Below are positions 1 to 39,706 of a stretch of DNA of 39,706 nt, piece by piece. The notes beneath the pieces are model-generated. The model was given only the letters and a program-made list of their open reading frames with translations, ran no database searches and was not told the DNA's origin. The first letter of the stretch is position 1, and each line of letters starts with the position of its first letter. The position numbers were made by a program, and so were the translations under genes. The stretch spans positions 1 to 39,706 of the forward strand of contig CAIYET010001098.1 of the NCBI GenBank assembly GCA_903925285.1, in the 5' to 3' direction. The stretch comes from Candidatus Hydrogenedentota bacterium (GTDB lineage: Bacteria; Hydrogenedentota; Hydrogenedentia; Hydrogenedentales; SLHB01).

Positions 1-863
1 CGAAGGTCCTTGAGGTGTTGAATCAGTTTTCCAATCTGCGTATCGGCATACAAGATTGCGCCATCATATAGGGCATTGAAGTGCGCGCGATCCGCTGCGG
101 TGAACGGCTGTCCGTCGCGTCTGACATAAGACTGTCCGAAATCCTTGGGTTCAAGGTTGTCGATTGCGTAGTTGCGATCCATCCATTGATCATAAGGAGG
201 CGTCGGCGATAGTGGGAAATGGATGTCCATCGCGTGAATATAGGCGAAAAAAGGGGCGTCCCGGTGACTCGCGATCCAAGGCAATACCTGTGCGTTGAGA
301 CTCTCGAAGTTGGGCACTTCACCCTTGCCAAGCACCCAGGGCAACTTGATGAACTCGTCAAACGATTTCGACAGCCGATCCGACGCCTCGAACAGCGGAT
401 GCGCATCAAAGAATACGGTGCGGTAGCCGTTGGCCTTCATCGTGGCTCCAATCAAAGCCTCATGTTGCGGCACCACCCGCTGGAACGTGGCACGGGAAAA
501 ACGGTCGCTGAGAGACGCCACGGGAAAGTAACGCCCCGTCATATACGAGGGCACGGAGAAGTTCGTGGCGGTGCTTTGCGCGAACGTCTGTTCAAACATT
601 GCGCCGCGTTGAGCGAGGCTGTCCATGACGGGCGAGGTGGGGCGCGAGTTCCCGTAGCACGATAGATTTTTGGTGCGGCAGGCATCCAGCAATATCCAGA
701 TCACGTTCGGACGATTCTTGCCTGCAACGGGACCGCTTGTTCCCTGGTCATCACCGGCCCGCTTCGAAACGATAGGGCGCTCGTGCAACAGCCCGGCGGC
801 AAGCAGGACAATACCCAGCAGGAAAAGTGTTCCAAGACCGATAATCGACTTCCGGTGCACCAT
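1..863 (-). CDS. Sulfatase/alkaline-phosphatase-superfamily protein, N-terminal part only
   Basis: The reading frame is open from the ATG at 863 to the window edge (287 codons, no stop), so the C-terminal part lies outside. GGGAGG sits 6 bases before the ATG. An N-terminal membrane/signal segment (about residues 6-26) is followed by the sulfatase-type opening NVIWILLDACR, where the Asp would be a metal ligand, then SCYGNSRPTSP and the MTG block. Aligned to the family motif C-x-P-S-R, the nucleophile position (formylglycine Cys/Ser in true sulfatases) appears to be Thr in ATNFSVPSYMTG, as in phosphoglycerol-transferase-like relatives. A further metal-site-like stretch, IHAMDIHFPL, is present. 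The protein probably acts outside the cytoplasm on an ester or phosphoester substrate. Family assignment is firm; the reaction is not. Confidence 0.85.
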   Translation of the reverse strand, partial: MVHRKSIIGLGTLFLLGIVLLAAGLLHERPIVSKRAGDDQGTSGPVAGKNRPNVIWILLDACRTKNLSCYGNSRPTSPVMDSLAQRGAMFEQTFAQSTATNFSVPSYMTGRYFPVASLSDRFSRATFQRVVPQHEALIGATMKANGYRTVFFDAHPLFEASDRLSKSFDEFIKLPWVLGKGEVPNFESLNAQVLPWIASHRDAPFFAYIHAMDIHFPLSPTPPYDQWMDRNYAIDNLEPKDFGQSYVRRDGQPFTAADRAHFNALYDGAILYADTQIGKLIQHLKDL

Positions 864-1000
864 GAAACGCCTCCCTTCTCAGAAAGGTCTTGCGGCTATA
901 CTTCTGACAAATCCCGCAGGATATATCGAACAGGCGATGGAGCCACCCGTCTATTCGCCTGGGGCATGGGAGTAAAGGCCCGCAACGGTCCTGGAAAAAC

Positions 1001-1077
<77 letters not shown>

Positions 1078-1090
1078 GTGGTGGAGTGTG

Positions 1091-1119
1091 ATTATCACAC
1101 ATGGGCGGGTAAACCGCAA
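1091..1119 (-). promoter_or_regulatory. Promoter of tRNA-Arg
   Basis: Minus strand: TTGCGG (1119-1114), a 17-base spacer, then GATAAT (1096-1091). This predicts a transcription start 6-8 bases before the mature tRNA 5' end. The -10 lies inside the palindrome GTGTGATTATCACAC (1086-1100), which could also be an operator. Inferred from consensus match and spacing only. Confidence 0.55.
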
Positions 1120-1123
1120 AATT

Positions 1124-1205
1124 AGGCTGTAGGCTGGAGGCTGGAGGAAGTGCGACGAGGCGCGATTTGAGATTTGGGATTCCTCAGCCTATAGCCTATA
1201 GCCTC
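1124..1205. repeat. Inverted heptad array (AGGCTGG type), hairpin 3' of the aldo/keto reductase gene
   Basis: The left arm has three 7-nt units (AGGCTGT, AGGCTGG, AGGCTGG at 1124-1144) followed by AGGAA. The right arm has CAGCCTA, TAGCCTA, TAGCCTC (1185-1205). The arms pair over about 25 bases with few mismatches around a 30-base loop. It lies 12 bases beyond the stop of the gene ending at 1217, where a terminator is expected, but no T-run follows. Confidence 0.75.
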
Positions 1206-1216
1206 CTTCGCGTCGT

Positions 1217-2212
1217 CTACTGAATTCGGCTGTTGGCGTTGTCGAGCCACATGTCGGCGTTGTGGCCGAAATGATCTTTGAGGGGGTTGGTGATGGCGTC
1301 GAGTCGTTGGAGGGCTTCCTGTGATAGCTTCAAGTCGGCGGCGGCCGCGTTGAATCGCAGTTGCTCGATATCGCGTGCGCCGACTATGGCGGAGGTTACG
1401 CCGGGTTGCGCTTGAAGCCATGCTATGGCGATGTGTGCTAGCGGGTGGCCGAGTTCGTTCGCGAAGTTGTCGAGTGCGGCGAGGGTATCGAGGAGCAGGG
1501 GCTCGCATCCGGGTTCGTTGTGGCGCGTGCCGGGGCGTTCGCTGGTGAAGTGTCGGGTACGGCGGCGGGGCTGTGGGATGTCGTCGACGTCCTTCCAGCG
1601 TCCGCATAGGATGCCTTGGAGCAGGGGCATGTAGACGAGGATGCCGAGGCCATGGCGTTGGCAGGCGGGAACGATTTCGTGTTCGATGGCGCGGAATAGC
1701 AGGTTGTAACCGAGTTGATTGGAGATGGCGGCGCCGTGTGCCATCCATGCGTCGAGATCTTGCGGACCGAAGTTGGACACGCCGATCGCGCGGATCTTGC
1801 CTTCGGTGCGCAAATGTTCGAGCGCTTCGTATGTGTCGGCGAAGGGCACGTTATTACAGGGCCAGTGGACCTGGTACAGATCGATCCGGTCCGTGCCGAG
1901 GCGTTGAAGGCTTTTTTCGCACGCTTTGCGCACATCCGTCGGCGCACAATGATTGGACAGGACCTTGGATGCGATGACCGCCTGGTCGCGGCGTGTGCCG
2001 AGGGCGCGGCCCAATGCGCGCTCGGACTCGCCGTTTCCGTACATTTCGGCGGTATCGAACAAGGTGATGCCCACATCGAGCGCGGCGTGTACGACGGCGT
2101 CGTAATTCGACTGTTTCGGCGCGCCCCAGTAGGTTTCGTCGCCGATCTGCCAGGCTCCGAACGCCAATGTGGATACGTTCAGGGAACTAGAACCCAAAGA
2201 ACGGAATTGCAT
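1217..2212 (-). CDS. Aldo/keto reductase (cytosolic)
   Basis: 331 aa, a normal length for an AKR TIM-barrel NADPH-dependent carbonyl reductase. The catalytic tetrad is visible: Asp53 and Tyr58 in FDTAEMYG, Lys83 in IASKV, His116 in VHWPCN. IGVSNFGP and a C-terminal AIVGARDIEQL cofactor-binding segment complete the family pattern. The start at 2212 is preceded by GGAGG with 9-base spacing; an earlier in-frame start at 2305 has no such site and adds a non-family leader. No signal peptide is seen, so it should act in the cytoplasm. The substrate cannot be told from sequence. The gene lies downstream of the epimerase gene on the same strand with a 129-base gap. Confidence 0.93.
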   Translation of the reverse strand: MQFRSLGSSSLNVSTLAFGAWQIGDETYWGAPKQSNYDAVVHAALDVGITLFDTAEMYGNGESERALGRALGTRRDQAVIASKVLSNHCAPTDVRKACEKSLQRLGTDRIDLYQVHWPCNNVPFADTYEALEHLRTEGKIRAIGVSNFGPQDLDAWMAHGAAISNQLGYNLLFRAIEHEIVPACQRHGLGILVYMPLLQGILCGRWKDVDDIPQPRRRTRHFTSERPGTRHNEPGCEPLLLDTLAALDNFANELGHPLAHIAIAWLQAQPGVTSAIVGARDIEQLRFNAAAADLKLSQEALQRLDAITNPLKDHFGHNADMWLDNANSRIQ

Positions 2213-2284
2213 GTTTGTTTTCCTCCGTGGCAGATGGTTGGGTGTGTAGGCTTGGGTGAGTGAAATGGACAAGATGGACGCGCT

Positions 2285-2304
2285 CGGACGGACACGGACG
2301 GACA
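2285..2304. repeat. Perfect tandem decamer, two copies
   Basis: CGGACGGACA occurs twice in direct succession between the epimerase stop and the aldo/keto reductase start. No function is apparent. Confidence 0.6.
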
Positions 2305-2341
2305 TGAGGAAATACCGGCTTCGATGGGCGTCATCTTGGCG

Positions 2342-3328
2342 TCAGAGGTAGTCATCGCGGCGGGTTTCGAAGAATGCCTTGGTTTTTTGCAGTCCTTCGG
2401 CCAGGTTCGTCTTGGGCGCCCAGCCGATGCGGTCTTTGATGCGCGTATTCGAGATCCGTATGTCGCCGACATCGAGCGAGACCCAGTCTTTCGGCCATGG
2501 TATGTGCGCCACGCGTCCGTGGCCGACGGCCTCGACGACCATTTCCGCGAAGTGTGCGATGGTGTGTTCTTGGTCGTTGCATGCAAAGAACACCTCGCCG
2601 TAATGTTTTTGACTCCGTGCCACTGCAATCAGCGCGTCCACGCAATCGTCGACATACAGCATGTTTCGCCGTTGATGTCCCTCGCCGAAGATGGTCAGTT
2701 CACGGTTTTGAAAAGCCTGGCCGATGAAGAAGTTCAAGACGCCTGCCTCGCGGCTCTTGATATTCGCGCGCGGTCCGTAAACGTTCGCCAACCGCACGAC
2801 ATGCGTCTTGAGTCCGTGCGAGCGGTGGTAGATGAGGTGGTATTTCTCGGCGACGCTCTTGTTGGCGCTGTAGATGTCGTTGGGAAATTCTGGGTGGAGT
2901 TCGTCGACCGGGTCGCGGAGCATTTGTCCGCACTGCGTGCTGGTGCCGATGTAGACGATGTGGGTATTGGGGTTGTCATGGCGGGCGGCTTCGAGGACGT
3001 TCATCGTACCAACGCAGTTGATGGCGATGTCGAGGAACGGGTCTTCCATCGAATAGGTGTGCGATGTGTGCCCGGCGCAATGGAAGATTAGGTCCGCTTC
3101 GGCGACGCAACGGCTCACGAGTTTGATGTCGCGAATGTCGTTGATCGAGACGTGAATCGCGCCCTTGTAGTCTTTCAGATTGGCGAGATTGCCGCCGCCG
3201 TGATCCATTAGCGAATCGTACACGGCGACTTTCGCACCGAGTTGGTGGCACCGAATCGCCAAGTTGCTGCCAATGAAACCCAGTCCGCCAAGGACCAGTA
3301 CTTGCCGCCCATCGAATAGATCGCTCAT
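2342..3328 (-). CDS. NAD-dependent epimerase/dehydratase (extended SDR)
   Basis: 328 aa. The N-terminal Rossmann motif GGLGFIG (NAD binding) is followed by [12 protein letters not shown], the catalytic YSANK (Tyr-x-x-x-Lys) and NVYGPRANI, the pattern of UDP-sugar 4-epimerases and dNDP-sugar dehydratases. It probably rearranges a nucleotide sugar in the cytosol for surface-glycan synthesis. The ATG at 3328 has GAGG 11 bases upstream; the GTG at 3340 lies inside that site and is less likely. It ends 129 bases before the aldo/keto reductase gene. The exact sugar substrate is unknown. Confidence 0.9.
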
Positions 3329-3384
3329 GCTACGCACCACCTCTATCGATGCGCCGACGCTCTCTCAAGTCTTGTCCTTCCTGG

Positions 3385-4926
3385 TCAATGGCGTCGGCAT
3401 CGAAGCGTGAACCGGTGGCCGCACGCCATCAATGCTGCTGCGCAAATGGCCAACAGGAGTCCGTCGCCTCCGGGTGGGGGGGGAGACGCGGCCAGGGCGC
3501 CGGTCGTCGCATTGCAGGACGAGGGGGGATCGGGCGTCGAGTAGCCAGTTCCGTTGACCGAAACGCCAAAACCGCCGCCGCCAGTGAAACCAACCCGCGA
3601 TTTGTATGAGCCGTCGGTGACTGGCGCGAAGCGTACGAATATGGCCTTGCTTTGGCCCGTGGCCAAGCGGTATGTGCCGTCGTTGATGATTTCGAACGGT
3701 GCGCGTGCGGTAACTTTTCCGGCCAGCGTACCACCGCCCAAGTTGCGCACGGTAAACATGGCGTCGGTGTGCTGCCCGGTGCCCAGCATGCCGAACGAGT
3801 AGGATTCGCCTCCCGCAGGAAGCGTCACATTGACGAGCGGCGCAGCTTCGGCCTCGTCGATCGGCGCGAAAACGGACAATGCCGTGACGTCCGCCTCGAT
3901 ACTCGAGGGCATCGTTATTGTCCGCAAGATATCTTCCTGGTTCCAGTGGCCGCTCCAGGCGATCACGCAGTCACCGTGCGTCGGATCCATGACGACGGAA
4001 GTGGGGTAGGCGTATATCGCGGGATGGACGGCCGCAGCCACGTTTGCGCCCTCGATGGCGAGGTGCACGGGTACGGGGTTGGCGGCCAAGCGTGCCGGAT
4101 CGATTTCGGAGAAGTGCGCACCGCCGTCACTGCTTACCAGAATGCTGGCCTCGACACATAAACCGTTGGCCAAGAGTACGGCGGGATCGGGGCCAACGAC
4201 CTCCGATTCGAGCACTCCCAGCAAGGTGACCATATCGGGGGCCGCCTGCACGAGCAAAATGCCGATTTCACTGGCGTTCAGCAATGCGCGCGGCGCTATG
4301 GCCGATGCGTGAAGCGCCAGGTTGACGGAATCGCTCACGGCGGCAAAGACATATCCCGGCGCCGGGGACGCTTGGCCGTCCCAGCGGACCATCGCGGTCT
4401 GCCGGGTCGCACCGGTGTCCTCCACGGGTGTGGATGCCAGCCAAGTATCGCCGTCGGCCTTGAGCGTCGCGAACGAATCGTCGGGTATGCCGTCGGCGTT
4501 CGCATCCGCGGCGGCGTCGCGTACTACGGAGAAATGAATGATGTCCGGGGGGAGCACCGCGTCGGGATTCGCCCGGCTCCCGGTGATAACCGTGAGCGTG
4601 TGCGCGCCCGGACCGAGGAGGTCCAAAACGGATGCAGACACGGTGTACAGGCCGCCGGCATTGCTAAACAGCGCACTGGCGTTCGGCGAACCGTCCAGCG
4701 AAAAGCCCACGCCTGCGGTGTCGACGGGGCAATCGGTGAAAGCCGCCAGCGTGAGCGGCGAGTCGTGGGAAACCGCGCCGATGTGCAGCACGGCGCCCTC
4801 GGTCAAATTCACCGCCGTTATGGCATGGACGCTGCAGGAATCCTTTGCAGGCACAATCGTGCCGGCCGCAAACACGGATCCCCCGATGAGCGTGATACCA
4901 ATGAGCAACACCGCGCTCTTTCTCAT
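3385..4926 (-). CDS. Exported ASH/choice-of-anchor domain protein with sorting-like C-terminal tail
   Basis: 513 aa with GGGAGG 7 bases before the ATG. An N-terminal signal peptide (about residues 1-21, MRKSAVLLIG...SVFAAG) directs export. The middle is low-identity beta-rich sequence with two related blocks. From about residue 370, FGMLGTGQHTDAMFTVRN and VRFAPVTDGSYKSRVGF match the ASPM-SPD2-Hydin (ASH)/choice-of-anchor D immunoglobulin-like fold. The C-terminus has a Pro/Gly spacer (PPPPGGDG), a hydrophobic stretch (LLLAICAAALMACG) and a basic end (HRFTLRCRRH). That is the three-part layout of C-terminal sorting signals such as GlyGly- or MYXO-CTERM, although it is not an exact match to either. 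It is likely a surface or secreted structural protein; its function is unknown. Confidence 0.85.
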   Translation of the reverse strand: MRKSAVLLIGITLIGGSVFAAGTIVPAKDSCSVHAITAVNLTEGAVLHIGAVSHDSPLTLAAFTDCPVDTAGVGFSLDGSPNASALFSNAGGLYTVSASVLDLLGPGAHTLTVITGSRANPDAVLPPDIIHFSVVRDAAADANADGIPDDSFATLKADGDTWLASTPVEDTGATRQTAMVRWDGQASPAPGYVFAAVSDSVNLALHASAIAPRALLNASEIGILLVQAAPDMVTLLGVLESEVVGPDPAVLLANGLCVEASILVSSDGGAHFSEIDPARLAANPVPVHLAIEGANVAAAVHPAIYAYPTSVVMDPTHGDCVIAWSGHWNQEDILRTITMPSSIEADVTALSVFAPIDEAEAAPLVNVTLPAGGESYSFGMLGTGQHTDAMFTVRNLGGGTLAGKVTARAPFEIINDGTYRLATGQSKAIFVRFAPVTDGSYKSRVGFTGGGGFGVSVNGTGYSTPDPPSSCNATTGALAASPPPPGGDGLLLAICAAALMACGHRFTLRCRRH

Positions 4927-4979
4927 AGCTACCTCCCTATGTCATCATTTTCCGCGAGGCACCGACTTCTCGGCCTCGC

Positions 4980-5762
4980 TTATTGTTGCGTCGGGGCCGG
5001 TTGAGCAGGCGTTTCCGGCGATTTCTCGGCGGGCGCTTGTTCGGCCGACTGTGCTTGTGGCGCTGCTTCTGCCGGTTTTTCCTCTTCCTTCGGGAACAGG
5101 TCCGGGTTGCTCTTACGCAAGCGGTCCAGCGCTTCCTTGGATTGTTTCTCGACCTCCGAGCCGGGGAAACGCTCGACTTGCGCTTGGTATGCGCCCACGG
5201 CTTCCTTCAACTTGCCGAGATGCTCCTGGCAACGCCCGATATTCAACTGCTGGCGGCGGGCCGCAAAGGTGTTCGACCATTTTTCGACGATCTCTTGATA
5301 CGAGCCAAGGGCCTTGTCATATTGGTCGTCGTTTTCCGCCAGATTGCCGAGTCCTTCAACCGCGTCCGGCACGTTTGCCGAATCAGGATATTCCTTGCGC
5401 AGCCGTTCATACGCTTCACGCGCCTTGATGTACTGCTTCGCTTCGAAGGCCGCCTCGCCCTGCATGTAGAGCGCGAGCGACGCCACCGCGCCTTTGCCTT
5501 TTGCCGCGTTCTCCAACTCGGCCGCGCGCACGCTGGAATCCTCATTCTCCATCGCACGGGCAAACTGTGCCATCGCCGAATCGTGCGTGGCACGCACGTT
5601 TGAATGGTACAGTGACCCAGCGATTACACATAACAAGACGAATGCCGCGCCCGCTCCATACAGAACGGGGTTCTTCCGGACCTGTTCGATGAGCTTCATC
5701 CAGTCGGTCTTCTTGGCTTCTTCGAGGATATCCGGCGCTTTTTTCTTGACTCTCGTTGCCAC
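4980..5762 (-). CDS. Membrane-anchored tetratricopeptide repeat protein
   Basis: 260 aa starting at GTG (5762) with GGAGG 5 bases upstream. A charged cytoplasmic N-terminus precedes one transmembrane helix (about residues 31-52), so the bulk should be periplasmic. TPR-like pairs follow at about residues 100-220 (for example YIKAREAYERLRKEYPDS and YDKALGSYQEIVEKWSN), then a low-complexity tail rich in Pro, Ala, Glu and Gln. The architecture resembles YfgM/BamD-like scaffold proteins. It lies between the exported ASH protein and two lipoprotein genes on the same strand, with a 51-base gap to the upstream lipoprotein gene. It is probably an envelope scaffold; the partner is unknown. Confidence 0.85.
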   Translation of the reverse strand: MATRVKKKAPDILEEAKKTDWMKLIEQVRKNPVLYGAGAAFVLLCVIAGSLYHSNVRATHDSAMAQFARAMENEDSSVRAAELENAAKGKGAVASLALYMQGEAAFEAKQYIKAREAYERLRKEYPDSANVPDAVEGLGNLAENDDQYDKALGSYQEIVEKWSNTFAARRQQLNIGRCQEHLGKLKEAVGAYQAQVERFPGSEVEKQSKEALDRLRKSNPDLFPKEEEKPAEAAPQAQSAEQAPAEKSPETPAQPAPTQQ

Positions 5763-5813
5763 GCTGCCTCCGTTTCTACTTCGCGAAATTCGTTAATACC
5801 CATGCTGCGGCGG

Positions 5814-6308
5814 CTATAGAATACTTCCCCATTCCACAATCTGCCACTCGCCACCGACCTTGACCAGATTTACCACAACTTGGCCCTGCAGGTTGATGGG
5901 CGGCTCGATCTTGGGATCCAGGGGTTCCGCCACCATTCCAAACGTCTCGATGGCTCGCGCGCGCACACCTTCTTCGATCATAATCCGCGGTACGACGCGC
6001 GTAATCCGAATCGTCCGGTACAGCCGGAAGATCTCGTTCAAATACTCCTCCAGTTTTGTATAGTCCCGGCCTTCCGCGTCGTGATATGTGCGCGACACGT
6101 GCGCCAGAACTTTATAAATCCGCCGCGATTGCATGCCCAGCGCCACATCGTCCATCACGACCGCGATTTGCTCGTCGTCCGTGCGCGTGATGCCGCTGGC
6201 CTCTCCCAGTTTCTGAAGCCCCGGGATTCTGACGGTCAACTCGCCGCTCTTGCAACTCGCACAAAGCGCTATCGTGCCCGCCAGCACAATCGCGAGGGAA
6301 AACCTCAT
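5814..6308 (-). CDS. Lipoprotein of unknown function
   Basis: 164 aa. The signal peptide ends in a lipobox, LCASC, with the lipidated Cys at about residue 19. The mature part has a helical region (residues about 60-100) and a beta-rich end (QVVVNLVKVGGEWQIVEWGSIL) that looks like a small SnoaL/NTF2-type fold, which is an inference from pattern only. Its ATG overlaps the TGA of the upstream lipoprotein gene (ATGA), so the two are almost certainly co-translated and may form one complex. Confidence 0.8.
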   Translation of the reverse strand: MRFSLAIVLAGTIALCASCKSGELTVRIPGLQKLGEASGITRTDDEQIAVVMDDVALGMQSRRIYKVLAHVSRTYHDAEGRDYTKLEEYLNEIFRLYRTIRITRVVPRIMIEEGVRARAIETFGMVAEPLDPKIEPPINLQGQVVVNLVKVGGEWQIVEWGSIL

Positions 6309-6823
6309 GTATCGCCCCCCGGTCCACTGTCCGGCGTCAGCGTAATCACCAGACGACGTCCACCCGAAACACCCTTGTCTTGTACATTTACTTCCAACTT
6401 CTTGCCGGGCTTCCTAAAGAAGTGCGTCTCGCCGCCCGCTTGCAGCACGTTGTCGAGCTTCCAACCGGCGGTAGGGCATTCCTTGGCAAAGAACTGGACC
6501 AGATCGTAGAGCGACGCCCGTGAAGTGTAGACCATCCGGCCCACGGCAAATGCCGCCGATTCATAGACGAAGGTCCGATCGCTGTCTTCTTTGACCCCAA
6601 TCGGCAATGGGATATCCTTGAATCGCTGATCCGACGACAACGCCAATCCCGGTACCGGCACGACCGGCGCCACATAGGGATCTTTGGTGTTCACGTCCGC
6701 CGACGGGGCGGTCTGCGTATCCATCTGCGCCACCGGCGGATTCTGGTTCTTCTGCCAAGGCCACGTTTCGCAAGCCGTACATACTACCCCCAACACCGCA
6801 ACGAGAACGATACAACGTTTCAT
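6305..6823 (-). CDS. Lipoprotein of unknown function, coupled to the next gene
   Basis: 172 aa. The start at 6823 has GGAAAGGA just upstream; an extension to 6859 would put 12 polar residues before the signal peptide. The lipobox is VCTAC (Cys about residue 18). A Pro/Gln/Thr-rich linker follows, then a globular domain beginning near LSSDQRFKDIPLPIGVKE and containing the stretches SLYDLVQFFAKEC and KLEVNVQDKGV. The family was not recognised. The stop overlaps the start of the following lipoprotein gene by 4 bases. Confidence 0.8.
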   Translation of the reverse strand: MKRCIVLVAVLGVVCTACETWPWQKNQNPPVAQMDTQTAPSADVNTKDPYVAPVVPVPGLALSSDQRFKDIPLPIGVKEDSDRTFVYESAAFAVGRMVYTSRASLYDLVQFFAKECPTAGWKLDNVLQAGGETHFFRKPGKKLEVNVQDKGVSGGRRLVITLTPDSGPGGDT

Positions 6824-6935
6824 GGTATAGTCCTTTCCTTCGTCATGCGAACACCCCAAACAACATAACTCACGCTACAGCCCCATCATAACAGGGTTCA
6901 TGGAATCGAGTCAAAGGAAAAACGGGCCAAGTCAA

Positions 6936-6949
6936 GGATGAAGGATGAA
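6936..6949. repeat. Two GGATGAA heptads
   Basis: Two exact tandem copies of GGATGAA lie 23 bases beyond the stop of the Tat aldo/keto reductase gene. The same heptamer forms the arms of the array at 9909-10335. No opposing arm is seen here. Confidence 0.6.
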
Positions 6950-6971
6950 CTACCATACCTCGCACCTCCTA

Positions 6972-7823
6972 TCAGCCTATAGGCGCACCGATATACGCGA
7001 AGGCGCGGTCGATTTCGTCCGGTTCGAGGAACCCGATCGGCATGGCATCGATGCACCCCAGGCCGAGGACGAACGAAATCGATTCCGCAATCTTGTCGCG
7101 GCACTCGCCTTCGCCCGCGATTTTCATGCCGAGCACGCCTTTGCCGTTTTGGTGGGCCTTGCGCAATACGGGCACGACTTGATCGGGCGTCGCGTCCATT
7201 TTCTTGCCGAACGGATTGATGCGTTCCATCAACACATCCACCCACGGGTGTTCGGCTGCTTGGAGCGATACTTCGAGATTGTGCGAGGACAGGCCGTGCG
7301 CGCGGACGATTCCCTTCGCCTTGGCTTCTTCGAGGACGTCCATGCACGGCTTCATCTTCGCGGTCCACTCCGGATCGGTGATGCAGTGCATGAGCACAAT
7401 ATCAATACTGTCCGTATCGAGTTCCTTGCGGAAACGTTCGAGGTCGGCGCGCACGAGTTGCGGCTCGCGTGCGACGGTTTTCGTGAGCAGTGTGACGTTG
7501 TCGCGCGGGATAAAGGTCTTGAGCGCCTCCTTCATGTACGGATGCGTGCCGTACATATCCGCCATGTCGAAGTAACGAATGCCCTTGTCGAACGCGTGGC
7601 GCAACAACGCGAGATAGGCGTCGTGGCCCTTGCGTGTAAGCTCCGAGGATCTGTCCCCCGCCTTTACGCCCGTGCCCATGCCGAGCAACGTGACTTGAAT
7701 GCCGCTCTTGCCCAGCATGCGGAGCTTCGGCGCGTCCGCCGCGTGTAAGCCGGGCGACGCGAGCGATGCGGCGACCGTTCCCGCAGTTACCTTCATAAAG
7801 TCACGCCGATTGATGCCGCACAT
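6972..7823 (-). CDS. Tat-exported aldo/keto reductase
   Basis: 283 aa. A twin-arginine signal, NRRDFMK (Arg6-Arg7), with a hydrophobic stretch ending near HAADA predicts folded export across the inner membrane. The AKR tetrad is retained: Asp86 and Tyr91 (FDMADMYG), Lys115 (LLTKTV), His146 (LMHCITD). The protein is shorter than cytosolic AKRs and belongs to the group found with Tat signals in environmental bacteria. GAGGAG lies 9 bases before the ATG at 7823. It is 36 bases downstream of leuD and could be read from the leuCD transcript, though an exported reductase has no clear link to leucine synthesis. Confidence 0.92.
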   Translation of the reverse strand: MCGINRRDFMKVTAGTVAASLASPGLHAADAPKLRMLGKSGIQVTLLGMGTGVKAGDRSSELTRKGHDAYLALLRHAFDKGIRYFDMADMYGTHPYMKEALKTFIPRDNVTLLTKTVAREPQLVRADLERFRKELDTDSIDIVLMHCITDPEWTAKMKPCMDVLEEAKAKGIVRAHGLSSHNLEVSLQAAEHPWVDVLMERINPFGKKMDATPDQVVPVLRKAHQNGKGVLGMKIAGEGECRDKIAESISFVLGLGCIDAMPIGFLEPDEIDRAFAYIGAPIG

Positions 7824-7859
7824 GCGCGAAGCTCCTCGTTGCCGCACGGGACCGCGTTC

Positions 7860-8453
7860 CTACGCGATGTTGCAGCGTTTCTCATACTCGGCGATTCTAT
7901 CTTCACGACGTAGCGTCAAACCAATTGGGTCCCAGCCGTTGATCATGCACTCTTTCTTGAAGGGATGAATGTCGAAGGGGATGGCTTCGCCATCCGGCTT
8001 GACGACACGTTGCGCGGGCAGATTGATTGTCAGTTGGTAGCCGTCCCGCGCGCGGACTTCCATGAACAACCGTTCGACGACGTCACCGGGCAACACGATG
8101 GGCAACAGACCGTTGTTGAAACAGTTGTTATAGAAGATGTCCGCGAACGACGGCGCGAGAACGCAACGGAAACCATAGTTATCCAGCGCCCACGGCGCAT
8201 GCTCGCGCGACGAGCCGCAGCCGAAATTGTCCTTGCTCAGCAAGATGGACGCGCCTTTGTATCGCGCCGCGTTCAGCTCGAAATCGGGATTCTGCGAACC
8301 GTCCGGCATGTAGCGCCAATCGAAGAACAAGAAGTCCTCGTATCCCGTGCGCTCGATACGTTTGAGAAATTGTTTTGGGATAATCTGATCGGTATCCACG
8401 TTCAGCGCTTCGAGCGGCGCTACGATGCCCGTCAATATGGTAAACGGTTTCAT
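7860..8453 (-). CDS. leuD: 3-isopropylmalate dehydratase small subunit
   Basis: 197 aa, against about 200 in the family. It is the swivelling small subunit that pairs with LeuC to isomerise 2-isopropylmalate to 3-isopropylmalate in leucine synthesis, in the cytosol. Diagnostic stretches are [16 protein letters not shown] near the N-terminus and the substrate-specificity loop [14 protein letters not shown], where the second Ser of GSSRE is the catalytic base in the family. GAGGAG is 8 bases before the ATG. It follows leuC by 21 bases in one operon. Confidence 0.97.
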
Positions 8454-8474
8454 GAATAATCTCCTCTACCGGCC

Positions 8475-9887
8475 TTAAGCCTTGTATTTCCACTCGCGCA
8501 CGTCGACGAAATGACCGGCGATCGCCGCTACGGCCGCCATTGCGGGGCTGACCAAATGCGTGCGGCTGCCCTTGCCTTGGCGTCCCTCGAAATTGCGGTT
8601 CGACGTCGACGCACATCGATCGCCGGGTTCGAGCACGTCGGCATTCATTGCGAGGCACATCGAGCAACCCGGCTCGCGCCATTCGAATCCAGCGTCGGTG
8701 AAAATGCGGTCGAGACCCTCGACCTCGGCCTGTTTCTTCACGGCGTTCGAGCCGGGTACGACGAGCGCCTGCACGATGTCCGCATGGACCTTGTAGCCCT
8801 GCGCGACGGCTGCGGCCGCACGCAGATCTTCGATGCGCCCGTTTGTGCAGGACCCGATGAAGACCTTGTTCGGGCGGATATCGGTCATCGGCACGCCCTC
8901 GCCGAGTCCGATGTATTCGAGCGCCTTGCGCGCGGCGAGCCGGTCGTTGGCGTCGGTCCGTTCGGACAACACCGGCGTCTTGCCGGTAACGCCGGTAACC
9001 ATGCCTGGCGACGTGCCCCACGTTACCTGCGGTTCGAGCTTCGACGCATCCAACTCGACAACGCGGTCATACGTGCAACCCGGATCGGACGCGCACGCCA
9101 ACCATTCCGCGGCCAATGTGTCGAACGGCTTGTCCTGAGACAGGTAGGACCGCCCTTTGAGGTAATCAATTGTGACTCCGTCCGGCGAGACCAATCCCGC
9201 GCGCGCGCCGGCTTCGATGGTCATGTTGCAGACGGTCAATCGTTCTTCCATCGTCAGGCGGCGGATGGTTTCGCCCGTGTATTCGATCACATAGCCCGTG
9301 CCGCCTGCCGTGCCGATCATGCCGATGATCGCGAGGATGAGATCCTTCGCGGCAACACCGTTCGGCAGCGCGCCCGATACGCGGACCTCGAGCGTTTTCG
9401 ATTTCTTTTGCACGAGCGTCTGCGTCGCGAGCACATGCTCGACCTCGCTCGTGCCGATGCCGAACGCCAGCGCGCCCAACGCCCCGTGCGTAGCCGTATG
9501 CGAATCGCCGCACACGATCGTCATGCCCGGTTGCGTCAGACCCAGCTCGGGGCCGATCACGTGAATGATGCCGTTGCACGGATCGTGCATGTCGAAACAG
9601 CGGATGCCGAATTCCCTGCAATTGTCCGCAAGCGTATCGAGCTGCTGTTTCGACAGCGGCGCGGTGATCGGTTTCGAGCGGTCGGTCGTCGGAATATTGT
9701 GGTCCATCGTCGCGAACGACAACTCCGGACGCCGGACTTTCCGGCCCGCCAGCCGCAAGCCCTCGAAGGCCTGCGCCGACGTCACTTCATGAATGTAATG
9801 CCGGTCGATGTAGAGGAGGGCGTCATTGCCGGGTTCCTCATCGACGACATGCGCTTCCCAAATCTTCTCATATATGTTCTTCGCCAT
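8475..9887 (-). CDS. leuC: 3-isopropylmalate dehydratase large subunit
   Basis: 470 aa, a typical bacterial LeuC length. The three [4Fe-4S] ligands are visible: Cys347 in [12 protein letters not shown] and Cys408/Cys411 in GCSMCLAMN, matching the family spacing. [13 protein letters not shown] and [14 protein letters not shown] are further hallmarks. With LeuD it catalyses the second step of leucine biosynthesis. AGAGG lies 10 bases before the ATG. The 5' region towards the aconitase gene is filled by a palindromic element, so the promoter probably lies in the short stretch 9888-9968 or within the element. Confidence 0.97.
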
Positions 9888-9908
9888 CGCAAATACCTCT
9901 TTCTGTAA

Positions 9909-10335
9909 GGATAAAAGATGAAGGATGAAGGATGAATCATCTGGACATGCCCATTACTTTTGGCTTATCCGGATTTAGCGTACTTCATCTTCACTTTCAC
10001 GGAAAAGTATCGTTTTCGATTCGGTTTCCCCGAAGGGGAAGAATATGAATAGCCGTGGGTGCAACCCACGGATACAAAATCGACATCCATCGACCCTGAA
10101 AGGGTCGTACTGTGTCCATATCATCGTTAATAAAGGTCAACATCGCGTTCCTTGTGCGCCCCTTCCAGGGGCGGTGGTAAGCATTTGTGCCCGTGGGTTG
10201 TCACCCACGGCTATTCATGTTCCTCCCCTTCGGGGAAATTCAGTTGAGGCGACAACTTTCCAAAAGAGTGGAAGCTCTCTTGTAAAGTGCGCTAAATCTG
10301 GAAGAGCCTTCCTTTTCATCCTTCATCCTTCATCC
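9909..10335. repeat. GGATGAA heptad arms flanking the palindromic element
   Basis: The left arm at 9909-9936 consists of GGATAAA, AGATGAA, GGATGAA, GGATGAA in exact 7-nt phase. The right arm at 10315-10335 is three copies of TTCATCC, the reverse complement. The right arm runs into the stop codon of the aconitase gene. The arms bracket the 333-bp element at 9969-10301, as if an original heptad hairpin had been split by its insertion. Confidence 0.7.
9969..10301. mobile_element. MITE-like palindromic element, complete copy
   Basis: A 333-bp non-coding element fills most of the 449-base gene-free stretch 9888-10336. Its ends are near-perfect inverted repeats (CCGGATTTAGCG at 9969-9980; CGCTAAATCTGG at 10290-10301). 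Inside, two mirror-image arms carry small hairpins in the same order from each end: CCCCGAAGGGG, CCGTGGG..CCCACGG, and CGACCC..GGGTCG or GCCCC..GGGGC. About 60 unpaired AT-richer bases lie in the centre. A second copy with the same orientation and high identity begins at 39503. No transposase is encoded, and the 110-codon open frame through it is an artefact of the repeat. Confidence 0.75.
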
Positions 10336-10336
10336 T

Positions 10337-12595
10337 TCAAGCCTTCCTCAACAAGTTCAGCGCGGCGCCGGCCTTAAACCACTCGATCTGGCCTTCGTTG
10401 TATGAATGATTCGCATCGAGACGCTCAACGGTTCCATCGGCGTGATGTAAGACTATCGTCAACGGCACATCGGGCGTGAACCCGGTCAGGCCGAGGATAT
10501 CGATCGCGTCGTCTTCCCGGACGCGGTCGTAATCGGCCTTGTCCACGAAGGTCAGCGCGAGCATGCCCTGCTTCTTGAGATTCGTCTCGTGGATGCGCGC
10601 GAAGGACTTGACCAGGATCGCGCGCACGCCCAGGAAACGCGGTTCCATCGCCGCGTGTTCGCGCGAACTGCCCTCGCCGTAATTCTCGTCGCCCACGACG
10701 ACCGAGCCGACGGCTGCGGCCTTGTAGGCGCGTTGCGTCGCCGGGACCGGACCGTATTCGCCGGTCAGTTGGTTCTTGACCTTGTTCGTCTCACCGTTGA
10801 ACGTGTTTACCGCGCCGATCAAACAGTTGTCGGAGATGCGGTCGAGATGACCGCGATACCGCAGCCATGGCCTCGCCATCGAAATATGGTCCGTCGTACA
10901 TTTGCCCTGAATCTTGATGAGGAGCTTGAGGCCCGTCAGATCACGGCCTTCCCATGCGGGGAACGGTTCGAGCAACTGCAAGCGTTCGGAGTGGGGGGCA
11001 ACCACGACTTCGACGTGGCTGCCGTCCTCGGCGGGCGGCCGATAGCCGGTCTCCGCGACCGCGAATCCCTTCGGCGGCAACGCAACGCCTTCTGGCGGAT
11101 CGAGCCGCACTTCGACGCCGTCTTCGTTGACCAACGTGTCCGTCAACGGGTTGAAAGTCAGGCGTCCGGCAAGCGTAAACGCCATCACGATTTCCGGCGA
11201 CGCGACAAACGCGTGCGTCTTCGGATTGCCGTCGTTGCGTTTTGCAAAGTTGCGGTTGAACGACGTGACGATCGAATTCGCTTCGAGCTTCTCCGCGCCG
11301 GGACGCTTCCATTGGCCAAGACATGGACCGCACGCGTTCGCGAGCACTTGGCCGCCGACCGCTTCGAACGCCGCGAGTTGGCCGTCGCGCGCCACCGTGC
11401 AACGCACCTGCTCCGAGCCGGGCGTGACGATCAACGCCGTCCGCAGTTTCAGTTTCTTCGCAACGGCCTGCCGCGCCAGCGACGCCGCGCGGTCGAGATC
11501 CTCGTACGACGCATTCGTGCACGAGCCGATCAACCCCGCGCTCAATGGCGCAGGGTATCCACTCTCGCGCACGGCTTCCGCGAAGCGCGAGATCGGCCAC
11601 GCCGCGTCGGGCGTGAACGGGCCGTTGACATGCGGTTCGAGCGTGGACAAGTCAATCTCGATGACCCGGTCGTAGTATGCGCCCGGATTCGCGTAGACCT
11701 CCGCGTCAGCGCGCAAATGCTCCGCGACACCGTTCGCCAATGCGGCCACCTCGGCGCGGCCTGTCGCGCGCAAGAAGTCGGCCATGTGCGCGTCGTACGG
11801 GAACACAGACGCCGTCGCGCCGATTTCCGCGCCCATGTTGCAGATCGTCGCCTTGCCCGTACACGAGAGGCTGTCCGCGCCCTCGCCGAAATATTCGACG
11901 ATTGCGCCCGTCCCCCCTTTGACCGTCAAGAGGCCCGCGAGCTTCAAAATGACGTCCTTCGGCGCGGTCCAGCCGCTCAGCGCGCCAGTCAATTTCACGC
12001 CGATGACCTTCGGAAACTTCAGTTCCCACGCCATGCCCGCCATCACGTCCACGGCGTCCGCGCCGCCCACGCCCACGCCGATCATGCCGAGGCCGCCCGC
12101 ATTCGGCGTGTGCGAATCCGTACCGATCATCAGCCCGCCCGGGAACGCGTAGTTCTCGAGAATGACTTGATGGATGATCCCCGCGCCCGGTTTCCAGAAC
12201 CCGATGCCGTACTTGTTCGAGACCGACGCGAGAAACGCGTAGACCTCACGGTTCATATCGAGCGCCTTCGCAAGATCCTGTGCTGCGCCCGAATCCGCGA
12301 CGATTAGGTGATCGCAATGGACCGTCGTCGGCGCGGCCACCCGCGCCTGGCCCGCCTGTATAAACTGCAACAGCGCCATCTGCGCCGTCGCATCCTGCAT
12401 CGCCACGCGGTCCGGCGCGAAATCCACATACGACTCGCCCCGTACAAAAGCTCCCGATGCCTCGCCACCGAAAAGATGCGCGTACAAAATTTTCTCGGCA
12501 AGCGTCAATGCCTTGCCTGTTACACCGCGCGCCGCCGCCACCCGTTCCGGCAAAGCCGCATACACCTGTCCAATATGCTCGAAATCGAATATCAT
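10337..12595 (-). CDS. Aconitate hydratase, mitochondrial-type
   Basis: 752 aa. It interconverts citrate and isocitrate via cis-aconitate in the TCA cycle. The sequence closely follows the mitochondrial ACO2 type rather than AcnA/IRP or AcnB, for example [29 protein letters not shown] and [19 protein letters not shown]. The [4Fe-4S] ligands are Cys359 (IGSCTN) and Cys422/Cys425 (ACGPC), and the swivel-domain catalytic loop [15 protein letters not shown] is present. The ATG at 12595 matches the family N-terminus; only a weak AAGGTG lies about 13 bases upstream. It is upstream of leuCD on the same strand, but the intervening element probably makes it a separate unit. Confidence 0.96.
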
Positions 12596-12755
12596 TTTTT
12601 CGCCACACCTTATGCTCGATGAGTAGAGAGGGCCGGAACGGCGGGGAGTCATTCCAGAACACCGAAGGCCCGATACCGGAAACACTACCCGACACGACGA
12701 AAGATTTCAAGCCGTCGGGCTGACACCAGAAGAACGCCGCCGAGGTCCGCGCACG

Positions 12756-13988
12756 CTAGAACCGGTCGAAAGTCCAGATGTACGGAGCGCGGCTCGGGAA
12801 AATCGCACCGAGAAAATCCCTCGTTTCAGACGACAGGATGCGGCGGCGCGACGCCAAGATATCTTCAACATGCCGACACCCCGTGACCAAGTACATCAGT
12901 TCGACCGCCGTGAAACTCACGCGGTTACGGCCAGAGGTAGCCGCCACATCGACCGCGCCGCAGTGCGCACGCACACGATATTCCTCGCCGTCGATCAGAA
13001 ACGTGACTTCGGCACGCGCATCGCGCAACGAACTCGCCGCGACCAGACGTTCCCACTCCGGCGTCATGCTTTCCAGGGTTTCCCCCAGGTTGATGAACGC
13101 CAGCATGCCGCCCTCGTCATGAGTCACGCGCATCTCATGCGTCGACTTGTATTGCAACAGGAATCGCGCCAACGGGTGCGTCGGCGGGAGCAGAAACTGC
13201 ATGCGCCCAACCATTTCATCCGTGGCCTTCCGCGCACAAGCCGCCAACACGGCTTCGCACAGCCCCGGTTCGCTCACCCCCGCTTCGTCCACGGCAAGGC
13301 GCGCGCCTTCCTTGCGCGCCATGAAATAGGCAACCACTTTCCCTTGATCATTGGCGAGAACGCGCACCGTCTTCGCGAGGTGCGTCCATTTGTTGGTCAG
13401 ATGCGCGCACGTGCGGATCGCACTGCAAGCGACATCCGCGTCGTTCGCGTTGTGAATCCGTTGAATTGCGGGGATATCCCCAGGCTTCGCGTCGCGAAGC
13501 TGGTGCGTGAGATGCGGGATGGTCGCCGCTTCTTCGAGTTCCACGGTGATGGCATAATCGGCGAGGGCCGTGGCAAATCCAAACCGATGGTAAAAATTTG
13601 GAATCCCGAACAGCAGCGAGACATGGTAACCGTGACGCCGCATATAATCGAGCGTCTCGAGTACCAGCGCGCGGCAAACGCCTTTCTGGCGATGGCGCGG
13701 CTCCGTGGTGACCCACCCGAAACCGCCCGTTTTCAACCGCGCTTCACCCAACCGGATCGTTTCCGTATTCATGCGCAACGAACCGGCGAGTTCACCGTGC
13801 CATAACGCGATCCGCGTATGCTCGCGCCGGAAACTCGGATACCCCGCTCCGCTCGTTTCCAGCCAGTGTAGCGCCGAGAAATAATCGGCCATGTGGACCT
13901 TCGCCATCAGATCGTTCGCAAGACGCAGTTCCTCGTCCGTCTCGACGCCTTTGCATACCAAATCCGACTGCGCCTTCGCAAATAACAT
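12756..13988 (-). CDS. Eis-like GNAT N-acetyltransferase
   Basis: 410 aa, close to the roughly 400 aa of Eis-type proteins (two GNAT folds plus an SCP2-like C-terminal domain). The acetyl-CoA site is seen at about residues 93-105 (VTTEPRHRQKGVC, the R-x-x-G-x-G/A type motif A), followed by LVLETLDYMRRHGYHVSLLF and the typical NFYHRFGFA. The C-terminal part (about 300-410) matches the sterol-carrier-like region in length and layout. It probably acetylates amines of small molecules or proteins using acetyl-CoA. The ATG at 13988 has GGAGG 5 bases upstream; longer in-frame extensions lack a binding site. Its own promoter lies at 14009-14039. Confidence 0.85.
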   Translation of the reverse strand: MLFAKAQSDLVCKGVETDEELRLANDLMAKVHMADYFSALHWLETSGAGYPSFRREHTRIALWHGELAGSLRMNTETIRLGEARLKTGGFGWVTTEPRHRQKGVCRALVLETLDYMRRHGYHVSLLFGIPNFYHRFGFATALADYAITVELEEAATIPHLTHQLRDAKPGDIPAIQRIHNANDADVACSAIRTCAHLTNKWTHLAKTVRVLANDQGKVVAYFMARKEGARLAVDEAGVSEPGLCEAVLAACARKATDEMVGRMQFLLPPTHPLARFLLQYKSTHEMRVTHDEGGMLAFINLGETLESMTPEWERLVAASSLRDARAEVTFLIDGEEYRVRAHCGAVDVAATSGRNRVSFTAVELMYLVTGCRHVEDILASRRRILSSETRDFLGAIFPSRAPYIWTFDRF

Positions 13989-14008
13989 GATTCCTCCTAT
14001 CCGCACCG

Positions 14009-14039
14009 ATTGTAGCATATCCCATGTTTCGCGTCGCAA
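14009..14039 (-). promoter_or_regulatory. Promoter of the Eis-like gene (extended -10)
   Basis: Minus strand: TTGCGA (14039-14034), a 19-base spacer, then TACAAT (14014-14009) preceded by TGC, an extended -10. The predicted start is near 14002, leaving a leader of about 14 bases that contains GGAGG. Confidence 0.5.
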
Positions 14040-14063
14040 CCGCCGACACATTGATTGCGCCGT

Positions 14064-14092
14064 TTGACTGGGTCTCGAGTGCGGTTTAGAAT
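14064..14092 (+). promoter_or_regulatory. Promoter of the polytopic membrane protein gene
   Basis: TTGACT (14064-14069), 17 bases, TAGAAT (14087-14092); each hexamer has 5/6 matches to consensus. The expected start near 14099 is only about 3 bases before the GTG at 14102, so the message would be essentially leaderless. Confidence 0.6.
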
Positions 14093-14101
14093 TCACGCAA
14101 C

Positions 14102-16075
14102 GTGGCGAATGATAGCGAAATAACGAAAACGTATCCCTGCCCATGGAAAGGCCTACTGTTATGGGCCGTATTTTCTGCGGCCATTGTCCCTCTTCGCGGC
14201 GTCCGATGGGATGAAAACTTCGAATTTGCACAGATCATCATCGGGATTGTCCGGTTGCCGGAGGGACATCCCGTGGCGTCCTATGTGACGGGCGCATTCA
14301 GCCTGCAAACGTATTCGACGGCGCTGCTGTTGTGGTTGTCGGAAAGCCCAACGCTGGTGTGCGGATTCCGCAATTTCCTTTTCATCGCCGCGACCGTTAT
14401 GCCCATCTACCTGCTAACGACGCTACTCAACCCAAGACCGATATATGCCCATCTGGCTGTCCTGTCGATCCTGGCGGGAGTCCACCTCGATTTCGACAGC
14501 ACCTATCCGCAGTTTGTGTGGCCGGACATGTTTTCCAACGGCCACATCGGAACGGCGTATGCCCTACTCACCGTGTATCTACTCGTATCCGGGCGGCGCC
14601 GGCTGGGTTTCTTGGCGCTGGGCCTGTTGCCATGCATTCATGCGGGACAGACGCCGCCGGTCCTGGTTTTGGGCGCACTGATGCTGCTCGACGCCGTACG
14701 ACGCCGCCGGAAAGAAGAATTGTCTCAAGGGTTGTTTTTCCTTGCGGCGGGTTTTGCGGGTTGTGCGATATTCAGGCTCGCACAACACCCCTTTATCATT
14801 CCGCCGCCTGTTGTCGACACGGGCCACGCGGCGGTAGCCATTCTCAAGACCTATCTGGCCGGTCACGATCTTCACCGCTCACTGCCGATTGGGAACTGCC
14901 ATCTGGGTCTTGTGATGCTGTTGTTCGGCTTGGCCAGCGTGCTCTGGATTCGGCGGGCCAGTGGCATGAAGCCCGGTCCGTGGGGCTGGCTCTTCGTGTA
15001 TACAGGCATCATCGCCGGAATCGTCTGGACAACCGCAGCGATTCATATTACTATAGGGGATAATTGTCCACCCATCCTACTGCAATGGATGCCCTACCGC
15101 CTACTGAATCACGTGCCGTTGCTCCTGGTTGCAGTCCTGTGCGCGCTGCTGGGCAGTCCGCAGACTGGCCAGGACCGGGTGCACCTCTGGGGAGGCATTC
15201 TGCTGGCAGGCGCCGTGGCCTATTGCATGGCGATTCCGTATGCGGGCGGCCTGCTGCCGGAGTCACTCATGAAACGGTACCTGGTCCCCAACGCGGGGCT
15301 TCTCTTTGCATTGTTCGGAGCGGCCATGGGTCTGCTGCTGTTTTCGTCTGCCGACACGCACGGAGCAAAGGCGTCGCGTGCGCTGGCAATGGCGGCCATG
15401 CTCGTTTTCCTGGCCCAATTCCACCGTTTCGGCGCAGCCTGTTATGCGGCAGGCGTCATTGCCGGGGCGGCCCCCGCGATCTTGCTCAAACCAATTCCAC
15501 TCACCAAGGCGCAGGCGGCTGCTAAATTACTTCGTGTTGCATCCATCGCGCTTATGTTTGCCAGCATGGCCCTGATGCTACGCGGTGAACATGCGTGCCG
15601 ACGAAACCTGCCCGTCTCGCGCTTCTGCCAGCATGTCGCAACCTATCTTGCCGAACGCCATGAACCCCACGCATTGCTCCTCGGAGAACCTTTCCAGCTT
15701 TTCCTGCAAGCCTCGACTGGGCATGCCGTTATGACGGACATGGCGCTGCCGACATGGATTCCATACATGCCCGCCCTCGCGCCTGCGGTCGAGAAGATGT
15801 ACCGCGAACTTTTCGGCATCCACTTCGCAAAACCATACAGCGAGACCTTATCGGACAACTGGCGGGAGACCTGGAGCGGCCGGACGCGCCTGCAATGGCA
15901 AGCGCTCGCGGCGGAATACCATTTCGATTACGTCGCCGCACCGCCGAGGCTTGCGCTGCAGTTGCCGACCGCCTTTCAGGAAGGGGATGCAACGTTGTAC
16001 GCGGTCCCCCAAAGTTCAGGACCAGAAAAAGCGGGAAGCCCCTTCTCTCCATCCGCTCTCGAATCGCACGAATGA
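14102..16075 (+). CDS. Large polytopic membrane protein of unknown function
   Basis: 657 aa with about 11-13 hydrophobic segments through residue ~500, and a soluble C-terminal part (about 510-657) containing HHFDYV-like mixed alpha/beta sequence. The first extracytoplasmic loop carries acidic residues (RWDENFEF), a layout reminiscent of GT-C glycosyltransferases. No family motif is decisive, so this is only a suggestion. The start is a GTG at 14102 with no Shine-Dalgarno sequence, but a well-placed promoter ends 9 bases before it, suggesting leaderless translation. It is transcribed divergently from the Eis-like gene. The next gene on its strand starts 238 bases after the stop. Confidence 0.75.
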   Translation: MANDSEITKTYPCPWKGLLLWAVFSAAIVPLRGVRWDENFEFAQIIIGIVRLPEGHPVASYVTGAFSLQTYSTALLLWLSESPTLVCGFRNFLFIAATVMPIYLLTTLLNPRPIYAHLAVLSILAGVHLDFDSTYPQFVWPDMFSNGHIGTAYALLTVYLLVSGRRRLGFLALGLLPCIHAGQTPPVLVLGALMLLDAVRRRRKEELSQGLFFLAAGFAGCAIFRLAQHPFIIPPPVVDTGHAAVAILKTYLAGHDLHRSLPIGNCHLGLVMLLFGLASVLWIRRASGMKPGPWGWLFVYTGIIAGIVWTTAAIHITIGDNCPPILLQWMPYRLLNHVPLLLVAVLCALLGSPQTGQDRVHLWGGILLAGAVAYCMAIPYAGGLLPESLMKRYLVPNAGLLFALFGAAMGLLLFSSADTHGAKASRALAMAAMLVFLAQFHRFGAACYAAGVIAGAAPAILLKPIPLTKAQAAAKLLRVASIALMFASMALMLRGEHACRRNLPVSRFCQHVATYLAERHEPHALLLGEPFQLFLQASTGHAVMTDMALPTWIPYMPALAPAVEKMYRELFGIHFAKPYSETLSDNWRETWSGRTRLQWQALAAEYHFDYVAAPPRLALQLPTAFQEGDATLYAVPQSSGPEKAGSPFSPSALESHE

Positions 16076-16100
16076 GGCTTGGCTTGTGTGAACCTAGTGC

Positions 16101-16184
16101 GTGGGCGAATTTTCGTAGCAGACGGCTGTGACCGTATGAAGCAAGATAAGTTTCACGGTGAATTGAACTATTCCATTCGCCCAC
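16101..16184. repeat. Inverted repeat with 10-bp perfect stem
   Basis: GTGGGCGAAT (16101-16110) pairs exactly with ATTCGCCCAC (16175-16184), enclosing 64 bases with partial internal pairing (around TGACCGT and CACGGTGA). It lies between the membrane protein stop and the phosphoesterase promoter. It could be a terminator without a T-run or a structured leader. Confidence 0.45.
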
Positions 16185-16251
16185 AGACAGAACGTTAAGT
16201 TGACAATGTTATTTTGCGTCGCTTACTTGGGTTGAAACGTTGCGCTACCTC

Positions 16252-16280
16252 TGGACCACGCATCCGATATGTTCTATAGT
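16252..16280 (+). promoter_or_regulatory. Candidate promoter of the phosphoesterase gene
   Basis: TGGACC (16252-16257), 17 bases, TATAGT (16275-16280). The predicted start near 16287 gives a leader of about 27 bases holding GGAGAG. A stray TTGACA at 16200-16205 has no good -10 at the right distance. Confidence 0.4.
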
Positions 16281-16313
16281 GTCCCATCGGATCTGCCCTA
16301 TAAGGAGAGAATC

Positions 16314-17150
16314 ATGCGTACTGTCTTGATCGTGTCGATCGCGGTTACGATGTTTGCTTCGGTGACGTTATCCGCTGCTGAGACGTTCTGTTTCACCGTG
16401 GTGGCCGATCCGCATTGTGCGGACGCCGCTACCAAAGGGATCGAAGCTTACGGGAGCGGTGTAGACCGATTTCTGAAGACCATCAAGACGATGGAGGCCA
16501 TGCCGGCGGAAGACAAGCCGGATTTCATCGTGTTGCTGGGCGACGTTCATCCCGACGCGCTCAAACCGCGTATCGCGGAAGTGACAATCCCCGTTCATGC
16601 GACGCCCGGCAATCATGAATCCAGCGCCGCGAAACGGGTGTTGCTCCGTTCATTGTTTCCGGCGGATTTCAAGGTGAATGAGAAGCCGTCCGACTATTAC
16701 AGCTTCGTCCACAAGGGCGTGCGCTTTATCGCCATGTGCGACGCGGGTGCGGGCGGCGATCATATTGGGCATCTCTGCTCCGAAGTGACGGAACCGCCGG
16801 GCCAGTGTGAGTGGATCGAGGGTGAACTTCGTGCGATGGAACCGCTTAAGGTCGTGTTCGCGCACATTCCGGCGGAACCCGACGGCCAAGACCGCGACAT
16901 GCATCTGAGCCGGAACGATTCCCGGTGGTTCAACGCGCTTGTCAAGGAGACGCAACCGCTGGCCGCGTTCTTCGGCCACCTGCATCATCCGACGTCGTCC
17001 TACACCGTCGGCCGCACGCAGGTTTTCCAGGTGCGTTCATGTTGCTGGAACTTCGAAAAGGCGCCAATCGGTTTTCTGCATTGCCGCGTCAAGGACGGCG
17101 AATTGCGGACCCGCGAGATCCTCACGGGCGAATATGCCGAGACACGATAA
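16314..17150 (+). CDS. Exported metallophosphoesterase (calcineurin-like)
   Basis: 278 aa. An N-terminal signal peptide (about residues 1-22, ending SAAE) is followed by the dinuclear-metal motifs of the calcineurin-like family in order: D32-x-H34 (ADPHC), GD at 76-77 (LLGDVH), GNHE at 99-102, a single His (FAHIP) and GHLHH. These bind two divalent metals and hydrolyse phosphomono- or diesters, here outside the cytoplasm. The ATG at 16314 has GGAGAG with a 4-base gap; the ATG at 16269 would extend past the signal peptide and lacks a site. The substrate is unknown. Confidence 0.9.
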   Translation: MRTVLIVSIAVTMFASVTLSAAETFCFTVVADPHCADAATKGIEAYGSGVDRFLKTIKTMEAMPAEDKPDFIVLLGDVHPDALKPRIAEVTIPVHATPGNHESSAAKRVLLRSLFPADFKVNEKPSDYYSFVHKGVRFIAMCDAGAGGDHIGHLCSEVTEPPGQCEWIEGELRAMEPLKVVFAHIPAEPDGQDRDMHLSRNDSRWFNALVKETQPLAAFFGHLHHPTSSYTVGRTQVFQVRSCCWNFEKAPIGFLHCRVKDGELRTREILTGEYAETR

Positions 17151-17190
17151 TGGCTGTTTGCCCGCGATTGCGACTATTGGGTTTATGTGC

Positions 17191-17307
17191 ATGAGATATT
17201 CTAGTATGCTAGGTTTGGTTAATCGAGCATTGGGCAATAATGGGGTTGCTTTGGAGACGATGAAGAAGTCTGGCGGAAGAAAGGTTGTCGTTCCATGCCG
17301 TTGCTGA
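17191..17307 (+). other. Small ORF preceding and overlapping the methyltransferase gene in another frame
   Basis: 38 codons from ATG 17191 to TGA 17307, ending inside the methyltransferase gene in a different frame. Its residues (LVNRALGNNGVALE) look like the short N-terminal extension often found before class I methyltransferase domains. A frameshift near 17285-17300 could therefore have separated it from the main gene. No Shine-Dalgarno sequence is seen. It may equally be chance. Confidence 0.25.
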
Positions 17308-17792
17308 GCACGTACGCGCGCGCCAGGAAAACGTCGTTCTTTTTTCGCGACGTGCCGAAGGAATGCCGTATCCTTGAAATCGGTTGCGGCGCGGGTTGGC
17401 TCGGGGCGTATCTGCGCGCGAATGGGTGGGGGAACTATGTGGGGATCGACCTGAAGCCGCCGGCCGATATCGTGGGCGACATTCGCGATTGGCGGCGGCT
17501 GGGCCTTGAACCTGCCTCGTTCGATGTTATCGCCGCATTCGAGGTTGTCGAACATGTCGACTGTTTCGCCGATATGCATGTTTTATTGAAACCCGGCGGG
17601 CTTCTCATGTTAACATCGCCCGTGCCTAACATGGACTGGTTTTGCCGACTGCTCGAGTATCTGCACCTGACGCAGCCGAGGACGAGTCCGCACGATCACT
17701 TGATACGGTTCGAGGATATCCCGTTGTTTACTCCGTTGATTATCCGGTGCATGGGCTTGGCGGCGCAATGGGGCATCTTTAGAAAATTATGA
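17295..17792 (+). CDS. Class I SAM-dependent methyltransferase
   Basis: 165 aa. Motif I for S-adenosylmethionine is clear ([13 protein letters not shown], about residues 25-37). The acidic end of strand 2 is YVGIDLKPP, and the Methyltransf_11-type FEVVEHV and [13 protein letters not shown] follow. It is short for the family, and the start (ATG 17295, AAAGG 10 bases upstream) may miss residues encoded in another frame upstream. The stop overlaps the start of the oxidoreductase gene by ATGA, so the two are co-translated. It probably methylates a sugar or lipid intermediate in the surface-glycan pathway, inferred from its neighbours. Confidence 0.85.
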
Positions 17793-19333
17793 ATTATGAA
17801 TCCGGAAACGCTCTTATCATTGGCGCTGGTCCTGCGGGGCTTACGGCGGCTTATGAACTCGTGCACCGGACGGGTCTGCGTCCGATAATTCTCGAATCGT
17901 CGGATCAGGTGGGCGGCATTTCCAAGACGGTCGTTTATCGCGGCAACCGTGTGGATCTCGGTGGACATCGCTTTTTCTCGAAATCGGACCGCGTACTCGA
18001 TTGGTGGCTGAACTTGTTGCCTCTCGAACGCGGTGCGGACGCGCCTGGCGGCCCCGATCCCGAGGCCACCGACGAGGTCATGCTGATCCGCAAGCGTCTC
18101 TCGCGGATCTATTTTCTGCGCTCCTTTTTCGATTACCCGGTCGCATTCACCCCGGAGACGTTGCGCAAATTGGGCATGGCAAAGGCCGCGCGCATCGCGC
18201 TGAGCTATCTCAAGAGCGTCGCGTTTCCTATTCGCGATGTGCGCAACATCGAGGAACTCCTCATCAACCGTTTCGGGTACGAGTTGTATGAGACGTTCTT
18301 CAAATCGTACACGGAAAAGGTGTGGGGAGTGCCTTGCAAACAGATCAGCGCGGATTGGGGACTCCAGCGTATCAAGGACATGTCCATTGCCAAAGCGGTC
18401 CTGCATTTCCTCGCGCGGCCGTTTCGCACTGTCGAAAATATCCGCCAGGAGAACGTCGCGACCACGCTCGTCGACCGGTTCATGTACCCGAAGTTCGGTC
18501 CCGGCCAGCTTTGGGAAAAGGCCGCGAATGTCGTCGCCGCGAAGGGCGGCGAGATCCTGTTGAATCACAACGTGACGCGACTCAACGTGAGCGGCGGACG
18601 CCTCATCGGCGTCGAAGCCGTGGACGCAACGACTGGCAAGACTGTCCGGTTCACGGGCGACGTCGTGTTCACGACCATGCCCGTCAAGGAGATGGTCGCC
18701 GCGCTCGATTGTCCGGTGCCCCCAGATGTCCGCACCGTGTCGGACGGGCTGCAATACCGCGATTTCATGGAAATTGGCGTACTCGCCAAGAAGCTGCGCC
18801 CTCTTCCCGCTCCGCAATCGCGTGCGGCGTCGATGAATCTCATTCCCGATACCTGGATCTACATCCAGGAACGCGAGGTCCGCCTCGGGCGTCTCCAGAT
18901 CTTCAACAACTGGAGCCGGTACATGTTGCGCGATCCCGATCATACCCTCTGGCTCGGACTCGAGTACTTCTGCAACGAAGGCGATGAACTCTGGCGGCAG
19001 CCCGACCAGGATATCCTTCGCTTCGCGGTCGCCGAACTCGCGAGCATCGATATCATCGATCCCGCCGACGTAATCGACGGCGTCGTTTTGCGCGTGCCAA
19101 AATCCTATCCCGCGTACGTCGGTACGTACGACCAATTCGACACCGTGCGCGCCTTCACCGATACCTTCCCTAACCTGTATCTCATCGGGCGCAACGGCAT
19201 GCACCGATACAACAACATGGACCACTCGATGCTTACCGCCATGACTGCCGTCGACAACCTCGTTAACGGTGTCCAATCCAAAGAAGCCATCTGGAACGTC
19301 AACACCGAACAGGCCTACCTCGAGGGGAAGTAG
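17789..19333 (+). CDS. FAD-dependent amine-oxidase-like/protoporphyrinogen-oxidase-like protein
   Basis: 514 aa. The N-terminal dinucleotide motif is [15 protein letters not shown] (about residues 9-23), then an FAD-binding acidic strand end ([15 protein letters not shown]) and [12 protein letters not shown]. This is the pattern of the flavin amine oxidase/UDP-galactopyranose mutase-like group found in polysaccharide loci. [20 protein letters not shown] near the C-terminus is the second FAD-contacting block. It is translationally coupled to the methyltransferase. The likely role is redox or mutase chemistry on a sugar or polyisoprenoid-linked intermediate; the substrate is not deducible. Confidence 0.87.
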
Positions 19334-19336
19334 GGG

Positions 19337-19352
19337 CTGAACTGAAGTTCAG
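19337..19352. terminator. Short palindrome directly after the oxidoreductase stop
   Basis: CTGAAC-TGAA-GTTCAG forms a 6-bp stem with a 4-base loop, starting 4 bases after TAG. There is no T-run, so it is at best a weak terminator or a processing hairpin. Confidence 0.3.
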
Positions 19353-19366
19353 AAACTTGATCCCGT

Positions 19367-19481
19367 CGGAAACGGGTATGGTACTTTTTGGGGTTTGGGG
19401 TTTGGGATTTGGGGTTTGGCAAAACCAAAACCCGTTCAAACCCCAAACCCCAAACCCCCAAAAGTGCCAAAGCCGTTTCCG
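19367..19481. repeat. G-rich heptad hairpin between convergent genes
   Basis: The left arm has CGGAAACGG, then four 7-nt units (GGGGTTT, GGGGTTT, GGGATTT, GGGGTTT at 19390-19417). The right arm has three AAACCCC units (19438-19458), then CCGTTTCCG ending at 19481. The arms pair over roughly 45 bases with few mismatches. It sits between two convergent genes (ending 19333 and 19571), where a bidirectional terminator is expected; AAAAAAACC follows on the plus strand. The G-runs could fold as a quadruplex. Confidence 0.75.
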
Positions 19482-19570
19482 AAAAAAACCGTCAAAACGC
19501 CGTCGGGATCAAGATATTTGAAGTTCGTAACGTCGATACCGCGCGTGTCGAATTCTGAATTCCGAAACAG

Positions 19571-21067
19571 CTACGATGTTCGGATGGATCGTATGTCGAT
19601 GGCGGTTGCGGGCCGGGATGGGTGCATTGCTACCCAGACGAGGAGGGCAAGCGCGGCGGCTAGTAGTAGGCGGGGCCATGCGCGGCTTGGGGCGTATTCT
19701 ACGTGGAGGACTGCGGTGCGGAGGGGTTCGGCGCATGGGGATGCCAGGGATAGGCGGCAGTTGTCGTAACGGACGGTATCGCCGGGACCGAGGGTCAAAG
19801 GGCGTTCGTGCTTTGGGTCTTTCCCGATGATCGCGAGTTCGTATTTGACGTCGGGCGGGCGTGTGCGGCGCACGAGTTGGACTAGGGCGTCGCCTTGCCG
19901 GGCGGCTTCGCCTTCGCGTGCACGAAAGATGCCGCTTGGCGATTTGAGAACGGCTTCGAAGAGTTTGGTTTCGGACGCGGGGACGGCTACGGCGCGTTCG
20001 AGCGCTTGGTCGAGTCTGACCTCGAATGTCGCGGCGGCGGGCTTCCAACTCGAACCGGTGGGAATGGTCTCGCGTCCGAGCAACTTGCCGTGGTCGTACA
20101 TGGCCAGCAACGCCCTCTGCTCGGAGATGGCGCAAATCAGGAGGACGGTATCGAGGCGGGCGGGATATTCGAAACGTACCGAGGCCGCGTTATCGGCCGT
20201 GTTGGCGTTGACCCATTCCTGGCGCGTCTGGCCTGCTTCGGTCCATTCGACCTCGATCGCGGGCCTGGGGCTGGAAGGACCGGCGTGCTGCTCGTCCACT
20301 CGTAGCAGGTGGATGGTTGTGCCGTTGGCCAACTCGGCGCCGTCGTTCGGGGCGAACGATTCGAACCAGTTCATCGCGTTGCCGTCCACGACGCCCCACC
20401 GTGCGGATTCGATGCCGGGCAGGCCGATGTCGACGGTAGCGTTCGCGGCTTCTTCGGAACCGGACCACTGGAGTCGCAGGCCAATCGAGGGTTCGACGCG
20501 CCGCCATGCGTCGGCCATCAGGAAGATCCCTTCTGTCCATGCCTCTTCGCCTTTTCGCAGGGCGATCAGTGCCATCGGCGTGCCGCTGGATTCGCGGATG
20601 AGTCCCGACCACGGGCGTATCGCTTCGAGCTGGTACGTGACGCCATCGAGTTCGACCGTTTTGCCCGGCGCGATTTCGACGGTGCGTTCGCCTTCGGGTT
20701 CGGTGATGCGCAATTCGTCGTGGGATTTGCCGCCGCCCAGCGGCATGGCCCGCTTGAGCCGTATCGAGAAGGGCAGTACGAGCGCATCGTATTTCTTGGA
20801 GTCGTCGAGATTGTCCGCAGAGACGCTGGGCGTCTGGAACGGGATCGATTCGAGGGGCGTGTTGCGCAGTACGGGCGTTCGACCGAGGGAAAAGGGCACG
20901 CGGTTGGTTTCAGGCTCTCGAAGGGCCACGCGTTCGTCGCGCCCGACGCCGATGCAGATCTCGCCGGAAAACGTGTCGAGCCACCGCACGGCCTCCATCG
21001 CTCCGCCGACGGCCATTGCGGCAATTCCTGCGGTGAGCAGCACGATGCGCAACCATGCCTGGTTCAT
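19571..21067 (-). CDS. Two-TM extracytoplasmic protein of unknown function
   Basis: 498 aa. One transmembrane helix lies near the N-terminus (about residues 7-27) and one near the C-terminus (about 462-482, WPRLLLAAALALLVWVAMHP), with a large beta-rich region between them outside the membrane. Stretches such as LPFSIRLKRAMPLGGG and YQLEAIRPWSGLIRESSGTPM faintly recall the extracytoplasmic part of ResB-like cytochrome c biogenesis proteins, but the family's TM layout is absent, so no function is assigned. The start ATG (21067) overlaps the TGA of the SGNH hydrolase gene. It is the last gene of a three-gene operon with the GT-C/TPR glycosyltransferase. Confidence 0.8.
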   Translation of the reverse strand: MNQAWLRIVLLTAGIAAMAVGGAMEAVRWLDTFSGEICIGVGRDERVALREPETNRVPFSLGRTPVLRNTPLESIPFQTPSVSADNLDDSKKYDALVLPFSIRLKRAMPLGGGKSHDELRITEPEGERTVEIAPGKTVELDGVTYQLEAIRPWSGLIRESSGTPMALIALRKGEEAWTEGIFLMADAWRRVEPSIGLRLQWSGSEEAANATVDIGLPGIESARWGVVDGNAMNWFESFAPNDGAELANGTTIHLLRVDEQHAGPSSPRPAIEVEWTEAGQTRQEWVNANTADNAASVRFEYPARLDTVLLICAISEQRALLAMYDHGKLLGRETIPTGSSWKPAAATFEVRLDQALERAVAVPASETKLFEAVLKSPSGIFRAREGEAARQGDALVQLVRRTRPPDVKYELAIIGKDPKHERPLTLGPGDTVRYDNCRLSLASPCAEPLRTAVLHVEYAPSRAWPRLLLAAALALLVWVAMHPSRPATAIDIRSIRTS

Positions 21068-22662
21068 GCGCCTCCATCCTGCTTTTGGAGCCGCGTGCGG
21101 ACGTAGTCCTGAATACTCTCGAAAATGGTCTGGGCCTTTAGGTCGATGCCTTCGTTCTTCATGTGGCAGATGTCCCCAAAATAAAACGCGCCGTCGTTGA
21201 AACGCTCCGCAACGGGAATATACATCATTTCGGTGTCTTTGCACATCGTGCGGACTTGCGCGTTGAAGGTCTGGAGGCTGCGCCAGTAGGTCGAAAACGT
21301 CACGTAGCGTCCGCCCCAACTCTGTTCGCACGACCAATCGTAGTAGGCGCGTTCGATGCGCGACAGCTTGCGGATATCCGGAGATGCGAAACTGCACATG
21401 GCCATCGGAACGCCGCGCTTGGCGAAATAGGCGCTCAATGCGCGCAGGTTCGTGAAAACCTCCTTGTCGAGGTCCGCGGCCATTTCGGTCTCCGATGGGA
21501 GTAGCCAGCGGTTGAAATAGTAGTTGGCAAAACGGGAATGGCGTAGCGTCTTCACCCACCATTTCGCTTCATGGATCCAGGTGGGGCACAACCGATGGCA
21601 GATGTCGTTCACGCCATTGTAGTATATGACGAAGTCCGGTTGGAGCGCCCAATAGTCCGGCGCGCGCATCCATTCGCTCATCGAGGACATGCCGGACAGC
21701 CCGCAGTTCACGACTTCGACGGCGTTTGCGCCAAAGACGGCATGCAGTCTTCGCTCGAGGAGATTGGGATACGTCATTGCATTCGTATCGCCCTCTTCCG
21801 TGGTCGAGCCGCCGACGCATACGATACGAAACAGGCCCTTCGGCTTGGGGATGACCACGTCATCGTCCCGGAACCCCACGTTGTTGATCCAGAAGCGCCC
21901 ATTGGGGCTTACCACGTGTTTCTTGTAGGCCAGGAACGGCAAGTCCCACAACGATTCCGCTGGAACGGGCGGCTGGTTCGCCTTTTCAACATCGATGAAG
22001 AGCGTAACGTTGGATATGGCCCCATCGGCTCCCTTCACGGGATAGAAAAGGACGGACTTGGTCGGTGAACCGGCGCTCGCATTGGCATCGAAGGGCCGCA
22101 GGGCCGCAGTGCCGGAGTCGAACGCCTGCCGCAGCCCGGGCTGCAAGGCATCGGCACGCGCTTGTCCCAGCGCGTCCGCCAAACGCAGATTCCCTGTGGG
22201 CGTTTTTTCCGCATCGCCGGGAAAGAGCGGTTCGCTGGAATAGTGCGCGATAATCCGTCCATCGCGATCGCACACGAGGACAGCGACGTTATAGGTCGAA
22301 GCAAACCGCCCTCGATCCTGTTCGCCGAGTTCGGCGAAGAACACCGCCCGGCGCGTACGATCTGCAAGGGCGTCCGAAACCGGCGCCTCTTCCGAACGTA
22401 CTCCTTCCATGGGCATTTTGGCGGCTTCGGTCAGGGCGGCGGAACCGGTCCAGGCGCCGGGCGGGGCGGGCGTATTGGGCCAAGAGGTCTTGTTGCCGAA
22501 TCCTGTCACATAAGGGTTTTTGCGCTCGATATACCCACGGTGCACATCGAACGCGACCTCGAGCACCGCACAGGTCATGCCCAACCAGAGCAATACCACA
22601 ACGGCTCGAAAAGCCCATCGCGGCATGCGCCGCGCAAGCGTCTGCGGGGAAGCCGGACTCAT
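21064..22662 (-). CDS. Membrane-anchored SGNH/GDSL-type hydrolase
   Basis: 532 aa. A TM anchor (about residues 16-37) is followed by an extra domain of about 170 residues (60-230) with sensor-like features (VAVLVCDRDGRIIAHYS), then the SGNH core. Block I is VCVGGSTTEEG with nucleophile Ser286, block III is YYNGVNDICHR, and block V is ICHMKNEGIDLKA with the catalytic His. The family removes or transfers acyl groups on glycans and peptidoglycan. With a GT-C glycosyltransferase directly upstream (ATGA overlap), a role in acylation or deacylation of an extracytoplasmic glycan is likely. The ATG at 22662 is preferred because it overlaps the upstream stop and gives a normal N-terminus. Confidence 0.85.
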   Translation of the reverse strand: MSPASPQTLARRMPRWAFRAVVVLLWLGMTCAVLEVAFDVHRGYIERKNPYVTGFGNKTSWPNTPAPPGAWTGSAALTEAAKMPMEGVRSEEAPVSDALADRTRRAVFFAELGEQDRGRFASTYNVAVLVCDRDGRIIAHYSSEPLFPGDAEKTPTGNLRLADALGQARADALQPGLRQAFDSGTAALRPFDANASAGSPTKSVLFYPVKGADGAISNVTLFIDVEKANQPPVPAESLWDLPFLAYKKHVVSPNGRFWINNVGFRDDDVVIPKPKGLFRIVCVGGSTTEEGDTNAMTYPNLLERRLHAVFGANAVEVVNCGLSGMSSMSEWMRAPDYWALQPDFVIYYNGVNDICHRLCPTWIHEAKWWVKTLRHSRFANYYFNRWLLPSETEMAADLDKEVFTNLRALSAYFAKRGVPMAMCSFASPDIRKLSRIERAYYDWSCEQSWGGRYVTFSTYWRSLQTFNAQVRTMCKDTEMMYIPVAERFNDGAFYFGDICHMKNEGIDLKAQTIFESIQDYVRTRLQKQDGGA

Positions 22663-25253
22663 TCGGTCCGCCCCGAATCGCGTCGAAGCCGCTCGATAAC
22701 CGGCGTGGGGATATTGCCGCCCATCGTCTGCAAGCGCTTCAGTTCCGTCCACGCCGAGTCGTAGTCTTTCCGTTCGAGAAGCGCCGAGACGAACGGCCCA
22801 ATTTTAGTCCGCAACGCCGGGTCGAGTTCAAACGCCTTTCGCATCGAGACCAGCGCGCCCATATCGTCGTTCTTGGCAAGCAACGCCACGCCGATACCCA
22901 GATAAAGTTCGGGGACTTTCGGCGCGGTCTTGAGCGCCTCGCGAAGCGCGGCCAACGCGCCGTCGATATCGCCCGATTCGAGTTGGGCCATTGCGCGCGT
23001 GAACACGGCGTTCGGCTGTTCGGTCGACGCCGCCGGTGGCGCTGGCTCTGCGGGGATGGGGGCGGTATTGGCCGCGACCGGTTTTTCGTCGGCAGGGGCG
23101 GATTCCGGCGTCGGGGCGTCTTTGAGCGCCATAGCTTCGCGCAATGCGTCGCGCGGGCGCGCATCGTTTGGATCGAGCGCGATGGCCTTCTGGAACGCGT
23201 CGATTGCCTTGTCGAAATCCCGCTTGCCGACGTACGCCTTGCCGAGGCAGGTGACAGCCCATCCGTATTTAGGATCGATGTCGAGCGCCTTGCGAATCGC
23301 CGCTACCGCGCCGTCGTAATCGCCTTTGTCCGTCAACAGCGTCGCGATATTGACGTGCGACCACAAGTAGTCCGTTGCATTGAGTTGGACCGCTTTTCTG
23401 AACGCCGCCAACGCGTTATCGGCGTCGCCCTTGTCCTTGTAGGCCATGCCGAGATACGAATAGGCGCGCGAGTAATCGGGGGCAATATCGATGGTCTTTC
23501 GCGCGGTGGCGATTGCCGTCTCGTAGTCCTTGACGCGCCAGAATTCCATACCCATGTCGCCGAACTCGGTCGCCGCCGCATCCGGAAGTTTAGGTTTCAT
23601 GGACGCGTGGTTGGGTTTGCCTGCGACCTTGTAGACCAGGACGTGCTGAATGCCGGGGAACTCCGCCATCGAGAAGGTCAGTCCGCGCGACGTGAGTTCA
23701 CGCTCGAGGTCGGCCCAAGGCCCTTGAGAAAAATAGAACGTCTCGTACGAGATCCACACACACGGACGCCCCGCGCCGGGTATCTTGGGCGGGCGTTCGA
23801 GGTCGAGATAAAACGAAGCCTGCTCGGCCAGCACTTCCGGCGTCTTCGCGTACGTCAGCACGTTTTCGATCGGGCCGAGGTTGTAGGCGAAGACGCGCTT
23901 CCACATCCAGTCTTGGACCAGCAACAGATCGTCGGGTTGAACGTTTGCGCGGATATGCTGTCCAGCGGCGAGCCATGACGTCCGCTGCGGTTCGCCGACA
24001 ACCAGGAGCATCTCGTACGTGTACAGGAGGCAGAGCGCTGCGATGGCGGTCACACGGATCGGCCGCCAGCGAATCGAGGCAATGGCCATGCCAATCAACA
24101 GATACGCGGCGAGGGAACCATAGGTTGTATAGCGTGGGAAGATGACTGGACGCCAGACCACCGACGCGGTATAGAGCACGAGCGGCGGCACGAGCCAGAA
24201 TATGACGAGAAAACAGTACCATTGCCACAGCGGTGGCGGCGTTGCGCGCTTGCGGGCCTTGAGCCAATCCAGCAACATCTTGATGCCGAGCGCTACAATC
24301 GTCGCGATGAAGACCCACATCGCGCCGCGCCCAATTGGAACCATGAGACTTGTGAGTGCACGGGCATACTGCGGCTGGAGTATGGTTTCCAGGGCCGTTG
24401 GTGTACCGCGCAACTGGTACGTCAAACCGACGAAGTCGTCCGCGAACAAGTCGCCGATGAACTCGGTGCGTGTCGGCACCTTTTGCCAGGCAGCCGTTAT
24501 TTCCGGGGACCAGAACTGGATCGTGGTCAGGAATAGGACGAACGGGATGGCCATCGCGACGTGGCAGGCCATCCAGATGCACAAGGCTCTGAATCTGCGC
24601 CAATAGAAGACGACGAAGAATCCGCCTTCGATCGCCGGTACCAACGCGCCGAAAGTATGGGTCCAAACAAGGATTACGTTCACGGCGATATGCAGAATCC
24701 ACCAACGCTTACCGCCGTCGCGCAGGAGCCGGAATAGCGTGTACGCCGACGCCAGCGCCAGCAGCGTCAAGTAAACGTACATGTGGATTTCCTGCGCGAA
24801 ATGGCGATGAATCGGCGACATCGCGACCAGGAACGCCGCGATAAGCCCCGTCGTCGCGCCCTGCAATTCGCGTCCGAAGACGTAGATGAGCGGGATGATA
24901 AGCAGTCCCATGAACACGGATAGCATGCGCTGGCTCAAGGGCGAGTGGCTGACATAGGCGTTCCAGAAATACTCGATCGAGTCGAACACCGGCATTGTGG
25001 CCGGATCGATCTTGTGGTTGATCCGGAGGAACTCGAACCAGCTTTGCGCTGGTTGATGGAACACCTCTTGTTGCCAATGTTCGTAATACGGCGATTGCGT
25101 ATACGCGTCCGGGGCGTGGAGGAAGACAAGACTCGTAAACTCATCGAACCAAGCCGATTCCTTCTGAATCCCATGGAGCCGCAGTCCCGCACCCAACGCC
25201 ATGATGAGCACGAGTGCTGCTACGCACACAAACCTGTTCTTCTTGTTGTCCAC
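22659..25253 (-). CDS. GT-C (PMT/ArnT-like) glycosyltransferase fused to TPR repeats
   Basis: 864 aa from the GTG at 25253. About ten TM helices occupy residues ~10-450. The first extracytoplasmic loop has the acidic pair of GT-C enzymes (SAWFDEFTS), and AAFLVAMSPIHRHFAQEIHMY is typical of family-39-like transferases that use polyprenyl-phosphate sugars. After a soluble stretch come about four TPR units (for example AYSYLGMAYKDKGDADNALA), a Pro/Ala-rich linker and two more TPR-like units. The start is chosen because GAGG lies 10 bases before the GTG, and a TTGACA promoter has its -10 over the upstream ATG at 25289, so transcription should begin after it. It is the first gene of the operon with the SGNH hydrolase and the two-TM protein. 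Confidence 0.85.
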   Translation of the reverse strand: MDNKKNRFVCVAALVLIMALGAGLRLHGIQKESAWFDEFTSLVFLHAPDAYTQSPYYEHWQQEVFHQPAQSWFEFLRINHKIDPATMPVFDSIEYFWNAYVSHSPLSQRMLSVFMGLLIIPLIYVFGRELQGATTGLIAAFLVAMSPIHRHFAQEIHMYVYLTLLALASAYTLFRLLRDGGKRWWILHIAVNVILVWTHTFGALVPAIEGGFFVVFYWRRFRALCIWMACHVAMAIPFVLFLTTIQFWSPEITAAWQKVPTRTEFIGDLFADDFVGLTYQLRGTPTALETILQPQYARALTSLMVPIGRGAMWVFIATIVALGIKMLLDWLKARKRATPPPLWQWYCFLVIFWLVPPLVLYTASVVWRPVIFPRYTTYGSLAAYLLIGMAIASIRWRPIRVTAIAALCLLYTYEMLLVVGEPQRTSWLAAGQHIRANVQPDDLLLVQDWMWKRVFAYNLGPIENVLTYAKTPEVLAEQASFYLDLERPPKIPGAGRPCVWISYETFYFSQGPWADLERELTSRGLTFSMAEFPGIQHVLVYKVAGKPNHASMKPKLPDAAATEFGDMGMEFWRVKDYETAIATARKTIDIAPDYSRAYSYLGMAYKDKGDADNALAAFRKAVQLNATDYLWSHVNIATLLTDKGDYDGAVAAIRKALDIDPKYGWAVTCLGKAYVGKRDFDKAIDAFQKAIALDPNDARPRDALREAMALKDAPTPESAPADEKPVAANTAPIPAEPAPPAASTEQPNAVFTRAMAQLESGDIDGALAALREALKTAPKVPELYLGIGVALLAKNDDMGALVSMRKAFELDPALRTKIGPFVSALLERKDYDSAWTELKRLQTMGGNIPTPVIERLRRDSGRTE

Positions 25254-25287
25254 GATACAATCGCCTCGTTGAAATTCGATGCGGCTC

Positions 25288-25317
25288 ATCTTAGTGGCCG
25301 CTTCTGGACTATGTCAA
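25288..25317 (-). promoter_or_regulatory. Promoter of the GT-C/SGNH operon
   Basis: Minus strand: TTGACA (25317-25312, perfect), 18 bases, TAAGAT (25293-25288, 4/6). Transcription should start near 25281, downstream of the in-frame ATG at 25289, which decides for the GTG start at 25253. Confidence 0.55.
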
Positions 25318-25358
25318 TGCGCCGATTCCGGCATTTCCTGCGACCGATTTCTCCGTTG

Positions 25359-25367
25359 TGCTAAAAT
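25359..25367 (+). promoter_or_regulatory. Extended -10 promoter of the DUF2442 gene
   Basis: TGCTAAAAT: an extended -10 (TGn plus TAAAAT, 5/6) with no good -35, which such promoters tolerate. The predicted start is near 25374. It diverges from the GT-C operon promoter. Confidence 0.45.
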
Positions 25368-25376
25368 GCTCCCGGT

Positions 25377-25454
25377 ATGATTCGAGAGGAACCGATTGTC
25401 GAGGAACATCGTGATGAAATCGCAAGAGCTTGGAGCGAACACTTCGGAAGCTGA
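25377..25454 (+). pseudogene. 25-codon ORF, likely remnant of a small partner protein of DUF2442
   Basis: ATG 25377 to TGA 25454 encodes MIREEPIVEEHRDEIARAWS plus five residues. The PIVEE-HRDEIA pattern resembles the opening of the 50-90 aa proteins often encoded beside DUF2442 genes, but it ends early. It overlaps the DUF2442 gene out of frame by 41 bases and starts about 3 bases after the predicted transcription start. It could be a decayed antitoxin-like partner or a leader peptide; the resemblance is recalled, not searched. Confidence 0.35.
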
Positions 25455-25674
25455 GGTGCTCAATATCTCCACCCATGGAATCTGGCTGTACGTGGGCGGG
25501 AAAGAGTACTTTCTTTCCTACGTCGAGTATCCTTGGTTCCGCGACGCCACGGTTGGCCATGTCCTGAACGTCCAGCTTCTGCATAACACACATCTCCATT
25601 GGCCGGATCTCGACATTGACCTGGATGCGGATTCGCTCGAGCGCCCTGAAGCATATCCCTTGGTGTTCAGGTAA
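25414..25674 (+). CDS. DUF2442 domain protein
   Basis: 86 aa. Recognisable DUF2442 features are GIWLYVGGKEYFLSYVEYPWF, HWPDLDIDLDADSLERPEAYPL and its length. DUF2442 proteins occur as small stand-alone genes, often next to DUF4160 or short partners, in settings that resemble toxin-antitoxin or mobile cassettes; the molecular function is not established. The ATG at 25414 has GAGGA 8 bases upstream; the GTG at 25411 or TTG at 25396 are alternatives. Confidence 0.88.
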   Translation: MKSQELGANTSEAEVLNISTHGIWLYVGGKEYFLSYVEYPWFRDATVGHVLNVQLLHNTHLHWPDLDIDLDADSLERPEAYPLVFR

Positions 25675-25713
25675 CTGCGGCCACAGCCGCCGACACTTGT
25701 TCCGATTGCATCA

Positions 25714-25743
25714 TTGCGGACGTTGCATTGGACAGCGTAGAAT
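25714..25743 (+). promoter_or_regulatory. Candidate promoter of the DUF4160-DUF2442 pair
   Basis: TTGCGG (25714-25719), 18 bases, TAGAAT (25738-25743). The hexamers match those seen before the tRNA (TTGCGG) and the gene at 14102 (TAGAAT). Confidence 0.4.
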
Positions 25744-25810
25744 TAGTCCCTGAAAAGACAAGTACGGCGTTCCCCTTGCCGCGCGAGCGTGTAAAAATGG
25801 AGGTTGTATC

Positions 25811-26077
25811 ATGCCGACCATCAGCATGTTTTACGGTATCATCGTTCGCATGTACTGTGGAAAAGCGGAGCACAATCCGCCACATATTCACGTCTACTAT
25901 CAGGATTTCAAGGCTATATTCAGCTTTGAAACTGGCGAGATGACCGATGGGGACTTCCCGCCTCGCCAGAGACGCCTCGTGCAAGCGTGGATCGAATTGC
26001 GTCGCGAGGAACTGACGGCGGACTGGGCATTGGCGTCGCAAGGTGAACTACCTTTCAAGATCGAACCGTTGCGTTGA
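25811..26077 (+). CDS. DUF4160 domain protein
   Basis: 88 aa, full length for the family: MPTISMFYGIIVRMY, then HNPPHIHVYYQDFKAIFS, then QRRLVQAWIELRREEL. GGAGG lies 7 bases before the ATG. DUF4160 and DUF2442 genes are typically adjacent, as here with 17 bases between, and are often suspected to be toxin-antitoxin-like; the activity of either is not established. Confidence 0.92.
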   Translation: MPTISMFYGIIVRMYCGKAEHNPPHIHVYYQDFKAIFSFETGEMTDGDFPPRQRRLVQAWIELRREELTADWALASQGELPFKIEPLR

Positions 26078-26094
26078 AGCGGAGAGGGTACCCC

Positions 26095-26355
26095 ATGTAT
26101 ATCGGAGCCAAAGCAGTCGAGCCGTTGTCCGGGTTTCGGTTGCTAATTATGTTTGAAAATGGGGAACGCAGGATTTTCGACATGACGCCTTACTTGGACA
26201 CCGGTGTGTTCAGGGAACTGCGGGAGGTATCGTTGTTTAAGAGCGCGCGCATCAGTTTCGACGCCGTGGAGTGGCCGAACGGTGCTGATATCTGCCCTGA
26301 AACGCTTTATGCCGACAGTACCCCGATCAAATCTCCTGCGGTGGCCATTCCGTGA
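26095..26355 (+). CDS. DUF2442 domain protein (partner of DUF4160)
   Basis: 86 aa: LLIMFENGERRIFDMTPYLD, FRELREVSLFKSARISFD and WPNGADICPETLY are the DUF2442 core in the form that pairs with DUF4160. The start at 26095 is chosen because GGAGAGG lies 7 bases before it; the TTG at 26074 has no site. It is probably co-transcribed with the DUF4160 gene. Confidence 0.92.
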   Translation: MYIGAKAVEPLSGFRLLIMFENGERRIFDMTPYLDTGVFRELREVSLFKSARISFDAVEWPNGADICPETLYADSTPIKSPAVAIP

Positions 26356-26389
26356 TGTATAAGATGAAGAAATGAGGTACTTTCCTGCA

Positions 26390-27640
26390 ATGAATAATCG
26401 CTTTGTGTTGTCGCACGGTACCGCTTTGCGAAATCTCTTATTGGTCATCGCGTCGATTGCGTTCGTGTTGCTACTGACGCTCGCGGCCGACCGCTTGGTC
26501 GGAGGGCTAAGCCATTCGGCGCCGACGCCGGGTACGATGGAACTGCTGTTTCCGCCGAACTCGGAGCAGAGTTTCGAGTCGGCCGAATTCAAGTATACGG
26601 CGAAGATCAACGCGATCGGGCTGCGCGACAATCCGGTGGGCGCGAAGAAGCCGGGCACGTACCGTATTGTTTGCATCGGCGATTCGTTCACGTATGGATG
26701 GGGCGTCGACATCGAGCAAACGTGGGTCAAAGGGGTCGAGAAACGCCTGCGCGACAAAGGATGGGACATCGAGGTTATCAACGCGGGCAAGCCGGGCACC
26801 GGCCCGCCTGATTTTGCCGCGCTTGCCGAAAAGGCAGTCCCGGTGTTGTTGCCGGACCTGTTGATTGTGACCATGTTGCAGGATGACGATTTCGCGGGCG
26901 CGGGCGAAGGGGTCAAAGGGAGCCAGTACGACTTCCTGGATGCCGCGCGCGTCCTTTATCCAAACTTTGTGCGCATGGTTCGTCTCGCGCGGCAGGCGCG
27001 GCAGATTTCCGCGAATCAACAACCGGTAACACCGCCGCAGAAAACGAGCGCGGAAGATAACCGCCGCTGGACCGAGAAGACCGCGAAGGATTTCCTCAAC
27101 AAGATGCCGCCCGAGAACCGCGCGCGGTTCGACCAGTTCGACGACAAGGTCAAGCAGGCGTTCCTGACGGGGCGTCTGAACCCATACATGATCGATCTCG
27201 CCATGCAGAATCAAAACTTCTACTCGATCTGCATGAATCTCGACGACCCTTGGGCACAGCAGTGCGTACAGCATCTGGCCGAGCAGTTCGTGCGCATCAA
27301 ACGCGTCGCAACCAATTTCGATGCGCGGCTCGCCGTGTTGACTATTCCGCACGGGCCATACGTCAACCGCGCGGCAAACGCGAACATCCGTCGTGTCGGG
27401 TACACCTCGAACGACGCCATGCTCACCTCCGATGCGCCGGACAAGAGCGTCCAACTCGCGTGCGACCGCGCCGGGCTGCCGTTCATGACGGTCATGACAG
27501 GATTCCGCGCGCACATGGACGATCCTACGCTCTACTACGAAATGGACGGCCATCTCTCGGCGTCGGGCCACAAATTGCTCGCGGAACTGTTGACGCCGAT
27601 CCTCGATGCGCAACTCCCCGTCGGCTTCAAACGAAAGTAG
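26390..27640 (+). CDS. Membrane-anchored SGNH/GDSL hydrolase-like protein 1 of the tandem pair
   Basis: 416 aa. An N-terminal TM anchor (about residues 16-36) places the domain outside the cytoplasm. Block I is VCIGDSFTYGWG with Ser99. The C-terminal dyad is YYEMDGHLSASGH (Asp386, His388). The Asn-containing block III is unusual (VTMLQDDDFAG rather than GxND), so catalysis is less certain than for its neighbours. GAGG lies 12 bases before the ATG at 26390; the ATG at 26372 (plus 6 residues) is an alternative. Five bases separate its stop from the next SGNH gene, so the pair is an operon, likely acting on the same surface glycan. Confidence 0.85.
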   Translation: MNNRFVLSHGTALRNLLLVIASIAFVLLLTLAADRLVGGLSHSAPTPGTMELLFPPNSEQSFESAEFKYTAKINAIGLRDNPVGAKKPGTYRIVCIGDSFTYGWGVDIEQTWVKGVEKRLRDKGWDIEVINAGKPGTGPPDFAALAEKAVPVLLPDLLIVTMLQDDDFAGAGEGVKGSQYDFLDAARVLYPNFVRMVRLARQARQISANQQPVTPPQKTSAEDNRRWTEKTAKDFLNKMPPENRARFDQFDDKVKQAFLTGRLNPYMIDLAMQNQNFYSICMNLDDPWAQQCVQHLAEQFVRIKRVATNFDARLAVLTIPHGPYVNRAANANIRRVGYTSNDAMLTSDAPDKSVQLACDRAGLPFMTVMTGFRAHMDDPTLYYEMDGHLSASGHKLLAELLTPILDAQLPVGFKRK

Positions 27641-27645
27641 GACTC

Positions 27646-28797
27646 ATGACGGAAGAACACGTGACGCATCGAAAGACGTTTGGCTGGAAGAAGACGCTGG
27701 TCTATTCGCTTTTGCCGACGCTGGTCCTACTGGGGTTGCTCGAGGCCGCGGCGCGCGTGGCCGAAGCCTGGGTTCCGCCGCGTCAGATCGATCTGGGCCA
27801 GGGATTCGACGCCCACGTACGCCTTTTCATTGCGTCGCCGGGCAATCCCGAATTGTTGATCACCAACCCCGAGCGCGAAGCGTGTTTCCGCAAACAGCAG
27901 TTCCCGCTCAAAAAACCTGCTCGCGCCATGCGCATCTTCGCGCTCGGCGAGTCGTCGGTGAACTACCTCGACTACGAGTTCCCGCTGCTCGAAAAACGTC
28001 TCCAACAACAACTCGCGGCCAAGTTCGACGCCGTGACGATCGTCAATTGCGGGGGCCTGTCGTACGGTAGCCAGCGCATCATGGCGGTCGCCGCAGAGGT
28101 CCTGCAATATGACCCGGACCTCCTGATACTCTACTGCGGCCACAACGAATTCGAGGAACTCGAACAACTCGCCATCGCGAACCTCAAGACGCTCCCGTTG
28201 CAGCGCGTGTTGTCGAAATCGGCGCTGTGCCGGTTCCTGCGCGACCGCGTTGCGTCGTTCAAGATCGGTCAGCTTCAGGAAGAGCACAACCAACGCCTTC
28301 TTGCCGCGCAACCGGATTCGAAGAAGGCGTGGGGACACACATTCAGCCGCGAGGAAATCGCCACGCGTATGGCGGCATTCCGCAACAACATCGCGCTGAT
28401 CATTCAGATGTGCAAGGACCGCCGCGTGCCGATTGTCATAGGGTCGATCCCGTCGAACCTGATTAAACCGTATCTCGTCGGCGAACCTGCCGTGAAATAT
28501 CAACAGATTCAAGACATGTTCGCGAGAGGCGAATATGACAAGGCGGTACCGTTGGCCCGCGAAATCTTGAAAAATGCAGGACGCCACCAGTCGTCCGATG
28601 AAGAGAATGCCATCCTGCGCTCGCTCGCAAGCGGATATGGTATCCCCCTCGCCGATGTCGAGGGCGCCATCATCGCCGCCGAACCGCACCACGTCCCCGG
28701 CGAGACGCTGTTCAACGATCATTGCCATCTCAACCCAAAAGGCAACTCGATCCTCTCCGCAACGTACGAGAAGGAAATCGTCAACCTCTTCCGATGA
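27646..28797 (+). CDS. Membrane-anchored SGNH hydrolase-like protein 2 (GES/GHNE type)
   Basis: 383 aa. A TM anchor (about residues 18-38) is followed by the core: block I ALGESSVNYLDYEFP (Ser103, GES instead of GDS), LYCGHNEFEE in place of GxND, and a C-terminal DHCHLNPKGN (Asp358/His361 dyad). The GES/GHNE variant is a known subgroup of extracytoplasmic SGNH proteins. AGGA lies just before the ATG at 27646. The Asn oxyanion residue (GHNE) is retained, so esterase or acyltransferase activity is plausible. Confidence 0.87.
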   Translation: MTEEHVTHRKTFGWKKTLVYSLLPTLVLLGLLEAAARVAEAWVPPRQIDLGQGFDAHVRLFIASPGNPELLITNPEREACFRKQQFPLKKPARAMRIFALGESSVNYLDYEFPLLEKRLQQQLAAKFDAVTIVNCGGLSYGSQRIMAVAAEVLQYDPDLLILYCGHNEFEELEQLAIANLKTLPLQRVLSKSALCRFLRDRVASFKIGQLQEEHNQRLLAAQPDSKKAWGHTFSREEIATRMAAFRNNIALIIQMCKDRRVPIVIGSIPSNLIKPYLVGEPAVKYQQIQDMFARGEYDKAVPLAREILKNAGRHQSSDEENAILRSLASGYGIPLADVEGAIIAAEPHHVPGETLFNDHCHLNPKGNSILSATYEKEIVNLFR

Positions 28798-28822
28798 AGG
28801 CTTTCGGAGGAGGTAGAAGCTT

Positions 28823-28867
28823 GGAGTTAGGAGTTATTCTAACTTCTAACTCCTAACTTCTAACTCC
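28823..28867. repeat. Inverted heptad array (GGAGTTA type)
   Basis: Exact 7-nt units: GGAGTTA twice (28823-28836), a 3-base turn TTC, then TAACTTC, TAACTCC, TAACTTC, TAACTCC (28840-28867). The first two reverse units pair with the forward ones (13 of 14 bases) as a tight hairpin, 25 bases after the SGNH stop. A short TTTT follows, so it could act as a terminator. Confidence 0.8.
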
Positions 28868-28909
28868 TTTTATGGCGTCAAATCCGTCTCTGGCGGGAAA
28901 GGCTCACTC

Positions 28910-29137
28910 ATGGACAATGAAGTCAGTGGCCTGTGGTGGCTAGTGGCCATCGTTGCGAGCGCAGTTGGAGCGGCGATGGCCCTGTACGGAATCCGGCAGA
29001 AGGCGTCGCTCCCATTGGTGTTCGGGATTGCTATGAGCGTCATTCCAATGATGGCAAGCTACGGGTGGGCTGCCGCTGCCTTGTTTTTCGCGATAGGGGC
29101 GCTGTTTCTGCTGCTCCGCTCTTACCTGTCGGACTAG
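28910..29137 (+). CDS. Small membrane protein
   Basis: 75 aa with about three hydrophobic segments: LWWLVAIVASAVGAAMALYG, LPLVFGIAMSVIPMMASYGW and AAAALFFAIGALFLLL. GGAAAGG lies 7 bases before the ATG. No family was recognised. Length and layout resemble small two- or three-TM proteins of unknown role. Confidence 0.65.
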   Translation: MDNEVSGLWWLVAIVASAVGAAMALYGIRQKASLPLVFGIAMSVIPMMASYGWAAAALFFAIGALFLLLRSYLSD

Positions 29138-29198
29138 CACTTGCTTGTGGAAGCAATCGATGAAGGCTCTTTGGCGTTCAATGAGGATCGCTGTCAAA

Positions 29199-29216
29199 TT
29201 ACCCCTCTTAGGGTAA
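29199..29216. terminator. Weak hairpin between convergent genes
   Basis: TTACCC and GGGTAA pair around CTCTTA (6-bp stem), flanked by A/T on both sides. It lies between the small membrane protein and the end of the hdr operon. A short T-run on the minus strand gives slight support for terminating the operon. Confidence 0.35.
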
Positions 29217-29243
29217 ATAAAGTCCGTGCCTGTTCAGTAATTG

Positions 29244-29936
29244 CTAGGCTTTGGGGCCGAGACCGGCGATGCATTGATCTTCGCGAACGACTTTTCGGGG
29301 GCCGCCGTCGAGACTGGCGGACCAGTCTTGGGGTGTGGCGGTTACTTCGAACGTGTCGAGAATTCCGAGTGCTTTGGCGCGGTCGTAGATGAGTTGCCAG
29401 CCGCATTCGAGGTCTTCGCGGACTTCGCATTTGCCGTCGCGCGAACCGGCGCAGGGGCCGTTGAGGAGGCGTTTGGCGCATCGGGTAAGCGGGCATATCC
29501 CTGCAAATTCGCCCAGGCGGCACGCGCCGCAGCCGGCGCATTTCTCCGTCCAGACGCCTTGCGATTCGAGGATGCCGATGAATTGCGTATTGAGGCCGGG
29601 ATAGACAGGCGTGTTGGGAAAGCGTTCGGCGAGGGCTTGGACGCCGGCGCCGCAACCGAACGAGCAGATGGCGTCGTAATCGCCAACGCGGGGCGCGAGG
29701 GCGTCGACGAAGGCGTCCTCGCATTGGCGCTCGATGGTACACTCGTCGACGACAACGTTGCCGCGTCCGATCAGTTTGAGCGACATGCGAAGGGCCGAGC
29801 CGAGAATGCCGGTCTCGCGTTCGCCGCCGGCCATACAGACGGTGACGCAGGTGCCGCATCCAACGAGGAGTACGCGGTCGTGATTCTTGATCATATCCCG
29901 GATTTCGGGAACTTTCTTTCTATCTGCAACTATCAT
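29244..29936 (-). CDS. metV: MetV-type methylenetetrahydrofolate reductase C-terminal (Fe-S) protein
   Basis: 230 aa, matching the MTHFR_C-like family (MetV). Cysteine motifs are seen at residues 27, 30 and 34 (GCGTCVTVC), in DECTIERQC, SFGCGAG and CAGCGAC, and in the diagnostic CPLTRCAKRLLNGPC followed by GSRDGKCEV. In the acetogen Moorella, MetV binds the flavin subunit MetF and links methylene-THF reduction to HdrABC-MvhD. Here no metF follows: the next gene downstream is convergent. The ATG has AGGAGA 8 bases upstream and overlaps the mvhD stop (ATGA), so it is the last gene of the operon. Confidence 0.9.
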   Translation of the reverse strand: MIVADRKKVPEIRDMIKNHDRVLLVGCGTCVTVCMAGGERETGILGSALRMSLKLIGRGNVVVDECTIERQCEDAFVDALAPRVGDYDAICSFGCGAGVQALAERFPNTPVYPGLNTQFIGILESQGVWTEKCAGCGACRLGEFAGICPLTRCAKRLLNGPCAGSRDGKCEVREDLECGWQLIYDRAKALGILDTFEVTATPQDWSASLDGGPRKVVREDQCIAGLGPKA

Positions 29937-30415
29937 CGTGTTTCTCCTGCGATGGCTTTTTCGGCTTCGACGCGAAGTCCTTCGATAGCGTGTTCGACGT
30001 GAATCTTGTCCCGGCGCAGCGGGCTTAGTCCGAATCGCGCGATTCGTGCGTTCATCTCGGCGACGATTTCGGCGAAACGTGTGCCTTCGGCTGACGACAG
30101 GTTGAACATTTCAAGGCGTTCAGGTTCGATCCCTATTTCCTTGAGCAACTGCTTGGCGCGTTCGACGCGGCGGCGTGCGCGGAGATTACCTTCCTGGAAG
30201 TGGCAGCCGCCTTCAAGGCAGCCCGCCACGATGACGCCATCCACGCCGCGCTCGAATGCGGCGAGCAGGTAATTGACTTCGATCTTGCCCGTGCAGGGCA
30301 GGCGCAACACGCGCACGGTACCGGGATACTGGAGCCGCATGGTTCCGGCCAAATCTGCGGCGGCGTACGCGCAGTAGTGGCAACAAAATGCAACGATGAT
30401 GGGATTGTCGTCCAT
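29933..30415 (-). CDS. mvhD: MvhD-type iron-sulfur electron-transfer subunit
   Basis: 160 aa of the MvhD/FrhD-like family: VAFCCHYCAYAAADLAG (Cys11, 12, 15), LPCTGKIE and GCLEGGCHFQEGN carry the cysteines for the [2Fe-2S] centre. In known complexes MvhD docks onto HdrA and passes electrons between a dehydrogenase or hydrogenase module and the HdrA flavin. No MvhAG-type hydrogenase genes are present in the window, so the donor should be a different module (see hdrA). It starts 4 bases after the hdrA stop and overlaps metV by 4 bases. Confidence 0.93.
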   Translation of the reverse strand: MDDNPIIVAFCCHYCAYAAADLAGTMRLQYPGTVRVLRLPCTGKIEVNYLLAAFERGVDGVIVAGCLEGGCHFQEGNLRARRRVERAKQLLKEIGIEPERLEMFNLSSAEGTRFAEIVAEMNARIARFGLSPLRRDKIHVEHAIEGLRVEAEKAIAGETR

Positions 30416-30419
30416 AAAA

Positions 30420-33400
30420 CTATTCCAATCCTTCATGCCAGCGCGGTGGCGCGATTCCGACGTGTTCGGGATAAACGGCTTCCACGGTTTCCTCGGTCGA
30501 ATTCCCGATGAGCAGGAAATCGAGCGCCTGGAGGATTTGCGAATCGAGGTAATTTCGTAATTCGATGGCCTTGGCCGGGCATTCGGCGGTACAGCTTCCG
30601 CAGCCCATGCAGACAACCCCTTGGATCTCCGCCTTGTTGTTGTTACCGATGGCTGGGGCGTTGTAGGGGCAGATATGGATGCAGGTCATACACGAGATGC
30701 ACTTGTCGGGGTCGACCCACGCGATCTGGCTGCTGATCGGAATGGTCTTGCGCGACAGGACCGACGCGGCGCGTCCGGCGACGGCGTTGGATTGCGAAAT
30801 GGTCTCGCCGATGCTCTTGGGTGCGTGGGCCGTGCCGCAGAGGAAGAGGCCCTCGCTGGCGAAGTCGACGGGCCGCAACTTCACGTGGGCTTCGAGGAAG
30901 AAGCCGTCGGCGTTGAGGGGTACGCGAAGCAACTCGGAGATTTCCTGGCGGTCGGCGCGCGGGATCATCGGGGCGGCCAGGACGAGCATGTCCGGGATCA
31001 TCTCGATGGTTCTGCCGAGGGCCGGCTCGTATACGCGAATGTGGCCGTTGCCGTCGAGTTCGGGCGGCTGATCAGGTTCGTAACGGACGAACAGGACGCC
31101 TTGCTTTCGGGCCTCGCGATAGGCGGCCTCTCGGAACCCATAGGTTCGCATGTCGCGGTACAGGACCATAATTCGCGCCTTCGGATAGCGTTGGCGCAAC
31201 AGCAGGGCGTTTTTCACGGCCGTGGTGCAGCAGACCCGGCTGCAATAAGGGCGCTCGTCGTTGCGTTGCTCGACGCACTGGATCATCACGACGGTCGCCT
31301 TGTCGGGCAGCGTGACTTCGTCGCGGCTCAGGCGTTCGGACAAATCCAACTGCGTCAGTACCTTGTCGTTCGTGCCGTAGCCGTAGGTTTGCGGGACGTG
31401 CTCGGTGGCGCCGGTGGCGACGACGACGACTCCGTGTTTAATCTTGCGCGCGTTTCCGTTCGACGTTATCTGCGAAGTGAATGCCCCGATATGGCCTTCT
31501 ACTTGCGAGACCTTTGCATTCAGGTGGACGGAGATGAGGGGACTGGCGTTAACCTTCTCGACGGTCTCATCGAGAAACGCTTGGACGTCGACGCCGTCGA
31601 GGGTACGGTGGACTCGTCGCGCGGTGCCGCCGAGCGAGTCTGACTTCTCGACCAGGTGAACCGGAAAGCCCTGGTCCGCGAGGGCGAGTGCGGCCGTCAT
31701 GCCCGCGATGCCGCCGCCGATAATCAGCGCGGCTTTGTCGACAGGTGCGGTCTCGTCTTTGAGGGGCAGCAACTGCGCGGCGCGCGCGGCGATCATACGG
31801 ACGAGATCGAAGGCTTTCTCCGTGGCCGCTTCGGGGTCGCCGGCATGGACCCATGAACATTGCTCGCGGATGTTGGCCATTTCGAGGAGATACGGGTTGA
31901 GACCCGCGTCGCGCAAGGTATCTCGGAAGATCGGCTCATGGGTACGCGGGGTGCATGATGCCACGACTACACGATTGAGCCGGTGTTCGGCGATGTGTTC
32001 CTTCATACGGACCTGGCTGTCGTCGGCGCAGGTGTATACGGTATGTTCGGCGTAGACCACATGCGGAAGCGTCCGGGCGCGCTCGACGACTTGTGCGACG
32101 TCGACGACGGACGCGATGTTGCTCCCGCAGTGACAGACGAACACGCCAATCCGCGGCGCTTCGTCGGTGACGTCGCGTTCCGGCGGATACTGCTTGGTCC
32201 GGACCAGCGTGCCGCGGGCGGGCGCGAGGAGCGCCATGGCACGCGAGGCGGCGGCGCTGGCCTGCATAACTGTGTCGGGAATGTCTTTTGGCTCCTGGAA
32301 TGCGCCGCCCACGAATATGCCGGGGCGCGACGTATCCAGTGGCCGCAATTCCGCCGTGTCTGCGAAGCCCCACCTGTTCAGGGCGATGCCGAGGGCCGAC
32401 GCCTGATCGAGCAGTACCGCGCTCGGCTCGAAACCGACCGACAACACGACCATGTCGAACTCTTCTTCGACCTGCTTTCGCTCGGGGCCGAAATAGGCCA
32501 GCGCGAGGTTCTTCGTATCGGGCATTTCGAATGTACGCGAGACGAACGAGCGCACGTAACGGATGCCCTGGTTCTTGGCCCGTTCGTAGTAGCGGTCGAA
32601 ATCCTTGCCGAACGCGCGGAGATCGAGGAAGAAAATCGCAATCTCCAAATCGGGATCATGTTCCTTCGCTAGGATCGCTTCTTTGGTGGCGGCCATGCAG
32701 CATACGCTCGAGCAGTACTCGTTGTCGCAGCCCATGTCGCGCGACCCAACGCATTGAATGAACGCGAGGCGTTTCGGGGCTTTGCCGTCCGAAGGCCGGA
32801 CGATGTGGCCTTGGGTCGGACCCGAGGCCGAGAGAATTCGTTCGAACTGGACGTTGGTGACGACGTTCTGTGCATGTCCGAAGCCAAACTCGCCGCGTTG
32901 CTCGCCGTCGAAGGCATCGAATCCCGGCGTGAGCACAACGGCTCCCACGTCGAATTCGAGCGTCTTGGCCACTTGGTCGTGACAAATCGCGCCCGCTTTG
33001 CAGGCCTCGACGCATCGCTGGCAATCGCAGCACATGCCGCAGTTCAGACAGCGCCGCGCTTCCTGTTGGGCTTCCTCGGCGGTATAGGTATGCTCGATCT
33101 CGCGAAAGTCCTTGAGGCGATCGACGATCGGTTGTTCCGTCTCAGGTACGCGCTCCGATTCATCGAGCTTCTTCTTGAGTTTTTTGAGATCCTCTTTGGA
33201 AAAGGGATTGGCGCGTTCTGCGGGTTTATGAAGACCCTTGTCCGCAGGTTCGCCGGAAAGATAATTGTCGATACCCTTCGCGGCGCGCTTGCCGTGGGCG
33301 ATGGCGTCGATGACGCTCGATGGCCCCGCGACCACGTCGCCGCCCGCGAACACGCCTGCCTTCGAGGTAACCATCGTTACGTCGTTCGCGGCGATCGTGC

Positions 33401-34949
33401 CCCAGCGCGTCTGTTCGAGTCCAAACGCTTTCGCGAGCTTGCCGTCGACGGACTGGCTCACGGCCGGAATGAGCGTATCGAGCGGAATGACGAATTCGGA
33501 ACCTTCGATGGGCACGGGACGTCGACGTCCGCTGTCGTCCGGCTCGCCCAGTTCCATCCGCTTGCACCGGAGCGTTGTCAACGTTCCGTTTTCCACGACG
33601 GCCCTGATCGGCGCGGCCAGGTACTGAATGTCGATGCCTTCCGCTAGCGCCGCGTCGATTTCGAGCGCATCTGCCGGCATCTCTTCCCGAGTACGGCGGT
33701 ACAGAATCGTGACCTTCTGGGCGCCAAGCCGGACGGCGGTCCGCGCCGCGTCGATTGCCGTGTTACCGCCGCCTACGACTACTACCCGCTTGCCGACGCT
33801 AGGCGCCTCGCCCAACGCATACTGGCGCAGGAAATCGGTACCGTGGATGACACCCTTTGCATTCTCGCCGTAAATATTGAGTTTCAGACTCTCATGCGCG
33901 CCCGTGGCGATGAAGATCGCGTCGAACCCGCTCTGGATCGAATCGGCGGAAATGTCCTTGCCGACGGATGTGGCTGTCTTGAACTCGACGCCGAGCGAAC
34001 GTATCCCCGCCACGTCTCGATCCAGAATATCTGCGGGCAGGCGGTAGTCGGGAATCCCGACTGACAACATACCGCCCAGCACCGGCAACGACTCGAATAC
34101 GGTTACTTTGTGGCCTGCCAACGCCAGGAAGTGCGCCGCCGACAGCCCGGCAGGCCCGGAACCAACAATAGCGACCGTTTTTCCCGTAGGTGAAATTTCA
34201 ACGGGCGCGGTAAGCGTCGGAAACAGGTCCATAGCGAACCGTTTGAGGCTGCGGATGTTGATCGGTTCGTCGACGGCCCCTCGGTTGCATTTCAGTTCGC
34301 ACGGGTGAAAGCACACGCGCCCGCATATCGAGGGAAGCGGGTTTTCGCGACGGATGACGTCGGCGGCTTCCTCGAACCGGCCCGCGGCGATCAGGGCCAC
34401 GTAAGCCTGTACGCTCGAATCGATCGGGCAGCCCGAACTACATACCGCGCGCCCGCGCTTGAGGATCACGTACGCGTTCGGCGCGGCTTGGGCATAAACC
34501 CGATCAATGGCCTTACGCTCGCCGAGTCCGGCGTCGAATTGACTTTGGACCTCGATCGGGCATACCGCCGTGCAGTCGCCGCACATCGTGCATTTGTCGA
34601 TATCGACGTATCGGGGACGTTGGACGACCGTCGCCTTGAACCGGCCCGGCTCGCCTTCGAGCTTGACGACGTCGGCCATAGTAAACACGTCGATGTTCGG
34701 GTCGCGCATGCACTCGACCAGCTTCGGCGAAATGATGCACGTAGCGCAGTCGCCCGTCGGAAAAGTCTTGTCCAGGCGGGCCATGCCACCGCCTACCGCT
34801 GGCTTGTCTTCAATCAAGTAGACGCGGAAACCGGCAGCCGAGAGATCGAGCGAGGCCTGAATCCCGGCCACGCCCGCGCCGCATACCAGGACCGCGCCTG
34901 TAGGCTGCTCAGATTCGGTTTCGGACATCGAAGGAGTTTTGCTTTCCAT
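30420..34949 (-). CDS. hdrA: Composite HdrA: HdrA-like module interrupted by an NfnB/GltD domain, fused to a second full HdrA
   Basis: 1509 aa, against about 650 for ordinary HdrA. Order of parts: FAD motif CGAGVAGI (23-30) with DCATCIISPKLVE; [4Fe-4S] Cys120/123/126/130; an inserted GltD/NfnB-type region (about 155-570) with Cys170/174 and Cys209/213/217/221, FAD motif VGSGPAG (262-268), NAD(P)H motif VVVGGGNTAID (390-400) and FAGGDVVAGPSSVIDAI; a Cys-rich site CLNCGMCCDCQRC (634-646); the rest of the first HdrA fold with QCVGSRD and YCSSVCC; then a complete HdrA (from 934, GVFVCHCGSN; FAD motif GGGIAG at 1078-1083; QCVEQRN; YCSRVCC); and a C-terminal two-cluster ferredoxin (Cys1417-1458). 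That predicts three flavins, at least five Fe-S clusters and an internal NAD(P)H site, all cytosolic. It starts 2 bases after hdrB. Confidence 0.93.
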   Translation of the reverse strand: MESKTPSMSETESEQPTGAVLVCGAGVAGIQASLDLSAAGFRVYLIEDKPAVGGGMARLDKTFPTGDCATCIISPKLVECMRDPNIDVFTMADVVKLEGEPGRFKATVVQRPRYVDIDKCTMCGDCTAVCPIEVQSQFDAGLGERKAIDRVYAQAAPNAYVILKRGRAVCSSGCPIDSSVQAYVALIAAGRFEEAADVIRRENPLPSICGRVCFHPCELKCNRGAVDEPINIRSLKRFAMDLFPTLTAPVEISPTGKTVAIVGSGPAGLSAAHFLALAGHKVTVFESLPVLGGMLSVGIPDYRLPADILDRDVAGIRSLGVEFKTATSVGKDISADSIQSGFDAIFIATGAHESLKLNIYGENAKGVIHGTDFLRQYALGEAPSVGKRVVVVGGGNTAIDAARTAVRLGAQKVTILYRRTREEMPADALEIDAALAEGIDIQYLAAPIRAVVENGTLTTLRCKRMELGEPDDSGRRRPVPIEGSEFVIPLDTLIPAVSQSVDGKLAKAFGLEQTRWGTIAANDVTMVTSKAGVFAGGDVVAGPSSVIDAIAHGKRAAKGIDNYLSGEPADKGLHKPAERANPFSKEDLKKLKKKLDESERVPETEQPIVDRLKDFREIEHTYTAEEAQQEARRCLNCGMCCDCQRCVEACKAGAICHDQVAKTLEFDVGAVVLTPGFDAFDGEQRGEFGFGHAQNVVTNVQFERILSASGPTQGHIVRPSDGKAPKRLAFIQCVGSRDMGCDNEYCSSVCCMAATKEAILAKEHDPDLEIAIFFLDLRAFGKDFDRYYERAKNQGIRYVRSFVSRTFEMPDTKNLALAYFGPERKQVEEEFDMVVLSVGFEPSAVLLDQASALGIALNRWGFADTAELRPLDTSRPGIFVGGAFQEPKDIPDTVMQASAAASRAMALLAPARGTLVRTKQYPPERDVTDEAPRIGVFVCHCGSNIASVVDVAQVVERARTLPHVVYAEHTVYTCADDSQVRMKEHIAEHRLNRVVVASCTPRTHEPIFRDTLRDAGLNPYLLEMANIREQCSWVHAGDPEAATEKAFDLVRMIAARAAQLLPLKDETAPVDKAALIIGGGIAGMTAALALADQGFPVHLVEKSDSLGGTARRVHRTLDGVDVQAFLDETVEKVNASPLISVHLNAKVSQVEGHIGAFTSQITSNGNARKIKHGVVVVATGATEHVPQTYGYGTNDKVLTQLDLSERLSRDEVTLPDKATVVMIQCVEQRNDERPYCSRVCCTTAVKNALLLRQRYPKARIMVLYRDMRTYGFREAAYREARKQGVLFVRYEPDQPPELDGNGHIRVYEPALGRTIEMIPDMLVLAAPMIPRADRQEISELLRVPLNADGFFLEAHVKLRPVDFASEGLFLCGTAHAPKSIGETISQSNAVAGRAASVLSRKTIPISSQIAWVDPDKCISCMTCIHICPYNAPAIGNNNKAEIQGVVCMGCGSCTAECPAKAIELRNYLDSQILQALDFLLIGNSTEETVEAVYPEHVGIAPPRWHEGLE

Positions 34950-34951
34950 AT

Positions 34952-35833
34952 CTATGACTTACCCGCCGTCGCGCCTTGGGCGGACAACGACGACGCGCTG
35001 ACAGTAAGGGCATCCATGCCAAGCGTGTTTGCAGGCAGACCCAACGCCAATCCCAAGAGTTGCGTGATATAGAGTACCGGCATGTCGGGAAGATCGCCTC
35101 GATTTTTCTTGGCTTCCGATTGACGGAAATCCAGATTGAGCTGACAGAGCGGACAGGCCACGACAATACATTCCGCGCCCGCCCGATGCGCCATCGACAA
35201 GAGCCGATAACCAAGGCGGTTGACGACGCCGGTCTTGCTGATCGAAAGGCTTGCCCCGCAACATTCGGTCTTGAGCGGCCAATCGACGGCTTCGGCGCCT
35301 GCCGCCTTGACCAGGTCGTCCATGCACGTCGGGTGCTCGGCATCGTCGAAGGCGACGATCTCCGGCGGACGCGACAGCAGACAGCCGTAATACGAGGCGA
35401 CACGGAGTCCCTTAAGAGGCGTCCGAATCCGCTTGCGGAGTTCGCGAACGCTGAAGTCGTTGACTAGGACATCTAGTATGTGACGTACTTTCACGCCGCC
35501 GTCGTACGGTTTTTCGGTGATCCGCTCGGCGCGTTCTCGCTCGCTAGGATCGGTGTTGACCTTATGATTGGCCGTACGCAGCCGCGCGTAACACGATGCG
35601 CACGCCGTGAGGACTTCCGAGAAACCCGCCGCCTGCGCCTTTTGGAGGTTGATCACGGGCAACGCCACGGCCAGCGAGGCGTTGCTCGAGTGGGCCGGCG
35701 TGGACCCGCAACAGACCCAGTCGGGTATGTCCACCAACTCGATATCCAGGGCCTTGCATACCGCGCGCGTGGACTGGTCGAAATCCCACGCCGTCGATTC
35801 GAGGCTGCATCCGGGGAAAAACGCGTACTTCAC
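34952..35833 (-). CDS. hdrB: HdrB-type subunit (two CCG domains)
   Basis: 293 aa with two complete CCG motifs: Cys9, Cys41-Cys42-Gly, Cys78-x-x-Cys81; and Cys151, Cys191-Cys192-Gly, Cys227-x-x-Cys230. In methanogen HdrB these hold two non-cubane [4Fe-4S] clusters that form the disulfide-reducing active site, so the full set suggests the subunit is catalytically competent. The GTG start (35833) overlaps the hdrC stop (GTGA) and has GGAGGAG upstream. Being bacterial, its disulfide or other substrate is unknown; it need not be CoM-S-S-CoB. Confidence 0.95.
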   Translation of the reverse strand: MKYAFFPGCSLESTAWDFDQSTRAVCKALDIELVDIPDWVCCGSTPAHSSNASLAVALPVINLQKAQAAGFSEVLTACASCYARLRTANHKVNTDPSERERAERITEKPYDGGVKVRHILDVLVNDFSVRELRKRIRTPLKGLRVASYYGCLLSRPPEIVAFDDAEHPTCMDDLVKAAGAEAVDWPLKTECCGASLSISKTGVVNRLGYRLLSMAHRAGAECIVVACPLCQLNLDFRQSEAKKNRGDLPDMPVLYITQLLGLALGLPANTLGMDALTVSASSLSAQGATAGKS

Positions 35834-36417
35834 CGTTTCTTCTCCTCCTCTTGAGCCCGTTTGAACGCCCGGCGCACGGCCTTGACGCTGGGCGAGCGAT
35901 GGGGCAAGAAGTTCAACTTGTGCTTCGCAAGCATCTTGGGCGCTTTGTCCATGTCTGCGAACAGATCGCGACTGGCGAGTTTGTAGAGGGCCATCATACC
36001 GAGTTCGTATACCCGGCCATGCCAACGTACGCTCGTCAGAAACGCTTTATTGAAACTCCTGCCGCGCCGGTCGCGCGAAGAAATCTTGCGCTCGACAGCC
36101 ATCATCCGCAACGTGTCCATGACCGCCGCGATATCGAGTCCCATAGGACAGCGCGCTGTGCATGCCTCGCAGGATGCGCAGGCCCAAATGGCTTCGGATT
36201 CGAGGATCTCGTCTTTTGCGCCCAGTTGGATCAGGCGCATGATTTGACTCGATAACAGGTCCATATCGGGACCGATGGGACATCCCGACGAACATTTGTG
36301 GCATTGAAAACACGTGCCGACCGCGACGCCGCTACGGCGTTCGACTTCGGTCAAAAGCGCATCGTCCGTCCATTCCTGCGACGTTGGAAACGTCGCGCTA
36401 CTCTGCGTGTCGTTCAT
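35830..36417 (-). CDS. hdrC: HdrC-type dicluster ferredoxin subunit
   Basis: 195 aa with two CxxCxxCxxxCP motifs (Cys36/39/42/46 and Cys80/83/86/90), each for one [4Fe-4S] cluster. HdrC relays electrons between HdrA and HdrB. A helical basic C-terminal part follows (about 105-195), with an EEEKKR end. It begins 5 bases after the stop of the gltB-like gene, with GGTGAG as binding site inside that gene's end, and overlaps hdrB. There is no TM segment, so it is of the soluble HdrABC type rather than the membrane HdrDE type. Confidence 0.95.
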   Translation of the reverse strand: MNDTQSSATFPTSQEWTDDALLTEVERRSGVAVGTCFQCHKCSSGCPIGPDMDLLSSQIMRLIQLGAKDEILESEAIWACASCEACTARCPMGLDIAAVMDTLRMMAVERKISSRDRRGRSFNKAFLTSVRWHGRVYELGMMALYKLASRDLFADMDKAPKMLAKHKLNFLPHRSPSVKAVRRAFKRAQEEEKKR

Positions 36418-36422
36418 AACGA

Positions 36423-39107
36423 TTACTCACCCACCTCGTCCGTTGTTATTTCGATCTTGTCCTTCTTGAGCGGCATCACCTTCTGGTAGACCTGTTCTGG
36501 CGTTTTGATAACCCCGTCCACGGACAGGAGGTCGCGCTCGATTTGTATGCCGAAGAGCCGCTCGTTCTCGCGCAGATACGGCAAAATCAGTTTCCAATCT
36601 TCCGCCGCGAGCGGTGCGTACATGCCGCCGTTCAACTGATCTTCGACCAGCGTCCGGTGCGGGTCGCGCACATAGACCGCCCCGCCGGACGCCAGCGACA
36701 GAAGATTGCCGCCGCCATAGGGCATGTCCAACGGAAGCACGTTCCCGTCCTTGTCGAACTGGATGCCATTCACGATGACGAACCCGCCCCCGTCGAGCGG
36801 ATCGCCCGCCATGAACGACTCGGCCAGGAAATCGAGCGCGGTGCCGTTGATAACCACGCGAGGTTTGCCGACTGCGTTGATCACCGGACGTCCTGCGGCG
36901 TTGCCCATGACGTAGACCTCGGCGCCTTTTGCGCCATAAAGGAAGGTCTGGCCGACGTCTCCGTACACAACCATTTTCCCGCGTTTCGCGATCTGGCCCA
37001 ATTGGTCCTGCGCGTTGCAGTGGACGTGTACCTCGATGCCGTCCATGCCCGAACCGAGATAATCGCCGGGATTGTCGTAGCAGTCGACGCGTAGGCCGTC
37101 GGTTGCGGGTCCAAAGCCTGCAGCGTGAAAACGCGTTCCGCGCGAGTTGTAATGGACGAGGCGCCGCCAGCCCAAGTTATATGCGTCCACCGCAAGACGC
37201 GCGTCGCAGTTATCGCCTTGAGGTGCGAAGCCGCGCGCGTCGATGAGCAACGTCCGTTCCTCATTTTGCGGCGCGCGCAGTTGGCCGCGCGTATCCCACG
37301 TGATTCGGCGATAGATGCTTTCCCGTGCATCGTTGAACAAGGGTTGCCGTGCGAAGATCTTTTCGAGACCGTCGCGCAGGATCGTATACACGGAACTGCG
37401 TTTCTTCGCGCCCGTAGGATAACGACGGTCGATTGCCCGCGTCAGAACCTCGATCCCGGCCTGCGGCGCGCGGACCGCTGTCTTGACGGCCAGATCGGCC
37501 ACCACGTTGCGCAGACGGTCGAAATTCATACCAGCCAACGCGTCGCGCAAATACGCGAAGAGTCCGTCGGCATCGCCGTCGCGAACCGCGTTTTCAACGG
37601 CGGCCAAGTCGTCCGCGTCCGGCGTCGAGATGCTCGGCGGAATCGAGAGATCGCAATGGGCCTGATCCCGCCAAGTCGAGACCGGCACGCCGAATTTGTC
37701 GGTTGTCGAGAGACGATATCGCACGTCATGGCCGTTGTCGGCGGTATCGGGAACGACGTTAAAGAGGAACGCGCCCCCGTCGGTATAGCTGCCGCCCCGC
37801 GCGTTCCAGTACTGGTCCGCCACGGGCATAATACGGGGATCCTCGCTATTGAGACTGGCCAGAGTCGCGTCAATGGCCTGTTTCTCCGAGCAAATCAGGC
37901 CCACCGACACGTCTTTTCCTTCTTGCAGCGCGAAGACTTGGGGGCGCAACATGGCGGTGTCGGTGATCCCGAGGAGTTGGAATCCTTTCGTCTCGCTCAG
38001 CGTCCGGGCAATGATGAAGAACCAGGGACCGTCCGGCGAGCCGTGCATATGCGACGCCTGAATCTGGCGATAAATGTGCTGCTTGGCCGCAGGAAGGCGG
38101 TCAAAATCAAGCTCGGCAGTCGGCGCGAGCGCCTCGATGATATATTCGACCGGATACTTGTAGACGCGGTGCATGAGGTCGAACAGCATGACCGAGACCT
38201 CGGTGTCGGTGAGGAATCTCGGAAAAAGATTGCGTTGCGCAAGGTATTCGCACACCGAAACGTAATTCGCGAAATCGCCGTTATGGACAAGTGCCTCGTT
38301 CATGCCGATAAATGGATGCGCCCCGCCCGGATGCCAAACGCGGCCACGGGTGGGATAGCGTTGATGGGCAATCCAGACGTGGGCGCGCACGTCCTCCATC
38401 TTATAGTACTGTACCGACGCCTCGGCAAAGCCCACGATCTTGATGATGATCAAGTTGCGCGCATGCGACATGACGAACGCGCGCTTTTCGCCCAGCGACG
38501 CGTAGAACTCGTCGTTCAACTTCACCGAGTTCTGGAATACGAACTCGTCCTCGATTTCCCGTTCGCTTAGAACGGTGAAATGCGCCCCGCATATCACCTT
38601 CGATAGACCCTTCTCGGACGCGAACCGTTCGAGTACATCTTTCTTGACGCGAACGAAATAGCGCGCCACGTCGGGAGGCCGCATTTCGAGCAGAGGCACG
38701 TCGCGATAGTCATCCACCGTCGGGATCAGACCGCCGTGGCTGATGTCGAAATATGGTTCGATATACTTCTTCTCGACATCCTCGCGCGCGGTGGGATCCA
38801 GCAGCGAAATCTGCAAGATGTAGCTCTCTTCGAGCACGTTGCGCGATACGCCCAAATCCTCCGGCGCGAGACCGCAGGCCGCGATACCGCCGCCTTTGCC
38901 ATTGCCCCGGTTGCGCATTTGGATGGACGGCTCGTAAATGTGTTTGCCGCGCACGGGAACCGTACACGCGAATCCGGTCACGCCGCACCCGCCTTCGGCC
39001 TCAGGCGACTTCTGGTACCAGTCGCCCTGCGGACGGAGGTCGGCGCGAGCGCGAATCATGGTCTCGACCCGATCACGAACTGCGGCGCGGGTATCAATCC
39101 TGTCCAT
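36423..39107 (-). CDS. Glutamate-synthase-like protein: class II glutaminase + GXGXG domain, lacking the FMN domain
   Basis: 894 aa. The glutaminase domain has its nucleophile Cys at residue 41 (GGCGVTGFAC), implying removal of a ~40-residue propeptide as in GltB; HQRYPTRGRVWHPGGAHPF and LVHNGDFANY are substrate-pocket motifs. The C-terminal part (about 640-820) is a right-handed beta-helix of the GXGXG/GltB3 type (for example GDVGQTFLYGAKGAEVYVMG and INGTALDFLAESFMAG). The FMN/3Fe-4S glutamate synthase barrel that normally lies between them is missing, replaced by ~200 residues of other sequence. The ATG at 39107 has AAGGA 5 bases upstream; the ATG at 39113 overlaps that site. It is the first gene of the hdr operon. 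It may supply ammonia, or be a structural remnant. Confidence 0.88.
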   Translation of the reverse strand: MDRIDTRAAVRDRVETMIRARADLRPQGDWYQKSPEAEGGCGVTGFACTVPVRGKHIYEPSIQMRNRGNGKGGGIAACGLAPEDLGVSRNVLEESYILQISLLDPTAREDVEKKYIEPYFDISHGGLIPTVDDYRDVPLLEMRPPDVARYFVRVKKDVLERFASEKGLSKVICGAHFTVLSEREIEDEFVFQNSVKLNDEFYASLGEKRAFVMSHARNLIIIKIVGFAEASVQYYKMEDVRAHVWIAHQRYPTRGRVWHPGGAHPFIGMNEALVHNGDFANYVSVCEYLAQRNLFPRFLTDTEVSVMLFDLMHRVYKYPVEYIIEALAPTAELDFDRLPAAKQHIYRQIQASHMHGSPDGPWFFIIARTLSETKGFQLLGITDTAMLRPQVFALQEGKDVSVGLICSEKQAIDATLASLNSEDPRIMPVADQYWNARGGSYTDGGAFLFNVVPDTADNGHDVRYRLSTTDKFGVPVSTWRDQAHCDLSIPPSISTPDADDLAAVENAVRDGDADGLFAYLRDALAGMNFDRLRNVVADLAVKTAVRAPQAGIEVLTRAIDRRYPTGAKKRSSVYTILRDGLEKIFARQPLFNDARESIYRRITWDTRGQLRAPQNEERTLLIDARGFAPQGDNCDARLAVDAYNLGWRRLVHYNSRGTRFHAAGFGPATDGLRVDCYDNPGDYLGSGMDGIEVHVHCNAQDQLGQIAKRGKMVVYGDVGQTFLYGAKGAEVYVMGNAAGRPVINAVGKPRVVINGTALDFLAESFMAGDPLDGGGFVIVNGIQFDKDGNVLPLDMPYGGGNLLSLASGGAVYVRDPHRTLVEDQLNGGMYAPLAAEDWKLILPYLRENERLFGIQIERDLLSVDGVIKTPEQVYQKVMPLKKDKIEITTDEVGE

Positions 39108-39146
39108 TTTCATCCTTCACCAATCTAAAACACCTATGCGTGGCAC

Positions 39147-39180
39147 ATTTGTTCCAAATGACAGTCAACATATGTTCGAC
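39147..39180. promoter_or_regulatory. Two palindromes upstream of the gltB-like/hdr operon
   Basis: GTCAACATATGTTCGAC (39164-39180, with AACATATGTT perfectly palindromic) and ATTTGTTCCAAAT (39147-39159) lie 40-75 bases before the operon start, where operators would sit. No convincing -10/-35 pair was found, so the promoter position is open. Confidence 0.35.
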
Positions 39181-39205
39181 ATTGACTCGTCGATTCTGGA
39201 AACGC

Positions 39206-39451
39206 TCACGCACGAACAACCATGTTTTCATAAAGAAACTCAGGGGCCAGATCCGCGTCATTCTCCCACACGAGAGTCTGAAGCTCTGGGTCCACTCGGA
39301 ACCGCCGAAAAAGCTCCTTGTCCTTCAAGGGGCCAAAGACTTCTCCTTCCAGCTCCGGCTCAAGGTCGATTTCGCCTTCAGCACCATCATTGAACCGAAG
39401 CCTGACCACGTAATCATGGACATATTCTACTTCTCGTACGTGTGGAAACAT
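39206..39451 (-). CDS. DUF2442 domain protein
   Basis: 81 aa: VVRLRFNDGAEGEIDLEPEL, FGPLKDKELFRRFRVDPE and VWENDADLAPEFLYE are the DUF2442 core of the same type as the gene at 26095. GGAG lies 7 bases before the ATG at 39451; the in-frame ATG at 39457 is too close to that site. No DUF4160 partner is seen on its 5' side, where the palindromic element begins about 50 bases away. It precedes the hdr operon by 98 bases on the same strand and could share its transcript by chance. Confidence 0.88.
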   Translation of the reverse strand: MFPHVREVEYVHDYVVRLRFNDGAEGEIDLEPELEGEVFGPLKDKELFRRFRVDPELQTLVWENDADLAPEFLYENMVVRA

Positions 39452-39479
39452 GCTCATACTCCAAAGGCTCGATCCGGTT

Positions 39480-39500
39480 GATCCCTCTTTCTTAGGGATC
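39480..39500. repeat. Short hairpin abutting the palindromic element
   Basis: GATCCCT and AGGGATC pair around a 7-base loop and end 2 bases before the element's terminal repeat. It is not present beside the other copy, so it is probably part of the host flank. Confidence 0.4.
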
Positions 39501-39502
39501 AT

Positions 39503-39706
39503 CCGGATCTAGCGTACTTCATCGTCACTTTCACGGAAAATTATCGTTTCGATTCGGTTTCCCCGAAGGGGAGGAACATGAATAGCCGTGGGTGCAACCC
39601 ACGGATACAAGACAGACATCCATCGACCCTGGAAGGGTCGTACTGTGTCCATATCATCGTTAATAAAGGTTGACATCGTGCTCCTTGTGCGACCCTTCCA
39701 GGGTCG
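39503..39706. mobile_element. MITE-like palindromic element, second copy, cut by the window edge
   Basis: It begins with the terminal repeat CCGGATCTAGCG and follows the copy at 9969 base for base with few differences, including CCCCGAAGGGG, CCGTGGGTGCAACCCACGG, CGACCCTGGAAGGGTCG and the AT-richer centre (ATCATCGTTAATAAAGGT). Same orientation as the first copy. It runs off the window at 39706 before the right arm is complete. Confidence 0.8.

Follow-up and report, generated by a model that had tools for sequence, protein, structure and literature searches.

A putative split glutamate synthase encoded among Hdr and methylenetetrahydrofolate reductase genes in Candidatus Hydrogenedentota and other bacteria

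The window analyzed here, a 39,706-nucleotide contig from a Candidatus Hydrogenedentota bacterium, carries on its minus strand a gene for an 896-residue protein in which a glutaminase domain is joined through a helical linker to a GXGXG beta-helix; hdrC, hdrB, hdrA, mvhD, and metV follow (Table 1). The first-pass annotation placed the fusion gene at 36423-39107, starting from the second ATG; the full ORF extends to 39113, so that the residue it numbered Cys41 is Cys43. Elsewhere on the minus strand, the window encodes an aconitase-family system (7860-9887) split into large (8475-9887) and small (7860-8453) subunits, with a single-chain aconitase-family system close to it (10337-12685), and an 876-residue protein (22659-25289) combining a PMT_2-like glycosyltransferase domain with many TPR repeats, adjoined by GDSL-lipase-family ORFs.

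Table 1. Features of the fusion gene and the Hdr/Met genes in the window
Feature	Coordinates	Strand	Evidence
metV, MTHFR C-terminal family, DUF5981	29244..29936	(-)	
mvhD, FlpD domain; true start probably further in	29933..30616	(-)	Pfam, NCBIfam
hdrA, 1509 aa, Moorella-type, two HdrA flavin regions	30420..34949	(-)	Pfam, NCBIfam
GltD-like NAD(P)H/FAD module inside HdrA, ~residues 164-567	33249..34460	(-)	match to 6s6s_G
hdrB, two CCG domains; GTG start at 35833 predicted from homology onset	34952..35833	(-)	Pfam, NCBIfam
hdrC	35830..36417	(-)	Pfam, NCBIfam
gltB1-gltB3 fusion: glutaminase, helical linker, GXGXG beta-helix	36423..39113	(-)	
GXGXG beta-helix, ~residues 620-835	36609..37256	(-)	Pfam 671-831; hhalign
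All-helical linker, ~residues 495-600	37314..37631	(-)	AlphaFold2 pLDDT near 90, helices 500-589
Glutaminase domain, ~residues 43-455, boundary approximate	37749..38987	(-)	Pfam, NCBIfam, AlphaFold2 model, fold search
Codon of Cys43, predicted N-terminal nucleophile	38985..38987	(-)	Cys in 28/28
Predicted propeptide, residues 1-42, ending EAEGG before Cys43	38988..39113	(-)	cleavage predicted from GltB

Pfam recognizes GXGXG in the fusion protein (residues 671-831, E 2.8e-9) and, slightly below its cut-off, GATase_6 (residues 243-311, E 8.8e-6); it finds no Glu_synthase domain. NCBIfam gives partial matches far under the cut-offs: the glutaminase side hits glmS and purF, and the helix side hits formylmethanofuran dehydrogenase subunit C; with only such sub-cut-off matches, no curated family of these two libraries covers the whole protein. 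The beta-helix aligns with the C-terminus of canonical GltB (hhalign, E 8e-7). A PDB search by sequence alone returned no match. In an AlphaFold2 model made from 28 sequences (mean pLDDT 70.9), the N-terminal part is alpha/beta, residues 500-590 are confidently all-helical, and the C-terminal part is beta-rich; in a fold search with this model, the sole PDB matches at E≤0.001 were large chains of glutamate synthase, five in all (E 6.6e-7 to 8e-4). The glutaminase core at the N-terminus is modeled with low confidence, so its assignment comes mainly from sequence. The helical linker occupies the place of the two barrel domains of canonical GltB, and the protein lacks the one-chain GltB layout of glutaminase, central, synthase, and helix domains together. 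The earlier description of a glutaminase joined to a GltB3-type beta-helix, with no FMN barrel in the chain, is thus borne out by Pfam and the fold search. A degenerate FMN barrel within residues 420-640 is ruled out; the region is a helical bundle in the model (500-590 all-helical, pLDDT near 90) and gives no synthase-domain alignment.

The active site is conserved at every residue checked. All 28 sequences share Cys43, Arg69-Gly70, Arg252, Thr255, Asn278-Gly279, and Asp303 without exception, and we take these residues to be the glutaminase pocket from general knowledge of GlmS, PurF, and GltB. Residues E38, E40, G41, and G42, directly ahead of Cys43, are equally invariant (28/28), and by analogy with GltB a propeptide of 42 residues is predicted to be cleaved there, in agreement with the first-pass reading of a processed-type class II glutaminase with its Cys behind about 40 residues. 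The spacing from Arg-Gly to the second Arg is 182 residues, compared with 181 in canonical GltB. An N-terminal Cys with GltB-type pocket residues (28/28) and a GXGXG beta-helix module (Pfam, hhalign) are both features of split, archaeal-type glutamate synthase (GltS).

The synthase that would consume the ammonia was reported as absent, and it is a separate gene. Full-length relatives of the fusion protein, 57-82% identical, occur at 28 genome loci; at 26 of them gltB2 lies directly upstream of the fusion gene, and at the other two (L007 and L013) the contig begins at the fusion gene. GltB2 comprises two ferredoxin-like Fe-S motifs (2x4Fe-4S, Fer4) and an FMN barrel (PF01645, E 6.6e-84), the stand-alone FMN subunit with Fe-S ferredoxin region that characterizes split GltS. 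In full, the operon reads mvhD2-metF-gltB2'-gltB2-gltB1B3-(hdrC-hdrB)-hdrA-mvhD-metV; metF is placed differently in L014 and L019, and in several relatives no hdrCB was observed following gltB1-B3. In the window's genome, mvhD2, metF, gltB2', and gltB2 are on contig C186, the end of which truncates gltB2 (87% identical to the copy in locus L004) at residue 419; the window contig carries the remaining operon genes. No synthase gene lies in the window, as first noted, only because the contig stops 593 bases upstream of the fusion gene.

The two halves may adjoin, but they are on separate contigs (with no common words of ≥15 bases), and a DUF2442 gene (39206-39502, minus strand) stands directly upstream of gltB1B3, between it and the contig end; the final bases (to 39706) contain a palindromic word, CGACCCTGGAAGGGTCG, plus a near repeat. 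Gene and repeats probably mark a rearrangement, or an insertion separating gltB2 from gltB1B3. On C186 (L035, 4464-7117) a 415-residue gene without a Pfam match adjoins mvhD2-metF, and the opposite strand carries a URO-D family gene that may belong to methyl transfer. In L011 (2321-5020) the gltB1B3 frame is split in two, by a frameshift or a sequencing error.

GltB2 retains the MSFGS, TGEGG, K-Y-AQGAKPG, YS-ED, and GGTGA motifs, and a cysteine cluster at the site where canonical GltB binds its 3Fe-4S center. It departs from the full synthase-pocket set at two positions of SPPPHHDIYSIED, where Phe replaces His and Ser replaces Asp in every one of the 28 alignment rows (26 distinct copies; L001, L002, and L035 are the same gene); the His and Asp are kept by canonical GltB (5/5), clostridial split GltB2, and GlxD. 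With Phe and Ser there, the substrate of GltB2 may differ from the canonical one. It keeps 94 of 216 residues invariant in canonical GltB, compared with 71 for GlxD and 103 for clostridial split GltB2, and so shows no closer resemblance to the GlxD/MgsC-like synthase of N-methylglutamate synthase than to GltB. GltB2', encoded ahead of it, is without the AQGAKPG and YSIED motifs and keeps eight ferredoxin-region cysteines and a C-terminal cysteine cluster; its model (mean pLDDT 65.6) shows an FMN/flavin-type barrel, itself mostly at 80-97, that matches IMPDH, glycolate oxidase, and glutamate synthase (including 6s6s_A). In canonical GltS a truncated barrel forms the central domain, between the glutaminase and synthase domains (PMC8097209), and GltB2' appears to be its counterpart.

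The remaining operon genes resemble the Hdr-type MTHFR of Moorella and Sporomusa (MetVF-HdrCBA-MvhD), with which the system shares MetF, MetV, HdrA, HdrB, HdrC, and MvhD, co-located in one operon in relatives and divided between C186 (metF) and the window contig (hdrCBA, mvhD, metV) here. Moorella HdrA has a GltD insertion and a duplicated flavin domain (PMC9430772); in the window's HdrA the first of the two flavin regions contains an inserted module similar to the glutamate synthase small chain (6s6s_G, E 4.2e-65) and also E703 and K756, the Glu and Lys that serve as markers of bifurcation (PMC9430772). The GltD module is present at eight loci (window included) and NuoE/NuoF at 15 (L008, L012, L014-L020, L023, and L026-L030), the two occur together at none, and L004 has neither. 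At the NuoE-type loci, HdrA-N is fused to NuoE, the next genes encode NuoF and an HdrA whose N-terminus is NuoG-like, and this arrangement replaces the GltD insertion. This alternation of GltD and NuoEF beside the same gltB and met genes argues for an NAD(P)H-driven operon product.

The host genomes, metagenome bins whose labels may err, span about eight phyla by label: Hydrogenedentota, Deltaproteobacteria, Omnitrophota, Planctomycetota, Spirochaetales, Armatimonadetes, Fibrobacteres/Chitinispirillaceae, and Kiritimatiellota. In the window's phylum the full fusion protein was found in 4 of 68 genomes, and in five genomes compared the fusion proteins are 67-74% identical, the canonical GltBs 53-59%; this patchiness and high identity may point to lateral transfer. 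A long canonical GltB frame (≥1012 residues) is present in at least 18 of the 28 genomes, so the split enzyme is not simply the housekeeping GltS; where ordinary GltB exists it is a second, specialized enzyme. The window's genome (assembly 96% complete, 1133 contigs) yielded no canonical GltB, with PF01645 matches only on C186, and no further GltB1B3 copy. Acetyl-CoA synthase (PF03598) was found in 14 of 29 genomes, the window's not among them, which rules out the Wood-Ljungdahl pathway as sole context. Methyltransferase or corrinoid neighbors are likewise unsupported as a constant feature, the flanking genes being variable. Nitrogen genes directly precede the operon at only two loci, a type III glutamine synthetase gene in L019 and an NrpR-type regulator gene in L016; carAB follows it in L005.

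Taken as a system, the operon combines parts of several known ones. In archaeal and clostridial split GltS, GltB1, GltB2, and GltB3 are separate genes and GltB2 is likewise a separate ferredoxin-FMN-barrel protein (235.9 bits over residues 37-501 in the Subdoligranulum comparator L042, with GltB1- and GltB3-like genes nearby), whereas here the helical linker joins GltB1 and GltB3 in one chain, GltB2', a degenerate barrel protein, is present as well, and all of these genes are embedded in an MTHFR-Hdr operon. With bacterial NADPH-GltBD it shares the propeptide, the glutaminase residues and their spacing, synthase motifs, the GXGXG helix, and a GltD-like NAD(P)H module; it differs in having the domains on separate chains, the GltD module inside HdrA, and two residues of the SPPPHHD motif altered, and many of the genomes hold canonical GltB too. 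No glutamate synthase genes are described for the Moorella and Sporomusa clusters, in contrast to gltB2', gltB2, gltB1-B3, and a second mvhD here, and half of the present genomes are without acetyl-CoA synthase. In N-methylglutamate synthase (GlxBCD, L043), three separate genes encode the glutaminase-, GXGXG-, and GltB2-type modules; there is no fusion, no Fe-S region at the GlxD N-terminus, and no Hdr/Met gene, and GlxB is only weakly similar to the fusion protein (E 6e-4).

The fusion protein is probably the glutaminase and beta-helix subunit of a split, archaeal-type GltS that channels ammonia to GltB2 and draws NAD(P)H electrons via HdrA. Glutamine would be hydrolyzed at Cys43, once exposed by removal of the propeptide, and the ammonia would pass through an intersubunit channel, in a complex of the separate chains, to the FMN barrel of GltB2, which would reductively aminate a 2-oxo acid, most likely 2-oxoglutarate. 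GltB2' probably replaces the canonical central domain and would relay electrons via its Fe-S sites. Electrons would run from NAD(P)H through an HdrA hub (GltD or NuoEF module, MvhD, and Fe-S chain) to the glutamate synthase, the same hub supplying the methylenetetrahydrofolate reductase MetVF of the operon. The likeliest role is glutamate formation driven by NAD(P)H and coupled to the MTHFR-Hdr machinery, either by physical contact or through common electron carriers. A partnership with the Hdr complex, raised in the first-pass annotation, is favored at the genomic level, by strict gene order across phyla.

Because the chain carries no FMN domain, it had been proposed that the fold was reused as a scaffold or that ammonia went to another acceptor in the Hdr complex. 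With the fusion protein being half of a split GltS whose other half is the next gene, this puzzle mostly dissolves, and both ideas seem most improbable: glutaminase residues invariant in all 28 sequences and core motifs kept in GltB2 make a catalytically dead, scaffold-only role very unlikely, and a cognate gltB2 adjoining in relatives and present in the same genome leaves no need for an exotic acceptor. It is also conceivable, if quite improbable, that the same split amidotransferase makes another product, delivering ammonia or an amine to a different 2-oxo acid or to a C1/folate-linked acceptor, with MetF and MetV as pathway partner. The His-to-Phe and Asp-to-Ser substitutions in every GltB2, the constant MTHFR partner, the canonical GltB already in most genomes, and the use of the same three modules by N-methylglutamate synthase (mgsABC/glxBCD) would fit such a role. 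GltB2 nevertheless keeps more canonical invariants than GlxD and stands near clostridial split GltB2; the operon contains no gene identified as sarcosine-oxidase-like or GCV_T, and no methylglutamate dehydrogenase (sarcosine-oxidase-like) genes were recognized among annotated neighbors of the loci; and the glutamine synthetase and NrpR neighbors indicate nitrogen assimilation.

Simple co-transcription, with an independent ferredoxin-linked GltS that shares neither electrons nor contacts with Hdr/Met, is somewhat unlikely. GltB2 has its own ferredoxin domains, and L005 (548-5083) has, just upstream of its full operon, an additional, divergent GltB2'-GltB2-GltB1B3 cassette to which no Hdr genes belong; in L025, GltB2-GltB1B3 adjoins a His_biosynth (PF00977) gene, and a sister family without Hdr/Met genes may exist. 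Against independence, the Glt genes lie between metF and hdr/metV in an order constant across phyla, and pairwise distances of GltB2 and GltB1B3 correlate at 0.5-0.84 with those of other operon proteins (GltB1B3 with HdrB 0.84, MetV 0.69, and MetF 0.62), values without species-tree control. At the other extreme, the MTHFR-Hdr machinery could form a flavin-bifurcating supercomplex that has the glutamate synthase as a second terminal acceptor of electrons, and in which NAD(P)H oxidized at HdrA would feed both methylenetetrahydrofolate reduction and reductive amination; we regard this as unlikely.

Clusters of MetVF-HdrCBA-MvhD were known; for an MTHFR-Hdr-GltS operon, here seen across about eight labeled phyla, no description was found in the open-licence literature. 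A GltS rebuilt from separate parts (glutaminase-helix, truncated barrel, and full barrel) matches the canonical domain layout, and genome annotation can score such organisms as lacking glutamate synthase or as merely duplicating it. The existence of a second electron acceptor has been suggested, without its identification, for the Hdr-type MTHFR of Moorella and Sporomusa (PMC9430772; PMC7325909), and an operon that places a complete split GltS between metF and hdrCBA-mvhD-metV offers a testable candidate. If the supercomplex exists, it would provide, in these phyla, a concrete candidate for the acceptor left open in the Moorella complex, and one electron-splitting machine would be common to nitrogen assimilation and C1 metabolism. 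The operon itself directly links one-carbon to nitrogen metabolism at the level of genes.
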